From: Banduia mediterranea
Lineage (GTDB): Bacteria; Pseudomonadota; Gammaproteobacteria; Nevskiales; Nevskiaceae
DNA length: 64,000 nucleotides
Direction: 5' to 3'
NCBI RefSeq assembly: GCF_031846245.1
Contig: NZ_JAVRIC010000010.1
Coordinates: 1 to 64,000 of the forward strand
The notes below the pieces were generated by a model, which had not been told where the DNA came from, did not search any database, and was given only the letters and a program-made list of their open reading frames with translations. Each line of letters starts with the position of its first letter. Position 1 is the stretch's first letter. Positions 1 through 64,000 of this stretch are shown one piece after another. Made by a program: the position numbers and the translations under genes.

Positions 1-44
1 AACCTTCGTTTTACAAGGACTTGCGTCGGTCGGCTATCCCTTTT

Positions 45-308
45 CTACCTCATACAACTGCACAAGAGCCGGGCGATCTGGGAAGGGATTTGTGACGATG
101 ACAATGCCTCGAAGTCACTCTTGCCCAGCGCCAGCAGTGCCGCCGTCGACTTCACCAGAACCGAGGCCTTCATGCCCTGAGACACGGGAATCCGCGCGTC
201 CACCAAGGGCTCCACCAGCGCCGCCTCAAAGCACTGACCGAGCAGCGCCAGCCCCGCATGGGAGGTCAAATCCAGACGCGACGACTGACGAACTTCAAAG
301 CGGGGCAT
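45..308 (-). pseudogene. IS1380-family transposase, N-terminal fragment
   Basis: The frame opens with MPRFEVRQSSRLDL and continues with SHAGLALLGQCFEAA and SQGMKASVLVKSTAALL. I recognise these as the conserved N-terminus of IS1380-family transposases. The similarity fails after about 67 residues (LGKSDFEAL), and the frame then runs to a stop with no further transposase features. The family is usually over 400 aa, so this is a 5' remnant, frameshifted or truncated, and cannot encode an active transposase. The rest of the element may lie left of the window. It marks the outer edge of the mobile-DNA-rich segment leading into the integron. Confidence 0.6.
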
Positions 309-436
309 GGGCAAATAGGGCGAATGAGTGATGGTCGATATTTTACAACACATTCAATGCGTTATGCTTAACCCGTAGGGAGCGGCCCACGGATTCAGGG
401 TTACCATATGACCATTCACCCAAAGCGGGAAGTTTG

Positions 437-1486
437 ATGACCAGCAGGCACCACGTCACACCACCCATTGCTTCGGGAACCGCTTGTATTCCCGCCAACT
501 ACTCGCGTCTTGTTGCGCGGGCGCTCGGCCTGCAGGCGCGTGAGCTGCCGAAATTACTGAACGCAACGGGAATTTCAGCCGATCAGTTGATGCGGGAGGC
601 CACTCTGCTCACATCGACCCAGCAGATTCAGATTCTACAAAATGTCCTGCGCCTCACTGATGATGAGATGTTCGGTTTGCGTTTTGGGCAGCGCTTGACG
701 CCCACTACACACGGCGCCTTGGGCTTTATGGTGAACAGCAGTCCCAACCTGCTCGTGGCGCTAAAAGCCTTCCAGACCTACCTGCCTACACGTATCGATT
801 TTTTCCATTTCAATTTGAAGCGTAACAAGGAATATTGGGAATGCAGCGGTTATTTTGATGTGACGCTCGACGAGGATGTACAGCGGCTGTTGGCGGAAGT
901 CGTTGCGTCTGTGCTTCTTCAGTGCGCGGAGTTCATCGTTGGTCATCCTGTAGAAGATGCGTATATTCTTTTTCCCCATGCCGAGCCTGGGTACAGCCGC
1001 TACTATTCTGAATTCCTTCCCGGCACGATTGAATTTTCAGCACCACAGTTGGCGCTGAAAATACCCGCCGCGCTCTGCCAAGTCCCCAACGCCTCGGCGA
1101 ACCATGAGAACTATTCGCTGGCCTTGCAGCAGTGCCAATCCATGCTGGACCAATTGCCGTCCAGAACCGGCAGTTGCACCCAGCAAATTCAGAAAATGAT
1201 GCTATCGCACCCACCCGGTGTGCTCAGCGAGGACGAGGCGGCGGCCATGCTGTTTATCAGCAAGCGTACATTGGCGCGACGGCTTAGCCTGGAAGGCAGC
1301 AATTTCCGGAGAATTCGTGACGAAATGCTATCTCAACAGGCCAGCAGTTATCTTCTGAAAAGCGAGATATCGGTCGATGCGATTGCTGCCCTGCTTAATT
1401 ACCACGACGGTTCCAATTTTCGTCGGGCATTCAAACGCTGGTTTGGGCTGACGCCGGATGAGTATCGTAAGCAGTCTCAGCAATAA
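437..1486 (+). CDS. AraC-family transcriptional regulator
   Basis: This is a protein of about 349 aa with the two-part layout of OruR/ArgR-like AraC regulators. Residues ~20-210 form the 'arabinose-binding domain of AraC' type ligand domain (GLQARELPKLLNATGIS, then THGALGFMVNSSPNLLVAL). The C-terminal ~90 residues form the double helix-turn-helix (LFISKRTLARRLSLEGSNFR, then AIAALLNYHDGSNFRRAFKR and WFGLTPDEYR). The ATG at 437 is preferred over the TTG at 434, with gcggga lying about 8 nt upstream. Such proteins usually activate a neighbouring catabolic operon, but its neighbours here are mobile-element remnants, so no target is evident. The gene is somewhat less GC-rich than the core genes, compatible with acquisition. 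Ligand unknown. Confidence 0.85.
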   Translation: MTSRHHVTPPIASGTACIPANYSRLVARALGLQARELPKLLNATGISADQLMREATLLTSTQQIQILQNVLRLTDDEMFGLRFGQRLTPTTHGALGFMVNSSPNLLVALKAFQTYLPTRIDFFHFNLKRNKEYWECSGYFDVTLDEDVQRLLAEVVASVLLQCAEFIVGHPVEDAYILFPHAEPGYSRYYSEFLPGTIEFSAPQLALKIPAALCQVPNASANHENYSLALQQCQSMLDQLPSRTGSCTQQIQKMMLSHPPGVLSEDEAAAMLFISKRTLARRLSLEGSNFRRIRDEMLSQQASSYLLKSEISVDAIAALLNYHDGSNFRRAFKRWFGLTPDEYRKQSQQ

Positions 1487-1668
1487 TGGGAGATATTGCG
1501 CCAGGCCAAGCTTGGAAGGGAGGGAAGCTGATGGAATGAATCTGAAGCGAAAATCTCTTTGAGAGATTCAGGGCTCTATGTCGTTTCGGGTGGAAGACAA
1601 GGCCCAGTTTCTCGAGCTGCTGTTGAGCGTCAAGGTCGGCCGTAAATGGAGGTCGGGGTCAAATGGAG

Positions 1669-1964
1669 GTCGGGGTCAGGTCTTGCGCCTTGACGCAGCC
1701 CGCCGATCCACACCTCGCGCGACCCGGCTTACCGTCGAGTAGTCGAGTAGTGCAAACCGAAGTGCGCACCGATCTGCGGAAGTTGTCGGTGTCCGCTCTC
1801 GTAGGCGTCGCGATCTTCGTCATTGAGGAAGATTGCTTGACGGGCATTGCCGCGCGCCATCACATGATGGATCGCGCCGGGGAATTCGATGCGTAGAGGA
1901 CGGGCCATGCGGGGAACGTAGCGAAGCCAAAGAAATTTGGCAAGAAACAAGACCTGACCCCGAC
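1669..1964. mobile_element. 296-bp RAYT-derived non-autonomous element, copy 1
   Basis: The element is bounded by perfect 17-bp inverted repeats, gtcggggtcaggtcttg at 1669-1685 and its reverse complement at 1948-1964. A half-copy of the end (ggaggtcggggtca) is repeated in tandem just outside, at 1648-1661 and 1665-1678. On the - strand from 1908 it encodes MARPLRIEFPGAIHHVMARG, the signature start of REP-associated tyrosine transposases (Y1 superfamily). This runs to about DEDRDAYE and then jumps to what looks like the transposase C-terminus (IGAHFGLHYST...). The catalytic middle of the transposase is absent, so the unit looks like an internally deleted, MITE-like derivative mobilised in trans. 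The 180 bp between the AraC gene and this element hold no recognisable gene. Confidence 0.8.
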
Positions 1965-1979
1965 GTCCACGAAGTGACG

Positions 1980-2174
1980 ATGGAAGCGGTCGTCGCAACC
2001 GCCAACGTCGCCAAGGCGTGGAAGCGGGTGAAATCCAACCGGGGAGCCCCCGGCATCGACGGTATGCCCGTCGAGGACTTTGCCGACCATACCCGAGCGC
2101 AATGGCCTGCGATCCGCCAATCCCTGCTGGCGGGGAGTTATCAGCCCCAGCCAGTGCGCCGGGTTTCGATACCC
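1980..2174 (+). pseudogene. Group II intron reverse transcriptase/maturase, 5' fragment
   Basis: The translation from the ATG at 1980 begins MEAVVATANVAKAWKRVKSN, followed by RGAPGIDGMPVEDFADH, WPAIRQSLLAGSYQPQPVRR and VSIP. This is the highly conserved N-terminus of bacterial group II intron-encoded proteins (LtrA type), just before the RT core. Similarity stops at the VSIP codons, where the end-repeat of the second 296-bp element begins. The fragment is therefore only about 65 of the usual 400-plus residues. No RT catalytic YADD motif, maturase domain or intron ribozyme was seen. Class C-attC group II introns are known to insert into integron attC sites, which fits its position beside the cassette array, but subclass assignment is inference. 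Confidence 0.75.
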
Positions 2175-2195
2175 ACGGAGGTCGGGGTCACGGAG

Positions 2196-2491
2196 GTCGG
2201 GGTCAGGTCTTGCGTCTTGACGCAGCCCGCCGATCCACACCTCGCGCGATCCGGTTTACCGTCGAGTAGTCGAGTAGTGCTACCCGAAGTGCGCACCGAT
2301 CTGCGGAAGTTGTCGGTGTCCGCTCTCGTAGGCGTCGCGATCTTCGTCATTGAGGAAGATTGCTTGACGGGCATTGCCGCGCGCCATCACATGATGGATC
2401 GCGCCGGGGAATTCGATACGCAGAGGGCGGGCCATGCGGGGAACGTAGCGAAGCCAAAGAAATTTGGCAAGGAACAAGACCTGACCCCGAC
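2196..2491. mobile_element. 296-bp RAYT-derived non-autonomous element, copy 2
   Basis: This is a second copy with the same 17-bp ends at 2196-2212 and 2475-2491, exactly the length of copy 1 and differing at about nine positions by eye. It has the same orientation, so the pair are direct repeats about 530 bp apart. The outer half-end is again doubled (2177-2190 and 2192-2205). The - strand start MARPLRIEF lies at 2435. The left end cuts the group II intron RT fragment and the right end cuts the secreted-protein cassette gene, so insertion, or recombination through it, joined two unrelated segments. Confidence 0.8.
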
Positions 2492-2881
2492 GTCTGCGGC
2501 GGCGACGATTCCGTCCGCGCATTCAGCTACGCGCTGCGTACCGCACGTGCCAACTCCGAACGTGAGTGCGAAATCGTAAAAACCTTCGAAATTGGTTACG
2601 GTTATTTGATAGGAATATCTTGAGAACGACCCTCGATCTTGAGGGTCAGGACTCACGCAGACTAGGCCGATATGGATTGCTGCCTCATTGTAGCCATCAA
2701 CTGCGGCCATGGAAGTGGATTTGTTTAGGCCTTCTTTTATCTTGAACGCTAGCCGTTGCCCAACGGAGTCATCGGCGCACTGTTGGTAGACGTTTACGTT
2801 CACCCGCGAAGACGCTGAATCAGCGCCCATCGTTTCAAATGGGGCAAGCGCCATAGCCACAAATACAAAGAGCCCTCTCAT
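2387..2881 (-). pseudogene. Secreted protein of integron cassette 8, 3' end replaced by the 296-bp element
   Basis: The gene starts at 2881 behind a strong ribosome site (gggaggtgag on the - strand), 23 bp from the attC core at 2904, as expected for a cassette gene. An N-terminal hydrophobic segment (MRGLFVFVAMALAPFETMGA) looks like a signal peptide. About 130 residues of unrecognised mature protein follow, with four or more cysteines. After ...ADGIVAAA near 2492 the frame enters copy 2 of the repeat and ends in repeat-encoded residues. The native C-terminus and the cassette's own attC are missing. No family was recognised; a periplasmic role is inferred only from the signal peptide. Confidence 0.6.
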
Positions 2882-2903
2882 CTCTCACCTCCCTATTGTT
2901 ATG

Positions 2904-3002
2904 GCCCAACGCCTGCGTTCAGGGGCGTTTGATGCGACGTGCGGCCTTGCGACAGCAAGGGTGCGCGGCGGGTCAAACGTCCCTTGCAACGCATTGTTGG
3001 GC
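2904..3002 (-). other. attC site of cassette 7
   Basis: Outer boxes gcccaac (2904-2910) and gttgggc (2996-3002) enclose an imperfect palindrome of 99 bp. The boxes match the R''/R' consensus RYYYAAC...GTTRRRY in either reading. It lies 15 bp beyond the stop of the Sel1-repeat gene, so it is the 3' recombination site of that cassette. Confidence 0.85.
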
Positions 3003-3017
3003 GTCATCTGCACCGGC

Positions 3018-4376
3018 TTATGGGAGTTCCGGCAGCCGGGGCCTTGGCGGACGGCCCTCCAAAACGGAATCGTCGTAGCCGATTACGTTATACACGGCAC
3101 TTCGCATTTCACGCGTCGATACCGGCTTAAACGGCTTAACATACTTGGCGTAGATCGACAGCAGCACCTCATAGAACTCTTCAATAGCCTCGCCGGGCAC
3201 CCCTTCCGACGGTTGTAAAACAATATTCGATGACTCACGGCTCGAGTAGCCAATTCCCCGAAGCGCGAAATCTTCCATCTCGGCATCAAGAAGTTGTCGT
3301 TCAATGTCTGGACGAAAGCCATAGAAGCTTTCTTGCGCAAAAATCACCGTCTTCCATGCAGCTTTTTCAAATTTCTCTTTTGAGCTTTGCGCCAATTTCA
3401 TTTGAGCCGGCAAATATCCCTTATGGCCGGCATCCGCCATTAACTTTTTACGCTTAGGGTCGTTGAAAGGAAGCGTGCTCGCCAGTGCAAACAGTGCAGG
3501 GGCAAACTTCTTCTTCGCAGCGGCGTTTAAGAGCTCTTGCTTATCAAAGTGAAGCGAAGGTACCTGGGCATGATGAAGTGCGAGATACAGAAGGAATTTC
3601 GCAGCAGGATCGTCCTTCTCCAACTTAACCATAAAATCAGACAACCCTCCCATACACTTCGCCATATATTTAGCCACGTTGGCGACCGCAAAATCTGGGC
3701 CGTATCCCAACAGGTTGTGGTCATGTGGATAAAGCCACAGATCGCGTTCTTCCGTATCTCGTTTGGACATTGGTTCGAAACGCAAATCATCGTGTAGCTC
3801 CCGAAATAATTGGTCTGCCGTTTTCGGAGATTCTTTGGTGCCAATTCCAAATGTGTTGCACCACGCCAGCCGAATCTTTATCAATCGGCTCTTACGCTCT
3901 GCGTTTGTTAAGCAATCAAAATACATGCTTGGGTCGAAAGTACAGCCGAACTCCGATATGTACAACTCTTGAAGCACATCTGCCGCACGCTTGTGGCCAG
4001 CTTCACGTGCTGCGGCAGCAAGCCGAAATACCTCGTCCTTCTCAGAATCGTCAAATTCAGCCAACCATTTCGCATTGCCCGCTAACTGAACAGAAGCTTC
4101 CAAGTGCCCACTCCTTGCGGCATGACGTAGCCACTTGTACTCGCGAAATTCCTTGCCAAGTTCAAACGCAGCATCGACCATCCCTGCACTGGCAGATTGC
4201 TCTAGGAGCTTTTTAACATCATCGCGCTCCTCATCCGAAAGTGCGCGGTAATGTTTGCGGCTCTTCTCGAGCAGAAGCAGCGCGAGTTGAAATGCCGCAC
4301 CAGCATCACCTCGATCGGCGCGCTTTCGCAATCGCTGGCGCTCATCGAGGCCAAACATCGACAGAATTCCTGTCAT
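3018..4376 (-). CDS. Sel1-like repeat protein (integron cassette 7, second gene)
   Basis: A 452-aa protein built of short alpha-helical repeats of the Sel1/SLR type. The N-terminal half shows the pattern clearly: RGDAGAAFQLALLLLEKSRK, then ASAGMVDAAFELGKEF, then AARSGHLEASVQLAGN, then AREAGHKRAADVLQEL. Further degenerate repeats occur near residues 280-340 (KKFAPALFALASTLPF, DAGHKGYLPAQMKLAQ). No signal peptide or catalytic motif was seen, so it is probably a cytoplasmic scaffold. The ATG at 4376 has gaggtagag upstream. It sits 55 bp downstream of the HEPN-like gene on the same strand, with no attC between, so the two form one unusually long cassette. Base composition is more AT-rich than the core genes, consistent with a foreign origin. 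Confidence 0.75.
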   Translation of the reverse strand: MTGILSMFGLDERQRLRKRADRGDAGAAFQLALLLLEKSRKHYRALSDEERDDVKKLLEQSASAGMVDAAFELGKEFREYKWLRHAARSGHLEASVQLAGNAKWLAEFDDSEKDEVFRLAAAAREAGHKRAADVLQELYISEFGCTFDPSMYFDCLTNAERKSRLIKIRLAWCNTFGIGTKESPKTADQLFRELHDDLRFEPMSKRDTEERDLWLYPHDHNLLGYGPDFAVANVAKYMAKCMGGLSDFMVKLEKDDPAAKFLLYLALHHAQVPSLHFDKQELLNAAAKKKFAPALFALASTLPFNDPKRKKLMADAGHKGYLPAQMKLAQSSKEKFEKAAWKTVIFAQESFYGFRPDIERQLLDAEMEDFALRGIGYSSRESSNIVLQPSEGVPGEAIEEFYEVLLSIYAKYVKPFKPVSTREMRSAVYNVIGYDDSVLEGRPPRPRLPELP

Positions 4377-4431
4377 TTCTCTACCTCATCTAAATCACGT
4401 TCAATGAAACGAAATCCCTCGCTCCAAGTTT

Positions 4432-4965
4432 CTAACGTCCCGATGGATTTGCCGCCGCTACGTTATCGGCGCATTCAATGATCTTCTGTACCATTATGTA
4501 AATCGCCTGAATCGGCACTGGTCCCGCAAAAGTCTCCATGTCCGGATAGAAGTAGTTTCTGGGGAATGCATTTTTTCCTCTCGCAAAGTGATCTGCAAAA
4601 TACTCTCGAACAGTCTGGCGAAACTCTCGACCATCAATAATTGGGCGCCAATCCATGAATCGCCCATACAAACGCACGGCTCCATTTTCGTGAGCCTCCA
4701 AGCGGGCCTCTACCGCCGAAAGCAACTCCAATAGGTTTTGGTTTCTGTGGTTCCGGCGAATATCAGCGGCCGGTGTTCCGAGCGCTCGTAGCATCCCCTT
4801 TCCGGCAAGTTCGGCCGCTTGCAACGACAGGCCAATGGATATTTTTGCCTCCACCGCGGTAGCGCACCGTTCGTCAAGTCTCAGTATCATCTTCGCCGCT
4901 TCATTCGCAGCTGTCGCATGTTCAAGATAGCGAAGGGCTGTTGGCTCCTTATCGGGTTGGTTCAC
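4432..4965 (-). CDS. HEPN-like helical protein (integron cassette 7, first gene)
   Basis: A 177-aa protein starting at the GTG at 4965, chosen because ggagg lies 7-10 nt upstream inside the cassette leader. The upstream TTG at 4989 falls in the attC core. The central part (SIGLSLQAAELAGKGMLRAL, then RRNHRNQNLLELLSAVEARL) resembles HEPN domains, with an alanine-rich helix, a basic R-N-H-R patch in the position of the family's Rx4-6H motif, and a following LLELL helix. HEPN proteins are often RNases in toxin-antitoxin, abortive-infection or CRISPR-linked systems, but some are inactive. The C-terminal 80 residues are unassigned. It is co-oriented with the Sel1-repeat gene and likely co-transcribed with it. 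The HEPN assignment is pattern recognition only. Confidence 0.5.
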   Translation of the reverse strand: MNQPDKEPTALRYLEHATAANEAAKMILRLDERCATAVEAKISIGLSLQAAELAGKGMLRALGTPAADIRRNHRNQNLLELLSAVEARLEAHENGAVRLYGRFMDWRPIIDGREFRQTVREYFADHFARGKNAFPRNYFYPDMETFAGPVPIQAIYIMVQKIIECADNVAAANPSGR

Positions 4966-4983
4966 GCAAACGCCTCCAATGAC

Positions 4984-5067
4984 GCCCAACGCTCACGCTC
5001 AGCCGCGGCCCTGCCGGAGCGGCGAAGCCGCGGAGGCATGGACGTCGGCTGCAGCGTGTTGTTGGGC
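4984..5067 (-). other. attC site of cassette 6
   Basis: gcccaac at 4984-4990 and gttgggc at 5061-5067 bound an 84-bp imperfect palindrome with inner complementary arms (gccgcggccctgcc / gcggcgaagccgcgg). The end of the 4999-5610 gene is read through it. Confidence 0.85.
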
Positions 5068-5610
5068 CGCACTCGCGCCTTGTATTTGAAAGAACTGCTC
5101 ATGACTTTGCAGCACCTCCTGACGCTTGATGCTCTTGATAAACAGCTCGAACCGCTCCATGAGGTCCTTGGCGCAGAACTCGGTTCCGCCGACGGAGAAG
5201 ATGATGTCGCCGTCGGGCTTGTATCCAAGAGAGAAAACCTCTCGCCACGTCGATGTTGCATCGCCCTTTTTGGCGCCGGCTCGCTCTTGCTTGGCAAATG
5301 GAATCCGAATCTGATTGAAATGGCGCTTCTCTACTGTGATGCGAGCGTGAAGCTCTGGCGTGAAGCATGACGATGCCTGCGCCATTGTGCGGAGCACCTC
5401 ATACGCGCCCAGTACCCAAAGCCAGAAATGCCCTTGAGCTCTCGAAAGCGAGTTTCCGTCCCACGGGCCGTCAGGTTTCACGCCTGCCACGATTAGAGAG
5501 CGTATTTCTGCTGCCGTCTCTCTTAGGATCTGCAACTGCAAGCAGGTGCCCCAGGAAAAGGCGAGCAACGGCGTCTGCTCGTAAGCTTTCGCAACAGAAT
5601 CATCGGTCAC
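4999..5610 (-). CDS. Hypothetical protein (integron cassette 6)
   Basis: A 203-aa frame starting at a GTG (MTDDSVAKAYEQTPLLAFSW) with a purine-rich gagagagg stretch upstream on the - strand. No domain was recognised. The first 170 residues look like a genuine folded protein with mixed helices and aromatics (GHFWLWVLGAYEVLRTM, FSLGYKPDGDIIFSVGG). The last ~25 residues (AAQQHAAADVHASAASPLRQ) are a translation of the attC palindrome and stop within it, a common feature of cassette genes. No signal peptide or membrane helix is evident. It sits alone in its cassette. Confidence 0.6.
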   Translation of the reverse strand: MTDDSVAKAYEQTPLLAFSWGTCLQLQILRETAAEIRSLIVAGVKPDGPWDGNSLSRAQGHFWLWVLGAYEVLRTMAQASSCFTPELHARITVEKRHFNQIRIPFAKQERAGAKKGDATSTWREVFSLGYKPDGDIIFSVGGTEFCAKDLMERFELFIKSIKRQEVLQSHEQFFQIQGASAAQQHAAADVHASAASPLRQGRG

Positions 5611-5649
5611 TTGCGGCCTCTCTCACCCTCGGACTTCGATCGGTCTGAG

Positions 5650-5727
5650 GCCCAACGCCCAAGCTCAGCCGCCTGCATGGAGTGGCGAAGCCACGGAATG
5701 CAGGTCGGCTGCAGCGCCTGGTTGGGC
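5650..5727 (-). other. attC site of cassette 5
   Basis: gcccaac at 5650-5656 and gttgggc at 5721-5727, 78 bp apart end to end. The inner arms carry gaagccac / gtggcttc-type complementarity. It closes a cassette with no convincing gene. Confidence 0.85.
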
Positions 5728-6047
5728 CACGAGGTTCCCTGGCGAAGATGAGCCTCCATGACGCCGAGCCCGGCGACTTTGCCGCCCGCTACCGAAGCCT
5801 TGAATGGAATCCGACATTTCATGGCTGCCACTGACGCGGGAATTGCGCGGCAAGGCTTGGAATGACGCGGCGCTGAGACGGGAGATGAGGTTTCGACGGA
5901 GCGCAGCAAGGCAGGCCGAAGGCGAGGCGTTGACGAACCCGCAAGCCTTGCGTGATGAAGGGCCGGAGAAAACCTGTTTTGGATCATGGCTGAGATTGTG
6001 CTCCGAGAGGACTCTATTGCTCAATAAATCAGCTTTTCGCTTTTGAG
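5728..6047. other. Integron cassette 5, no confident gene
   Basis: About 320 bp between two attC sites. Open frames exist on both strands: an 80-codon frame on + ending at 6046, and longer - frames that read into attC. None has a good ribosome site plus recognisable protein character. The stretch may be non-coding, encode a small RNA, or hold a decayed gene. Its array-proximal end (CTCAAAAGCG after the attC core, - strand) is identical to that of cassette 4. Confidence 0.5.
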
Positions 6048-6120
6048 GCCCAACGCCAAAGCTCAGGCGCCGGAACGGAGCGCAGCGGAGTGACGGTCGC
6101 ACTGGAGCGCATTGTTGGGC
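6048..6120 (-). other. attC site of cassette 4
   Basis: gcccaac at 6048-6054 and gttgggc at 6114-6120, 73 bp, with the inner arms ctcaggcgcc / ggagcgc region forming the imperfect stem. Confidence 0.85.
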
Positions 6121-6167
6121 GACTGCTCAGACATGCAGAGCACGCGAACTACTCTGCAGCGCACGCC

Positions 6168-6470
6168 ATGCGCAAGGCAGCGGAGCATTTGCTGTGGCTA
6201 GATAGGCTGCTGGATGACCCGGCAGGCCATGCAGGGCAAATCCGGGAACGCGCTCTGAAGGATGCCGTAGATGTGCTGTCGGAACGCGCGCGTTCCCACG
6301 AACGAACGTATTACTCCCTGGCGCACGGATACGCGCCACACGGAATGAACGCCGTAGAGGCCGAGGCATGCAGGGATGCTGTTCTCGCGCTTTTGAGGCC
6401 CAACGCCCAAGCTCAGTTGCCACCGAAGGCGCGCCAGCGCCGTAGGCGGTCAACTGCAGCTTTTTGTTAG
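6168..6470 (+). CDS. Hypothetical protein in cassette 4, antisense to the array
   Basis: An open frame on the strand opposite to most cassette genes. The ATG at 6168 gives about 100 aa (MRKAAEHLLWLDRLLDDPAG, then LKDAVDVLSERARSHERTYY), mostly helical and charged. It ends inside the neighbouring attC site (AQAQLPPKARQRRRRS). The frame stays open upstream to 6090, so the start is uncertain, and no strong ribosome site was found. No family recognised. A competing - frame also runs through the cassette but has a less protein-like composition. Low confidence that it is expressed. Confidence 0.35.
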   Translation: MRKAAEHLLWLDRLLDDPAGHAGQIRERALKDAVDVLSERARSHERTYYSLAHGYAPHGMNAVEAEACRDAVLALLRPNAQAQLPPKARQRRRRSTAAFC

Positions 6471-6471
6471 G
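6398..6471 (-). other. attC site of cassette 3
   Basis: gcccaac at 6398-6404 and gttaggt at 6465-6471 (reads ACCTAAC as R'' on the cassette strand), 74 bp. It directly follows the stop of the BamE-like lipoprotein gene at 6473. Confidence 0.85.
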
Positions 6472-6472
6472 T

Positions 6473-6820
6473 TCAATCAAGATTACCGAGAAGGTTTTGG
6501 CAGGACCCGAGAGGAAATGACAGAAACGAGCGATCTCTCGCTGTCACGGAGGCGCTCTGAACAATTCCGTTTTTTATAACTAACCCAACGGTACAGTCAC
6601 CTCCTCTCAGGCCTCCCGCGGTATCACGGTATGTCCATGACTCGCCGCCGTTTGAAAGGCTGACTCTTTGTGTTGGCGCACCGAGCTTCGTCGCAACTTG
6701 AGCTTCGGACATGCCCGTCAACCTCTGTTCGACGGCACCTTCCGACTTGTAGCCGCCTGGATTGCTGGCACAACCAATAAGAACTATGCACCCACCGATC
6801 AACCAGAAAAACTTATACAT
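6473..6820 (-). CDS. BamE/SmpA-like outer-membrane lipoprotein (integron cassette 3)
   Basis: A 115-aa lipoprotein. The signal peptide MYKFFWLIGGCIVLIGCASN carries a lipobox (LIGC) that puts the lipidated cysteine at residue 17. The mature part has the BamE/SmpA-fold signature GMSEAQVATKLGAPTQR with a WTYRD strand, as in small lipoproteins that bind outer-membrane or cell-wall partners. A ribosome site (gaaggggg) precedes the ATG. The true bamE is expected elsewhere in the genome, so this is probably a mobile paralogue with an unknown partner. It is the only gene in its cassette, and its stop abuts the attC, giving the compact layout typical of cassettes. Confidence 0.75.
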   Translation of the reverse strand: MYKFFWLIGGCIVLIGCASNPGGYKSEGAVEQRLTGMSEAQVATKLGAPTQRVSLSNGGESWTYRDTAGGLRGGDCTVGLVIKNGIVQSASVTARDRSFLSFPLGSCQNLLGNLD

Positions 6821-6833
6821 AAAGCCCCCTTCT

Positions 6834-6893
6834 ACCTAACGCCTGAGTTAAGCCGCGCCGCGAAGCGGCGTCGGCTTGAACGAATTGTTAGGC
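6834..6893 (-). other. attC site of cassette 2
   Basis: acctaac at 6834-6840 and gttaggc at 6887-6893, 60 bp, the classic '59-base element' length. The inner arms cgccgcgaagcggcg form a short perfect hairpin. Confidence 0.9.
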
Positions 6894-6896
6894 TTG

Positions 6897-7199
6897 CTAG
6901 CTAGGTAGCTTTGCCGCAAGTACATCAACGTTTTCGATGGACGGGGGCTCGGAGAACAACTCACCTGCCTTTGCCATCAACGCGGCTGCGACCTTGCCGG
7001 AGAGATGGGCCTGCCGACCCGCTTCATCCGGGAAAGCATCAAAGATTCCGAAAGTGCTTGGTCCAAGGCGAATGCCAAACCACGCAGTGGTGTCAGGCTC
7101 CTCATTGACGATGGGAAGGCCACTCACAAGGAAGTTCTCAACCTCTTTCTCTTTTCCGGGTTTCGCTTCAAGGCGAACGAACAAGGCTACTTTGACCAT
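6897..7199 (-). CDS. ABM-domain (putative quinol monooxygenase-type) protein (integron cassette 2)
   Basis: A 100-aa protein beginning MVKVALFVRLEAKPGKEKEV, the first beta strand and helix of the antibiotic-biosynthesis-monooxygenase (ABM) dimeric alpha/beta-barrel fold. TTAWFGIRLGPSTFGIFDAF and the HLSGKVAAALMAKAGELF helix follow. Family members use no metal or cofactor to oxidise quinols, or act as small stress proteins; the substrate here cannot be told. A good ribosome site (caggaga) lies about 8 nt before the ATG at 7199. The gene fills its cassette, starting 54 bp from the previous attC core. ABM genes are frequent cassette cargo. Confidence 0.75.
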   Translation of the reverse strand: MVKVALFVRLEAKPGKEKEVENFLVSGLPIVNEEPDTTAWFGIRLGPSTFGIFDAFPDEAGRQAHLSGKVAAALMAKAGELFSEPPSIENVDVLAAKLPS

Positions 7200-7252
7200 G
7201 GCATGTCTCCTGTTGTTAAAACGACATCACGATGCGCGATGTTCTCTTGCAA

Positions 7253-7315
7253 GTCTAACGAACAGCTTCAGGGCGCGGCGCGTAGCGCCGTCGGCCCTGG
7301 AAGCGATGGTTAGAA
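7253..7315 (-). other. attC site of cassette 1
   Basis: gtctaac at 7253-7259 and gttagaa at 7309-7315, about 63 bp. Inner arms ggcgcggcgcgtagcgccg form the stem. The outer box on the 7309 side deviates at its last base from GTTRRRY but matches the attI-like core at 7794-7800. Confidence 0.85.
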
Positions 7316-7347
7316 CAATGGGCTTGAGTGCACACCAAAGCGCGAAG

Positions 7348-7809
7348 ATGAAGAACGACGAGTGGCTGACGCCGCCCGAGATCCTGCGCGCACTTGGCCG
7401 CTTCGACTTGGACCCTTGCGCCCCAGTGGGGCGTCCTTGGCCTACCGCTGAGCGACATTACACCGAGACCGACGACGGACTGGCGCAGGCGTGGACGGGC
7501 CGCGTGTGGTGCAACCCGCCGTTCGGCCGCGAGGCCGTGAAATGGCTGCGGCGATGCGCCGAGCATGGCGACGCGATTGCATTGGTGCCGGCGCGCACTG
7601 AAACCGCAATGTTCTACGAAACGGTGTGGGGCGTAGCCGATGCCGTGTGCTTCCTGCGTGGACGGCCCCACTTTCACTACGTGGATGGCCGGCGAGCGCC
7701 ATTCAACAGTGGCGCGCCGATTGCGCTGATTGCTTACGGACACGACAACGCCGCAGTGCTACGGACGTGCGGCCTTGGCATGACGCTGGTGTGTTCTAAC
7801 GCTTATTAG
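7348..7809 (+). CDS. Dam-like (phage-type) DNA N6-adenine methyltransferase, inverted in cassette 1
   Basis: A 153-aa protein from the ATG at 7348 (MKNDEWLTPPEILRALGRFD). Alternative starts at 7318 and 7306 lie in or next to attC. The start matches the phage N-6-adenine-methyltransferase family (EW.TP..I..ALG.FDLDP), and the catalytic motif IV is NPPF (VWCNPPFGREAVKWLRRC). The C-terminal region (FYETVWGVADAVCFLRGRPH, then APFNSGAPIALIAYG) completes a compact, near full-length domain. Such enzymes methylate adenine in DNA, often to shield phage or plasmid DNA from restriction. It points toward intI, against the array, so the array promoter would not express it sense. It must have its own promoter or be weakly read. 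Confidence 0.8.
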   Translation: MKNDEWLTPPEILRALGRFDLDPCAPVGRPWPTAERHYTETDDGLAQAWTGRVWCNPPFGREAVKWLRRCAEHGDAIALVPARTETAMFYETVWGVADAVCFLRGRPHFHYVDGRRAPFNSGAPIALIAYGHDNAAVLRTCGLGMTLVCSNAY

Positions 7810-7870
7810 ATGTCAGGATGACGCCTAATCTGCCAATCAGACGTATAATCTGTACAGAATTTTTGTAAGT
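7794..7870 (-). other. attI-like primary recombination site
   Basis: On the cassette strand the core reads GTTAGAA (7794-7800), the G/TTRRR crossover consensus, with about 70 bp between it and the intI start. No matching attC partner box lies beyond it. This is where new cassettes would enter, and cassette 1 is directly joined to it. Integrase-binding direct repeats within attI cannot be identified with confidence. Confidence 0.65.
7844..7849 (+). promoter_or_regulatory. Candidate -10 element of intI
   Basis: A perfect TATAAT lies 27 nt upstream of the intI ATG in a short AT-rich stretch. No good -35 is seen at the right spacing. The palindrome ctgtacag follows at once, but it does not match a full LexA box, so SOS control cannot be claimed. 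Confidence 0.4.
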
Positions 7871-7875
7871 AACTG

Positions 7876-10061
<2,186 letters not shown>

Positions 10062-10085
10062 TCCGGCAACAAGCCCCGTACAGCC

Positions 10086-10571
10086 TCAGATCGTGTCCAG
10101 CAGTGCGGCCACATCCTTTTCGATGGAGGAAGGCTTGTCGGTCGGTGCGTAGCGCCGGATCACCTGGCCCTCCGGCCCGACCAGGAACTTGGTGAAGTTC
10201 CATTTGATCCGTTCGGAGCCCAGTACGCCGGGCTTTTCGGACTTGAGCAATTTGTAGAGTGGGTGCGCGTCGTCGCCGTTGACCTTGATCTTGGCGAACA
10301 TCGGAAAGCTTACATCGTAGGTCAGGGAGCAGAAGTTCTTGATCTCGTTTTCGTCGCCGGGTTCCTGGTGGCCGAACTGGTCGCAGGGGAAACCCAGGAT
10401 CGAGAATTTCCGATCCTTGTATTTTCGGTGCAGCGCCTCCAGTCCCTTGTACTGCGGCGTGAAGCCGCACTTGCTGGCCGTGTTGACGATCAGTAGAACC
10501 TGCCCGCGGTAGTCGCCCAGAGTCTGCGGCTGCCCGTCAATGCTTGCCGCTTCGATGTCGTAGATGCTCAT
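10086..10571 (-). CDS. Glutathione peroxidase family protein
   Basis: A 161-aa thiol peroxidase from the ATG at 10571 (MSIYDIEAASIDGQPQTLGD). The peroxidatic Cys lies in VNTASKCGFTPQ, followed by the family boxes LGFPCDQFGHQEPGD and the Trp-Asn motif IKWNFTKFLVG. It has Cys where animal enzymes carry selenocysteine, as usual in bacteria, and probably uses thioredoxin or glutathione to reduce peroxides in the cytoplasm. No signal peptide. It starts 14 bp after the end of the GgpPS-type gene on the same strand, so the two may be co-transcribed as a salt and oxidative stress unit. Confidence 0.92.
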   Translation of the reverse strand: MSIYDIEAASIDGQPQTLGDYRGQVLLIVNTASKCGFTPQYKGLEALHRKYKDRKFSILGFPCDQFGHQEPGDENEIKNFCSLTYDVSFPMFAKIKVNGDDAHPLYKLLKSEKPGVLGSERIKWNFTKFLVGPEGQVIRRYAPTDKPSSIEKDVAALLDTI

Positions 10572-10585
10572 GGCATTCCTTCGGT

Positions 10586-12868
10586 TCAGGCGGCTTCGTT
10601 CGGCTGTGCGGCGGACGATGGTTTGGTGGAGGCCTGCTCCACGGCTTCGAGGAACTCGCGGCTCCAATGGCGAATGTCGTTGTAACGCACGATGTCGTAC
10701 ATGGTACGCAGACGGTCTTCGGATTCGGCGCGCCCCATGGTGATGCCCAGGTAGATCGAGCTGACCAGGTCGTTGTGATCGTGCGGGTTGGTCAGCAGGG
10801 CGCCCTTGAGTTCGGCGGCGGCGCCGGCAAACTCGGACAGCACCAGCACACCGCGTCCCGAGGTGATGCCCTGTGCGGCGGCGAATTCCTTGGCGACCAG
10901 GTTCAGGCCGTCGCGCAGCGGCGTGATCCACATGACATCCGCCATCGCGTAGTACGCCACCACTTCCTCGAACGGGAAGCTGCGGAAGAAGAACTGCACC
11001 GGCTGCCAGCCGACCTGGGCGAAGCGGCCGTTGATGCGGCCCACCACTTGCTCGATCTGGGTCTGCAGGCTGCGATAGATCGTCATCTCGCGGGCGGCCG
11101 GTACGCAGATCGAGATCAGCGTGATCTTGCGATGCAGTTCCGGGTTTTCCGCGAGCAGGCGCTCGTAGGCCTGCATCTTTTCCAGAATGCCCTTGGTGTA
11201 GTCCAGGCGTTCCACGGACAGGATCAGGCGCAGACCCTTGAGCTGGGTGCGCAATTCCGCCATCTGCGCCTGGGTCTTGTCGGACCTGAGGATTTCGTTG
11301 ATCCGTTCGATGTTCACGCCCACCGGATTGGCGCCGATATGCACGCGCCGGCCATTGGACTCGATGACGCTGGTGACTTCGTCCAGACCCATCGCGCAAC
11401 CGTAGGTCAGGAAGCGCGGTGCGCAGCTTTGACGTTCGAGCACCCGGATCGGCATGACGCCGCGGACAACGTCTACGAAATTCTCCACCTGACGTGGAAT
11501 ATGAAAACCCACGTAGTCGCACTGCAGCAGGCTGCCGACGATCGCGCGCCGCCACGGCACCACGTTGAAGATGTCGGCGGACGGGAAATAGGTGTGGTGG
11601 AAGAAGGCGATGCGCACGTCCGGGCGCATTTCACGCAGAAACGCCGGCACCATCCACAGGTTGTAATCGTGAATCCAGATGATGGCGTTTTCCGCGGCTT
11701 CGGCCGCGGCGGCTTCCGCAAACTTCTGGTTGACCTTGAGATATACCTGCCAATGATCTTCGCGGAAACGCGCGCGTTCCCAGAACGTGTGCAGCAGCGG
11801 CCAGAAGGCTTCCTTGGAGAAGCTCTTGTAGAAGATGTCCACGTCCGATTTGGTCAGCGCAACGCGTGACGCAATCAGGTTGGGATAGCGATCCACATCG
11901 ACCGTGGTGTGAGTTTCGAAATTCTTGATCTTGGGATCTTTCACCGACCAGGCGATCCAGGCACCGTGCTGGGCGTTACCCTTGGCGTCCTTTTCGAAGA
12001 AGCTCAGCAGCGTGGGCAGGATGCCGTTCGGCGACTGATGCCGTTGGCGTTTGACCGTGCCCTTGACCACGGTTTCCTCGTAGGGGAGCCGGTGGTAGAC
12101 GATGACCATGTCCGACTTGCCGGGCTTGTAGTCCGGCGTTCCGAGCGCGGCCACGCCCTCCGGGCCCAGGAAGCCGAAATGCGCCAGCGCCTCGAGAATG
12201 CCGCCGCAGCCGGTGCGGTGCGCGTGCAGCACGCGCGCCAGTCCCTTGGTCTGTTCCAGCAGTGCGGGTTCGGAGTTGCCGACGCAGACGCCCTTGAAGC
12301 CGAACGAAAACAGCGACAGGTCATTGATCGTGTCTCCGGCCACGAGCACCTGTTCGGTGTCGATCTTCTGGCTGTCGATGAAGGCCTTGAGCGTGGATCC
12401 CTTGTTGACACCTTTCGGCAGGATGTCGAGGTAGGTGTTGGCCGAGAACAGGACCTCGCAATCCAATTCGGCCGCGACGCGGTGGACCTCCTCGGTCACG
12501 TCACCAGCACGGCAGAAATACGAACACCGGCGTTCCTGCGGTGTGGCCTGGCGCTCCAGCTCCGGAAAGCGTTCCATGGCGGCGGCCACGGCCTGCTCGC
12601 CCGGCCAGCGGCCTTCGATCTGGGATTGCAGCGGTTGCACGGCTTGCCGCGTATGACCGTCGCAGACCGTCGCGCCGACGTCGCAAATGATGTAGTCCGG
12701 CTGCGGAATGGACGGGTCGGACAGCAGCGGCAGCACGGTTTCCAGGCCGCGGCCGGTGACGAATACAAGCTGGATGTCGGGGTGGCGGGCGATTAACTGG
12801 TAGAGCTGGTGGCGCTCTTCGGTGTCGCCTGCGAGAAAAGTGCCATCGAGATCGGTGGCGAGCAGCAT
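10586..12868 (-). CDS. ggpPS: Bifunctional glucosylglycerol-phosphate synthase/phosphatase (GgpPS-like)
   Basis: A 760-aa fusion. Residues 1-240 are a HAD-IIB phosphatase, with nucleophile box DLDGT at 6-10, Lys in ILPKGVNKGS and acidic box VAGDTINDLSLF. Residues ~250-740 are a GT20 retaining glycosyltransferase with WIHDYNLWMVP, GANPVGVNIERI, VERLDYTKGI and TPLRDGLNLVAKEF. The motif SPNGILPTLLSFF and the N-terminal position of the phosphatase point to GgpPS of salt-tolerant gammaproteobacteria rather than OtsA-OtsB trehalose fusions. Known family chemistry is ADP-glucose plus glycerol-3-phosphate to glucosylglycerol, an osmoprotectant. A trehalose-phosphate synthase fusion remains the alternative. 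Confidence 0.8.
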   Translation of the reverse strand: MLLATDLDGTFLAGDTEERHQLYQLIARHPDIQLVFVTGRGLETVLPLLSDPSIPQPDYIICDVGATVCDGHTRQAVQPLQSQIEGRWPGEQAVAAAMERFPELERQATPQERRCSYFCRAGDVTEEVHRVAAELDCEVLFSANTYLDILPKGVNKGSTLKAFIDSQKIDTEQVLVAGDTINDLSLFSFGFKGVCVGNSEPALLEQTKGLARVLHAHRTGCGGILEALAHFGFLGPEGVAALGTPDYKPGKSDMVIVYHRLPYEETVVKGTVKRQRHQSPNGILPTLLSFFEKDAKGNAQHGAWIAWSVKDPKIKNFETHTTVDVDRYPNLIASRVALTKSDVDIFYKSFSKEAFWPLLHTFWERARFREDHWQVYLKVNQKFAEAAAAEAAENAIIWIHDYNLWMVPAFLREMRPDVRIAFFHHTYFPSADIFNVVPWRRAIVGSLLQCDYVGFHIPRQVENFVDVVRGVMPIRVLERQSCAPRFLTYGCAMGLDEVTSVIESNGRRVHIGANPVGVNIERINEILRSDKTQAQMAELRTQLKGLRLILSVERLDYTKGILEKMQAYERLLAENPELHRKITLISICVPAAREMTIYRSLQTQIEQVVGRINGRFAQVGWQPVQFFFRSFPFEEVVAYYAMADVMWITPLRDGLNLVAKEFAAAQGITSGRGVLVLSEFAGAAAELKGALLTNPHDHNDLVSSIYLGITMGRAESEDRLRTMYDIVRYNDIRHWSREFLEAVEQASTKPSSAAQPNEAA

Positions 12869-13051
12869 GCGCGGGCTCCCTCGGTTGTCTGCGCGTCCGC
12901 CGGAAGCGGGAGCGCGATAGAGCGGAAATGCGTCGATCAGTATCGACGATTGGCTTTGTTAATTGTGGGTGATCATGAACCGGCACTCAAGCGGAGTGCT
13001 CGAAACCGGCGCACCAAGCCCCAGCCGATCAGTATTCTGCGGCTCAGTCGC

Positions 13052-14077
13052 TTAGCCATCGCTGAAGCTCAGCGCCACGATGCGTGCCTGCTTGCCGTCG
13101 TCCAGACCCAATTGCGCGGCCGTCGCTGCGTCCACGGTCACCGAATCCGGCTGTGGTCCGTACTCGACGAGCGTACAGCGGAAGTCCTCGACGCCGTCGT
13201 TGGACAGCAGGTGACGCGGGCCGGCCGACGGAGCGCCGACCTGCGTCGACAATTTCTGTGATTTGCGCACTGTGCGTATGTCGGTGAGCGGTGCTTCCAC
13301 GGTGGGGCCGCCGTCGAAAATGTCGATGTAGTACTGATAGCGGAAGCCTTCCTGTTGCAGCAGGTGTAGCGCCGGCGCGGTTTGCGGGTGGACCTTGCCC
13401 ATGACCTCGCGCGCCGCTTCCGGCAGCAGTACGGTGTAGATCGGGTGCGGCGGCATCAGTTCGGCGATGAAGGCCTTGTTGCCCTGGCCGACGATGTGCT
13501 CGGCATCACCGTAGTCGATCGTGAAGAAGTGCCGCCCCAGTCCTTCCCAGAACGGAGACTCGCCGGATTCGCTGGATACCCCGCGCATTTCGGCGATGAC
13601 CTTTTTCGAAAACCGGTGTGGGTGCGCGGCCATGAACAGGAACCGGCACTTGGACAGCAGCCGCCCGGTGCCGCCGGCACGAAACTCCGGCTTGAGATAC
13701 AGCGAACACAGCACCGACGTGCCGGTGTAGTCGTTGGACAGATACAGCGTGGGTATGCGGTTGTAGAGCTTGAATTCACGGCTGGCGTGTACCGTCATGC
13801 CCACGTGGTAGTTGTAGAACGGCTCGTCCAGCCCGCAGGCCGCCTCCACCGCGCAACAGCCGCCGATCTCACCGGTCTCGGTGTCTTCGAGCACGAACAT
13901 GTAGCGTTCATGCCCGGCTTCGCGCACATCGGTGGCGAAGGAGTGCATCGACAGTTTGATTTTCTCGCGCAGGTAGTCGGCGTTCGGGGGCAGGGAAGTG
14001 AACCCCGTGCCGGCGGTCTGGGCCATGTGCAGCAGGGCGTCGAGGTCGTCGAGCCGGATCGGTCGGATGATTTTCAT
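13052..14077 (-). CDS. astA: Arginine N-succinyltransferase
   Basis: A 341-aa GNAT-fold enzyme for the first step of the ammonia-producing arginine succinyltransferase pathway (succinyl-CoA plus L-arginine). The start MKIIRPIRLDDLDALLHMAQ and TGFTSLPPNADYLREKI are diagnostic, as are CGLDEPFYNYHVGMTVHAS, LCSLYLKPEFRAGGTGRLLS and FFTIDYGDAEHIVGQGNKAF. It is a single-subunit AstA. The other ast genes (astB-E) are not in the window. It follows the M20 hydrolase gene on the same strand by 122 bp. A 183-bp gap separates it from the GgpPS gene. Confidence 0.92.
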   Translation of the reverse strand: MKIIRPIRLDDLDALLHMAQTAGTGFTSLPPNADYLREKIKLSMHSFATDVREAGHERYMFVLEDTETGEIGGCCAVEAACGLDEPFYNYHVGMTVHASREFKLYNRIPTLYLSNDYTGTSVLCSLYLKPEFRAGGTGRLLSKCRFLFMAAHPHRFSKKVIAEMRGVSSESGESPFWEGLGRHFFTIDYGDAEHIVGQGNKAFIAELMPPHPIYTVLLPEAAREVMGKVHPQTAPALHLLQQEGFRYQYYIDIFDGGPTVEAPLTDIRTVRKSQKLSTQVGAPSAGPRHLLSNDGVEDFRCTLVEYGPQPDSVTVDAATAAQLGLDDGKQARIVALSFSDG

Positions 14078-14172
14078 ACCTTGCCAATGTCTTGAAGGCT
14101 GAAAGCCGCCTCGGACCGGGGCGGCTTCAAAATGGGTGTGTCCGCTACTGTATACGGCCCGGGCGGAATCCC

Positions 14173-14204
14173 GAGCGAGCGAGCGAGTCAGTCAGTCAAT
14201 CAGA
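14173..14204. repeat. Tetranucleotide microrepeats (GAGC)n-(AGTC)n
   Basis: Three GAGC units followed by three AGTC-type units straddle the stop codon of the M20 hydrolase gene. Slippage here could shift the last codons of that protein. Confidence 0.7.
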
Positions 14205-15414
14205 GCGATATTTCGCCGCGCGCCAGACGCAGCAACAGCAGTGCGGAGAGTTGTGCGCGCTCGCTCAGACTGGAGATGCGCATGTATTCGGCGTCCGAGT
14301 GAATCTTGCCGCCGACAACGCCGAGGTTGTCGATATTCGGAAGGCCGTGCGCCGCCAGATTGTTGCCGTCGCAGCAGCCGCCGGTCGGCAGGAATTCCAG
14401 ACTGAAGCCCAGTTCGCGACCGCAGTCTCCGATCAGTCCGGCGAGCTTTTCGGTCAGCCCGTGGAACGGCTTGGGCGGCCGGGTGAAACCGCCGCGCAGT
14501 TCAAGGCGAATGCCGTCGCGTTGGCCGATGTCCGCCATCAGTGATTCGAGCTGCGCCCGCATCCAGGTTTCGTCTTCGGCGGTGGAAGTGCGCACATTGA
14601 ATTTGAACACGCACAGCGCCGGCACCACGTTGAGCGCGCCGCCGCCCTTGATGTAGCCGGGGTTGATGGTGATGCCGTCGCGCGTGCCGTTGAGCGCGTC
14701 CAGCGCTGCCACGAAATCGGCGCAGGCTCGGATCGCATTGCGGCCCAGGTGGTGCTCGCGTCCGGCGTGCGCGGCGCGGCCGTGCACGATCACGTCGAAA
14801 TTGCCGCTGCCCTTGCGCGTCCCGGCGAGATTGCCGTCCGGGAAGGACGGTTCGTAGATCATGCCGAAGCGGTTGCGCGCGGCGGCTTCGGCCAGCAGCG
14901 GAGCCGAACCGTGCGAGCCGATTTCCTCGTCGGGATTGAACAGCACCTCCCAGCCGATGGCTGCATTCCAGGGGCTGGCCTCCAGGGCGCGCAGCGCCTG
15001 CAGCATGACCAGCTGACCGCCCTTGAGATCGGCCACACCGGGGCCGTGCAGGGTGTCCGCGTCGACCTGACGTGCCGTCTGAAACGGATGATCGGCCGCG
15101 AACACGGTGTCCAGATGTCCGCACAGGAACACCTGCAGTGGCGCTTGCGGACGCTTGCGCAGACGGATGGCGCGACCGAGCGCGCGCTGGCGCAGCTCGC
15201 CGGAGTCCGCAATGCTGGCGAACGGCGCGACTTCAATGTGTTCCACCTGAGCTTGCAGATCCGCGAACAGGGCGATCAGGCGTTCGCCATGGGTGTTGAC
15301 GCCCTCGACGTTGAAGCTGCCGGAGTTGATGTTGGACAGGGCGATCAGCTCGTCCCGCATCGCGGACTGCTGATCGGCGATGCCTTGCAATAGCGGCGCG
15401 TATGCGGCGTCCAT
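14200..15414 (-). CDS. M20-family metallopeptidase/deacylase (glutamate carboxypeptidase-like)
   Basis: A 404-aa dizinc hydrolase of the M20 (CPG2/ArgE) family. Metal and catalytic motifs are present: LCGHLDTVF (His and catalytic Asp), GPGVADLKGG (bridging Asp), NPDEEIGSHGS (general base Glu pair), Glu in IYEPSFPDG, and a final metal His in GGKIHSDAEY. The dimerisation domain insert lies between (GRAAHAGREHHLGRNAI). No signal peptide, so cytoplasmic. Position upstream of astA suggests a role in succinyl- or acetyl-arginine/ornithine breakdown, which is inference; substrate specificity cannot be read from sequence. Confidence 0.85.
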   Translation of the reverse strand: MDAAYAPLLQGIADQQSAMRDELIALSNINSGSFNVEGVNTHGERLIALFADLQAQVEHIEVAPFASIADSGELRQRALGRAIRLRKRPQAPLQVFLCGHLDTVFAADHPFQTARQVDADTLHGPGVADLKGGQLVMLQALRALEASPWNAAIGWEVLFNPDEEIGSHGSAPLLAEAAARNRFGMIYEPSFPDGNLAGTRKGSGNFDVIVHGRAAHAGREHHLGRNAIRACADFVAALDALNGTRDGITINPGYIKGGGALNVVPALCVFKFNVRTSTAEDETWMRAQLESLMADIGQRDGIRLELRGGFTRPPKPFHGLTEKLAGLIGDCGRELGFSLEFLPTGGCCDGNNLAAHGLPNIDNLGVVGGKIHSDAEYMRISSLSERAQLSALLLLRLARGEISL

Positions 15415-15477
15415 GGCGATCCTGCGTGCAAAGCACCATTGTACGGTCGCCGCTCCAATCGCCGGTTGGCCGGAATT

Positions 15478-15521
15478 GTCCGCCGGCCCTGTCCGGTACG
15501 TCCGGCCGACAGTCCGCGGAC
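15478..15521. promoter_or_regulatory. GTCCG/CGGAC repeat cluster, candidate enhancer site of the sigma54 regulator
   Basis: GTCCG occurs at 15478, 15491 and 15500, and as a perfect palindrome GTCCGCGGAC at 15512-15521, about 67 bp upstream of the sigma54-type promoter at 15588. The same motif recurs before the second such promoter (17052-17084). Position and symmetry fit an upstream activating sequence for an NtrC-type dimer. Confidence 0.5.
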
Positions 15522-15587
15522 AGTGTCCTGTTTGGTGAGATTTGAATTCAAGTAAATAAAATCAACAAGATAATTCGACAATCAAAC

Positions 15588-15602
15588 TGGTATGCCGCTT
15601 GC
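15588..15602 (+). promoter_or_regulatory. sigma54-type promoter of the TolC-like gene
   Basis: TGGTATGCCGCTTGC has the invariant GG and GC separated by exactly 10 nt and the TTGC -12 element. It ends 33 bp before the gene start, inside an AT-rich stretch. An NtrC-type activator is encoded in the same locus. Confidence 0.65.
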
Positions 15603-15634
15603 GCCATCACACCCTGGACCGTTCGGAGAAGATT

Positions 15635-17050
15635 ATGCGCAGTGCCGGGGAGTCGGCGAAGCCGCGCGTCGTTGCGAGCATCAGCTCGGCCATCATGCTG
15701 GCCGTTGCGCTGTGCATGCTGCCGGGCGTGGCGCAGGCCGAGGGTCTGATGCAGGCCTATCGCAAGGCATTGACGCAGGACATGACGCTGGTCGCGGCGC
15801 TGGAAGCGCGCAATGCGGCGATCGAGGCGCGCCCGCAGGCGGTTTCCAGTTTTCTGCCGCAGCTCGATGCCAATGCCGGCTATGCGCGGGAGCACTATCA
15901 CTATGAATCCGATGCGGCCGGTGTACCGGATGACCCTTCCGATCCGGAGCCCGACGCCGCTGACGATGTGCGTCTGTCCGGCTCACGCCGTGAGTGGTCG
16001 CTGAGCCTGACGCAGACCCTGTGGAGCTTCGAGGCCTTTCACCAGTTGCAGAGCGCGAGCCTGGACGTGGCCAGTGCCGAGGCGAGCTATCGCGCGGCGC
16101 AGCAGGACCTGATGCTGCGGGTCGCCCAGGCTTATTTCGAGGTTCTGGCGGCGTCCGACGCCTTGTTCGCCAACAAGGCCGAGCGCGAGTCCTATGCCAC
16201 GCTGGTGGACCAGGCGCAGAAGCGGCTCAGCACCGGTCTCGGTGCACGCATCGGCGTGGATGAGGCGCGTGCCTTCTACGAACTCACTGCGCAAAGCGTG
16301 ATCGATTCGGAAACCGCCTTGATGGACGCGCAGCGCGCCCTGGCGCAGATCACCGGCACGCTGGACCTCGCGGTCACGCCGCTGGCCGAGGAGATTCCCT
16401 TGCGCCGCCCGGATCCGGAATCGGCCGACGACTGGGCGCAGGCCGCCTCGCGCGACAACTACTCGGTGCTGGCGGCCAGCCTGGACACGGACTCCGCCGA
16501 ACGTACGGTGGCGGCGACCCGTGCACAGCATCTGCCGAGCCTGCAGTTGCAGGGCACGCTCGGACACACCGCGCTGTCGCCGCAGCTCGGCAGCGACTAT
16601 CGCGCCGACAGTCTCGGCGTCTACGTCGATTGGCCGATCTTCAGTGGCGGTCTGCTGCGCTCACGGGTACGCGAGGCCAGTGCCTTGCAGCGCGGCGCCG
16701 AAGCCGGTCTGGAAAGCGCACGCCGGGATGTGGATCGGCAGGCACGCCTGGCCTATCGCGGCGTGATTGCCGGCATCCACAAGCTGCAATCGAATCAGCG
16801 CGCCGTGAACGCCAATCGCATCGCGCTGAACGCCAGCCGCAGCGGCGTTGAAGTGGGCACACGCACCGAGTTCGATCTGCTCAATGCGCAGAACAACTAC
16901 TACGCCGCGCTGCGCAGCTACTACCAGTCGCGCTACGACTATCTGACCAACCTGCTGCGGCTCAAGGCTCTGGCCGGGCGCTTGGTGGAGGCCGATCTGG
17001 TGGCCATCGACGCGCTGCTGGACGCGGATGCCAAGCGGAGCCAGCCCTGA
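15635..17050 (+). CDS. TolC-family outer-membrane efflux channel
   Basis: A 471-aa outer-membrane protein from the ATG at 15635, chosen for cggagaag 4 nt upstream. The signal peptide runs to about AQA|EG near residue 38 (SSAIMLAVALCMLPGVAQAE). The mature part has two TolC repeat halves rich in long heptad helices: MQAYRKALTQDMTLVAALEA, LNAQNNYYAALRSYYQSRYD and a GVYVDWPIFSGGLLRSRVRE strand. It forms the trimeric exit duct for a tripartite pump whose other parts are encoded directly downstream. Length is typical (TolC ~470 aa). A sigma54-type promoter lies upstream. Confidence 0.92.
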   Translation: MRSAGESAKPRVVASISSAIMLAVALCMLPGVAQAEGLMQAYRKALTQDMTLVAALEARNAAIEARPQAVSSFLPQLDANAGYAREHYHYESDAAGVPDDPSDPEPDAADDVRLSGSRREWSLSLTQTLWSFEAFHQLQSASLDVASAEASYRAAQQDLMLRVAQAYFEVLAASDALFANKAERESYATLVDQAQKRLSTGLGARIGVDEARAFYELTAQSVIDSETALMDAQRALAQITGTLDLAVTPLAEEIPLRRPDPESADDWAQAASRDNYSVLAASLDTDSAERTVAATRAQHLPSLQLQGTLGHTALSPQLGSDYRADSLGVYVDWPIFSGGLLRSRVREASALQRGAEAGLESARRDVDRQARLAYRGVIAGIHKLQSNQRAVNANRIALNASRSGVEVGTRTEFDLLNAQNNYYAALRSYYQSRYDYLTNLLRLKALAGRLVEADLVAIDALLDADAKRSQP

Positions 17051-17051
17051 T

Positions 17052-17084
17052 GTCCGGCGGACTGTCCGGGCGCCGTCAGCGGAC
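17052..17084. promoter_or_regulatory. GTCCG/CGGAC repeat cluster upstream of the fusion-protein gene
   Basis: GTCCG-g-CGGAC at 17052-17062 forms an 11-bp inverted repeat. A second GTCCG at 17064-17068 pairs with CGGAC at 17080-17084. This lies 70-100 bp upstream of the second sigma54-type promoter and matches the cluster at 15478-15521. Confidence 0.5.
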
Positions 17085-17151
17085 GCGTTTTCCCTCGCTT
17101 TTATTTGTAAAATTATTAAATAAAACAATTAATTATTTAATAAACTTAAAA

Positions 17152-17166
17152 TGGATCGCGGTTTGC
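17152..17166 (+). promoter_or_regulatory. sigma54-type promoter of the fusion-protein/ABC operon
   Basis: TGGATCGCGGTTTGC has GG and GC exactly 10 nt apart and a TTTGC -12 box. It is immediately preceded by about 55 bp of very AT-rich DNA, and the gene start follows 45 bp downstream. Confidence 0.65.
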
Positions 17167-17211
17167 GCGTTGCTGTCATCACGCCGCGCTTCGCGGCTGG
17201 AGAGTCGATAG

Positions 17212-18483
17212 ATGTTTCGTGACACGAGTGCGCAGGACCGGGTCGTCGAGCGAGCGTCGTTCTGGAAACGGCGGCGTCTGCCGATCGCGATTGCGCTGCT
17301 GATCGTGATCGGCATCGTGATGCTGGCGCCGGGGCTGGCGCGCCTGTGGTCAGCCGAAAAATCGGTGAGCGCCTCGCGCCTGTCGATCGCCACGGTGGAG
17401 CGCGGGCGTTTCGTGCGGGACATCGCGGCCGAGGGGCGGGTGGTCGCGGCCGTCAGCCCCACGCTGTACGCCGCCGCCGCCGGCACCGTGAGCTTCGAAA
17501 TCACGGCCGGGCATGACGTGGCGCAAGGCGAGGTGCTCGGCACCATCGAAAGCCCGGAGCTGGAGAGCGAACTGGCGCAGGAGCGATCAGCCTTGCAGGC
17601 GATGACGGTGGACTACCGGCGCGCACAGCTCGACGCCCGGCAGAAGGCGCTGGTGGCGGACGAGACCCTGGAGAAGGCACGCATCGACCGGAATGCCGCG
17701 GCGACCGAGCAGGCGCGGACGCAGAAGGCCTTCGATCTCGGCGTGATTCCGGAGATCGAGGTGATGCGCACCCAGGCCGCGCTGGACAAGGCCGAGGTGG
17801 CCTACAAGCACGCGCAGAGCGACCGCGGCCTGCAGTCCGAAGGCCTGGCCTTCGAGGTCGATGCCAAGCGCCTGGCGCGTGACCGGCAGGCCTTGCTGGT
17901 CAAGGATCTCGATCGCAAGGTCGATCTGCTGAGCCTGCATTCCCCGGTTTCGGGCCAGGTCGGTCAGCTGCTGGTCGCCGAGCGCGCCTATGTCGCCAAG
18001 GACACGCCCTTGCTCACGGTGGTCGACCTCAGCGCGCTGGAGGTGGAACTCAAGGTGCCGGAAAGCTTCGCGCGCGATCTGGCGGTGGGCATGCCGGCCG
18101 AGATTCGCGGCAGTGGCCGCGAATTCACGGGTGAAGTCGGCGCCGTCTCGCCGGAGGTCGTCAGCGGCGAGGTCACGGCCCGCGTGCGCTTCACCGGCGA
18201 TGCGCCGCAGGGATTGCGTCAGAACCAGCGCCTGTCGGTGCGCGTGCTGCTCGACGCCCGCGACGATGTGCTGATGGTCGCGCGCGGTCCGTTCCTGGAA
18301 TCCGGTGGCGGCAACAGCGGCTACGTGGTTCAGGGCGACATCGCCGAGCGCCGCGTGATCCATACCGGCGCCGCCAGCATCGACAAGGTCGAGGTGCTCG
18401 ACGGACTGCAGGTCGGCGAACGCATCGTGATTTCCGGAAGCGACAACTTCGATGGCGCTCAGCGCGTTGTCATCAGTCGCTAA
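17212..18483 (+). CDS. HlyD/MacA-type periplasmic membrane fusion protein
   Basis: A 423-aa adaptor that bridges the inner-membrane ABC transporter to the TolC-like channel. One N-terminal anchor helix (LPIAIALLIVIGIVMLAPGL, residues ~22-41) is followed by the split lipoyl domain (TVSFEITAGHDVAQGEVLGT and LHSPVSGQVGQLLVAERAYV). Between them is a long coiled-coil hairpin (~residues 115-240), and then the beta-barrel and C-terminal domains (LPDVV-like LDGLQVGERIVISG). The ATG at 17212 has ggagag upstream. It is separated from the channel gene by its own sigma54-type promoter and lies 50 bp before the ATPase gene. Confidence 0.9.
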   Translation: MFRDTSAQDRVVERASFWKRRRLPIAIALLIVIGIVMLAPGLARLWSAEKSVSASRLSIATVERGRFVRDIAAEGRVVAAVSPTLYAAAAGTVSFEITAGHDVAQGEVLGTIESPELESELAQERSALQAMTVDYRRAQLDARQKALVADETLEKARIDRNAAATEQARTQKAFDLGVIPEIEVMRTQAALDKAEVAYKHAQSDRGLQSEGLAFEVDAKRLARDRQALLVKDLDRKVDLLSLHSPVSGQVGQLLVAERAYVAKDTPLLTVVDLSALEVELKVPESFARDLAVGMPAEIRGSGREFTGEVGAVSPEVVSGEVTARVRFTGDAPQGLRQNQRLSVRVLLDARDDVLMVARGPFLESGGGNSGYVVQGDIAERRVIHTGAASIDKVEVLDGLQVGERIVISGSDNFDGAQRVVISR

Positions 18484-18533
18484 ACGTACTTTAAGAAAGT
18501 CTCGTAATTGCCTAAACTTACAGGATTATTTAC

Positions 18534-19244
18534 ATGCTAAAGATGGCCCGTCTGTCCAAGGCCTTCCGCACCGAAGTGGTGGAGACCTTCGCCTTGCGTG
18601 ACTTTTCGATCCACGTGCGCGAAGGCGAATTCGTGGCCGTGACCGGTCCTTCCGGTTCCGGCAAGACCACGTTTCTCAACATCGCCGGCCTGCTGGAAAC
18701 GCCGACGGGCGGAACCTACGAACTCGACAGCCAGGACGTGAGCCGTCTCGGCGACGATGCGCGCTCGCGCATCCGCAACGAGAAGATCGGCTTCATTTTC
18801 CAGGCCTTCAATCTGATTCCCGATCTCAATGTGTTCGACAACGTCGACGTGCCCTTGCGCTACCGCGGCATGAAGGGCTCCGAACGCAAGCGCCGCATCG
18901 AGGACGCGCTGGCGCGTGTCGGTCTGTCGGCCCGCACCAAGCATTATCCGGCCGAGCTGTCCGGCGGTCAGCAGCAGCGCGTCGCCATCGCGCGTGCCTT
19001 GGCCGGCAGTCCGCGTCTGCTGCTGGCGGACGAACCCACCGGCAACCTCGACACGCAGATGGCGCGCGCCGTCATGGAGCTGGTCGAGGAAATCCACCGC
19101 GACGGCGCGACCATCGTGATGGTCACGCACGATCCGGAACTGGCGGCGCGTGCGCAGCGCAATGTGCACATCGTCGACGGGCAGGTGGTGGACCTCGGCG
19201 ATCCCGAGGCACGGCTGACCGCCGCCAGCGCCGTGCAGGCCTGA
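18534..19244 (+). CDS. ABC transporter ATP-binding protein (MacB/LolD type)
   Basis: A 236-aa ATPase. Walker A GPSGSGKTT is at residues 38-46, the Q-loop lies in FIFQAFNLIPDLNV, the signature is LSGGQQQRVAIARAL, Walker B is LLLADEPTGNLD and the H-loop is VMVTHDPELAARA. This is the LolD/MacB/FtsE subgroup that works with mechanotransmitting FtsX-fold permeases instead of pulling substrate through the membrane. The start MLKMARLSKAF at 18534 is preferred; an internal Met at residue 4 is possible. It forms a tight operon with the two permease genes (13-bp gap to the first). Confidence 0.93.
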   Translation: MLKMARLSKAFRTEVVETFALRDFSIHVREGEFVAVTGPSGSGKTTFLNIAGLLETPTGGTYELDSQDVSRLGDDARSRIRNEKIGFIFQAFNLIPDLNVFDNVDVPLRYRGMKGSERKRRIEDALARVGLSARTKHYPAELSGGQQQRVAIARALAGSPRLLLADEPTGNLDTQMARAVMELVEEIHRDGATIVMVTHDPELAARAQRNVHIVDGQVVDLGDPEARLTAASAVQA

Positions 19245-19257
19245 GGCCGGCATCACC

Positions 19258-20565
19258 ATGTTCCGTTACTACGCCTGGCTTGCCGTGCGCGGCCTGAAAC
19301 GCAATCCCGGACTCACGGCGCTGATGGTGCTGGCGATCGGCATCGGCATCGGCGCCAGCGTGACCACGCTGACAGTGCTGCAGGTGCTGTCCGGCGATCC
19401 CCTGCCGGGCAAGAGCGACACGTTGTTCTATCCGCAGATCGATCCGCAGGATTCGCTGGGTTATCAGCCCGGCGAGGAGCCGCCCGACGTCATCAGCTAT
19501 CTGGACGCCAAGAACCTGCTGGATGCGCGTCGCGCCGACCGTCAGGCAGTGATGACCGGCGGCGGCGCGGCGGTCATTCCGGACAAGGCGGGGGTCGATC
19601 CGTACCTGCTGGATCTGCGCTACACCTCGGCCGATTTCTTCGCGATGTTCGAGGTGCCGTTTCTGCACGGTAGCGGCTGGACCGGAGCGGACGACGAGGC
19701 GCATGCGCGCGTCGTGGTGATTTCGCGCCGGCTCAACGACAAGCTCTTCGATGGCGGCAACAGCGTGGGCCGCACGCTGCGCCTCAACAATCAGGACTTC
19801 CGCATCGTCGGCGTGATCGACGAATGGCGCCCGAACCCGCATTTCTACGACCTCAACACCGGCAATTATTCGGATTCCGAAGAGGCCTTCATTCCGCTGG
19901 AGACGGCCATCCAGCTGGAGATGGGGCGCAACGGCACGATGAACTGCTTCGGCGAAGAACGGCTCACGCCACAGCAGCAGCTCACCTCCGGAAGCTGCAT
20001 GTGGCTGCAGTACTGGGTGGAACTCGACTCGGCCGAAAAGCACAAGGATTACCTGAATTTCCTGACGAGCTACAGCGAGGAGCAGCGGCGGCTGGGGCGC
20101 TTCGAGCGGCCGGCCAACGTGCGGCTGCGCAGCCTGATGCAATGGCTGGACTATCAGAAGGTCGTGCCCGAGGACGTGCGCCTGCAATCCTGGACCGCGC
20201 TCGGATTTCTGGTGGTGTGCATCGTCAACACCGTGGGGCTGATGCTCGCCAAGTTCCTGCGCCGCAGCAACGAAGTGGCTGTAAGACGAGCGCTCGGCGC
20301 TCCTCGAACCTCGATCTTCTTTCAGTTCCTGCTCGAAGCCGGGGTTGTGGGGGCGGCCGGGGCGCTGCTGGGTCTGGTGCTGTCGCTGGCCGGGCTCGCC
20401 GCCGTGCGCATGCAGCCGGTGGACTATGCGGAGCTTGCGCACCTCAATGGCTTGATGTTCTGCGCTGCGGTGTTGATGGCCGTGATTGCCAGTCTCGTCG
20501 CCGGCCTGCTGCCGGCCTGGCAGGCCTGCCGTGTGCCGCCTGCGCTACAGCTCAAGAGCGAGTGA
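19258..20565 (+). CDS. FtsX/MacB-type ABC transporter permease, first subunit
   Basis: A 435-aa inner-membrane protein with one N-terminal helix (GLTALMVLAIGIGIGASVTT), a ~220-residue periplasmic MacB-type core domain, and three C-terminal helices (LGFLVVCIVNTVGLMLAKFL, GVVGAAGALLGLVLSLAGLA, LMFCAAVLMAVIASLVAGLL). The VRRALGAPRTSIFFQFLLEA coupling segment before helix 3 is characteristic. It probably pairs with the following, different permease as a heterodimer, unlike homodimeric MacB. Periplasmic cysteines (MNCFGEE, SGSCMW) may form a disulfide. The stop lies 2 bp before the start of the next gene. Confidence 0.88.
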   Translation: MFRYYAWLAVRGLKRNPGLTALMVLAIGIGIGASVTTLTVLQVLSGDPLPGKSDTLFYPQIDPQDSLGYQPGEEPPDVISYLDAKNLLDARRADRQAVMTGGGAAVIPDKAGVDPYLLDLRYTSADFFAMFEVPFLHGSGWTGADDEAHARVVVISRRLNDKLFDGGNSVGRTLRLNNQDFRIVGVIDEWRPNPHFYDLNTGNYSDSEEAFIPLETAIQLEMGRNGTMNCFGEERLTPQQQLTSGSCMWLQYWVELDSAEKHKDYLNFLTSYSEEQRRLGRFERPANVRLRSLMQWLDYQKVVPEDVRLQSWTALGFLVVCIVNTVGLMLAKFLRRSNEVAVRRALGAPRTSIFFQFLLEAGVVGAAGALLGLVLSLAGLAAVRMQPVDYAELAHLNGLMFCAAVLMAVIASLVAGLLPAWQACRVPPALQLKSE

Positions 20566-20567
20566 AC

Positions 20568-21779
20568 ATGGATATCCAACCGATACTCAAAGCGCTGCGT
20601 CATCAGAAGACCGCGGCCCTGCTGATCGCGTTCGAGATCGCACTGGCCTGCGCGATCATCTGCAACGCCACCTTCCTGATCGTCAGTCGAATGGAACGCA
20701 GTCAGATGCTCAGCGGCGTCGCGGAGAGCGAACTGCTGCGCATTCGCGCCGCCAGCCTCGACGACGGGGAAGACAAGATGGCGCGGATTCGCGAGGACAT
20801 CGCCGGGCTGCGCAGCATCCCCGGCGTGGTCTCGGTCACCACCACGCAGCAGGTACCGTTCGGACAATCATCCTGGAATTCCGGTGTGCGCACCGCGCCG
20901 GATCAGAAGAACGTCGTGGTCAATGCCACCACGTACTACGACGGCGGTGACATGCTGTCCACCTTCGGTCTGAAACTGGTGGCCGGCCGCGATTTCTCGC
21001 CGGACGAGTACTACGATTTCGACGACGTCGCCAGCGGTGCCGTGACGCCAAGCTCGATCATCATCAGTCAGACTCTGGCGAATCGCCTCTGGCCTGGCGA
21101 ACCGCCTCTGAACAAGCCCATCTATATGGGTAGCAGCGATCCGCTGCGCGTCATCGGCGTGGTCGAAACCTTGGTGCGGCCGTCGATCTGGGATGACAGC
21201 ACGGCTCACGACTGCATGATCTTTCCCACGCGGGGCGCACCCGGAACCCAGTACGTCCTGCGTGCGCAGGGCGCCGACCTGGATGGCGTGATCAAGAGCG
21301 CCACAGCCAAGCTCAAGGCCTTGCAGCCGAACCGCATCGTGCGGGGGGCGGAAACCTTCACCCAATTGCGCGAGGACTACTTTCGCCAGGACCGCGTCAT
21401 GGCCGTACTGCTGATGACCGTGATCGTCGCGCTGCTGGTGGTGACGGCGCTGGGCATCGTCGGGCTGGCCAGCTTCTGGGTGCAGCGCCGCCAGCGCCAC
21501 ATCGGTATCCGCCGTGCGCTCGGCGCTACGCGCGGCAACATCCTGCGCTACTTCCAGCTTGAGAATTTCCTGATCGTCAGCTCGGGCATCCTGTTCGGCA
21601 TGTTCGCGGCCTACGGCATCAACGCCTGGTTGATGCAGCATTACGAACTGCCGCGTCTGCCGCTGTTCTATCTGCCGATGGGTGCCGCGGCACTGTGGCT
21701 GCTGGGCCAGCTGTCCGTGCTGTATCCGGCATTGCGCGCCACGCGTGTGCCGCCGGCAACCGCCTCACGCAGGGCATAA
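20568..21779 (+). CDS. FtsX/MacB-type ABC transporter permease, second subunit
   Basis: A 403-aa permease with the same topology: N-terminal helix (TAALLIAFEIALACAIICNA), periplasmic core, then three helices (VMAVLLMTVIVALLVVTALG onward) with the coupling motif IGIRRALGATRGNILRYFQL. It is clearly diverged from the first permease (no N-terminal NPGLTAL motif), supporting a heterodimer. The start is the ATG at 20568. The C-terminus ends RATRVPPATASRRA, a motif repeated almost exactly by the decayed copy just downstream. Confidence 0.88.
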   Translation: MDIQPILKALRHQKTAALLIAFEIALACAIICNATFLIVSRMERSQMLSGVAESELLRIRAASLDDGEDKMARIREDIAGLRSIPGVVSVTTTQQVPFGQSSWNSGVRTAPDQKNVVVNATTYYDGGDMLSTFGLKLVAGRDFSPDEYYDFDDVASGAVTPSSIIISQTLANRLWPGEPPLNKPIYMGSSDPLRVIGVVETLVRPSIWDDSTAHDCMIFPTRGAPGTQYVLRAQGADLDGVIKSATAKLKALQPNRIVRGAETFTQLREDYFRQDRVMAVLLMTVIVALLVVTALGIVGLASFWVQRRQRHIGIRRALGATRGNILRYFQLENFLIVSSGILFGMFAAYGINAWLMQHYELPRLPLFYLPMGAAALWLLGQLSVLYPALRATRVPPATASRRA

Positions 21780-21798
21780 CAAGGGATCACTGAACCAG

Positions 21799-22053
21799 GT
21801 GGGGATATTTCGCGGGATTGTCGTGGCGCAGCCCACGCCGCACACCGGCGCTGACGGCCTTGATGGTACTGAGGATCGCTTTGGGCATCGGCGCCTCGAT
21901 GACCTCGTTCGCGGTGTACTGCTGAACCTGTGGCTGGTCACGCATTACGAGATGGCGCGCCTGTCGCTGCCCTACATCCTTGTAGCCGCCGTGCTGCAAC
22001 CGGCGCGCCGTGCGTCCCGCGTGCCGCCGATGGTGGCGACGCGCGAGGCATAG
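21799..22053 (+). pseudogene. Decayed third ABC permease with a large internal deletion
   Basis: From 21799 one frame reads WGYFAGLSWRSPRRTPALTA, LMVLRIALGIGASMTSFAVY, C, stop. This matches the N-terminal helix of the first permease (GLTALMVLAIGIGIGAS). Right after the stop, another frame gives LNLWLVTHYEMARLSLPYIL and ends RASRVPPMVATREA, matching the C-terminal helix and tail of the second permease (LMQHYELPRLPLFYLP...RATRVPPATASRRA). About 300 residues of core are missing between. It is the remnant of a third paralogous permease. Confidence 0.7.
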
Positions 22054-22072
22054 GGCAAGGTAGGATTGATCC

Positions 22073-23410
22073 ATGCGCACCGTACTGATCATCGACGACA
22101 ACCAAGCGGTCGGCGACGCCCTGGCGCTGTTGCTGTCGTTGCACGAAATCCGCGCCCTGATCGCGTATTCGCCGGAGGGCGGACTGGCCGAACTCGACCG
22201 CAGTGATGTCGATGTCGTCATCCAGGACATGAACTTCACCGCGGACACCACCTCGGGCGAGGAGGGCGTGGCGCTGTTTCGCGCGATCCGTGAGCGCCAT
22301 CCGGACCTGCCGGTGATTCTGCTGACGGCCTGGACGCACCTGGAAACGGCGGTGGAACTGGTCAAGGCCGGCGCCGCGGATTACGTCGCCAAGCCCTGGG
22401 ACGACGCCAAACTGTCGGCCACGGTCGAAAATCTGCTGGAGTTGTCCGAGAGCACGCGCGAGGTCTCGCGCCATCGGCGCGAACGGCGCCGCCGTCGCGC
22501 GGAACTCGAATCGCGCTACGACCTGCGCGGCATCGTCTACGGCGCCACCGCCACCGAGCGTGTGATCGAGCTGGCCTGCCAGGTCGCGCGGGCCGAGATT
22601 CCGGTGCTGATCACCGGCCCCAACGGCGCCGGCAAGGAACGCATCGCCGACATCCTGCATGCCAATTCGGCCGTGAGGCGCGGCGCCTTCGTCACCGTCA
22701 ATTGCGGTGCCCTGCCATCCGAGCTGATCGAAGCGGAGCTGTTCGGGGCCGAGGCCGGCGCCTACACCGGTTCGACCCGAGCACGCGAAGGGCGTTTCGA
22801 ACGGGCCGACGGCGGCACGCTGTTCCTGGACGAAATCGGCAATCTGCCATTGTCGGGGCAGGTGAAGTTGCTGCGCGTGCTCGAATCCGGCGATTTCGAG
22901 CGCCTCGGGTCGGCGCGCACGCGGCACGTCAAGGTGCGTTTGCTCAGCGCCACCAATGCCGATCTGCCGGCGATGATCGAGGAAGGCACGTTTCGCGAAG
23001 ACCTTTACTACCGGCTCAATGTCATCGAGGTTCGCCTGCCTCCGCTGGCGGAGCGCTGCGATGACATCCCGCCGCTGGCCGAGCATTTCCTGAATGGCGA
23101 GGCACGCCTCTCCGACGAGGCACGGGACGCGCTCATGGCCCATTCCTGGCCCGGTAATGTGCGCGAACTGCGCAACGCGCTGGAACGCGCCCGCCTGCTG
23201 TGCCGGGACGGCGTGATCGAGGTGGCCGATCTCGATCTGCCGGCGCGCAAGCCCGCTGCGGCGCGCAATCTGGACGAGCCGGACAAGGCCGCCGTCGAAG
23301 CGGCGCTGGCCGCCGCCGGCGGCGTGGTCAGCCGCGCGGCGCAGGCGCTGGGGCTGTCGCGTCAGGCGCTGTATCGGCGCATGGAACGCTTCGGTGTTTC
23401 GGAATCCTGA
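22073..23410 (+). CDS. sigma54-dependent response regulator (NtrC family)
   Basis: A 445-aa activator. The receiver domain is at residues 1-120 with phosphoacceptor Asp52 (VVIQDMNF). The AAA+ domain spans ~150-370, with Walker A GPNGAGKE, Walker B GGTLFLDEIGNL and arginine-finger region FREDLYYRLNVIEVRLPPL. A Fis-type helix-turn-helix closes it (GVVSRAAQALGLSRQALYRR). The sigma54-contacting loop at 229-234 reads GAYTGS instead of the usual GAFTGA. The gene lies just after the pump genes and 45 bp before its kinase gene, and probably activates the two sigma54-type promoters upstream. Confidence 0.92.
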   Translation: MRTVLIIDDNQAVGDALALLLSLHEIRALIAYSPEGGLAELDRSDVDVVIQDMNFTADTTSGEEGVALFRAIRERHPDLPVILLTAWTHLETAVELVKAGAADYVAKPWDDAKLSATVENLLELSESTREVSRHRRERRRRRAELESRYDLRGIVYGATATERVIELACQVARAEIPVLITGPNGAGKERIADILHANSAVRRGAFVTVNCGALPSELIEAELFGAEAGAYTGSTRAREGRFERADGGTLFLDEIGNLPLSGQVKLLRVLESGDFERLGSARTRHVKVRLLSATNADLPAMIEEGTFREDLYYRLNVIEVRLPPLAERCDDIPPLAEHFLNGEARLSDEARDALMAHSWPGNVRELRNALERARLLCRDGVIEVADLDLPARKPAAARNLDEPDKAAVEAALAAAGGVVSRAAQALGLSRQALYRRMERFGVSES

Positions 23411-23454
23411 TCGGGTTTCCGGAACCGTCATGAGCGATAGACCCGTGGGCGGTC

Positions 23455-24786
23455 ATGGCCCGGCGTAGTTTCTCTGTCGAGGGCAGGCTCGCCGCCTTGC
23501 TGATGGCGGTCTACGCCTGTGGTGCGCTGACGGCGGTGTTGTTTGCCACCTTGCTGGGGGAGGAGCGCTGGTCGTTGCTGCTGAGCCTGGGCTTCGGCCT
23601 GCCGCTGGCGCTGCTGATCGCGCGCCAGGCGATACAGCCGGCGGCGAAACTGCTGCGGGCACTGCAAAGTGCGGTGGCGAGTTACCGTGATGGCGATTTC
23701 AGCGTCTCCATCACCAACGACCGCAATGACGAGCTTGGCCGGTTGGTCGCTGTCCACAATGAACTGGGCAGCACGCTGCGCGAACAGCGCCAGCATTTGG
23801 TACAGCGCGAGTTGATGCTGGATACGGTGGTGCAAAACACGCCGGTGGCCCTGGTGCTGACCGAGCACAGCGGTCGCATCGCCTATGCCAACCTCGCCGC
23901 GCGCAAGCTGTTCAATGACGGCCGCAGCATCGGCGGGCTGGCGTTTTCATCGCTGCTCGATAAGCTGCCCGAGGTGGTACGGGACGCGGTGGCGAGCGGC
24001 GAAGATGGCTTGTTCACCGTCGCGATCGAGGGCATCGACGAGACTTTTCACGTTTCGCGGCGGGGTTTTCGCCTGCAGGGACGGCCGCACCGCCTCTACC
24101 TGATGCGGCGCATGACGCGGGAGTTGTCGCGGCAGGAAGTGGCCACCTGGAAAAAGGTCATCCGCGTCATCAGCCATGAGCTCAACAATTCCCTGGCGCC
24201 GATTTCGTCCATGGCGCATTCCGGCGCGGAGTTGGCGAGGCGCGGCGATACCGCGCGTCTGCCGCAGGTATTCGGTTCGATCCGCGAGCGCACGCGGCAT
24301 TTGCACGGTTTCATCGACGGATACGCGCGTTTTGCCAAGTTGCCGGTGCCGCAGTTGGCGCGTCTGGACTGGGCCGAGTTCATGGACACGCTCGCGGGCC
24401 AGGTCTCGTTCACGCTGGACGGCGGCCTGCCGGAGACGCCGGTGTGGCTGGATCGCACGCAGATCGAGCAGGTGCTCATCAACCTGATCAAGAACGCCCA
24501 CGAATCCGGCGGCGCCGCCGACCAGGTGCGGGTCTCGGTGCAGCGGGTGGCCGATGAATTCCGCGTGGACATCGCCGACCGCGGCAGCGGCATGAGCGAG
24601 GCGGTGCTCGCCAACGCCTTGCTGCCGTTTTATTCCACCAAGCGCAGCGGCACCGGCCTGGGGCTGGCGCTGGCCCGCGAAATCGTGGAGGCGCACGGCG
24701 GTCGCATTCATTTGTCCAACCGCAGCGGCGGCGGTCTGCGGGTGCGTTTGGCGCTGCCGGCCGCCGCGCGGGAGCCCCTGGCCTGA
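23455..24786 (+). CDS. Sensor histidine kinase, partner of the NtrC-type regulator
   Basis: A 443-aa membrane kinase. Two N-terminal helices (LAALLMAVYACGALTAVLFA and LLLSLGFGLPLALLIARQAI) are separated by only a few residues, so there is almost no periplasmic sensor loop. A HAMP-like region (ndelgrLVAVHNELG), a PAS-like segment and a NtrB-type transmitter follow: H-box VISHELNNSLAP, N-box NLIKNAHESGG, G1 DRGSGMSEAV, G2 SGTGLGLALAREIVEAHGG. With no large extracellular domain it may sense within the membrane, or monitor the adjacent transporter as in BceS-type systems; that is inference. Confidence 0.9.
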   Translation: MARRSFSVEGRLAALLMAVYACGALTAVLFATLLGEERWSLLLSLGFGLPLALLIARQAIQPAAKLLRALQSAVASYRDGDFSVSITNDRNDELGRLVAVHNELGSTLREQRQHLVQRELMLDTVVQNTPVALVLTEHSGRIAYANLAARKLFNDGRSIGGLAFSSLLDKLPEVVRDAVASGEDGLFTVAIEGIDETFHVSRRGFRLQGRPHRLYLMRRMTRELSRQEVATWKKVIRVISHELNNSLAPISSMAHSGAELARRGDTARLPQVFGSIRERTRHLHGFIDGYARFAKLPVPQLARLDWAEFMDTLAGQVSFTLDGGLPETPVWLDRTQIEQVLINLIKNAHESGGAADQVRVSVQRVADEFRVDIADRGSGMSEAVLANALLPFYSTKRSGTGLGLALAREIVEAHGGRIHLSNRSGGGLRVRLALPAAAREPLA

Positions 24787-24917
24787 GGCTGTGGCTCTTC
24801 GCCATTATGCGTCCGGTACGGGGTTTGCTTCACTGGACCGATGCTCGCGGTACGGCCGCACAACGATAACGAACCGAAAATAGCTGCGCGGTCACAGGGC
24901 CGCCGACAAGGATCTCA

Positions 24918-26390
24918 ATGAGCGGAGACGATCTGGTGGACGAACTGCGCGTGCCGAGCCTGTGGCAGGCGCTGGCGCCGCTGGCGGTACTGGCGCTGAT
25001 GCTGGTGGCGGCGGTGGCCCTGTTCGGTAGCGATGCTTCCTACGGACCGAACCAGATCGTCCTGCTGGTGGCGGCCGGCGTGGCGGCGGCGATCGGTATT
25101 GCCAACGGCCTGGTGTGGAAGGACTTCGAGGAGGCCGTCGGCCAGAGCATCGCGGTGTCGTCCAACGCGATGCTGATTCTGCTGATGGTGGGTGCCGTGA
25201 TCGGTAGCTGGATTCTCTGCGGCACCGTGCCCACGCTGATCTACTACGGCCTGCAACTGCTGCACCCGGCGGTCTATTACCCGGCGAGTTGCCTGATCTG
25301 CGCCGTGATCGGGCTGGCCATCGGCAGTTCCTGGACCGTCGCCGGTACCGTCGGCGTGGCACTGATGGGCGTTGCCAGCGGGCTGGGCCTGAGCCCGGCG
25401 GCGGCGGCGGGCGCGGTGATTTCCGGCGCCTATTTCGGCGACAAGATGTCGCCGCTCTCCGACACCACCAATCTCGCGCCGGCTGTCGCCGGTTCCGAGT
25501 TGTTCGATCATATTCGCCACATGTGCTGGACGACCCTGCCCAGCTTCACCTTGGCCTTGATCGGCTTCACCGTGCTCGGCCTGACCACCGACCTGTCCGG
25601 CACGGCGCAAGGGCCGGAGGCCTTGCTGGCCTCGATCGACACGCAGTTTGGCATCGGCCTGCATTTGCTGATTCCGGTCGCGCTGGTGCTGGTGCTGGCA
25701 ATGCGCCGCGTACCGGCGTTGCCGACGTTGGCGGCGGGCGTCGCCGCCGGGTTGCTGTTCGCGGCCGTGTTTCAACCCGAGCGCGTCGCCGATCTCGGCG
25801 CCTCGATTTCCGACAATCCTGGCGTGCGGGCTGTGGGCGGGCTGTGGCACGCGCTGTTCGACGGCTATGCCGGCGACAGCGGCAATGCCAATCTGGACGA
25901 GCTGCTCAATCGCGGTGGCATGTCCAGCATGCTCAACACGATCTGGCTGATTCTGTGCGCGATGGCCTTCGGCGCCTGCATGGAACGCGCCGGTCTGCTG
26001 CAACGCCTGATCGTCGGGGTGCTGCGCGGGGTCAAGACGGCCGGTGCGCTGGTGGCGGTGACGGTGCTGACCGCCGTCGGCGTCAACATCGTCGCCTCCG
26101 ATCAGTACATTTCCATCGTGCTCACCGGACGCCTGTACCGGATCGAATACGAACGCGTGGGCCTGGATCCGCGCAATCTGTCGCGCGCCATCGAGGACGG
26201 CGGCACCCTGACCTCCGTGCTGGTGCCATGGAATACCTGCGGCGCCTACATGACGGCGACCTTGGGTGTTTCCACCTTCCATTATCTGCCTTTCGCCTTC
26301 TTCAATTGGCTGTCGCCACTGATCGCAATTTCCATGGCGCTGGCCGGCTTCAGGCTGCTGCGCAAGAACTCCGCCAGCGCTGCCAGCTGA
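24918..26390 (+). CDS. nhaC: NhaC-type Na+/H+ antiporter
   Basis: A 490-aa protein with about 11-12 membrane helices. The core motif SSWTVAGTVGVALMGVASGL, the acidic GAYFGDKMSPLSDTTNLAPA and a second-half NIVASDQYISIVLTGRLYRI are hallmarks of NhaC in the ion-transporter superfamily. Expected activity is electroneutral or electrogenic sodium efflux coupled to proton entry at the inner membrane. The ATG at 24918 has aagga upstream. Together with the GgpPS gene it hints at life with variable salinity. No operon partner is evident. Confidence 0.88.
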   Translation: MSGDDLVDELRVPSLWQALAPLAVLALMLVAAVALFGSDASYGPNQIVLLVAAGVAAAIGIANGLVWKDFEEAVGQSIAVSSNAMLILLMVGAVIGSWILCGTVPTLIYYGLQLLHPAVYYPASCLICAVIGLAIGSSWTVAGTVGVALMGVASGLGLSPAAAAGAVISGAYFGDKMSPLSDTTNLAPAVAGSELFDHIRHMCWTTLPSFTLALIGFTVLGLTTDLSGTAQGPEALLASIDTQFGIGLHLLIPVALVLVLAMRRVPALPTLAAGVAAGLLFAAVFQPERVADLGASISDNPGVRAVGGLWHALFDGYAGDSGNANLDELLNRGGMSSMLNTIWLILCAMAFGACMERAGLLQRLIVGVLRGVKTAGALVAVTVLTAVGVNIVASDQYISIVLTGRLYRIEYERVGLDPRNLSRAIEDGGTLTSVLVPWNTCGAYMTATLGVSTFHYLPFAFFNWLSPLIAISMALAGFRLLRKNSASAAS

Positions 26391-26505
26391 TCGGCGAGCG
26401 CCTGGCGTGTACGTTTCGTTGCCGTTCATGATCGTTTGGTAATTTCTTCATTCAATTGGGAAAGATGCGGAGAGTCCGCGTCGCCAGAGTGGGGATTGCC
26501 GAGGT

Positions 26506-28758
26506 ATGAACCCAGTCATGACGTCGGGGCACGCGGAACAGGCCGCCGCTGCGCGGGATTTGTTGAATGCGTGCGAGCGCGAACCGATTCACGTTCCGGG
26601 CAGCGTGCAGCCGCACGGCGTATTGCTGTGCATGGACGAGAATCTCAGGATCGTCCAGGCCAGCGAAAGTGCCGACATCTGGTTGAGCCACAGCGCCGAT
26701 GCCCTGGTCGGCCGGGAATGTGCCGAGCTGCTGGGCGAATCCGATATGGAGCGTCTGCGAACGGCCAGGGGCAGGGCGGATATCGAGGAAGCACCCCTCT
26801 ACATCGGCGTGCTCACGGCCAATGCGCGCCGCTTCGATGGCGTGCTCCACCGCAACGACCAACTGCTGTATCTCGAACTGGAACCCACCCGGCGCGAACA
26901 GGACATGGGCTTCGGAGGCATCTACCCCCTGGTCCGATCGTTCGTATCGAACCTTCAGAGCGCGAGCTCCGTGGATGCGCTGTGCGAGCTCGCCGCGCAG
27001 GAGACCAAGACCATCACCGGATTTGGCCGCATCCTCGTTTACCGCTTTGACGAGGACGGGCATGGCCAGGTGCTGGCAGAGCGGCGCGACGAATCCTACG
27101 AGTCCTGCCTGGGCATGCTGTTTCCGGCGTCCGATGTGCCACCTCAGGCCCGTGAGCTGTATCTCAGAAATCGCGTGCGTCTGATCGCGGACGCAAATGC
27201 CAGCCCTTCGCCATTGCATCCGCGCGACAACCCGCTGAGCGGCGCGCCTACCGACCTCAGCTTTTCGGGGCTGCGCAGCGTCTCGCCGGTACACATCCAG
27301 TACATGAAGAACATGGACATCCTCGCGTCCATGTCGGTCTCGATCATCGTGCGCGGTCGCCTGTGGGGCCTGATCTCGTGCCATAACGCCGAACCCCGCC
27401 AGGTACCGTTCGATGCCCGCACCGCCTGCGAGCACCTGGGGCAGATCCTGTCGCTGCAGATCGAAGCCAACGAAGAGCGCGCGCAGACCCAGCAGCGGCT
27501 CGAGTTGCGGCGCATTCTGGTCGGACTGCTGTCCGCGATCGCGGATCGCGATGATTTCGTGGCCGGACTGATGTCCAGCCCGACCGATCTGCTGGCGTTC
27601 GCGGGTGCCGGTGGGGCCGCGATCCTGTTCGGCGGCCGTTGCGAGTTATTCGGTGATACCCCCGATGAAGCCGAAGTGCTCAAGCTGGTGGGCTGGTTGT
27701 CCGCCCATTCGTCCAACACGGTGTTCTCGAGCGCCTGTATCGACCGTGATCTTCCGGCCGACGTGGTCCCCATGGGCGACACGGCTGGCGTTATGGCGGT
27801 GTCGATCTCTCAGGTGCACCGCAACTACATCGTCTGGTTCCGACCGAAGGTCCGGCGCACCGTGACCTGGGCCGGCAGGCCGGACAAGACCGCGACAACC
27901 GCCGAGCCAACGATGCTCAGTCCGCGCAACAGCTTCGAGGCCTGGAGCGAGACGCATACGGAGTGCAGCCGCCCCTGGAGCGCCGGCGAGCTTGACGCGG
28001 CGCTGGAACTGCGCAGCGCGATCCTGACGATCGTTCTGCGCCGTGCCGAGGAAATGGCGGCGCTGGCGCATGAGCTGGAGCGCAGCAACCGCGAGCTGGA
28101 GGCGTTCTCGTATTCGGTGTCGCACGACCTGCGCGCACCGCTGCGTCATATCGTCGGCTACGCGGATCTGCTGCGCGAACTCGAAGGTGAGGGCTTGAGC
28201 GATCGAGGGCGTACGTATCTCGCCAACGTCGAGGAATCCGCGACCTTCGCCGGCACGCTGGTGGATGACCTGCTCACATTCTCGCAGATGGGGCGGGCCG
28301 CACTACGACCCACGCAGGTGAATATCCGCGAGCTGGCCGAATCGGTGATCAAGGATCTCGACGCCGAGACAGCGGGCCGTAACGTTCGCTGGGAATTCGG
28401 CGAACTGCCCGTGCTACGCGGCGATCCGGCCTTCCTGCAGATGGTGATGCGCAACCTGCTGTCGAATGCGGTCAAGTATTCGCGAGGGCGGGAGCCGGCC
28501 GTTATCCGTATCGACGGCGAAGACACGGCCACCACCCATGTCGTCCACGTTCGCGACAACGGGGTCGGCTTCAACATGAAGTATGTCGGCAAGCTGTTCG
28601 GGGTGTTTCAACGCCTGCATCGCATGGAGGATTTCGAAGGCACCGGTATCGGGCTCGCCAACGTCCGCAGAATCATCGAACGACATGACGGTCACGTCTG
28701 GGCGGAAGGGGAGACCGGCCACGGTGCGGTTTTTTCATTTGATCTACCCAAACTCTGA
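26506..28758 (+). CDS. bphP: Bacteriophytochrome histidine kinase
   Basis: A 750-aa red/far-red light sensor kinase. Residues ~15-120 are PAS_2, with chromophore-binding Cys23 in NACEREPIHVPGSVQPHG, the bacterial biliverdin-attachment position. GAF is ~140-310 with FPASDVPPQARELYLRNRVR and SPVHIQYMKNM (conserved His). PHY is ~320-500 (ILFGG, and a PRxxF-type WFRPKVRRTVTWAG tongue). The HisKA/HATPase module has H-box FSYSVSHDLRAPLRHIVGYA and G-box EGTGIGLANVRRII. The start is the ATG at 26506. The biliverdin-making heme oxygenase gene is not beside it. The next two genes are its likely phosphorelay partners. Confidence 0.95.
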   Translation: MNPVMTSGHAEQAAAARDLLNACEREPIHVPGSVQPHGVLLCMDENLRIVQASESADIWLSHSADALVGRECAELLGESDMERLRTARGRADIEEAPLYIGVLTANARRFDGVLHRNDQLLYLELEPTRREQDMGFGGIYPLVRSFVSNLQSASSVDALCELAAQETKTITGFGRILVYRFDEDGHGQVLAERRDESYESCLGMLFPASDVPPQARELYLRNRVRLIADANASPSPLHPRDNPLSGAPTDLSFSGLRSVSPVHIQYMKNMDILASMSVSIIVRGRLWGLISCHNAEPRQVPFDARTACEHLGQILSLQIEANEERAQTQQRLELRRILVGLLSAIADRDDFVAGLMSSPTDLLAFAGAGGAAILFGGRCELFGDTPDEAEVLKLVGWLSAHSSNTVFSSACIDRDLPADVVPMGDTAGVMAVSISQVHRNYIVWFRPKVRRTVTWAGRPDKTATTAEPTMLSPRNSFEAWSETHTECSRPWSAGELDAALELRSAILTIVLRRAEEMAALAHELERSNRELEAFSYSVSHDLRAPLRHIVGYADLLRELEGEGLSDRGRTYLANVEESATFAGTLVDDLLTFSQMGRAALRPTQVNIRELAESVIKDLDAETAGRNVRWEFGELPVLRGDPAFLQMVMRNLLSNAVKYSRGREPAVIRIDGEDTATTHVVHVRDNGVGFNMKYVGKLFGVFQRLHRMEDFEGTGIGLANVRRIIERHDGHVWAEGETGHGAVFSFDLPKL

Positions 28759-28765
28759 ACACGTC

Positions 28766-29239
28766 ATGAGCACCTCACTCAAACCCATACTTCTGGTGGA
28801 AGACAATCCCAAGGACCTTGAGCTGACCCTGATCGCGCTCGAGAAGAGCCAGCTTGCCAACGAGGTGGTGATCACGCGAGACGGTGTCGACGCACTGGAC
28901 TACCTGTTCTGCCGCGGCGACTACGAATCCCGTCACAACGGCAATCCGGCGGTCATTCTGCTCGATCTGAAACTGCCACGGCTCGACGGAATCGAGGTGC
29001 TGCAGGTGATCCGCACGACACCGGCGCTCAGAAGCATTCCCGTGGTGATGCTGACCTCCTCGCGCGAGGAGGCCGATCTGTTGCGCAGCTACGAACTGGG
29101 TGTGAACGCCTATGTCGTGAAGCCCGTCGCGTTCGGTGAATTCGTGGAGGCCATCACGGACCTCGGAATCTTCTGGGCGGTGCTCAACGAGCCACCTCCC
29201 GGTTCCGCCCGCGTTGCCCGAAGGAGCGCGCAAAAATGA
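28766..29239 (+). CDS. Single-domain response regulator (phytochrome-associated, Rcp1-like)
   Basis: A 157-aa CheY-like receiver with no output domain. The acidic pocket is LVEDNPKD, the phosphoacceptor Asp is in VILLDLKLPRLDGIEVL, then the conserved Thr/Ser (VMLTSSREEAD) and Lys (AYVVKPVAF). The insertion RGDYESRHNGNPA before the Asp strand is typical of receivers paired with phytochromes (Rcp1/BphR). The ATG at 28766 follows the phytochrome stop by 7 bp, and its stop overlaps the next start (ATGA). It probably relays phosphate from the phytochrome to another protein. Confidence 0.92.
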   Translation: MSTSLKPILLVEDNPKDLELTLIALEKSQLANEVVITRDGVDALDYLFCRGDYESRHNGNPAVILLDLKLPRLDGIEVLQVIRTTPALRSIPVVMLTSSREEADLLRSYELGVNAYVVKPVAFGEFVEAITDLGIFWAVLNEPPPGSARVARRSAQK

Positions 29240-31185
29240 ACCCGCCGGGTCCCGAATCCGAGGGAACCCCAATCCGCATACTGCTGCTTGAAGACAATCG
29301 CCTGGACGCGGACCTGACGCGTCTGCGTCTGGAGAGCCTGCGCATGCCGGTTTCTCTGCATGTGGTCGAGACCGAGGCCGATTTCTGCTGGGCGCTGGAC
29401 GTCGGAGACATCGACATCGTGCTCGCCGATTTCATGTTACCGGCCTTCTCGGGCGCCGAAGCCCTGGCGATTGTCCGCGAACGCTCGCCGGACCTGCCGT
29501 TTGTCGTGGTGTCCGGCGTTCTCGGTGAAGAACACGCCGTCGAGATTCTGAAGAAGGGCGCCACCGACTACGTCGTCAAACAGCGTCTGCAACGTTTACC
29601 GATGGTCGTGGAACGGGCGCTCGCAGAGGCCAAGGAGCGGCGCCAGCGCATCGGCGCAGAACGTGCGCTGGAAACCTCGGAGACCAACTATCGGCGCCTG
29701 GTTGATGCCCTGCGCGACTACGCCGTCATCGGCCTGAACGCCGAAGGGCGGATCAGGAGCCTGAACCGCGCCGCCGAAGATATTCTCGGGTTCTCGCTCC
29801 AAGAGATGAAGGGGCGCCCCGCGAGCCTCTTGTATCAAGGACAGGAAACCGATTGCGGCTCGCTGCACGAATCGCTACAGAACGCCTTGCAGCACGAAAG
29901 CCATTCGGTCGAGTGCTGGATGAAGCGCCGCGGCGGCAGCGAATTCTTCGCCTCGATCGTGACCACGGCGATTCGCAACGACGCGGGCCATGTCGTCGGA
30001 TTTTCGAAGATCATTCGTGACACCACCGAAGCCCGACGCGCGGCCGAAACCCTGGAGGCGGCCAAGGAACAGGCGGAGGCCGCCAACGCGGCCAAGGACC
30101 GCTTCCTGGCGATGCTGTCGCACGAACTGCGCACCCCCCTGACACCGATCCTCGCGGCCGTGCACCTGCTCGACCAGGAATCGGCCCTGCCGGCTTCGCT
30201 CGAAGACGTGCCGCCGATGATTCGCCGCAACGTCGAACTCGAAGCGCGCCTGATCGACGACCTGCTGGACCTCACCAGCATCACCCACAACAAGCTCAGC
30301 CTCACCCTCAAGCCGCTGGACATGGACGCCTGCCTTAACGGAGTCGTGGAAATGGGAAGAGCGGAAGTGCGAGGCAAGCGGCAACAGATGGAAGTCCGCC
30401 TGGAGGCAGAACACTCGCTGGTGTCGGCCGATGCTGGCCGTACCCAGCAGATCATCTGGAATGTGCTCAAGAACGCCATCAAGTTCACCCGGAGCGGTGG
30501 CCGTATCGTGGTTGAATCCTTCAACCCGGACGCCGATCACTACAGCGTATGTATCAGCGACAACGGTATCGGCATCAGCGAAGCCGCGTTGACGCGAATC
30601 TTTTCCGCGTTCGAACAGGCCGATATCTCGATCACCCGCGAGTTCGGCGGACTCGGCCTGGGCCTGGCGATCGCACATGCGCTGGCCTGCAAGCACGGCG
30701 GCGAGCTGATCGCCGAAAGTGCCGGGCCAGGGCGCGGAGCGCGCTTCACGTTCACGCTACCGCTGCTCGATCCGGTGCCAGACGAGACCGAGGGACCGGT
30801 ATCGGTTGACCGTCGCGCCTACGAACGCCCCCTGCGCATCCTGTTGGTGGAAGACAACGAAGACACCAGCCGCGCCATGGCCAGACTGCTCAAGATCCTG
30901 GGTCACGAGGTTTCGCTGGCGAATACCGTGGCCAGCGGCAAACGGCTCGCGCAGACCGGGGTCTTCGATCTCTTGGTCGGTGATATCGGCTTGCCGGACG
31001 GTGATGGCACCGAAGTCGCTCGCGAATTCAAACGCATACAACAAAGGCCCTCGATCGCCATTACCGGCTACGGCATGGACGAAGACATCCTCAAAAGCCA
31101 GGAAGCCGGCTTCACCGCCCACATCACCAAGCCCGTGAACTTCGAGCATCTGAGCGAACTGATCAGCATATTGACCAAATATTGA
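29236..31185 (+). CDS. Hybrid histidine kinase, REC-PAS-HisKA-HATPase-REC
   Basis: A 649-aa soluble protein. The N-terminal receiver (Asp65 in IVLADFMLP) is followed by a PAS domain at ~150-275 (YAVIGLNAEGRIRSLNRAAE), the kinase core with His296 (AMLSHELRTPLTPI), N-box WNVLKNAIKFT and G-box FGGLGLGLAIAHALACKHGG, and a C-terminal receiver with Asp583 (LLVGDIGLPDGDG). It overlaps the single-domain receiver gene by 4 bp, so the three genes form one operon. Two receivers flanking one kinase give it several phosphate inputs and outputs. No DNA-binding domain, so the final output lies elsewhere. Confidence 0.92.
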   Translation: MNPPGPESEGTPIRILLLEDNRLDADLTRLRLESLRMPVSLHVVETEADFCWALDVGDIDIVLADFMLPAFSGAEALAIVRERSPDLPFVVVSGVLGEEHAVEILKKGATDYVVKQRLQRLPMVVERALAEAKERRQRIGAERALETSETNYRRLVDALRDYAVIGLNAEGRIRSLNRAAEDILGFSLQEMKGRPASLLYQGQETDCGSLHESLQNALQHESHSVECWMKRRGGSEFFASIVTTAIRNDAGHVVGFSKIIRDTTEARRAAETLEAAKEQAEAANAAKDRFLAMLSHELRTPLTPILAAVHLLDQESALPASLEDVPPMIRRNVELEARLIDDLLDLTSITHNKLSLTLKPLDMDACLNGVVEMGRAEVRGKRQQMEVRLEAEHSLVSADAGRTQQIIWNVLKNAIKFTRSGGRIVVESFNPDADHYSVCISDNGIGISEAALTRIFSAFEQADISITREFGGLGLGLAIAHALACKHGGELIAESAGPGRGARFTFTLPLLDPVPDETEGPVSVDRRAYERPLRILLVEDNEDTSRAMARLLKILGHEVSLANTVASGKRLAQTGVFDLLVGDIGLPDGDGTEVAREFKRIQQRPSIAITGYGMDEDILKSQEAGFTAHITKPVNFEHLSELISILTKY

Positions 31186-31259
31186 GCCTGCTGAATATCT
31201 GATAAAGCAACCCCGTTTCTGTAATTCCTCGCCGATTCTTCGTTGGTCTCTTGCTCGGT

Positions 31260-31441
31260 TTACTCCATCCTGAGGTAGACCTTACCGCTCACCCGCTCCT
31301 CGGGAATCCCCATCGCCACTGCGGTCACCAGGCGCAGGCAGGCGTCCTCGTTGGGGAAGAGCGCGGCCACGCGTGTGCGCCGCTTGATCTCGCGGTTGAT
31401 GCGTTCCATGCGCTTGAGCAATGGACTGAGCGTGCCGACGT
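31260..31441 (-). pseudogene. IS256-family transposase, C-terminal fragment
   Basis: The - strand translation ends LLKRMERINREIKRRTRVAA, LFPNEDACLRLVTAVAMG, IPEERVSGKVYLRME, stop. This matches the conserved C-terminus of IS256/mutator transposases (E.xNREIKRRTRVVxIFPN...SCLRLV...Y). Only about 58 codons remain and no catalytic DDE residues. The rest of the 434-bp gap between the hybrid kinase and DUF1820 genes holds no convincing gene; a + frame ending near 31580 is unassigned. Confidence 0.7.
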
Positions 31442-31620
31442 CAAGATGCAGGCAGCTTTGGACTTGTCCGCCGCTTTTGGCGAGGCCCGTGCCGATTCCG
31501 CGCGCTCGAAGTCGCGTTTCGCTCAGGGCCCGGCGGATGTCGTGATGCTGGTTGTTCCCGGAAGCTCCTTGCCCGGATAATACATATCCACCTCCTCAGT
31601 CCGGAACGTTCATCGCATCG

Positions 31621-31956
31621 ATGACCAAACAGCGTCTTTACCGAGTCAGCTTCGTGCAGCAGGGCCAGGTCTATGAGCTCTATGCCCGTCAGATCAGTCA
31701 TGGCGGCCTGCTCGGCTTTGTCGAGGTCGAACAGATCATATTCGGCGAAAAATCGAGCGTGGTCGTGGACCCGACCGAGGAACGGCTCAAGTCGGAATTC
31801 GAGAACGTGGAGCGCTTCTACGTGCCGGTGCACCAGATCGTGCGAATCGACGAGGTGAAGACTCAGGGCGCCGCGCGCATCAAGCCGGTGGCCGGTGACT
31901 CATCGAAAGTGACGCCGTTTCCGACGTTCACGCCGGGAGGCGGTCATCAAAAGTAA
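31621..31956 (+). CDS. DUF1820 family protein
   Basis: A 111-aa protein (MTKQRLYRVSFVQQGQVYEL, then ISHGGLLGFVEVEQIIFGEK and VERFYVPVHQIVRIDEVKTQ) that I recognise as the small gammaproteobacterial family DUF1820. The family has no established biochemical role. The sequence suggests a compact beta-rich domain ending in a flexible, basic tail; no signal peptide. It lies 10 bp before the MBL-fold gene on the same strand, so the two are probably co-transcribed. Confidence 0.85.
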   Translation: MTKQRLYRVSFVQQGQVYELYARQISHGGLLGFVEVEQIIFGEKSSVVVDPTEERLKSEFENVERFYVPVHQIVRIDEVKTQGAARIKPVAGDSSKVTPFPTFTPGGGHQK

Positions 31957-31966
31957 GTCGGGACGA

Positions 31967-32728
31967 TTGCGCTTCGCCTTGCTGGGCAGCGGCAGCAAGG
32001 GCAACGCCGCCCTGTTTTCCTGCCGGGACACCCATGTGCTGCTGGACTGCGGATTCTCGGTGCAGGAGTCCACGCGACGTTTGCAGCGGCTCGGCGTGGA
32101 ACCCGAAAGTCTGGCGGCGATCGTGGTCACGCACGAGCATTCCGATCATCTTGGTGGCGTCGCGCGAGTGGCCCGGCGCTACGGTTTGCCGGTGTGGATG
32201 ACGCGCGGAACCCACGCCGTCTGGAATGACGTGGACGTGCCGTGCATCGAACATTTCGATCCGCACACCCCCTTTGCGATCGGTGATCTGGAAATGTCAC
32301 CGTATCCGGTCCCGCATGATGCGCGTGAACCGGCGCAGTTCGTGGTCGGCAACGGTGCGACCTGCATTGGCGTGCTGTCCGATGCGGGCAGCGTCACGCC
32401 GCATATGTGCCGGATGCTGCAGGCCTGTGATTCCTTGTTGATCGAGTTCAATCATGACAGCGCCATGCTCGCCAGCGGGCCGTATCCGGAGTCGCTCAAG
32501 CGCCGGGTCGGTGGCGCCTATGGGCACCTTTCGAACATGCAGGCGGCCGATCTGTTGAGACGCATCGACACTTCGCGCGTGCAGCACGTGGTGTTGACGC
32601 ATCTTTCCGAAAAGAACAACACGCCCGAGCTGGCGCTGACCGCCGGAGCAGAGGCGCTGGGTTGCGAGACGCATTGGCTGGTCGCAGCCGAGCAGGACCA
32701 GGGCCTGGCCTGGCGTGAAATTTCCTGA
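31967..32728 (+). CDS. MBL-fold metallo-hydrolase (YycJ/WalJ-like)
   Basis: A 253-aa metallo-beta-lactamase-fold enzyme. The metal motif is [10 protein letters not shown], with further ligands likely in VPHDA, SDAGSV and [16 protein letters not shown]. The opening [19 protein letters not shown] and the GYSVQ-like strand are typical of the YycJ/WalJ group, described as DNA-processing exonuclease-like enzymes in Gram-positives. The substrate in this lineage is unknown. The only plausible start is the TTG at 31967, after the DUF1820 stop. purL follows after 17 bp. Confidence 0.85.
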
Positions 32729-32745
32729 GTGACGATCCACCTGAA

Positions 32746-35700
32746 ATGACTGTGCATTTGCTACCGGGCGGACCGGCTCTCTCCAGGTTTCGTATCGATC
32801 GCCTGCGCGAAGCGCTCATCGCACAGGCGCCGGGACTCAGCGGTCTGCGTGTTTCGGAATTTTTCATGGCGACGGCCGCGGACGCCGAACTGGCGGCGGT
32901 CCGGCGTCTGCTGGAAGCGGGTGAAGGCGAATTGCCGGACGGCAGTCTGCGTTTGTTCGTGGTGCCGCGTGTCGGCACGGTGTCCGCGTGGTGCAGCAAG
33001 GCCACCGACATTGCCCGTGTCTGCGGACTGGCCGGCGTGCAGCGCATCGAACGCGGTCGCGTTCTGGTGTTCGAAGGAATCACGGACTTGCCGGCGGTGG
33101 CACATGCCCGGTTGCATGACCCGATGACCGAAAGCCTGGTGTCGGACATCAAGGGTCTGGCCCAGGTATTCGAAACCCCGGAGCGCCGGCCGCTGCGGCA
33201 GGTCGACCTGCTCGGCGGCGGCAAGGACGCCCTGGCGACGGCGAACCGGGACTGGGGCTTGGCGCTGTCTGCCGATGAGATCGACTACCTCGCCGAATAC
33301 TTCGCCGGCGTGGGCCGCAATCCGAGCGACGCCGAATTGATGATGTTCGCGCAGATCAATTCGGAACACTGTCGTCACAAGATCTTCAACGCCGAGTTCA
33401 CAGTGGATGGAGAAACCAAGCCGGACTCGCTGTTCGGCATAATCCGCATGAGTCATGCCGCATCGCCGGACGGTGTGCTTTCGGCCTACAAGGACAATGC
33501 CGCGGTCATCGCAGGCCCGGAAGCGCCGCGCTTCATGCTGGGTTCCGATCGCATCTGGCGGACGCGCCAGGAACCGGCTCACATCCTGATGAAGGTCGAG
33601 ACGCACAACCACCCCACCGGCATTTCGCCGCATGCCGGTGCGGCGACCGGGGCCGGCGGCGAAATTCGCGACGAGGCCGCCACTGGGCGCGGCGGTCGCC
33701 CCAAGGCCGGCCTTTGCGGCTTTTCGGTGTCCAATCTGCGCATCACGGGATTCACCCAGCCCTGGGAGGCGGCGGATTCGCGCCCCCCGCGCATGGCCAC
33801 GGCGCAGCAGATCATGCTGGAGGGCCCGGTCGGCGCGGCGGCCTACAACAACGAATTCGGCCGGCCCAATCTGGCCGGCTATTTCCGCAGCTTCGAGCAG
33901 ACCTTGCCGGACGGCAGCCGTACCGGCTTTCACAAGCCGATCATGATCGCCGGCGGCTACGGCAACATCCGCGACGGGCTGGTCGAAAAGCTCGACGTGC
34001 CGGCCGGCGCGCAGCTGATCGTCTTGGGTGGGCCGGCGATGCTGATCGGCCTGGGCGGCGGTGCCGCCAGCAGCATGACCACCGGCTCCAGCAGCGAGGC
34101 GCTGGATTTCGCCTCGGTGCAGCGCGCCAATCCGGAGCTGGAACGGCGCTGCCAGGAGGTCGTCGACTACTGTGCTTCGCTGGGTGAGGCCAATCCGATT
34201 CTGTCGATTCACGACGTCGGTGCCGGCGGCATTTCCAACGCCCTGCCCGAAATCATCAACGACAACGGTCGTGGCGGACGCATTCGCCTGCGCGCGGTGG
34301 ATATCGCCGACCCTTCGCTCTCGCCGATGGAAATCTGGTGCAACGAATCCCAGGAGCGCTACGTGCTCGCGGTGGACGACGCCGGTCTGGCGGTGCTCGA
34401 CGCGGCCTGCCGGCGCGAGCGCTGTCCGTACGCTGTCGTCGGAACGGCGCTGGCCGAGCGCGTGCTGGTGGTCGAGGATGAACTCGAAGCGCAGGACGCC
34501 GTGAATATGCCGATGTCGGTACTGCTCGGCAAGGCTCCGCAGTTGCAGCGCCAATCGGTGCGCGCCGTCCGTGAACTGCCGGCGCTGAACCGCAGCGCCA
34601 TCCGGCTCGACGAAGCGGTGATTCGGGTATTGCAGCACCCGACCGTGGCGGCCAAGAATTTCCTGATCACGATCGGGGATCGCACGGTCGGTGGATTGAC
34701 GGTGCGTGACCAGATGGTCGGTCCCTGGCAGGTAGCGGTGGCGGATTGCGCCGTGACCGCCAGCAGTTTCGAGGCGGTGACGGGCGAGGCCATGGCCATG
34801 GGCGAGCGTGCGCCGCTGGCGCTGCTGGACGCGCCGGCTTCGGGCCGCATGGCGGTGGCCGAGGCGATCACCAATCTGATGGCGGCGCCGATCGCCAGCC
34901 TCGGCGAGGTCAGGCTGTCCGCAAACTGGATGGCGGCGGCCGGGCTTGGCGATGAGGATGCGCGCCTGTACGACACCGTGCGCGCCGTCGGTGCCGAGCT
35001 GTGCCCGCAACTCGGCATCGCGATTCCGGTGGGCAAGGATTCGCTGTCGATGCGCACCGTCTGGGAGGATGGCGATGCACGCCACATGCAGTTCGCGCCC
35101 CTGTCCCTGATCGTATCCGCCTTTGCGCCGGTGAGCGACGTGCGGCGCAGCCTCACGCCGCAATTGCGCACCGATGCCGGCGACACGGTATTGCTGCTGG
35201 TCGATCTCGGTGCCGGCCAGAACCGTCTGGGTGGCTCGATCCTCGCGCAGGTCTACGGACAGTTCGGCGACCGGGCGCCGGACCTCGATGCGCCGACGCT
35301 GCTGCGCCAGGCCTTTGCCGGAATACAGGCGCTGAACGCCGAAGCTCGCGTACTGGCCTACCACGATCGATCCGACGGCGGTCTGCTCGCCACGCTGATG
35401 GAAATGGCCTTCGCCGGGCATTGCGGGCTCGATGTCGATCTCGCGGACGTCGATGTGCTGGCCACGCTGTTCGCCGAAGAACTGGGGTTTGTGGTGCAGG
35501 TTCGCCGTGCCGACGTATCGGCCATACGCGCGGCCTTTGACGGGCTGAGTGTGCAAGAACTTGGCAGGCCCACGACGGATGGCCGCATCCGCGTTCGCGC
35601 CGGTGGCGCGGTGGTGTTCGAAGGCGCGCGTGAAGACCTGTTCAAGTCCTGGTTCGAAACCAGTTATCGCATGGCGAAGCTGCGCGACGAGCCCGCCTGC

Positions 35701-36591
35701 GTCGACGAGGAATTCGCCGCCGCAGGCCTTGAAGCCGACGGCGGACTCGGCGTGCACCTGGGCTTCGACCCCACCGTCGCGCCGGTATTCCGGACATCCA
35801 CGCCGAGTGTCGGGCGCCGCCCGCGCGTGGCGATCCTGCGTGAACAGGGCGTCAACGGTCAGGTGGAAATGGCATATGCCTTCGATGCCGCCGGCTTCGA
35901 GGCGGTGGACGTGCACATGTCCGATCTGCTGGAAGGTGGGCAGACCCTGGATGACTATGCCGGGCTCGTGGCCTGCGGCGGCTTCTCGTACGGAGACGTG
36001 CTCGGTGCCGGTCGTGGCTGGGCGCGTTCGATACTGTTCAACGAACGCGCGCGCGGCATGTTCCAGTCGTTCTTCGAACAGCCGGATCGCTTCGCGCTGG
36101 GCGTCTGCAATGGTTGCCAGATGTTCGCGGCGCTGGCCGAACTGGTGCCCGGCAGCGAGCACTGGCCGCAGTTCGTGCGCAACCGCTCCGAGCAGTTCGA
36201 AGCGCGCTGGGCGCAGGTTGAAATCGTGGAATCGAAGTCGATCTTCCTGGCCGGCATGGCCGGCTCGCGTCTGCCGATCGCCGTTGCGCACGGGGAGGGC
36301 CGGGCGAAGTTCGCTTCATTCGAACAGCGGACCGCGTTACGGGCGAACGGGCAGGTCGGAATGCGTTATCTGGACGCTGCCGGCGCGGTGGCGAAGAGTT
36401 ATCCGTACAACCCGAATGGCTCGCCGGATGGCCTGACCGGCATCTGCAACGCGGACGGTCGTATCACGGTGATGATGCCGCACCCGGAACGAACCATTGC
36501 CGGCACCGTGGGTTCGTGGTGGCCGAACCGCGAACAGCGATTCACGCCGTGGTTCCGGATGTTCGAAAACGTGCGGGCCTGGGTGGGGTGA
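32746..36591 (+). CDS. purL: Phosphoribosylformylglycinamidine synthase (single-chain)
   Basis: A 1281-aa enzyme catalysing FGAR plus glutamine and ATP to FGAM in purine synthesis. It has the large gammaproteobacterial layout: PurS-like N-terminus, linker and two AIRS-like halves ([20 protein letters not shown] and [20 protein letters not shown] in the first, [14 protein letters not shown] in the second). The C-terminal class I glutaminase has nucleophile Cys1121 in [13 protein letters not shown] and the His/Glu pair in MMPHPERT. The length matches E. coli PurL (~1295 aa). A strong, uninterrupted gene; no regulatory motif was identified before it. Confidence 0.97.
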
Positions 36592-36712
36592 GCGCGTGAG
36601 GCGCAAGGGGTGGGGGCGACAGGCGTGAAAGCGTGATTGCAGGTGAGGCGTGAGGGGAAAGGCGTCAGGCGTAGAAGCTTGAAAAGCCGCGGCGGTCGGT
36701 GGCCTCACGCCT
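36592..36712. repeat. GCGTGAGG-rich interspersed repeat (purL/mlaA junction)
   Basis: The gap contains several direct and inverted copies of g(c/t)gtgagg(c/g) (gcgtgaggcg, aggtgaggcgtgagggg, cctcacgcctcac). The inverted copy meets the mlaA stop. The same short motif fills the gatA/gatB and gatB/hslO gaps. It probably acts as a REP-like transcript-end element between the convergent purL and mlaA genes. Confidence 0.6.
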
Positions 36713-37428
36713 CACTCGTCGCCGAAATCCTCGAAATCGTCGTCCGGAGGTGGGTTGCCATCGTGGATCAGGTTCCAGCGCTTTTCGAGGTAGGCCGTGC
36801 GTATGGCTACGTAAGGGTCCAGCTGCTGATTGAGGAAGTTTTCCGGTGTGCCGAGCAGACCGGCGCGGCTGTCCACGGCGCGCAGTGCGATCAGCGGATA
36901 TTCGACCTGGGGCTCGTCGACATAGTAGGTCGGATCCGAGAAGTAATCACCGCCACGGCCGATCAGGTCGCGATTGGTCGAGGGCCCGAGCAGCGGGAGC
37001 ATCAGGAACCAGCCTTCGCCGACGCCCCAGTAACCCAGGGTCTGCCCGAAGTCCTCGTCGTGGCGTTCCATGCCTTGCTGGCTGGCGACGTCGACGAGGC
37101 CGAGGATGCCGACCGTGGAGTTGAGCAGGAAACGTCCGGTATCGGATGCGGCCTGCTTGAACTTGAGCTGCAGCACGCCGTTGACGATGGTGATCGGGTA
37201 GGTGAGGTGGTTGTCGAAGAAATTGCTGACGCCGGTCTTGACCGGTTGCGGCGTGATGTCGGCATAGGTCTTGGCGACCGGCCGCAATACGTAACGGTCA
37301 GCCACGTCGTTGAACTTGTAGACCTTGCGGTTGACCACCTCCAGCGGATCCTGGGGATCGTAAGCTGGCGCATGTGCGCAAGCGCCCAGCGTGATCGTAG
37401 TCAGGACCGCGATAAGGAGTCGAATCAT
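36712..37428 (-). CDS. mlaA: MlaA/VacJ outer-membrane lipoprotein
   Basis: A 238-aa lipoprotein with lipobox LGAC at residues 14-17. The body matches MlaA: DPLEVVNRKVYKFNDVADRY, VLRPVAKTYADITPQPVKTG, VSNFFDNHLTYP and DFGQTLGYWGVGEGWFLMLP. In the Mla system it forms a ring in the outer membrane that removes mislocalised phospholipids from the outer leaflet and passes them to MlaC. It is the last gene of the operon, with its start overlapping the mlaB stop by 4 bp. The acidic C-terminal tail (PPPDDDFEDFGDE) is a local feature. Confidence 0.95.
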   Translation of the reverse strand: MIRLLIAVLTTITLGACAHAPAYDPQDPLEVVNRKVYKFNDVADRYVLRPVAKTYADITPQPVKTGVSNFFDNHLTYPITIVNGVLQLKFKQAASDTGRFLLNSTVGILGLVDVASQQGMERHDEDFGQTLGYWGVGEGWFLMLPLLGPSTNRDLIGRGGDYFSDPTYYVDEPQVEYPLIALRAVDSRAGLLGTPENFLNQQLDPYVAIRTAYLEKRWNLIHDGNPPPDDDFEDFGDE

Positions 37429-37706
37429 GGTGCGCTTCCGCTGGGCTGCGGGGGCATCAGGATCGCCCCCAGATTGAAGAACTCGATCAGGCCGCCGAGC
37501 TGCGCGGGAATCTGCGTCAGTGGCAGTGGCGCACCGTGGCGGCGGCGCAGCTCCAGCAGCAAGGCCACACCCGCGCTGTCCGCACGGGTGACGCCGGACA
37601 GGTCGATGCTGCCGGTCTCGAGCAGTTGGGCACTTTCACGCAAGACGGTGTCTGCGGTGGCGAAACAGAGTTCCCCCTCGATACGGCCGGGACTGACGCT
37701 GACCAT
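37425..37706 (-). CDS. mlaB: STAS-domain protein MlaB
   Basis: A 93-aa single STAS domain (GELCFATADTVLRESAQLLE, then IDLSGVTRADSAGVALLLEL). The conserved DSAG Ser/Gly turn is typical. MlaB is the cytoplasmic subunit of the MlaFEDB transporter that binds and stabilises the ATPase MlaF. It sits between mlaC and mlaA, in operon order. Confidence 0.9.
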   Translation of the reverse strand: MVSVSPGRIEGELCFATADTVLRESAQLLETGSIDLSGVTRADSAGVALLLELRRRHGAPLPLTQIPAQLGGLIEFFNLGAILMPPQPSGSAP

Positions 37707-37730
37707 GTTGTCTCCTTTCCTGCGCGGCGG

Positions 37731-38378
37731 CTAGGAGCTCTGCGCGGGCTCATCGACCTCGACGGTTGGCGCCTTGATCTGCAGGTTTTCCAGTTTCGCG
37801 ATCAGCGAATCGAGGCCGTTCTTCTTCACTTCCTGTGCGAACTGGGCGCGGAAGTTGCTGACCACGCTGATGTTTTCCACGGCGATGTCGTAGATCTTCC
37901 AGTCGCCGTCATCGGTCTTGTGGACGCGGAAGTCGAGCGGAATCGGCTGTCCGTTGTTGCGCATGATTTTCGCCCCGACGGAGGCATCGGTGGCGTCCTC
38001 GGCCATGCGCAGCGGCGCCCATTCGATGTCCACGTCGTCGTAGTACTCGAGCAGGGCGTCGGCGTAGGAGCGCACGATCATCGTCTGGAAGGCATCGGTG
38101 AAACGGCTGCGCTGTTCCGGTGTGGCGCTGCGATAGTTGCGCGCCAGTACCAGCTGCGAGATGTATTTCACGTCGAAGCGCGGCACGACGGTCTCATCGA
38201 TCATCGTGTAGAAGGCGTGCCTGTCGGTCTTGTACGTTTCGTAGTTTTCGTTGATCTGCTCGCGCGCGCTTTCGGTTGCGGAGCGGATGATCTCGTCCGG
38301 CTTGGCGGACTGTGCGTGTGCCAGCCCGGCGATGGCCAGCAGGCCCGCGGCGGCAAGGGTCGTTTTCAGGACGTTCAT
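37731..38378 (-). CDS. mlaC: Periplasmic phospholipid-binding protein MlaC
   Basis: A 215-aa secreted protein (Tol/Ttg2 family). The signal peptide is MNVLKTTLAAAGLLAIAGLA HA. The body has FYTMIDETVVPRFDVKYISQ, LVLARNYRSATPEQRSRFTD and the DGDWKIYDIAVENISVVSNF motif. MlaC shuttles phospholipids between MlaA in the outer membrane and MlaFEDB in the inner membrane. It starts 5 bp after the mlaD stop. Confidence 0.94.
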   Translation of the reverse strand: MNVLKTTLAAAGLLAIAGLAHAQSAKPDEIIRSATESAREQINENYETYKTDRHAFYTMIDETVVPRFDVKYISQLVLARNYRSATPEQRSRFTDAFQTMIVRSYADALLEYYDDVDIEWAPLRMAEDATDASVGAKIMRNNGQPIPLDFRVHKTDDGDWKIYDIAVENISVVSNFRAQFAQEVKKNGLDSLIAKLENLQIKAPTVEVDEPAQSS

Positions 38379-38382
38379 GCGG

Positions 38383-38862
38383 TTACTCCTTGGATTCGTT
38401 GGAACCCTTTTGGGTCATCGACGTGAGGAACTGGCCGATGAGGTTCTCCAATACCAGCGCGCTTTGGGTAAAGGTGACGGTGTCACCCTGCTCCAGAGAT
38501 TCGAGCGCGCCACCGGGTTCGAAGCCGATGTACTGCTCGCCGAGCAGGCCCGCCGTGAGAATCTTGGCATTGGAGTCTTTGGGGATATTGTCGTAGTCGG
38601 CGGCGAGGTCCATCTTCACGCGCGCCTCGAAGGTGGTGCGGTCGATCGCGATGTTGCGTACGCGCCCGATCTTGACGCCGGCCATCGTCACCGAGGCGCC
38701 CGGCTTGAGTCCGCCGATATTCTCGAACATGGCGGTAACCTCGTAGGTCGGCCCGCCGCCCACGTTCTGCAGCCCGGCGACACGGAAGGTAAGCACGAAG
38801 ATCGCCGCGACGCCGAGCGCGAAGAAGAATCCGACCAGAATCTCAAGTGAACGTGATTGCAT
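38383..38862 (-). CDS. mlaD: MCE-domain protein MlaD
   Basis: A 159-aa inner-membrane-anchored protein with N-terminal helix ILVGFFFALGVAAIFVLTFR, then one MCE domain (YEVTAMFENIGGLKPGASVT, MAGVKIGRVRNIAIDRTT and GLLGEQYIGFEPGG). Six copies form the hydrophobic tunnel of the MlaFEDB complex. Length and motifs are standard. Confidence 0.94.
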   Translation of the reverse strand: MQSRSLEILVGFFFALGVAAIFVLTFRVAGLQNVGGGPTYEVTAMFENIGGLKPGASVTMAGVKIGRVRNIAIDRTTFEARVKMDLAADYDNIPKDSNAKILTAGLLGEQYIGFEPGGALESLEQGDTVTFTQSALVLENLIGQFLTSMTQKGSNESKE

Positions 38863-38877
38863 GATTTGGAGCCCTAA

Positions 38878-39648
38878 CTACTTCTGGAACAGCATGGCGG
38901 TGAGCACGAAGTCGAGGCCGAGGATGGCCAGCGACGAATACACGACCGTTGTCGTCGTTGCGCGTGAAACACCCTCGGAATTCGGTGCCGCGTGATACCC
39001 CTGATACAGCGCGATCCAGTTCACCACCAGACCGAACACCAGGGCCTTGAGCGCGGCGTCACCGATGTCGCGCAGGTCGACGCTCGACTGGATCTGCGAC
39101 CAGTAAGAGCCGTCGTCCACGCCCAGCAGCACCACGCCGACCGCGTAGCCGCCGGCGATGCCGATTGCCATCACCGTGAAGATCGCGGTCAGCAGCGGCA
39201 TCGCCAGCACGCCGGCGATATAGCGCGGCGCGATGACGCGTTTCATCGGGTCCACCGCCATCATTTCCATGCCGGACAGCTGCTCGGTTGCACGCATCAG
39301 ACCGACTTCCGCGGCCATCGACGAGCCGGCGCGGCCCGCGTACAGCAGTGCGGTGACCACCGGCCCCAGTTCGCGGATGATGACCAGCGCCACAAACACA
39401 CCCAACGAGGATTCGGCGCCGAAGTTGACCAGCGTGCGGTATCCCTGCAGCGCGAGCACCATGCCGATGAACGAACCGGATACCACGATGATGATCTGCG
39501 ACAGTACCGCGCTGTCATAGAACTGACGGATGATCACGCGCGGCCGCAGCAGGGCGCCGGGTATCGCGGCCAGGATGCCGAACCAGAACAGCACGGCGCG
39601 TCCGGCTCCGGCCGAGAAATTGCCGAGTATCGTGAGCAGCGAACTCAT
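38878..39648 (-). CDS. mlaE: Mla transporter permease MlaE
   Basis: A 256-aa permease with five or six membrane helices, from the ATG at 39648, which overlaps the mlaF stop. Family motifs are ALQGYRTLVNFGAESSLGVF, VIIRELGPVVTALLYAGRAG and SSMAAEVGLMRATEQLSGME. It binds MlaD and is driven by MlaF. The frame stays open further upstream, but the overlap with mlaF and the MSSLLTILG start support this choice. Confidence 0.95.
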   Translation of the reverse strand: MSSLLTILGNFSAGAGRAVLFWFGILAAIPGALLRPRVIIRQFYDSAVLSQIIIVVSGSFIGMVLALQGYRTLVNFGAESSLGVFVALVIIRELGPVVTALLYAGRAGSSMAAEVGLMRATEQLSGMEMMAVDPMKRVIAPRYIAGVLAMPLLTAIFTVMAIGIAGGYAVGVVLLGVDDGSYWSQIQSSVDLRDIGDAALKALVFGLVVNWIALYQGYHAAPNSEGVSRATTTTVVYSSLAILGLDFVLTAMLFQK

Positions 39649-40463
39649 TTGGCCGCTCCCATCAGTTCCTCGGCGTAGTCGCCGGCCTTGTAGTGGAACG
39701 GGACCGGGCCGTCCGGCAGACCGTCCACGAACTGCTTGACCCATTCGGAGCCCGCATTGCGGACCTCATCCGGTGAGCCGCTGGCGACGACCTTGCCGGC
39801 GGAAACCACGTAGACGTGGTCGCTGATCGACAATACCTCGTTGACGTCATGCGAGACCACGATCGAAGTCAGGTTCAGGGCGTCGTTGAGCGTCCGCACA
39901 AGCCGCATCAGCACGCCCATGGAAATCGGGTCCTGGCCGGTGAAGGGTTCGTCATACATGACCATGGCGGGGTCGAGCGCGATCGCCCGCGCCAGCGCGA
40001 CGCGTCGTGCCATGCCGCCCGAGAGCTCGTCCGGGGCAAGATCGCGCGCGCCACGCAGGCCTACGGCCTCCAGTTTCATCAGCACCAGATCGCGGATCAT
40101 CGATTCCGGCAGATCGGTGTGCTCACGCAGCGGAAAGGCCACGTTCTCGAACACCGTCAGGTCGGTCAGCAGTGCGCCGGACTGAAACAGCATGCCGAGG
40201 CGTTTGCGCATCTCGAACAACTGGCCGCGCGACTGCTTGTGGACATTCACGCCATCGAACTCCACGGTGCCGGCGTCCGGACGCCACTGGCCGCCGATCA
40301 GACGCAGCAAGGTGGTCTTGCCAGTGCCGGATGGCCCCATGATCGCGGTGACCTTGCCACGCGGAATGTCGACATCGATTCCGTCATAGATCAGACGCGA
40401 ACCGTAGGCGAAGCGCAGGCCGCGCACACGCACAAGGGCGTCGTCAGCTGAATGAGCTGTCAT
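39645..40463 (-). CDS. mlaF: Mla transporter ATPase MlaF
   Basis: A 272-aa ABC ATPase. Walker A is GPSGTGKTT, the Q-loop is MLFQSGALLTDLTVFENVAF, the signature variant LSGGMARRVALARAI is characteristic of MlaF, Walker B is VMYDEPFTGQDP and the H-loop is VVSHDVNE. It powers phospholipid movement by MlaFEDB. It is the first gene of the mlaFEDCBA operon, which presumably starts in the 244-bp gap after lipB. Confidence 0.95.
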   Translation of the reverse strand: MTAHSADDALVRVRGLRFAYGSRLIYDGIDVDIPRGKVTAIMGPSGTGKTTLLRLIGGQWRPDAGTVEFDGVNVHKQSRGQLFEMRKRLGMLFQSGALLTDLTVFENVAFPLREHTDLPESMIRDLVLMKLEAVGLRGARDLAPDELSGGMARRVALARAIALDPAMVMYDEPFTGQDPISMGVLMRLVRTLNDALNLTSIVVSHDVNEVLSISDHVYVVSAGKVVASGSPDEVRNAGSEWVKQFVDGLPDGPVPFHYKAGDYAEELMGAAK

Positions 40464-40515
40464 TGTGTCAGGCCTTGAATGGGATTCGGATGGACGATAG
40501 TCACAGGCAATTGTC

Positions 40516-40559
40516 GCATGCCCAATGCCCCGCTGGCACGCCAGCTTGGACGGGCATGC
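40516..40559. repeat. Nested inverted repeat between lipB and mlaF
   Basis: The outer arms gcatgccc (40516-40523) and gggcatgc (40552-40559) are perfect complements. Inside them gctggc (40532-40537) and gccagc (40540-40545) form a second pair. There is no poly-T tract, so it is not a simple intrinsic terminator. It lies about 50 bp upstream of mlaF and could be a leader RNA structure or an operator. The rest of this 244-bp gap is relatively AT-rich. Confidence 0.5.
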
Positions 40560-40707
40560 GGCGGCCGGATGGTAAACCGTGATGGGCTGAACCCCACATG
40601 AACTGTTTCATGGCGTGTTGAATGGAATGCGGGTTCTACGATTCTGAGTTTAGATTCTGAATTTATTGTGGGTTGACGAAAATGCTTGCTCAGGCAGATA
40701 TTGTGCC

Positions 40708-41343
40708 TCAATCAGGAGCGTACAGAAAATCCCTTAGATGGGGGATCAGCGAATGCTCCGCGTCGATAACCGTCTTCGGTCCACCGATTTCCGACAGCTG
40801 TGCCACCTGCAAACCCGCATGGCCGCAGGGATTGATGCGCTGAAACGGTTCGAGATTCATCGCAACATTGAGCGCCAGACCGTGATAGCAGAAGCCGCGG
40901 CTGACGCGCAGACCCAGCGAGGCCAGTTTGCGACCATCGTCCAGATAGACGCCGGGCGCATCCTGACGCGCGCTTGCGGTAATGCCGAAATCCGCCATGC
41001 AGGCGATCAGTGCATTCTCCATGCGAGTGACCAGACTGCGAATCCCGTAGCCGCGGCCTTGCAGATCCAGCATCACATAGGCCACCAGTTGCCCTGGGCC
41101 GTGATAGGTGACCTGCCCCCCCCGATTGCTCTGCACCACGGGAATGTCGCCGGGCGCCAGCAGGTGTTCCGGTTTTCCGGCCTGGCCGAGCGTGAACACG
41201 CTCGGGTGTTGCAGCAGCCAGATTTCATCACGCGAGCCGCGCTGGCGGGACTCGGTGAACGCGCGCATCGCCGTGAAGGTTTCGGGATAGGGCTGCTGAC
41301 CCAGCGAAAGAACCAGGGGCGCGTCGGCGCCTGCGGCGCTCAC
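40708..41343 (-). CDS. lipB: Octanoyltransferase (lipoate biosynthesis)
   Basis: A 211-aa enzyme moving octanoyl groups from ACP to lipoate-dependent proteins. Motifs are RGGQVTYHGPGQLVAYVMLD, the catalytic Lys in GRKLASLGLRVSRGFCYHGL and the catalytic Cys in INPCGHAGL. It starts with GTG overlapping the ybeD stop by 4 bp (GTGA). The usual partner lipA does not follow; the mla operon lies there instead, which differs from many relatives. Confidence 0.95.
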   Translation of the reverse strand: MSAAGADAPLVLSLGQQPYPETFTAMRAFTESRQRGSRDEIWLLQHPSVFTLGQAGKPEHLLAPGDIPVVQSNRGGQVTYHGPGQLVAYVMLDLQGRGYGIRSLVTRMENALIACMADFGITASARQDAPGVYLDDGRKLASLGLRVSRGFCYHGLALNVAMNLEPFQRINPCGHAGLQVAQLSEIGGPKTVIDAEHSLIPHLRDFLYAPD

Positions 41344-41603
41344 AGAGACATCAATACCGCCGGTTCCGCGCGCAGTACCGCACGCACACGGGCCACGTGG
41401 TCCTCGCTGTCGGCGACGAAGTCGAACGTCAGGCAGGTGTAGTTGCCTTGGCTGGACAATTGGCGGCTGATTTGCGAGGGCGCGCCGATTGCGTCCTGCA
41501 CCATGCGCCGGACACGGCTTTCCGCGCCACTATCGGGACGCAGGAACGCCTTGATCGGAAAGCGACAGGGGTACGTCAGTTTCGGCGGGGCAGGGTCGGC
41601 CAT
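41340..41603 (-). CDS. ybeD: YbeD/DUF493 family protein
   Basis: An 87-aa protein with an ACT-like alpha/beta fold (LTYPCRFPIKAFLRPDSGAE, then SSQGNYTCLTFDFVADSEDH). YbeD conventionally lies between dacA and lipB, exactly as here. Its function is unknown, with links to lipoate metabolism inferred from context. It begins 3 bp after dacA ends. Confidence 0.92.
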   Translation of the reverse strand: MADPAPPKLTYPCRFPIKAFLRPDSGAESRVRRMVQDAIGAPSQISRQLSSQGNYTCLTFDFVADSEDHVARVRAVLRAEPAVLMSL

Positions 41604-41606
41604 GGC

Positions 41607-42773
41607 TCACTCGAAGAAGCGCAGACGGACCTCGTCCACCAGTTTGTCCCAGAGGCCGCCTTCGGGAACTTCCTGCAGCGCGACCAGCGGCTCCTGTAGC
41701 AGTGTGTCGCCGTCGAGGCTGACGGTGACCGTGCCCAGCGTCTGCCCGGCCTGCACCGGCGCGATCAGCGGCTGCTGTACGTCTGCCTGCACCGACAGCT
41801 TGTCTTGTGCGCCGCGCGGAATGCTGACGGCCAGCGTGTCGATGGTGCCGACCGGCAGTTCCTCGGTCGAGCCCTTGAAGATGCGCAGGGTCTGGATCGG
41901 CGATCCCGCTTCGTAGAGCTTCACGGTATCGAAGAAGCGGAAGCCGTAGTTGAGGATGGCGAGGCTGGACTGCTCGCGGCCATTCCAGCTGCCGGCGCCC
42001 ATGACCACGCCGATCAGGCGGCGGCCGTCGCGCACCGCGCTGGTGGCCAGGCAGTAGCCGGCCTTGGAGGTGTGGCCGGTCTTGACGCCATCGATCGTCG
42101 AATCACGCCACAGCAGGCCATTGCGGTTGCGCTGCTTGATGCCGTTGTAGGTAAATTCCTTCTGCGAATACATCGCGTAGTCGTCCGGAAAATTCTTGAT
42201 CAGCGCGCGCACCAGCAGCGCAACGTCATGCGCGCTGGTGTAGTGCTGCGGGTCCGGCAGGCCGGTGGAATTCACGAAATGCGAATTCTTCATGCCGAGT
42301 TGCTTGGCATGCTGGTTCATCAGGCTGGCGAAGGCTTCCTCGGTGCCGGCCACGTGTTCGGCCATGGCGATGCTGGCGTCGTTGCCGGACTGGATGACGA
42401 TGCCACGCAGCAGGTCCTCGACCTTCACGTGCGAGCCCACGTCCAGAAACATGCGCGATTCGCTGGAGTCGATGCCCTGGCGCCAGGCCTTTTCACTGAT
42501 CAGCACGTCATCATCGAGATGCATCCGGTCCTGCGCGATCTCGTCGTAGATCACGTAGGTGGTCATCACCTTGGTGATGCTTGCGGGCTCGACGCGCTCG
42601 TCGTAGTCACTGCCGGTCAGAACCTGACCGGTCTGCGCGTCGAGCAGAATCCAGCTCTTGACGTCCAGACTGGGGGGCGGGGGCACGCTTTGCGCGGCCG
42701 CGGCGAGTGGCCACAGACTGAGCAGGGCCAGCGGAACGAGGAGCGAGCGTAGCGAAAAGAGTTTGATTTTCAT
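41607..42773 (-). CDS. dacA: D-alanyl-D-alanine carboxypeptidase (PBP5/6 type)
   Basis: A 388-aa low-molecular-mass penicillin-binding protein. The signal peptide is LRSLLVPLALLSLWPLAAAA. Active-site motifs are SxxK in VEPASITKVMTTYVI, SxN in QSGNDASIAMAEH and KTG in DGVKTGHTSKAGYCLA. The C-terminal domain III and an amphipathic anchor end WDKLVDEVRLRFFE. It trims the terminal D-Ala of peptidoglycan stem peptides in the periplasm. Confidence 0.96.
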   Translation of the reverse strand: MKIKLFSLRSLLVPLALLSLWPLAAAAQSVPPPPSLDVKSWILLDAQTGQVLTGSDYDERVEPASITKVMTTYVIYDEIAQDRMHLDDDVLISEKAWRQGIDSSESRMFLDVGSHVKVEDLLRGIVIQSGNDASIAMAEHVAGTEEAFASLMNQHAKQLGMKNSHFVNSTGLPDPQHYTSAHDVALLVRALIKNFPDDYAMYSQKEFTYNGIKQRNRNGLLWRDSTIDGVKTGHTSKAGYCLATSAVRDGRRLIGVVMGAGSWNGREQSSLAILNYGFRFFDTVKLYEAGSPIQTLRIFKGSTEELPVGTIDTLAVSIPRGAQDKLSVQADVQQPLIAPVQAGQTLGTVTVSLDGDTLLQEPLVALQEVPEGGLWDKLVDEVRLRFFE

Positions 42774-42860
42774 GCCTTCGAAGCGGGGGGACCCGAACGG
42801 GAATGGGGGCGAATCTTGCCCATGTTAATGCTTGTGCAGCGAATATCGGCGCCGATCACC

Positions 42861-43706
42861 TCACCGAATGACGGGAATTGCCGAAAATCGATTGACCAGC
42901 AATTGGTCGCGCGTCGCTTCCAGTTCGGATTCCTGAGCAAAGGGTCCGATCAAAACGCGGTGCATGTGGCTGTCCGCGATCTCCTCGACACGAATTTCCA
43001 CCTGCTGGATGCCGATGCTGCCGAGCTGCTCGCGCAGCGCGACGGCATTGACCGGATCGCTGAAACTGCCGGCCTGCAGGTAGTGCGGCGTCGTGTCATT
43101 GATCGGAACGGGCGGCCGCTGCACGGCTGGAGGTCCCGGTGTGCTTGCGGCGAACTGCGTACGCGGCGCTCGTGGGTCGATCGTCTCGATCTCGACATTG
43201 GCCGAGCCGGCGCCGACGACGCCGAGCTTGAGCGCTGCCGCGTACGAAAGGTCGATCACGCGACCATCGTGAAACGGACCACGGTCGTTGACGCGCACGA
43301 TCGCCTCCCGTCCGTTGTCCAGATTGTGCACGCGCACGTAGCACGGCAGCGGCAGAGTCTTGTGCGCGGCCGTCATCGCGTACATGTCGTAGGGCTCGCC
43401 ACTGGATGTGCGGCGGCCGTGAAACTTGCGCCCATACCAGGAGGCGCGGCCGCGTTCGCGGAAGTTTTCGGCGCTGGCCAGCACGTAGTAAGTCTTGCCA
43501 TGGACGCTGTAGGACGGCGGGTTGCCATACTTGCTGCGCGGCTCGGCGCGAGGCACGGCGTCCTTGATTTCGTCCGGGGCGGCGTCGGCGCGTAGCGGTG
43601 CCGGAACGTCGCCCGCTGACGGCGGTCCGTCGGATAGCGCGCGTGGCCCGGCGCAGGCGCTCAGCCACAGCAGCGGACCCAGCAGCGCAAGCCGCCACGG
43701 CTTCAT
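42861..43706 (-). CDS. rlpA: RlpA septal-ring lipoprotein, lytic transglycosylase
   Basis: A 281-aa lipoprotein from the ATG at 43706. The lipobox is LSAC (MKPWRLALLGPLLWLSACAG). The double-psi beta-barrel catalytic domain has RGRASWYGRKFHGRRTSSGE, MTAAHKTLPLPCYVRVHNLD and VNDRGPFHDGRVIDLSYAAA. A C-terminal SPOR domain (YLQAGSFSDPVNAVALREQL) binds denuded septal glycans. It cleaves stem-less glycan strands during daughter-cell separation. Its start overlaps the mltB stop by 4 bp. Confidence 0.94.
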   Translation of the reverse strand: MKPWRLALLGPLLWLSACAGPRALSDGPPSAGDVPAPLRADAAPDEIKDAVPRAEPRSKYGNPPSYSVHGKTYYVLASAENFRERGRASWYGRKFHGRRTSSGEPYDMYAMTAAHKTLPLPCYVRVHNLDNGREAIVRVNDRGPFHDGRVIDLSYAAALKLGVVGAGSANVEIETIDPRAPRTQFAASTPGPPAVQRPPVPINDTTPHYLQAGSFSDPVNAVALREQLGSIGIQQVEIRVEEIADSHMHRVLIGPFAQESELEATRDQLLVNRFSAIPVIR

Positions 43707-44737
43707 CGAGCGGCTTGTTCGCTGCGTGCCTGGCTCAGCGCTTCGGCCAGCTGAGTCACCGACATGGCGTAGTAGACCCTCGGGTTGTAGCTCATCACCG
43801 CATAGAAATTGTTGAGGCCCGCCCAATATTCATGCTGACCGCTGTCGAGCTTGAGTTCGAGTATGCCGGCCGCCGTGGCGTCGTCCAGGTCGGCGTCGAT
43901 GTGGGCGCCAGACTCGCGCAATTGTCCGAGCGTCTCGGATGGCAGCTTGGTGTTGACCGCGTCCGCCGGCGCGCGGAAACCGGTTGTGGGCCGCAGCGGC
44001 GCGATCAAGGGCTGGTCTCGCTGCCAGGCCACCTGCGGTCGGTACTTGATGAGGTAGTTGGCGATCGAGCCGATCGCGTCCGGCAGACTCCACAGGTCGG
44101 TATCGCCGTCACCGTCGAAGTCGACGGCCAGCCGCCGGTAGTTGCTTGGCATGAACTGCGCTGCGCCCATGGCGCCGGCGTAGGAACCCAGCATGTCTTC
44201 GGGCTGGCGCTGCTGCTCGTGGCACAGCACGAAGAATGCCACCAGTTCGCTGAAGAAGAAGTCGGAGCGGGTCGGGTGTTCGAAACCCTGGGTGGTCAGC
44301 GCGTCGAGCACGCGGTGCGGTCCGGTATAGCCGCCGAACTTGGTTTCCACGCCGAGGATCGCGGCGATCACCGCCGGTGCGACGCCGTATTCGCGGTGCG
44401 CACGTTCCAGCCAGCTTTCGTATTCGTTCATGAACGCGACGCCGCGGCGCACATTGGCGTCGTTGACATGAATCGGGCGGTAGCCGGTCCAGGTCAGGGT
44501 TTTCTCCTTGGCGGTCTGCTCCTTTTCGATCAGGCGCGGCACGCGCTCGGCCTTCACGAGCGCTTGATCGACCGCCGCCAGATCGGCGCCCGAGAACGCG
44601 TAGTCGTCCGCCAGAATCCGCTTGAGTTCGGCGGCGCGCGGGTTGCCGCTGTAATCGGCGGACGCCATGACCGGGGCAAGCAGCGCGAGCGTCAGCAGGA
44701 GTCTTTTCCCGGGGGGGCGTCTAGTCATGGAGTGCAT
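43703..44737 (-). CDS. mltB: Membrane-bound lytic murein transglycosylase B
   Basis: A ~344-aa secreted transglycosylase. The signal peptide is in RLLLTLALLAPVMASADYSG. The catalytic Glu is in AILGVETKFGGYTGPHRVLD, followed by RSDFFFSELVAFFVLCHEQQ, SYAGAMGAAQFMPSNYRRLA and the EF-hand-like DFDGDGDTDLW calcium loop. No lipobox is seen, so it may be soluble in the periplasm. The start at 44737 overlaps the rodA stop (TAATG); a second ATG at 44728 is possible. Confidence 0.93.
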   Translation of the reverse strand: MHSMTRRPPGKRLLLTLALLAPVMASADYSGNPRAAELKRILADDYAFSGADLAAVDQALVKAERVPRLIEKEQTAKEKTLTWTGYRPIHVNDANVRRGVAFMNEYESWLERAHREYGVAPAVIAAILGVETKFGGYTGPHRVLDALTTQGFEHPTRSDFFFSELVAFFVLCHEQQRQPEDMLGSYAGAMGAAQFMPSNYRRLAVDFDGDGDTDLWSLPDAIGSIANYLIKYRPQVAWQRDQPLIAPLRPTTGFRAPADAVNTKLPSETLGQLRESGAHIDADLDDATAAGILELKLDSGQHEYWAGLNNFYAVMSYNPRVYYAMSVTQLAEALSQARSEQAAR

Positions 44738-45852
44738 TAGCTCGAGATCAGTTTGCGGTGGGTCTGGATGCTCATGAGGATACCGAAGCCGGCCATCAGG
44801 CTGACCATGGAGGTTCCGCCAAAGGAGACCAGCGGCAAGGGTACGCCCACCACCGGCATCAGGCCCATCACCATGCCGATGTTGATGAACACGTACAGAA
44901 AGAACGTCAGCGACAGGCCGCCGGCGAGAATCCGCTGGAAGGTGTCCTGCCCCCGCAGGGCGATGACCAGGCCGCGTGCCACGATCAGCGTGTACAGCGT
45001 CAGCAGTGCGAGTACGCCGAGCAGACCCATTTCCTCCGCGAACACCGCAAAGATGAAGTCGGTATGGGATTCGGGCAGGAAATCCAGGCTGGCCTGGGTG
45101 CCGTTGAGCCAGCCCTTGCCGAAAATGCCGCCCGAGCCGATGGCGATCTTGGACTGGGTGATGTGATAGCCGGCACCGAGCGGGTCGCTGGATGGGTCGA
45201 GAAACGTCAGTACACGTTGCTGCTGGTATTCGCGCATGTTCATCCACACGATCGGCGCGGCCGCCGTGGCCAGTCCCACCACCGACGCGATCCAGCGCCA
45301 TGACAGACCGCCGAAGAACAGCACGAATCCCCCCGCGGCGACCACCAGCAGCGAGGTGCCGAGATCGGGTTGCACCGCCACCAGCGCAGTCGGCACCGCC
45401 ACCAGAACGACGGCGCCGGCCAGGGTCTGCAGGCGCGGCGGAATGTTGCTGCCGTGCAGGTAGCTGGCGACCATCATCGGCACCGCGATCTTCATGATCT
45501 CCGACGGCTGGAAGCGCACGACGCCGAGGTCCAGCCAGCGCTGCGCGCCCTTGGAGTGGTCGCCGAGCACCAGCACCGCCAGCAGCAGCAGCAGGCCGGC
45601 GGCATACAGATAGGGGGCAAAGTTGCGATACAGCTCGGGCGGTGCCTGCGCGCAGATCAGCAGCGCGACGATGCCCATGCCGATGCGCTGCACTTGGGAA
45701 ATCACGGCACCGCCGTCGCTACCGGTTGCGCTGTAGATCACGAACAGCCCGACCGAACAGACCGCCAGCAGCAGTACGGCCAGCCAGGCGTCCACATGCA
45801 GTCGCGCCAGCAGGCCAATTTGCGAACGCGGGGCGGCATCGAGTTCCGTCAT
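44737..45852 (-). CDS. rodA: Rod-shape SEDS peptidoglycan glycosyltransferase RodA
   Basis: A 371-aa polytopic membrane protein of the SEDS family that polymerises lipid II with PBP2 during elongation. Motifs are VVRFQPSEIMKIAVPMMVAS, QPDLGTSLLVVAAGGFVLFF, GAGYHITQSKIAIGSGGIFG and LPESHTDFIFAVFAEEMG (catalytic Asp). The C-terminus has GVPLPLVSFGGTSMVSLMAG. It overlaps mrdA upstream by 4 bp. Confidence 0.96.
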   Translation of the reverse strand: MTELDAAPRSQIGLLARLHVDAWLAVLLLAVCSVGLFVIYSATGSDGGAVISQVQRIGMGIVALLICAQAPPELYRNFAPYLYAAGLLLLLAVLVLGDHSKGAQRWLDLGVVRFQPSEIMKIAVPMMVASYLHGSNIPPRLQTLAGAVVLVAVPTALVAVQPDLGTSLLVVAAGGFVLFFGGLSWRWIASVVGLATAAAPIVWMNMREYQQQRVLTFLDPSSDPLGAGYHITQSKIAIGSGGIFGKGWLNGTQASLDFLPESHTDFIFAVFAEEMGLLGVLALLTLYTLIVARGLVIALRGQDTFQRILAGGLSLTFFLYVFINIGMVMGLMPVVGVPLPLVSFGGTSMVSLMAGFGILMSIQTHRKLISS

Positions 45853-47804
45853 CCGGCACCTTCCGGTGCGGTCGTCGTCGTCGTCGCCGCCGCCGCCGCC
45901 GGAGTAAGGACCGTCGCGCCGGCCGCATTTCCGGCATCGGCGTCCGCCGTAGGATCGGCGTCGCGCAGCAGCCAGTCGTCGATCACTGCCCGGACCACCG
46001 GCCCGGCCACGGACCCGCCTCCGCCACCGTGCTCGACGATCACCGCGACCGCAATCTGCGGTGATTCGACCGGTGCGAAGGCGACGAACAGTGCGTGATC
46101 GCGCAGATGTTTCGGTACGGACGAGAGCTCGGGGGCCGCTTCATCCTGGGCAAGTCCTGCGACCTGGGCGGAACCGCTCTTGCCAGCCGCAAGGTAGGGC
46201 GCATCATGAAAGGCGCGGTAGCCGGTGCCGCCCTGAGTGGTCGTCACCTCGATCAGGGCGTGGATGACCTCAGACCAGGCGCGTGGGTCGCGGGTCTCGA
46301 TGCTCGGCACCGGCGTGGGAGCGACGCGGCGCATGGTATGGCTCAGTGGGTCTTCCTCGGCGTGGACGATGTGCGGTACATAGCCTTGTCCGCGCATTGC
46401 GACCAGCGCCATGGTCTGGGCCAGCTGTACCGGCGTCATCATCATGTATCCCTGACCGATTCCGATGTTCAAGGTCTCACCGGGATACCAGGCCTCGCGC
46501 TTGGCGGCCCGTTTCCAGTCCCTGGAGGGCAGCAGGCCGCCCTTTTCACCGGGCAGGTCCAGACCGGTGGCCGAACCCAGCCCGAACTGCGAGAGCATGG
46601 CTTCGATCCGGTCCACCCCCAGCTGTTCGGCGAGCTTGTAGAAGTAGACATCGCAGGATTCGGCAATGGCGCGATCCATGTCCATCCAGCCGTGGCCGCG
46701 CCGCTTCCAGTCGCGATACTTGCGGCTGGACCCGGGCAATTCGTAGTAGCCGGGACAGAACACGCGTTCATGCTCGGTGGTCACGGCGTATTCCAGCCCC
46801 GCCATCGCCATCAGCGGCTTGATCGTCGAGCCCGGCGGGTACTGGCCTTGCAGCGCGCGGTTGAACAGCGGCTTGGTGGGGTTGGCGTTGAGCGCCTTGT
46901 AGGTCTTGAAGCCGATGCCATCGACGAACAGGTGCGGGTCGAATCCTGGCTTGGACACCAGCGCCAGCACTTCGCCGCTGCTCGGCTGGATCGCGACGAC
47001 GGCACCTTCGCGGTCGCCCAGTGCCGCCTCGGCGGCCACCTGCAGTTGCGCGTCCACGGTCAGATAAAGGCTCTGGCCCGGAGCCCCGCGATCATAATTG
47101 AGATCACGCAACGGCCGGCCGGTGGCGTTGGTTTCGACGATTTTCGCGCCGACCTTGCCGTGCAAGTTCACTTCGTGGCTACGTTCCACACCGTTCTTGC
47201 CGATATGCGTGGTGCCGCGATAGCCCTCGGCGCCGAATTCCCGCAGTTCCTCCTCCGAGACGCCGCCGACGTAGCCGACCACGTGGGCCGCCGACTCACC
47301 GAGCGGATAGCGCCGCGTCAGCCCTGCGCGGATATCGACGCCGGAGAAGTCGTGGCGGTTGATCTCGAAGCGGGCCACTTCGTCCATTGTCAGGCGCGTG
47401 CGGATCGGTACTCCGCGATAGCGTGGCGTGCGCCGAAGCCGGTCGCGAAAGCGTTCCATATCCTCGTTGTCGAGGCTGACGATCCGCGACAAACGCTTGA
47501 GTGTGTTCTCGATGTCGTCAACCTGTTCGGGGATCAGTTCGAGTACGAAAGACGGCACGTTGTCGGCCAGCACCGCGCCATTGCGATCGAAGATCAGGCC
47601 GCGCACCGGCGGCACCACCACCAGCCGCATGCGATTTTCGTTGGAGCGCGTCAGAAAGTCGGCATGCTGGAACACCTGCAGGCTGACCAGACGCGACACC
47701 AGGATGGCGATGGCGATGCCGCAGGCGATCAGCGCCACCAGCGCGCGCACGAAGAAGGTCTGCCGCTCGGCGTGCAGATCCTTGATCGCGTCGTAGTTAC
47801 CCAT
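45849..47804 (-). CDS. mrdA: Penicillin-binding protein 2
   Basis: A 651-aa transpeptidase for cell elongation. It has an N-terminal membrane helix (LVALIACGIAIAILVSRLVS), a dimerisation/head region (RNGAVLADNVPSFVLELIPE) and the transpeptidase domain with SxxK in PPGSTIKPLMAMAG, SCD in AIAESCDVYFYKLAEQLG and KSG in AAGKSGSAQVAG. The C-terminal ~35 residues are low complexity (Ala/Thr/Asp runs), coded by a CGT/CGC triplet tract near 45870-45900 that could vary in length. Confidence 0.95.
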   Translation of the reverse strand: MGNYDAIKDLHAERQTFFVRALVALIACGIAIAILVSRLVSLQVFQHADFLTRSNENRMRLVVVPPVRGLIFDRNGAVLADNVPSFVLELIPEQVDDIENTLKRLSRIVSLDNEDMERFRDRLRRTPRYRGVPIRTRLTMDEVARFEINRHDFSGVDIRAGLTRRYPLGESAAHVVGYVGGVSEEELREFGAEGYRGTTHIGKNGVERSHEVNLHGKVGAKIVETNATGRPLRDLNYDRGAPGQSLYLTVDAQLQVAAEAALGDREGAVVAIQPSSGEVLALVSKPGFDPHLFVDGIGFKTYKALNANPTKPLFNRALQGQYPPGSTIKPLMAMAGLEYAVTTEHERVFCPGYYELPGSSRKYRDWKRRGHGWMDMDRAIAESCDVYFYKLAEQLGVDRIEAMLSQFGLGSATGLDLPGEKGGLLPSRDWKRAAKREAWYPGETLNIGIGQGYMMMTPVQLAQTMALVAMRGQGYVPHIVHAEEDPLSHTMRRVAPTPVPSIETRDPRAWSEVIHALIEVTTTQGGTGYRAFHDAPYLAAGKSGSAQVAGLAQDEAAPELSSVPKHLRDHALFVAFAPVESPQIAVAVIVEHGGGGGSVAGPVVRAVIDDWLLRDADPTADADAGNAAGATVLTPAAAAATTTTTAPEGAG

Positions 47805-47902
47805 TCTTTAAGCCGAAAGCTGCGGAGCGGGTGGTGGGGTGAGGGCGGCGGTGCCCGGCGCAGGATTCATTTTTCGGGGCTTCCTCTCTGTCGGCATGGC
47901 CG

Positions 47903-48391
47903 TCACCGTGGCCGTGTGACCGGGCGCAGCAGCTGGAGAATCAGAAACATCAGCGGCCATAGCACGGTGGTGCTGATCACCGGCAGCCAGCGCGCCAAAG
48001 GGGCGGCTGCGTGCAGGGTGGCCCCATCGGCCCAGAACAGGATGAAGCTGTAGAGCAGCCAGATCGGCGCCTGGATCAGCGTCGTTTGCCACAGAGGTGA
48101 CAGGTACAGAAATCCCCGCAGCTTGAGCGTCGCGTAGACCACCACCGTGAGCGCCACGACATGCGTGCCCAGGGCAGTGTTGAACATCACGTCAAGACAC
48201 AGACCGGCCGCCGCAGATGGCAGCAGCAAGCCCACGCCGTTGCTGCGGTAGGCCCAGTAGCCGAGGATCAGGGCGACCCAGGATGGCCGCATCGCCGACA
48301 GCAGCGGCGGCAGCGCAATGGTCTGCAGCACCAGCGCCAGAATCAGTGCCGGTATCAGCATCAGGTATTGCGAACGGATGCTGGTGGTCAT
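47903..48391 (-). CDS. mreD: Rod-shape-determining protein MreD
   Basis: A 162-aa protein of five or six membrane helices (YLMLIPALILALVLQTIALP, then RPSWVALILGYWAYR and LDVMFNTALGTHVVALTVVV). It is the conserved membrane partner of MreC. The ATG at 48391 overlaps the mreC stop (ATGA). A 98-bp gap separates it from mrdA. Confidence 0.92.
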   Translation of the reverse strand: MTTSIRSQYLMLIPALILALVLQTIALPPLLSAMRPSWVALILGYWAYRSNGVGLLLPSAAAGLCLDVMFNTALGTHVVALTVVVYATLKLRGFLYLSPLWQTTLIQAPIWLLYSFILFWADGATLHAAAPLARWLPVISTTVLWPLMFLILQLLRPVTRPR

Positions 48392-49395
48392 TGCTCGGGG
48401 GCCGTGGTCGCGGTGTTCGGCGTTGCAGGCGTCAGGGGCTTGGGCGGCCCGGCCTGTTCCGCGGTGGGCGCAGCCGCTTCCTTCGGCTCGACGCCGGCCC
48501 CCTCGGCAGCGGGCATGGCAGACTCGGTTTCGGTAATCCCGGGTTCGGATTGGACCGTCTCGCTCCACACCAGCAAAACCTGCCGGCCCTGGTTGATTCG
48601 TGCCGTCGGGTAGGCGATGGCTTCCATGAAGTGCTCGCCGGGCTGGTAGAGCAGCTCCGCGACCTCGCCAACCGGGTAGCCGGGCGGGAAGCGACCGCCC
48701 AGGGCCGAGGACACCAACAGATCGCCGACCTTGATGTCGGCATTGCCCGGCAGGAACGGCAGGGACAGGCCTTGGCCGTCACCGCGGCCCAGCGCCACCG
48801 TCTGCAGGCCGGTGCGATTGACCTCCACCGGGACACCGTGGTCGGGGTCGGTGATCAGCAGACCCACAGCCGTGTCCGGCAGCACGCGGACCACTTGGCC
48901 GAGCACGCCGTAAGCGTCGATGATCGCCTGACCGCGGTAGACGCCGTCGCCGGTTCCGCGGTTGAGCACGATCTGGTGGCGATACGGATCCTGGTTGGTG
49001 GCGAGGATTTCGGCGACCAGCACGCTGTCCTCGATCTGCTCGGACGACGACAGCAGTTCGCGCAGCCTCTGATTCTCGGCTTCCAGGGCCTGTACCTTGG
49101 AGGTGCGGGCGCGCAGCCGCAACAGGCTTTCGCTGAGGTGCTCGTTTTCCGCCATCAGCTCGCCGCGTGTCTGCGCGTAGTTGCCGATCGCCGAGACCGT
49201 ACTCGGCAGGCGCGAAGTCCAGATGATGGGAGCGAGCAGTTGCGACATGACGTTGCGCGCCGGATCGAAGGTCTCGGTGCGATGGTCGACCGCCAGCAAA
49301 GCGAACGAAAGCAGCAGCAACAGGGCCGCCCGCAGGCCGAGCCCCGAGCCCCGCTGAAACAGTGGTTTCCGTGTATTGCCGCTGAGAGTGTTCAA
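48388..49395 (-). CDS. mreC: Rod-shape-determining protein MreC
   Basis: A 335-aa periplasmic scaffold anchored by one helix (LGLRAALLLLLSFALLAVDH). A coiled coil follows (ENEHLSESLLRLRARTSKVQ, ALEAENQRLRELLSS), then paired beta-barrels (VLNRGTGDGVYRGQAIIDAY, GVLGQVVRVLPDTAVGLLIT). The C-terminal 60 residues are Pro/Ala/Glu-rich and probably disordered. It starts at a TTG (49395). MreC activates PBP2-RodA. Confidence 0.93.
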   Translation of the reverse strand: MNTLSGNTRKPLFQRGSGLGLRAALLLLLSFALLAVDHRTETFDPARNVMSQLLAPIIWTSRLPSTVSAIGNYAQTRGELMAENEHLSESLLRLRARTSKVQALEAENQRLRELLSSSEQIEDSVLVAEILATNQDPYRHQIVLNRGTGDGVYRGQAIIDAYGVLGQVVRVLPDTAVGLLITDPDHGVPVEVNRTGLQTVALGRGDGQGLSLPFLPGNADIKVGDLLVSSALGGRFPPGYPVGEVAELLYQPGEHFMEAIAYPTARINQGRQVLLVWSETVQSEPGITETESAMPAAEGAGVEPKEAAAPTAEQAGPPKPLTPATPNTATTAPEQ

Positions 49396-49491
49396 ATCGT
49401 GGCCGACAGGCTGTCGCGCAGCAAAAAACTTCCCCGTATCAAAGGGCTAGCTTAAGGGGGATTGCGGCGCGGGCCTAGTCCGGAAATCGGC

Positions 49492-52639
<3,148 letters not shown>

Positions 52640-52640
<1 letters not shown>

Positions 52641-54097
52641 TGAGCGAAGCGAATATGGAATGGGAAGCAGTCATCGGACTTGAGGTGCATTGCCAGCTCA
52701 GCACCAAGTCCAAGATATTTTCGGGTGCGGCCACGGCTTATGGCGCAGCGCCGAACACGCAGGCCGATGCCGTCACCCTGGGCCTGCCCGGCGTTCTGCC
52801 GGTCCTCAACGGCGAGGCCCTGCGCATGGCCGTGATGTTCGGTCTGGCGGTGGACGCCAAGATCGCCGAGCGCTGCGTGTTCGCGCGCAAGCACTACTTC
52901 TATCCGGATCTGCCCAAGGGCTACCAGATCACGCAGTTCGAACTGCCGATCGTCTACGACGGCAAGCTCGATGTGGAACTGGCCGAAGGCGTGATCAAGA
53001 CCATCGGCATCACCCGTGCGCATATGGAGGAGGACGCCGGAAAGTCGATGCACGAGGGCTTCGTCGGGACCTCCGGCATCGATCTCAACCGCGCCGGCAC
53101 ACCGCTGATCGAAATCGTCTCCGAGCCGGATATCCGCTCGGCGGCCGAGGCCGTGGCCTATCTCAAGAAGCTGCATCAGCTGGTGGTCTACCTCGGCATC
53201 TGCGACGGCAACATGCAGGAAGGCTCGTTTCGCTGTGACGCCAACGTGTCCGTGCGGCCCAAGGGCACCGAGAAGTTCGGCACCCGTACCGAGACCAAGA
53301 ACGTCAATTCCTTCCGTTACGTGGAACGCGCGATCGAGTACGAAATCGAGCGCCAGATCGAGGTGATCGAGGCCGGTGGGACGATCGTCCAGGAGACGCG
53401 GCTGTTCAATCCCGGCTCCGGCGAAACACGCTCGATGCGGACCAAGGAAGATGCCAACGACTACCGCTACTTCCCCGACCCCGACCTGCTGCCGGTGATC
53501 TGCACACGCGCCTGGATCGACGAGATCGGCCGCTCGCTGCCGGAACTGCCGGAAGCCAAGCGCGACCGTTTCATGGTCCAGTACGGCCTGTCCAAATATG
53601 ACGCGACGGTGCTGACCGGCTCGCGTGCCTTGGCGGACTACTACGAGGATCTGGTGCGTCTGGTCGACGGCGACGCCAAGCTCTGCGCCAACTGGGTCAT
53701 CACCGACCTGCTCGGCGCCTTGAACAAGGCCGGGCACGACATTCCAGATTCTCCGGTGTCTGCCGCCGCGATGGCGGGGTTGATCAAGCGCATCGCCGAT
53801 GACACGATCTCCGGCAAGATCGCCAAGGACGTGTTCGAGGCGATGATGGCGGGTGAAGGTGAGGCCGATGCGATCATCGATGCCAAGGGACTGCGCCAGA
53901 TCACGGACGAAGGCGCCATCGTCAAGATCATCGAGCAGGTCATGGCCGACAACCCCGGCCAGCTTGAACAGTACCGCGCTGGCAAGGACCGCTTGTTCGG
54001 CTTCTTCGTGGGCCAGACCATGAAGGCGACCGCCGGCAAGGCCAATCCGGCCGAGGTCAACCGCCTGCTCAAGCAATTGCTGGGACCGGCGGCTTAA
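52640..54097 (+). CDS. gatB: Asp/Glu-tRNA amidotransferase subunit B
   Basis: A 485-aa subunit that binds misacylated tRNA, phosphorylates the side chain and transfers ammonia. Motifs are [58 protein letters not shown], and [20 protein letters not shown]. The C-terminal YqeY-like tail binds tRNA. The ATG at 52640 is used; a second ATG at 52655 (MEWEAVIG) is also possible. Confidence 0.97.
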
Positions 54098-54159
54098 TGA
54101 GTGATAGGCGTGAGGCGAGAGGCTCGTAGCCCTTTCGCCTCACGTCTCAAGAGCAAGCC
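54097..54159. repeat. GCGTGAGG-rich interspersed repeat (gatB/hslO gap)
   Basis: ataggcgtgaggcgagaggc on the left and gcctcacgtctcaag on the right form an imperfect inverted repeat that occupies nearly the whole gap. Related to the copies at 36592 and 52566. Confidence 0.65.
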
Positions 54160-55032
54160 ATGAACACACTGATTCCATTCGACTTCTCCCGCCAGGGCGC
54201 GCGTGGCGTGATCCTGCGCATCGACGAGGGTGTGGAAGCGATGTTCGGTGCGCGCGACTATTCGGCGGATGTCCGGCAATTGCTGGGCGAGGCGGCGGCT
54301 GCGGCGCCGATGTTGGCATCGCACCTCAAGTTCGAAGGCCGCATCAACCTGCAGTTTCAGGGCGGGGACCGGATTCAGCTGCTGGTGGCGCAGGTGGATC
54401 ATCAGTTGCGCGTGCGTGCCATGGCCAAGGCTGGCCCCGAAATCGATGGCAGTTTCAAGGAACTGCTTCAGGGCGGGCTGCTTGCCTGGTTGCTGGAGCC
54501 TCGGCATGGCCAGCCTTATCAGGCCTACGTCGAGATCAGCGGCGACAGCCTCGCCGCCTCGCTGGAGGGCTACTTCGCACAGTCCGAGCAGCTCCCGACA
54601 CGGCTGCGGCTGGCCTCGGGGGCGACCACTCTGGCCGGCCTGCTGTTGCAACGCGTGCCGGGCGCGGACGGCGACGATGCGGATGGCTATTGGCAACACC
54701 TCTGCGCCTTGTTCGGCACACTGAAGGCCGAGGAATTGCTTTCGACCGATTCCGATACCGTGCTCAGGCGTCTGTTCCATCAGGAGCCGCTGCGGCGTCA
54801 CGAACCGCGTGAGGTCCAGCTGTCCTGTACCTGTTCGCGCGCCAGCATTTCGCAGATGCTGCTGTCTCTGGGCCGCGACGAGATCGAACCGATCTTCGAG
54901 GAGCGGGACCATGTCGAGGTCACCTGCGAGTTCTGCGGTCGGGAATACCGCTATGTACGCAGCGAAGTCCAGGAGCTGTTCGACGGCGCCGAGGCCCAGC
55001 GTGAGCCGAACCCGATTCAGCAGACGCATTAA
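54160..55032 (+). CDS. hslO: Redox-regulated chaperone Hsp33
   Basis: A 290-aa holdase activated by oxidation. The N-terminal domain has ARGVILRIDEGVEAMFGARD, and the C-terminal redox switch has the zinc-binding Cys set VQLSCTCSRAS and VTCEFCGREYRY (CxC...CxxC). Under oxidative stress the zinc is lost and the linker unfolds to bind clients. Length is typical of the family. Confidence 0.95.
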   Translation: MNTLIPFDFSRQGARGVILRIDEGVEAMFGARDYSADVRQLLGEAAAAAPMLASHLKFEGRINLQFQGGDRIQLLVAQVDHQLRVRAMAKAGPEIDGSFKELLQGGLLAWLLEPRHGQPYQAYVEISGDSLAASLEGYFAQSEQLPTRLRLASGATTLAGLLLQRVPGADGDDADGYWQHLCALFGTLKAEELLSTDSDTVLRRLFHQEPLRRHEPREVQLSCTCSRASISQMLLSLGRDEIEPIFEERDHVEVTCEFCGREYRYVRSEVQELFDGAEAQREPNPIQQTH

Positions 55033-55465
55033 CGTGAATCACGCGCGACGTGATGCCGACTGACCTCGCCCGCTTGCGGGAGAGGGCGCGCGCGCGACTG
55101 CGAGCGGTGGATGAGGGGAACGGCCGTGCCGCAGCAGGTTCATTCTGCAGGGCGCAGCTCGCGGCATAGCCGTTAGTCGCGCACATTGCACTGGTCGCTT
55201 GAACTGATAAAAGCGTACCCGAGTGAGTTGAACCGTCAGCAGGGCCGGGTAGCCGCCCTGTCGGCGCGGCTGTTCCCCAATCACTGACTTCGGATCCGCC
55301 TGCCGTGCCGATCGGCCGCGAACCCCCATACATTCACGATTCCGTCTGACTTTGGTCGCAAAAAGGTCAGGTTTGAAGCGCCCCCCGTTTCTAAACTCGA
55401 CGCAGCTGTTTTTACGCATTCTTCCTGCGCATCGAGTGGCAAGGACATTCTCGGGGGAATGAACC
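55033..55465. other. Intergenic region with a REP-like hairpin
   Basis: 433 bp with no convincing gene. At 55064-55085 cctcgcccgcttgcgggagagg is an imperfect hairpin of a type widely seen between genes of gammaproteobacteria, followed by a GC alternation (gcgcgcgcgcg). The remainder becomes AT-richer toward the lipoprotein fragment and may hold its promoter; no clear -35/-10 pair was found. Confidence 0.5.
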
Positions 55466-55672
55466 ATGAGCAACAAACGATGGTCCGCCATGTTGGCGGC
55501 TGGATTGTTTTCTGTGCTGCTGGCCGCCTGCGGTGGCGGCGGTGATGGCGACAAGTCATCGATCACATTGCAGGGCTTCGTTGCCAACGCGCCCTCGCTG
55601 AACGGCGGTACGGCGACGGCTACGGCCAGAGACAAGTCGGCCGACTCCGCCATCGATAGCGACGGCAGCTAG
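55466..55672 (+). pseudogene. Short lipoprotein with in-frame TAG stop
   Basis: 68 codons: a clean lipoprotein signal (MSNKRWSAMLAAGLFSVLLA, ACGGGGDGDKSS; lipobox LAAC) followed by ITLQGFVANAPSLNGGTATA. A TAG follows SAIDSDGS and the same frame then continues TVTLDDLFSDGF. Bacterial surface lipoproteins of this style commonly read DGSYTVTL, so one Tyr codon turned to TAG would explain it. It is either a broken gene or a real 68-aa lipoprotein. Its ITLQGFV strand resembles LTLTGFLVDS of the modular lipoprotein two genes on. Confidence 0.5.
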
Positions 55673-55700
55673 ACCGTCACGCTCGACGACCTTTTTTCGG

Positions 55701-57053
55701 ATGGCTTCCATGCAACGACACATTCTCAGCCGCAATGGCCTGCTGGCCGTCGCCGTGCTACTCGCCGGCATTTGCGCACCCCGCGCCCACGCCGACTCAT
55801 TCCACTATCGCAACCTGCTGATCGGCGATCGTGCCACCGGCTTCGGCGGCGCCTACGCCGCCTTGTCGGACGACGCGGCCGGCCTGTACTACAACCCGGC
55901 CGGTACCGTCTATTCGGAGGAGTTGGCATCGGCCACCGTCAACGTGCTGAGCATCTCCAATGTCGAATTCGAAGACTTCTTTCCGGACGGCGGTTCGCTG
56001 GAGGTGAGGTCTTCGGGCCTGGTTCCGAGCTACTTCGGCATCCTGCGCCATATCGGTACCGGCACCATCGGGTTTTCGATCACGGTCAGCGATTACTTGT
56101 CGGATCGGCAGTCGGATCGGGGCAGCTTCGACGTCGGCAGCGCCCACGTCGATCAGTTCCTGACCGGAGATGGTGACTATCGTCACTACAACATCGGCCC
56201 GAGTTTCGCGCAGGCGCTGAACCAGAACTGGTCCTGGGGTGCGTCCCTGTTCGGGACCTATCGCGATGAACGCGAAGCCCGCAGCATCGGTGGCGATGCC
56301 ACCAAGCCGGGCGCCGAAGCCGGATCGACCGACCGACTGTACGTGCTGACCAGCTATCGCATCGAGGACACACAGATCGGCGTTCGTCCGCAGCTCGGCC
56401 TGCAATATCGCAACGGCGCGTTCAAGGCGGGCTGGACCGTGTCGCGGGACTTCGCGCTGACCCGCGACTACGACTATTTCTATCGTTCCGTGCGCAATCT
56501 CACCACGACCAATGCCGACCGCAGCGAAGCCCTGGTCGACTACCTCGATGCGTCCGCGGACTCCAAAAGTTCCGAAAAGCAGGCGCATCCCTGGCAATTC
56601 TCGCTCGGTTTGGCGATGGACCTGACGCCCTCGTGGACGGTGTCGGTGCAGGTCGACCAATACCTGTCGGTCGATGACGACATCGTGGCCGGTGCCGATG
56701 GAGCCTCGCCGCCGGTGACGCGCCAGTTCGATGCTGTAACCAACTGGTCAATCGGTAGCGAATGGCGTTTGAGCGATCGCGTGGGTCTGCGAATGGCGCT
56801 CTACACTGACAACGCCAATCTGGATGCCGAAGACGCTGGCGCGTTCGAGCGCCGTGAGTCCGTGGACTTGCTGGGTGGAGCCCTGTCCGCCTCTTACCGC
56901 GATGACACGCGGACCTACAAGCTTGGTTTCTACTTCAGTTCGGGAGACGGCCACGGCACGCTCGGTGACCTCGGAGAACTCAATTTCGGTGGTCAGTCGG
57001 TGGTGGACATCAATGCGACGAACTTCACGCTGATCTTCGGCGCCACACTTTAA
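55701..57053 (+). CDS. FadL-like outer-membrane beta-barrel protein
   Basis: A 450-aa exported protein with a signal peptide (NGLLAVAVLLAGICAPRAHA|D). The mature N-terminus FHYRNLLIGDRATGFGGAYA, ALSDDAAGLYYNPAGTVYSE is the FadL/OmpP1 hatch signature (A.DDA...YNPAG). Alternating hydrophobic strands run to a C-terminal aromatic-rich end (NFTLIFGATL). FadL relatives carry hydrophobic substrates across the outer membrane; the ligand here is unknown. Starts at 55701 or 55710 are both possible. It lies between two lipoprotein genes, suggesting a small surface-protein cluster. Confidence 0.8.
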   Translation: MASMQRHILSRNGLLAVAVLLAGICAPRAHADSFHYRNLLIGDRATGFGGAYAALSDDAAGLYYNPAGTVYSEELASATVNVLSISNVEFEDFFPDGGSLEVRSSGLVPSYFGILRHIGTGTIGFSITVSDYLSDRQSDRGSFDVGSAHVDQFLTGDGDYRHYNIGPSFAQALNQNWSWGASLFGTYRDEREARSIGGDATKPGAEAGSTDRLYVLTSYRIEDTQIGVRPQLGLQYRNGAFKAGWTVSRDFALTRDYDYFYRSVRNLTTTNADRSEALVDYLDASADSKSSEKQAHPWQFSLGLAMDLTPSWTVSVQVDQYLSVDDDIVAGADGASPPVTRQFDAVTNWSIGSEWRLSDRVGLRMALYTDNANLDAEDAGAFERRESVDLLGGALSASYRDDTRTYKLGFYFSSGDGHGTLGDLGELNFGGQSVVDINATNFTLIFGATL

Positions 57054-57065
57054 AGGGGAAGGAAA

Positions 57066-59270
57066 ATGGAAAGGGGAAGGAGAATGGGCGAATCCGGACG
57101 GATGTGGGGGCTCGGCGGCGTTGGCACGCTGCGCCGTGCGATCGCAGCTTCGGTGATATTGCTGCTGGTCGCCTGTGGCGGCGGAAGCGGCGATAGTGGT
57201 GACATGATGGACGATGGCGGTGATGGCGGTGATGGCGGTGATCGTGGCGATACGCTGACGCTGACTGGCTTTCTCGTCGATTCCGGCGTCCAGGGTGTCG
57301 CCTTCAGCAGCGCACCGTCGGGAATGTCCGGCCTGACCGGCACCGGCGGCGCCTTCACCTACCTTAGCGGCGACACGCTCGGCTTTTCAGTCGGCAACAT
57401 CATGGTCGGCGCCCCGGTGCCAGGACGCTACAGGATTTCCCCAAAGACGATTGCCGACAGCACGGTTGCGGCCGGTGGGGTACCTACGGGCGTAAGCGCG
57501 GACGACATCGCCACCAATGTCGCGGTCTTCTTTCAGACTTTCGACGACGACGACAATCCCGACAATGGCATCGTCATCGGCAGCGACGTTACGGCGGCGG
57601 CTGGGGGCAAGTCCCTGGAGTTCGCGCAGCCCACCGACGAGTTCGTGCAGGACCCGGTATTGACGCAGCTTGCGCAGGACACGGGGCATGAAGTCGTCGA
57701 CCCGGCGGCGGCCAGCGCGCACACCGAGCGATCGACACGCGAGCAACTTGCAGGATCATGGACAGTCGACGACTCGGCGGTCGGCGGCGGGCTTGATTCT
57801 GCGGTAATCAGTTTCTTCACTGACGGGACCTATCTGTTCGGAACCGACCATAATGATCCGGACTGTTCCGATGGTTTCGAGTACGGACGTTATGCAATCG
57901 ATGCCGAAGCGGGAACGTTTCAGGCCGTCGGCGCCTACATCGATACCACGGGCGCGAACGGTGCTTGCGGCTTGTACGAACTACCCGAAGGGGGCGCGCT
58001 GTTCAACCTGGGCTTTGTCGATGCCGACACTCTGGAGCTGGTCGTTGCGAGCGATCCGGATTCCATCGTCGAACTCAAACGGGTGCCGGACAGCAGCGAT
58101 ATCGTCGGTAGCTGGCTACTCGACAGCCTGCCCGGTGACGGGGGGCCGGTCGTGGCCAGCTTCTTCGCCGATGGTGGGTATTTCCTCGTCGAGGTCGGCG
58201 AATCACCTTCTGGCGATTCGCGCGGCATCGAGGTCGGGACCTGGTCGATCGATTCGGATCACAACCTGACGGTGACCCAGACCGTGGACACCAATGGCGA
58301 CGGGGGGCTTTCGGACCAGGACGGCACGGTCACGCTGCAGGTCGATGCGGCGGGGCAGTTGGAACTGTACGTCTCCACGGAAGGCACCTATCTGCTGGAC
58401 CGTCTGCCCTTGCCCAAGGTGATCGATGTTTCGGACGTCGTCGGAGCCTGGTACGCGCCTGACCCTGCGGCGCCGAACGCCGATCCCGAGGCAGCAACGC
58501 TCACGATCGTCAATTTCCGGGCGGACGGCCAATATGTGTTCGGCAGTCAGGATGTCGATCCCGACTGTGACCGCGATTATCATGAACTCGATACCGGCGT
58601 TTACGACCCCAACTACGATCCTCCGGTCGACGGCGATCTCGACGCGGACGGCGTCGGTTCGGAGCTGGCCTCGTGGAACCTGGAATCGGGCCTGGCCCGC
58701 CTGTTCACCGCCGATGCGCGGGTCGATTCGGACGGTGCTTGCGGGCTCTACAGTCGTACCGCCTTGTTCCCGGGGGCGCCGGATACCGCTGCCTACCTGG
58801 AAGTGGTGGACGCCAATCGTTTGAATGCGATCTTCTACGAACTTCAGGATGGTGGCACCGGGGAAACGGAGTCCGGCGAATACGAACCGGAAGTCCGCCC
58901 GCGGCCGCTGCTGCGCATTCCGTCGGTGCAGAACTCGCTCGTCGGCAGCTGGACGCATTACGAGTCGCCGGGCCGACCCGACAGCATCAGCTTCTTCGCC
59001 GGCGGTTCGGCGTTCGTGATCGATACCGATGAAAATGGGGGTGTGGAACGCAGTACCTGGTCTCTGAACGAGGCGGGTAGCCAAGTCACGCTGGTGACCG
59101 ACGGCAGCGACCCGTATTGCGTGGACACGATCGGCGCCAGTTCGGACTGCGACGGTCCGCCGACCGGCACCACCTACGATCTCGCGTTCTCGACGGATGG
59201 GCGCCAGGCCACGCTGACCGAGCCTGCGACGGCTGAGGTACTGACATTGGTCAAAGTGACTTCACCCTGA
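57066..59270 (+). CDS. Large modular lipoprotein with repeated GSW domains
   Basis: A 734-aa (from 57066) or 728-aa (from 57084) lipoprotein. Signal and lipobox are AIAASVILLLVACGGGSGDS, followed by a Gly/Asp linker coded by a 9-nt repeat. The N-terminal domain (TLTGFLVDSGVQGVAFSSAP) precedes at least four copies of a module that starts (L/I/V)xGSW or GAW, runs through a FF.DG.Y(L/V)F strand and often ends in DGACGLY: LAGSWTVDD, IVGSWLLDS, VVGAWYAPD, LVGSWTHYE. Paired Cys in the modules suggest disulfides. No family was recognised; extracellular adhesion or calcium binding is only a guess. The 57084 start has the better ribosome site (aaggaga). Confidence 0.75.
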   Translation: MERGRRMGESGRMWGLGGVGTLRRAIAASVILLLVACGGGSGDSGDMMDDGGDGGDGGDRGDTLTLTGFLVDSGVQGVAFSSAPSGMSGLTGTGGAFTYLSGDTLGFSVGNIMVGAPVPGRYRISPKTIADSTVAAGGVPTGVSADDIATNVAVFFQTFDDDDNPDNGIVIGSDVTAAAGGKSLEFAQPTDEFVQDPVLTQLAQDTGHEVVDPAAASAHTERSTREQLAGSWTVDDSAVGGGLDSAVISFFTDGTYLFGTDHNDPDCSDGFEYGRYAIDAEAGTFQAVGAYIDTTGANGACGLYELPEGGALFNLGFVDADTLELVVASDPDSIVELKRVPDSSDIVGSWLLDSLPGDGGPVVASFFADGGYFLVEVGESPSGDSRGIEVGTWSIDSDHNLTVTQTVDTNGDGGLSDQDGTVTLQVDAAGQLELYVSTEGTYLLDRLPLPKVIDVSDVVGAWYAPDPAAPNADPEAATLTIVNFRADGQYVFGSQDVDPDCDRDYHELDTGVYDPNYDPPVDGDLDADGVGSELASWNLESGLARLFTADARVDSDGACGLYSRTALFPGAPDTAAYLEVVDANRLNAIFYELQDGGTGETESGEYEPEVRPRPLLRIPSVQNSLVGSWTHYESPGRPDSISFFAGGSAFVIDTDENGGVERSTWSLNEAGSQVTLVTDGSDPYCVDTIGASSDCDGPPTGTTYDLAFSTDGRQATLTEPATAEVLTLVKVTSP

Positions 59271-59289
59271 CCTAGTGGCAAGCCTCATC

Positions 59290-59322
59290 AAAAAAGGCCG
59301 GGATTGCCCGGCCTTTTTTGAT
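59290..59322. terminator. Bidirectional intrinsic terminator
   Basis: tcaaaaaaggccgggattgc followed by ccggccttttttga forms a GC-rich 7-bp stem (ggccggg/cccggcc) flanked by A6 and T6. It works in both directions and ends the modular lipoprotein transcript. Confidence 0.9.
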
Positions 59323-59774
59323 GTTCGGGAGAGGACACGCGGCAGAGCCCCTTGGGATGGCTGGCGTGCGCTCCGCGGCGCGGAGTAAAGCGTTCGTGCA
59401 TGTACTGCGCGACGGAGTCATGACGGTGGTACAGGCTACGGCTTTTGAAGAGGCTTTCAGCCCCAGCTTTACTGGGAGGTCGGCGCCGGCAAAAGAAAAG
59501 GGCCACAAAAAGGGCCACAAAGTGGCCCTCAGCTGCGAAAACACGACCTTTATTCTGGGTGTCGACTGCTCACCCCCCGATGAGACAATCGTCACGGCTA
59601 GGAAGCCGGGGCCGTGTCGCCTAGATGGCAGGCCCGTGCAGAGTATGTGCACCGCCGTCGCCGGTCTGTCCGATTCACTGATGGATTTGTGAAGAATTCC
59701 TGACGGGTTCAATAAACCTGTGTAATATATGGAGAAATTGTTCTGTCAAACCACGGGCAGGCCTTGGTGATGAT
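59323..59774. other. Intergenic region with tandem agggccaca repeats and a hairpin
   Basis: 450 bp without a convincing gene; frames on both strands have odd composition. At 59499-59529 agggccacaaa is repeated and the second copy forms a perfect 8-bp hairpin, agggccac-aaa-gtggccct (59511-59529). The last 80 bp before the regulator gene are AT-rich and probably carry its promoter. Confidence 0.5.
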
Positions 59775-62576
59775 ATGAGACTGGTGGTTCCGGACCGTAT
59801 TCCGGACGCCGAAATCGCAACTCAGACGCCAGCGGCAGGGGAGTTGCGCTGGCAATTCTCGGTGTTCGAACTCAACGAAGCTACGCGCGAGCTGTTTCGC
59901 GATGGCGTACTGCTGCACCTGGAACCCAAACCGCTCAACCTGCTCATGTACCTGTTGCGCCGTCCCGGCGAACTGGTCACCAAGGACGAATTGATCGAGG
60001 TGGTCTGGTCGGGGCGGGTCGTCACCGACAATGTCGTCGCCCGTTGCGTGACCAAGCTGCGTGAGGTCTTCGGCGACGAAGGGCAGGCGCTGCTCAAGAC
60101 CGTACACGGCTATGGCTACCGATTTACCGCGCGGGCGGTCCGGGTGTGCGACGACGCGCCGGAAGCCGCGCCGCTTCCCCAGTTCCGGCCCGGTGATTCG
60201 CCGCCAGGGCGGCCGGAATGGGTGCTCGTGGAGCATCTGGCGTCGGCCGGCGAAGTGTGGCTGGGCCGGCACCGTTCAAGCGGCGCTCAGAGCGTCTTCA
60301 AGTTCGCGACCGATGGGCGCGGGCTGACCAGCCTCAAGCGGGAAATTTCGATCTACCGGCTGATCAGAGGCGCATTGCAGGCACCTCTGCCGGTGGTCGA
60401 CATTCTCGACTGGAATCTGGACGAAGCACCGAGTTTCATCGAGATCGAGCACCATCCGCTCGGCAGTCTCCGCGACTGGGTGGAGGGACGCGGTGGACTG
60501 GCGCTCCTGCCGTTGTCGGAGCGCTTGGCTTTGATTGCCGAAATTGCGGTCGAGGTTGCGGCGATTCACTCGATCGGTGTGCTGCACAAGGATCTCAAGC
60601 CGGCAAACGTGCTGGTGTCGGGTATTGGCCAGCAGCGGGCGAGGTTGCTGCTCCGTGATTTCGGCAGCGGCCGTGTCGACATCGAAAGGCTCGGGGCGCT
60701 GGAACTGAGCCGCCTCGGATTCTCGCAATCCCAGTTGGGCGAGCGCGAAACCTTGGGCACACTGCTGTATACCGCGCCCGAGGTGCTTTCCGGGCAATTG
60801 CCGACGGTCAAGGCCGATCTCTACGCCTTGGGGGTGATGCTGTTCCAGTTCGTGGTCGGTGACTTGCGACGGCCGCTGGCGCCCGGTTGGGAGCGGGACG
60901 TCAGTGATGAACTGCTGCGCGAGGACATCGCGCGCGCCGCGGACATTCAACCGGAACACCGCCTGGCCGATGCGGCCGAGCTTGCGCAGCGACTGCGTAC
61001 ATTGCAGGAACGGCGCGATCGCGTGGAAGCGCGCAGCCGCGAAGCGGCCGCGCGCCAACGTACGCTGGAGCAGGCAGAACGAGACCGGCTGGCTCTGGAG
61101 CGTACCCGCGCCCGTCGGGCCTGGATGTACGCTCTGGTGGCGACCCTCGTGTTGGGTATCGCCGTTTCATTCTGGCTTTATCTGAGGGAACGCGAGGCCG
61201 AGCGCCGCGCCAGTACGGCGGCCGGTACCGCCTATGCAATCAACGCCTTTCTCAACGACGACGTGCTTTCGGCGGCGGACCCGTACCTGTCCGGCGGCGG
61301 ACGCAATGTCACGGTGAACTCGATACTGTCGCGTGCCGCCGGTCGCCTGGGAGCACTCAAGGATCGGCCCACCGTGCACGCGCAGCTGAGCCTGACGATC
61401 GGGCAGGCCTACGTCAATCTCGGCCTCACCGATGAGGCACGGGACGTTTACACCCAGGCGCTTGACAATGCACGTGGGCGTCTGTCGCCGCAGTCCGGAG
61501 AAATGCAATCACTGTTCCGGAGGCTTGCCTGGCTGGCTCTGGAAGATGGTCGCTACCCGGAGGCTCATCGCCTGTTCGACGAGTTGTACGAGTCTGCGCA
61601 GGTGTTGCCGGATCCCTGGCGCCCGGAGGCTCTGCTGCGTGCTCGTTATGGACTGGCGCGGCTGGACTACGATACCGGAAACTTTGTCCGCGCAGTGCAG
61701 GACTACGATGCGATTCTGGCGGACCTGCGTGAGCAGGGCGTCGATAATCCGCGGTTTCAGCGAGAAGTCGAATGGGATCTGGCCCAGTCCCTGTACGAGA
61801 CCCACGACTGGGCACGGGCCGATACGCTGACCCGCAATGTGGAAGCCTATTTCAGCGAAAGCCTCGGTGCCGAAAGTCCGGGCCTGTACTGGATTCGAGT
61901 GGGATACGGGCTCAGCCTGCTGGTGCGCGAGCGCTTCGGGGAGGCCGGCGAGCTGTTCGAGGCGGTACTGGCACAATCCACGCAGACCCTGGGTGAACGG
62001 CATCCGGTCAGCATGGCCTGCACTGAAGCGCTGGGGATGATTCGCCTGCGTCAGGGCGACGCCGCCGAGGCGCTGCCCTATTTTCAGACGGTTCTGGACT
62101 GGCGCATGCGTTATCGAGGACCGCAACATTACCTGACGCGCGAGGCGATGCTGCGCAAAGCCGAGGCCTTGTACGGATTGAACCGCTATTCCGAAGCGGA
62201 GGAACTGTTGACGCGCGCGCGCGAACTGTCGGTTGCGCAGCTCGGTGAGGAACACCCTGCGAGTCTCTCGATTTCAAGGGTGTTGGCGGAGACTCGAGCG
62301 GCTCTCGGCAATACGGTACAGGCGCAGGCGATGTTCGACCGCGTATTGGCGCTTGGACCACGACGCATGCCTGCCAATAACCTCCGTTTGGCGTGGACAC
62401 ATTTCGGTCTCGGTCGGCTCTATCGTGCGCAGGGGCGTGAAGTGCGCGCCGCCGTGCAATTCGAGCAGGCGTACCTCGCCTTCGAAGCGGCATTCGGGAG
62501 CCAGGATTCGAGAACGCTGGAAGCGCAGCGGCTGCTGCGCAATCCGAGCGCGGCCCCGAGTCCGCGTCTGTTCTGA
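59775..62576 (+). CDS. Fusion regulator: OmpR/CadC-type wHTH, Ser/Thr kinase, membrane helix, TPR
   Basis: A 933-aa protein with four parts. Residues ~25-120 form a Trans_reg_C winged helix (LHLEPKPLNLLMYLLRRPGE, TVHGYGYRFTARAV). Residues ~150-420 form a Hanks-type kinase with Lys176 (SVFKFA), catalytic loop HKDLKPANVL at 271 (HKD for HRD), DFG at 295-297 and YTAPEVL. The glycine loop is degenerate (LASAGEVWLG). A charged helix leads to one membrane segment at ~450-471 (WMYALVATLVLGIAVSFWLY), then a TPR-rich region ~520-920 (LGLTDEARDVYTQALDNARG) that would be periplasmic. It may sense outside and bind DNA inside, as CadC does, with kinase activity as an added output. Confidence 0.85.
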   Translation: MRLVVPDRIPDAEIATQTPAAGELRWQFSVFELNEATRELFRDGVLLHLEPKPLNLLMYLLRRPGELVTKDELIEVVWSGRVVTDNVVARCVTKLREVFGDEGQALLKTVHGYGYRFTARAVRVCDDAPEAAPLPQFRPGDSPPGRPEWVLVEHLASAGEVWLGRHRSSGAQSVFKFATDGRGLTSLKREISIYRLIRGALQAPLPVVDILDWNLDEAPSFIEIEHHPLGSLRDWVEGRGGLALLPLSERLALIAEIAVEVAAIHSIGVLHKDLKPANVLVSGIGQQRARLLLRDFGSGRVDIERLGALELSRLGFSQSQLGERETLGTLLYTAPEVLSGQLPTVKADLYALGVMLFQFVVGDLRRPLAPGWERDVSDELLREDIARAADIQPEHRLADAAELAQRLRTLQERRDRVEARSREAAARQRTLEQAERDRLALERTRARRAWMYALVATLVLGIAVSFWLYLREREAERRASTAAGTAYAINAFLNDDVLSAADPYLSGGGRNVTVNSILSRAAGRLGALKDRPTVHAQLSLTIGQAYVNLGLTDEARDVYTQALDNARGRLSPQSGEMQSLFRRLAWLALEDGRYPEAHRLFDELYESAQVLPDPWRPEALLRARYGLARLDYDTGNFVRAVQDYDAILADLREQGVDNPRFQREVEWDLAQSLYETHDWARADTLTRNVEAYFSESLGAESPGLYWIRVGYGLSLLVRERFGEAGELFEAVLAQSTQTLGERHPVSMACTEALGMIRLRQGDAAEALPYFQTVLDWRMRYRGPQHYLTREAMLRKAEALYGLNRYSEAEELLTRARELSVAQLGEEHPASLSISRVLAETRAALGNTVQAQAMFDRVLALGPRRMPANNLRLAWTHFGLGRLYRAQGREVRAAVQFEQAYLAFEAAFGSQDSRTLEAQRLLRNPSAAPSPRLF

Positions 62577-62845
62577 GCGGGGCCGCCCGGCGCACAAAAG
62601 ACCCGGTGGCTGGCTCGAACGGCGGCGTTTTCGAGCGCATTGATGTTGCGCCGCACAGAGATGAAATTCTAGGGGCTCATTTCATCGACAAGCAGCTTCC
62701 GCGAGTGCCGCCGCCGTCAATTCCGGCTATCGGTTAGAATCGGCGTCCTGTCGAGCCCGAATATCACTCATCAACTTGTATTGATCGGGGTCGGGCATTG
62801 GCGAGTCAATGATGAGAGCTGCTGAACGCTCGGGGGCGGTTTGGC
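62577..62845. other. Gap between the two fusion regulators
   Basis: 269 bp with no gene recognised. It is AT-richer than its surroundings toward the right and probably includes a promoter for the second regulator; no terminator hairpin with a T-tract was found. Confidence 0.4.
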
Positions 62846-64000
62846 GTGGGGAAGAAGCGGGATTCACTGGATGAACTGCCGGTCTCGGCGGGTCTTTGGC
62901 AATTTGGGGAGTTCGAGCTGGATCAACGGTCACGCGAGCTGCGTTGTGGCGGTGGAGCCCTGGAACTCGAGCCCAAGCCGTTCAACCTGCTGGTGCTGTT
63001 GTTGCAAAATGCCGGCGAACTGGTGACCAAGGAAGAGCTGTTCGATTCGCTGTGGCGCGGCAGCATCGTCACCGATTCCGTGCTGACACGCTGCGTGTCC
63101 AAGCTGCGACAGGCGCTCGGCGACAGTGCCGGCAAGCGCATCGTCACCGTTCATGGCTACGGTTATCGCCTGCAAGGCGAGGTGCGGCACCTGGACGATG
63201 AAGCGCCGCCGCCGCAGGACCTCGCCGCCGGCGTGCAGCCCGAGCCCGGAGATCCACTGCCGTACCGCAGCGGCTGGCGCTACGAAAAGCGCCTCGGCGG
63301 TCACGGTCACACTTGGCGGATCGTCTCAAACGACGGGAGCCAGCGGCGTGTGGTCAAGCAGGCGAGCAATGTCGCTGAAGCCCACAGCCTGTACCGTGAG
63401 CACAGCCTCTGCAGTGTGCTGTTTCGTGCGTATGGCGAAAGCGGACCGTTCGTGCGCGTGCTTGAGTTGATTTCGCACGAGACCTTGCCGGCCCTTGAGT
63501 TTGAATATCTGCCGGCCGGTTCGCTCGGCGACTGGTATCTGGATTGCGGCGGTGTCGACCGCGTGTCACTGGAGTGTCGGATCGATCTCGCCATTCAGAT
63601 TGCGGAAGCCCTGAATGCCGTTCATCAGGCGGGCATTCTGCACAAGGATCTCAAGCCCTCCAATCTGCTGATCGAAATCGATTCGCAGGGAGCGCCGCGC
63701 GTGCGGCTCGCGGACTTCGGCGCCGGTCATTTGCTGCAGCGTTCACGCCTGATTGAACTGGGGCTGACCCGCGGATTGTTTCCGACCCTGGCGGACAGCG
63801 GTTCGGGCACGCCGTTCTACACAGCGCCGGAAGTGTTGGACCAGCAGACGCCGACGGTGCGCTCCGATATCTATTCACTCGGCGTACTCCTGTATCAACT
63901 GGTGACCGGCGATCTGCAGCGTGCCTTCACGCCGGGCTGGGAGCGCGATGTTCCCGACGAAATGCTGCGCTCCGACATTGCGGACTGCGCCGACCGCGAC
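62846..64000 (+). CDS. Second wHTH-Ser/Thr kinase fusion regulator (runs off the window)
   Basis: 385 codons are visible from the GTG at 62846 (MGKKRDSLDELPVSAGLWQF), with no in-frame ATG upstream. Winged helix: LELEPKPFNLLVLLLQNAGE, TVHGYGYRLQGEV. Kinase: glycine-rich loop RLGGHGHTW, Lys171 (RVVKQA), catalytic loop HKDLKPSNLL at 266, LADFGAGH and FYTAPEVLDQ, SDIYSLGVLLYQLVTGDLQ. It is a tandem paralogue of the preceding gene, with a better glycine loop. The membrane helix and TPR part are expected beyond 64000 but are not seen. Confidence 0.85.
   Translation, partial: MGKKRDSLDELPVSAGLWQFGEFELDQRSRELRCGGGALELEPKPFNLLVLLLQNAGELVTKEELFDSLWRGSIVTDSVLTRCVSKLRQALGDSAGKRIVTVHGYGYRLQGEVRHLDDEAPPPQDLAAGVQPEPGDPLPYRSGWRYEKRLGGHGHTWRIVSNDGSQRRVVKQASNVAEAHSLYREHSLCSVLFRAYGESGPFVRVLELISHETLPALEFEYLPAGSLGDWYLDCGGVDRVSLECRIDLAIQIAEALNAVHQAGILHKDLKPSNLLIEIDSQGAPRVRLADFGAGHLLQRSRLIELGLTRGLFPTLADSGSGTPFYTAPEVLDQQTPTVRSDIYSLGVLLYQLVTGDLQRAFTPGWERDVPDEMLRSDIADCADRD

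Follow-up and report, generated by a model that had tools for sequence, protein, structure and literature searches.

Putative sigma54 promoters with shared enhancer repeats at an FtsX-type tripartite pump locus that encodes its own NtrC-type regulator

In the MacAB-TolC macrolide and enterotoxin exporter, MacB carries ATPase and permease fused in one chain. The Bce modules of Firmicutes, which detoxify antimicrobial peptides, pair an FtsX-type ABC transporter with an adjacent two-component system; the transporter has a single large permease, the kinase has two transmembrane helices with almost no extracellular loop, and an OmpR-type regulator acts at a sigma70-type promoter. In the phage-shock (Psp) response an envelope-stress operon is driven by sigma54, and its activator PspF has no receiver domain. 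NtrC-type regulators contact sigma54 through a GAFTGA loop.

An in-silico study has already inferred that FtsX-type ABC permeases, taken as a class, are under sigma54 control: it reports enrichment of sigma54 promoters for such permeases (COG0577) in gammaproteobacteria as well as other classes, and describes this as the first evidence of the link (PLoS One 2025, PMC12316311). Neither an enhancer motif nor a cognate regulator is named in the available parts of its main text, and an IHF site, a rule for spacing and small-protein targets are likewise absent there. A search of full-text literature, mostly outside the subscription journals and limited to main texts (parts of PMC10433810 and PMC7280030 included), turned up no paper that gives the present motif for a bacterial regulator of pumps of this kind. 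In the parts available, a Pseudomonas aeruginosa fabAB paper (PMC3462791) mentions TGTCCG once, plus sigma54, and PMC6986058 deals with mycobacterial PrpR/GlnR; eight further papers are eukaryotic or on viral vectors by title.

The locus described here lies in a 64-kb window (the whole stretch of DNA analysed) and its features are listed in Table 1. It resembles MacAB-TolC in its TolC channel, periplasmic adaptor, ABC ATPase and MacB_PCD + FtsX permeases, but the ATPase (18534-19244) and permeases (19258-20565 and 20568-21779) are separate ORFs, and no locus protein reaches the MacA or MacB equivalog cut-offs. By comparison with the congener G001, two of three permease pairs have been lost in this strain, leaving a remnant in which the start of a third permease A is fused to the end of a third permease B; its halves match two separate places in G001 at 95.6% and 80%. 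The frames of pump, regulator and kinase are open. Profile matches confirm the NtrC-type regulator and kinase that the initial annotation had placed in the locus (22073-23410 and 23455-24786), and the genome has one match to RpoN.

Table 1. Features of the pump locus and its two putative control regions (window coordinates)
Feature	Position	Strand	Remarks
TolC-gene enhancer cluster	15478..15521	+	GTCCG starts 15478, 15491, 15500, 15512; CGGAC at 15517
Palindrome GTCCGCGGAC	15512..15521	.	ends 66 bp ahead of TolC -24 box
IHF-like site AATCAACAAGATA	15560..15572	+	one mismatch to WATCAANNNNTTR; 28 bp ahead of -24 box
TolC-gene putative sigma54 -24/-12 box TGGTATGCCGCTTGC	15588..15602	+	PWM 11.3
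TolC-family outer membrane channel gene	15635..17050	+	Pfam OEP, NCBIfam TIGR01844 over cut-off
Adaptor-operon enhancer cluster	17052..17084	+	GTCCG starts 17052, 17064; CGGAC at 17058, 17080
GTCAGCGGAC at position homologous to palindrome	17075..17084	+ (cluster)	GTCCGCGGAC in G001
IHF-like site AAACAATTAATTA	17123..17135	+	one mismatch; 29 bp ahead of -24 box
Adaptor-operon sigma54-like box TGGATCGCGGTTTGC	17152..17166	+	PWM 10.3; TGGCGCGCGGTTTGC in G001, PWM 13.2
Periplasmic adaptor gene, HlyD/RND_mfp type	17212..18483	+	profile matches
ABC ATPase gene	18534..19244	+	nearest named model DarD, under its cut-off
Permease A gene	19258..20565	+	MacB_PCD + FtsX
Permease B gene	20568..21779	+	MacB_PCD + FtsX
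Remnant of deleted permease pairs	21780..22053	+	comparison with congener G001
NtrC-type response regulator gene	22073..23410	+	receiver, AAA+ sigma54-activation domain, Fis-type HTH
Histidine kinase gene	23455..24786	+	N-terminal pair of adjacent TM helices with a very short loop; HAMP; weak match to PAS

The regulator matches Pfam Response_reg, Sigma54_activat and HTH_8 over cut-off, in that order. Among the best 25 of 92 models it scores below the curated cut-offs of the named NCBIfam equivalogs (AtoC, NtrC, PrsR, ZraR, GlrR and others), with 340 of 714 bits for AtoC, 334 of 558.6 for NtrC and 328 of 502.6 for PEP_resp_reg. Its sigma54-contact loop reads GAYTGS, a form found in 6 of 93 orthologues (window included); 56 have GAYTGA, 13 GAFTGA, 4 GAYTGI and 3 GAYTGL, and 11 fall outside the search expression. 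Hydropathy gives the window kinase two transmembrane helices with almost no periplasmic loop. Two transmembrane windows lie at most 13 residues apart in 75 of the 85 kinases examined, and the other 10, mainly from Rhodanobacteraceae, either have a longer loop or begin at an uncertain position.

The TGG-N10-GC boxes reported ahead of the TolC gene and the adaptor/ABC operon are present (15588-15602 and 17152-17166), and the distance from cluster to box is 66-67 bp at both. The cluster ahead of the TolC gene sits between divergent open frames, and inverted G+C-rich repeats directly follow the TolC stop codon. A box of this kind is uninformative alone, because the window has 129 copies of TGGCAY-N5-TTGC with at most two mismatches, compared with 128.7 in shuffles. 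The GTCCG...CGGAC clusters are indeed unusual, as had been claimed: the 60-bp stretches with 15478-15521 and 17052-17084 are the densest and second densest in the 64 kb, with 5 and 4 copies of GTCCG/CGGAC where no other stretch exceeds 3 (uncorrected Poisson P of 1.4e-6 and 7.6e-6, for intervals picked post hoc). The window has 13 copies of GTCCG-N0-20-CGGAC (4.6 expected; 13 reached in 0 of 100 shuffles), and TGTCCG-N0-20-CGGACA has 23 forward matches in the genome and 5 in the control.

Only cluster and box in combination stand out, the bare 10-mer GTCCGCGGAC being at chance (8 sites in the genome and 8 in the reversed control); it was dropped as a genome-wide predictor. The palindrome at 15512-15521 is the sole match of the strict composite pattern in this genome. 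Looser versions were also dropped, with 12 matches in this genome versus 20 in the reversed control and, for the loosest, 103 in 36 other genomes versus 128 in the control (summed rows). Two of the 12 are the window's own promoter candidates. Another, C7:22900, has a box score of 14.1 with only plain CGGAC matches upstream, and the remainder were rejected as being without a half-site cluster. None of the plasmid records matched 15440-17250.

Conservation of both motifs in orthologous loci, a test set beforehand, was strongly positive. Among 66 loci with sequence ahead of the adaptor gene, the 300 bp before that gene include a good sigma54 box (PWM at least 12) in 48 (2 in shuffles), at least two TGTCCG/CGGACA half-sites in 54 (2 in shuffles) and both elements in 43. 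Upstream of the other operon genes both are found in 0 of 396 cases (ATPase 0/73, PermA 0/79, PermB 0/77, RR 0/93 and HK 0/74). Scanning for the whole architecture in 93 nonredundant loci (duplicates L128/L023 and L145/L029 counted once each) gave 69 matches in 58 loci, in comparison with a mean of 4.7 for 60 permuted half-sites, and all 58 have a match at most 700 bp ahead of the adaptor or TolC gene; the loci share common descent. The mean retains the controls GTGTCC (37 matches), which is high because it overlaps the true motif at a one-base shift, and TGCTGC and GCTGCT (36 and 33), whose counts probably come from codon repeats. The 1.6 Mb of locus sequence contain 31 exact palindromes, of which 28 lie at most 281 bp ahead of the adaptor or TolC gene, two about 0.6 kb ahead of the adaptor and one elsewhere. 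The architecture was missed in 11 of the 69 loci with an adaptor match. In L131 and L132 the sequence ends before the promoter, which is visible in L232/L233; L134 and L137 have TTGCACG in place of TGG; half-sites are few or absent in L066, L068, L083 and L084; and regulator identity is below 46.5% in L090, L094 and L095.

The build of the putative unit was taken from 66 palindrome promoters chosen with a PWM score of at least 9; their box consensus is partly circular because of this selection. L225, L227, L230, L231, L234 and L236 were left out of the count; L225 (the G018 site) would have passed the filter, and L230/L231 repeat sites already counted. The palindrome-to-box spacer is 53-58 or 65-69 bp in 63 of the 66. 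One of the 66, on the minus strand of L050 with a spacer of 96, looks fortuitous. Upstream TGTCCG copies, mostly direct half-sites at helical spacing, peak in the histogram near 12, 21, 30-34, 43 and 53 bp. Fits of the helical period rise steadily from 10 to 12 with no peak, because the two spacer classes dominate, so the phasing rests on the histogram. Between enhancer and box, an IHF-like site with at most one mismatch is present in 38 of 66 promoters compared with 5.3 (SD 2.2) in shuffles. These comparisons describe a candidate unit in which helix-phased TGTCCG repeats and the GTCCGCGGAC palindrome precede an IHF-like site and a downstream sigma54 box. The initial annotation had proposed a specific DNA motif for the regulator; a conserved motif stands, but its loose GTCCG...CGGAC repeats give way to phased TGTCCG and GTCCGCGGAC, whose distance to the -24 box is quantised, and an IHF-like site lies in the interval.

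The unit also recurs at unlinked genes. It lies ahead of further pumps, a hydrolase, an S41 peptidase and, in Rhodanobacteraceae, a family of 27-71-residue membrane proteins (MKFETLML...). This genome has one further candidate target elsewhere, a gene for an 82-residue protein, and a paralogue of that protein heads the psp operon, beside PspF; the psp operon has a sigma54 box and no TGTCCG site in the 200 bp upstream. The tested members of the two small-protein families gave no Pfam or NCBIfam match over cut-off. Two sites were set aside as chance: G018:C40, where palindrome and box occur with neither a further half-site nor a close regulator orthologue, and G048:C309 (box 8.2). The regulatory circuit, which had been predicted to be closed, is not confined to this locus: there is a further candidate target in this genome and there are several per genome in Rhodanobacteraceae.

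Presence, conservation, spacing, recurrence at unlinked genes and co-distribution with the regulator clade were all computed here. We consider it very probable that the NtrC-type regulator of the locus drives sigma54 promoters in both intergenic regions, and the first reading, of two promoters with shared enhancer repeats under that regulator, is supported by the sequence comparisons. Alternatively, the boxes could be real sigma54 promoters while a different enhancer-binding protein, such as a paralogue encoded elsewhere, reads the TGTCCG array. The genome has six further sigma54-activator homologues (E 8e-56 or better) and, as noted, the paralogue of one target-like small protein adjoins PspF. 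We regard this as very unlikely, however, since the unit tracks the clade of the locus regulator sharply. Of 66 loci that have an adaptor match and a regulator at least 46.5% identical, 58 carry the unit, compared with 0 of 10 more distant loci, and in beta- and gammaproteobacteria it lies inside the cluster that encodes the regulator. None of the 61 relatives is without some match to the regulator, but the strict composite pattern is found in 8 of 17 with a close orthologue (absent in 9) and 1 of 44 without (Fisher 6e-5); a class-wide draw gave 3 of 8 and 1 of 361 (3e-5), some genomes in these counts being the same as those of the ortholog loci. Exact TGTCCGCGGACA occurs in 27 of 61 relatives (12/17 with a close orthologue) and is not usable alone because it is also found in 15 of 44 without one. 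The reading of the inverted repeats as transcription terminators or chance G+C-rich palindromes, with boxes arising by chance, draws on the repeats just past the TolC stop codon and on how common sigma54-like boxes are. It is extremely unlikely: the TolC-side cluster is flanked by divergent frames and the upstream copies are mostly direct half-sites, and we reject it because the two elements co-occur ahead of adaptor and TolC genes and not ahead of the other operon genes.

An ancestral circuit that is decaying or inactive in this strain is unlikely, though some features point that way. The adaptor-operon copy of the putative promoter has drifted from that of the congener, the box reading TGGATCG here (with its CA lost) and TGGCGCG in G001 and the palindrome having one substitution (GTCAGCGGAC in place of GTCCGCGGAC); two permease pairs are gone and the regulator has the GAYTGS loop. 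On the other hand, the TolC box and palindrome are identical in both strains, the pump, regulator and kinase frames are open, the regulator is 98% identical to that of G001, and the further target in the genome looks intact.

With the regulator of the locus as the activator, we propose the following course. The membrane kinase would phosphorylate the regulator, which would bind the helix-phased TGTCCG half-sites, an array centred on the GTCCGCGGAC palindrome and seeding its AAA+ ring. IHF would bend the AT-rich spacer and the ring, acting at the -24/-12 box that lies 66-67 bp downstream, would remodel sigma54-RNA polymerase. Output of TolC, adaptor, ATPase and permeases would rise, and that of regulator and kinase too if the operon is read through, giving positive feedback. 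The signal is most likely envelope or antimicrobial stress.

Together, the phased TGTCCG half-sites, the GTCCGCGGAC palindrome, the IHF-like site and a sigma54 box about 55 or 67 bp away form a precise DNA code. It can be used to predict the targets of a regulator that is widespread, is without an NCBIfam name and accompanies FtsX-type tripartite pumps in beta- and gammaproteobacteria, carriers including Stenotrophomonas, Xanthomonas, Lysobacter, Shewanella and Pseudoalteromonas. The code pointed to candidate targets beyond the pump locus, two small-protein families among them, and ties the pump to the phage-shock response.

Among known systems, the darobactin exporter DarBCDE is similar in that the ATPase matches DarD best and the adaptor and permease B match DarC and DarB weakly, but all locus matches are under the equivalog cut-offs. 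The Psp system shares a sigma54-driven envelope-stress operon whose first gene, here, is paralogous to the further candidate target; it differs in its operon and in the missing receiver of PspF. Bce modules likewise combine an FtsX-type transporter with an intramembrane-type kinase (two transmembrane helices and a very short loop), whereas the present locus is of the sigma54/NtrC type (Sigma54_activat + HTH_8) and has two permeases, an adaptor and TolC. It is possible, and we suggest it tentatively, that the locus is what Gram-negative bacteria have in place of the Bce module, built on sigma54. The tripartite FtsX-type pump would then serve as its own sensor by way of an intramembrane-type kinase and an NtrC-type regulator, and this regulator would control a scattered regulon by means of a single enhancer-IHF-promoter unit with strict spacing, the small membrane (MKFETLML...) and small secreted proteins being pump partners or envelope-stress effectors.

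The locus, which extends to position 24786, encodes a TolC-family channel, an adaptor, an ABC ATPase, two MacB_PCD/FtsX permeases (PermA and PermB), an NtrC-type response regulator and a histidine kinase. Both sigma54 boxes (TGG-N10-GC) and both clusters of inverted repeats that the initial annotation had placed before the TolC and adaptor genes lie where it put them, and the clusters are the top two 60-bp stretches in GTCCG/CGGAC density in the 64-kb window. Direct reading shows that the position of the 10-bp palindrome GTCCGCGGAC ends 66 and 67 bp before TGG in the TolC and adaptor promoters, respectively, and that an IHF-like site with a single mismatch precedes TGG by 28 and 29 bp. TGTCCG repeats, palindrome, IHF-like site and box together are referred to here as the control unit. 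Beyond the locus, judged by translation, consecutive open frames at 26506-31185 resemble a sensor kinase of the phytochrome type, a small response regulator and a hybrid kinase.

Features of the pump locus and sites at which the control unit, or part of it, was found
Feature	Location	Strand	Remarks
Open frame	14200-15414	minus	pump locus begins downstream of it
TolC box	15588-15602
Adaptor box	17152-17166
Permease-pair remnant (by similarity)	21780-22053		95.6% to start of third permease A of the congener G001, 80% to end of its third permease B
Response regulator	22073-23410
Kinase	23455-24786
Candidate target promoter	G000:C2:65892 (window's own genome)	minus	spacer 66, exact IHF match (direct reading), TGGCACGCTGCTCGCA
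Additional pumps or pairs of permeases	L198, L200, L201, L206, L211, L216, L219		fetched Rhodanobacteraceae stretches
Alpha/beta hydrolase	L203, L210		Rhodanobacteraceae; L203 by Pfam, L210 79% identical
27-71-residue protein family	L197, L199, L202-L205, L207-L209, L212-L215, L217, L218, L220, L221
S41 peptidase	L223, L224		Pseudoalteromonas; L223 by Pfam, L224 77% identical
Second pump	L222		Pseudoalteromonas; box score only 9.0

Conservation of the two motifs in orthologous loci was tested in 93 loci, the window among them. A contig scan of 576 relatives provided the best 80 loci, and 14 stretches were added from the further orthologues that turned up in 61 searched genomes; two duplicates are counted once. 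The full order adaptor-ATPase-PermA-PermB-regulator-kinase is found in 60 of the 93, and several others are truncated at the end of a contig or stretch. A sigma54 matrix made from a consensus scores at least 12 in 48 of 66 adaptor upstream regions (shuffled copies, 2), at least two TGTCCG/CGGACA half-sites are present in 54 of 66 (shuffled, 2) and both motifs in 43 of 66, so the predicted conservation holds. Box and half-sites never occur together upstream of the ATPase (0/73), PermA (0/79), PermB (0/77), regulator (0/93) or kinase (0/74). Scanning the 93 loci for the whole architecture gave 69 matches in 58 loci, compared with a mean of 4.7 for 60 permuted half-sites, the maximum of which (37) came from the true motif shifted by one base. 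There is a match no more than 700 bp before the adaptor or TolC gene in all 58 loci, and 57 of the 69 matches lie immediately before one of these genes. Seven of the other 12 (in L127, L129, L135, L136, L138, L061 and L074) are plus-strand matches roughly 0.5-0.7 kb ahead of the adaptor, where the operon is headed by a lineage-specific ORF of 141-183 residues with, in most, a signal-peptide-like start by eye; the rest are one plus-strand match in L047 and four minus-strand matches. Counting L232 and L233 as well, lineage-specific ORFs between promoter and adaptor span 104-183 residues and are mostly exported, as judged by eye.

The fine anatomy was read from 66 distinct promoters that combine an exact palindrome with a box scoring 9 or higher. 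The 93 loci supplied 31 of them and further stretches, some of them filling out orthologous loci, the other 35. In 17 promoters the palindrome lies 53-58 bp from TGG, and in 46 it lies 65-69 bp away, two classes about one helical turn apart; the remaining distances are 46, 80 and 96 bp, the last probably by chance. Additional TGTCCG copies recur upstream at 11-13, 20-22, 29-34, 42-43 and 52-53 bp (distances seen at least twice). A match to the IHF consensus with no more than one mismatch occurs in 38 of the 66 spacers vs 5.3 in 60 shuffles (SD 2.2, maximum 11); of the 24 matches on the top strand, 21 begin 17-18 or 28-29 bp before TGG. Burkholderiales loci carry CGGACA direct repeats and are absent from the exact palindromes.

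The architecture follows the regulator. Among loci with an adaptor match, it is present in 58 of 66 above 46.5% regulator identity: 13 of 15 at 70% or above, 28 of 29 at 60-70%, 16 of 20 at 50-60% and one of two at 47-50%, with none of three below; when all loci below 46.5% are counted, it is found in none of ten. In the highest class, both misses are stretches that end short of the promoter, and L232 and L233 show it to be present. The regulator of G022, a genome of the same family as the window's, is identical to that of Solimonas soli. Among 61 relatives, eight of 17 with a regulator orthologue (E below 1e-150) have the composite pattern vs one of 44 without (Fisher test, 6e-5); the reversed form is present in one of 61. 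Of 369 genomes drawn class-wide, three of eight with an orthologue (E 1e-120 or better) carry a stricter pattern vs one of 361 without (3e-5); the genome sets overlap the locus set, and two of these three positives (G260 and G460) repeat promoter sequences of G073 and L052. The reversed form of the stricter pattern is absent from the matches listed for this draw.

In the window's strain the locus has drifted. The adaptor promoter reads TGGATCG with GTCAGCGGAC vs TGGCGCG with GTCCGCGGAC in G001; in the TolC promoter, box and palindrome do not differ. G001 has three PermA-PermB pairs and the window one, and the stretch before the regulator, judged by its similarity to the third pair, is a remnant of deleted permease pairs.

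The control unit is also found elsewhere. In G061-G068 (Dyella, Rhodanobacter and Luteibacter), which we take to be Rhodanobacteraceae, it recurs at unlinked places with near-consensus boxes and a 66-69 bp spacer. These sites and those in Pseudoalteromonas were chosen by eye from matches to a loose pattern that as a whole shows no enrichment (103 vs 128 for the control), and are an incomplete census. The 27-71-residue proteins form an unnamed paralogous family of membrane type (MKFETLMLxxLFxACLxxCxLxxGAML), with one hydrophobic stretch by eye, sometimes in tandem, and GGAG just before the start in 18 of 20 listed members; none of three tested matched Pfam and neither of two NCBIfam. A profile of 17 members matched eight of 59 chosen genomes, the Rhodanobacteraceae ones, with 21 matches at E below 1e-8 and one weak (0.004). 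By coordinates, all 21 sit just behind a composite site; most helped to build the profile, G067:C23 did not. The hydrolase and the S41 peptidase are degradative enzymes encoded away from the pump locus.

Of eight exact palindromes in the window's genome, only those of the TolC promoter and of G000:C2:65892 have a box (score at least 9) within 35-100 bp. The latter promoter has no additional half-sites. The gene behind it encodes an 82-residue protein, GVGQWIAAQGNAALRE, which has a signal-peptide-like start and matches neither Pfam nor NCBIfam; a homologue in G008 (49% over 65 residues) lies behind the same control unit. A paralogue of the 82-residue protein on contig C15, which has only a weak BhsA match far below cut-off, heads the genome's psp operon (small gene, PspA and a PspC-like gene scoring 99 of 104 bits against PspC) divergent from PspF. 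The psp-related protein, S41 peptidase and hydrolase among the candidate targets suggest that the system most likely serves in envelope or antimicrobial stress. Genome-wide, TGTCCG-N0-20-CGGACA occurs 23 times vs 5 for the reversed control.

One study reports sigma54 promoters enriched for FtsX-type permeases (PMC12316311); passages of PMC10433810 and PMC7280030 contain no link to the system. In searches of an open-licence library we recognised no paper that ties this motif to a bacterial regulator of a pump of this kind. From the sigma54-FtsX link and the absence of a motif paper, the system appears, as far as can be told, to follow the usual sigma54 scheme and to add to it an enhancer code that is new, a likely regulator and new families of targets.

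The regulator combines receiver, AAA+ and HTH domains; the GAYTGS sequence of its sigma54 loop is found in a minority (6/93). Hydropathy gives the window kinase two transmembrane helices with hardly any loop, and two transmembrane segments lie no more than 13 residues apart in 75 of 85 kinases examined, the other ten being mainly from Rhodanobacteraceae, with a longer loop or uncertain start. The kinase is therefore unlikely to bind a periplasmic ligand through a sensor domain. Bce modules sense inside the membrane or through the pump, and by likeness to them the simplest idea is that this kinase would do the same.
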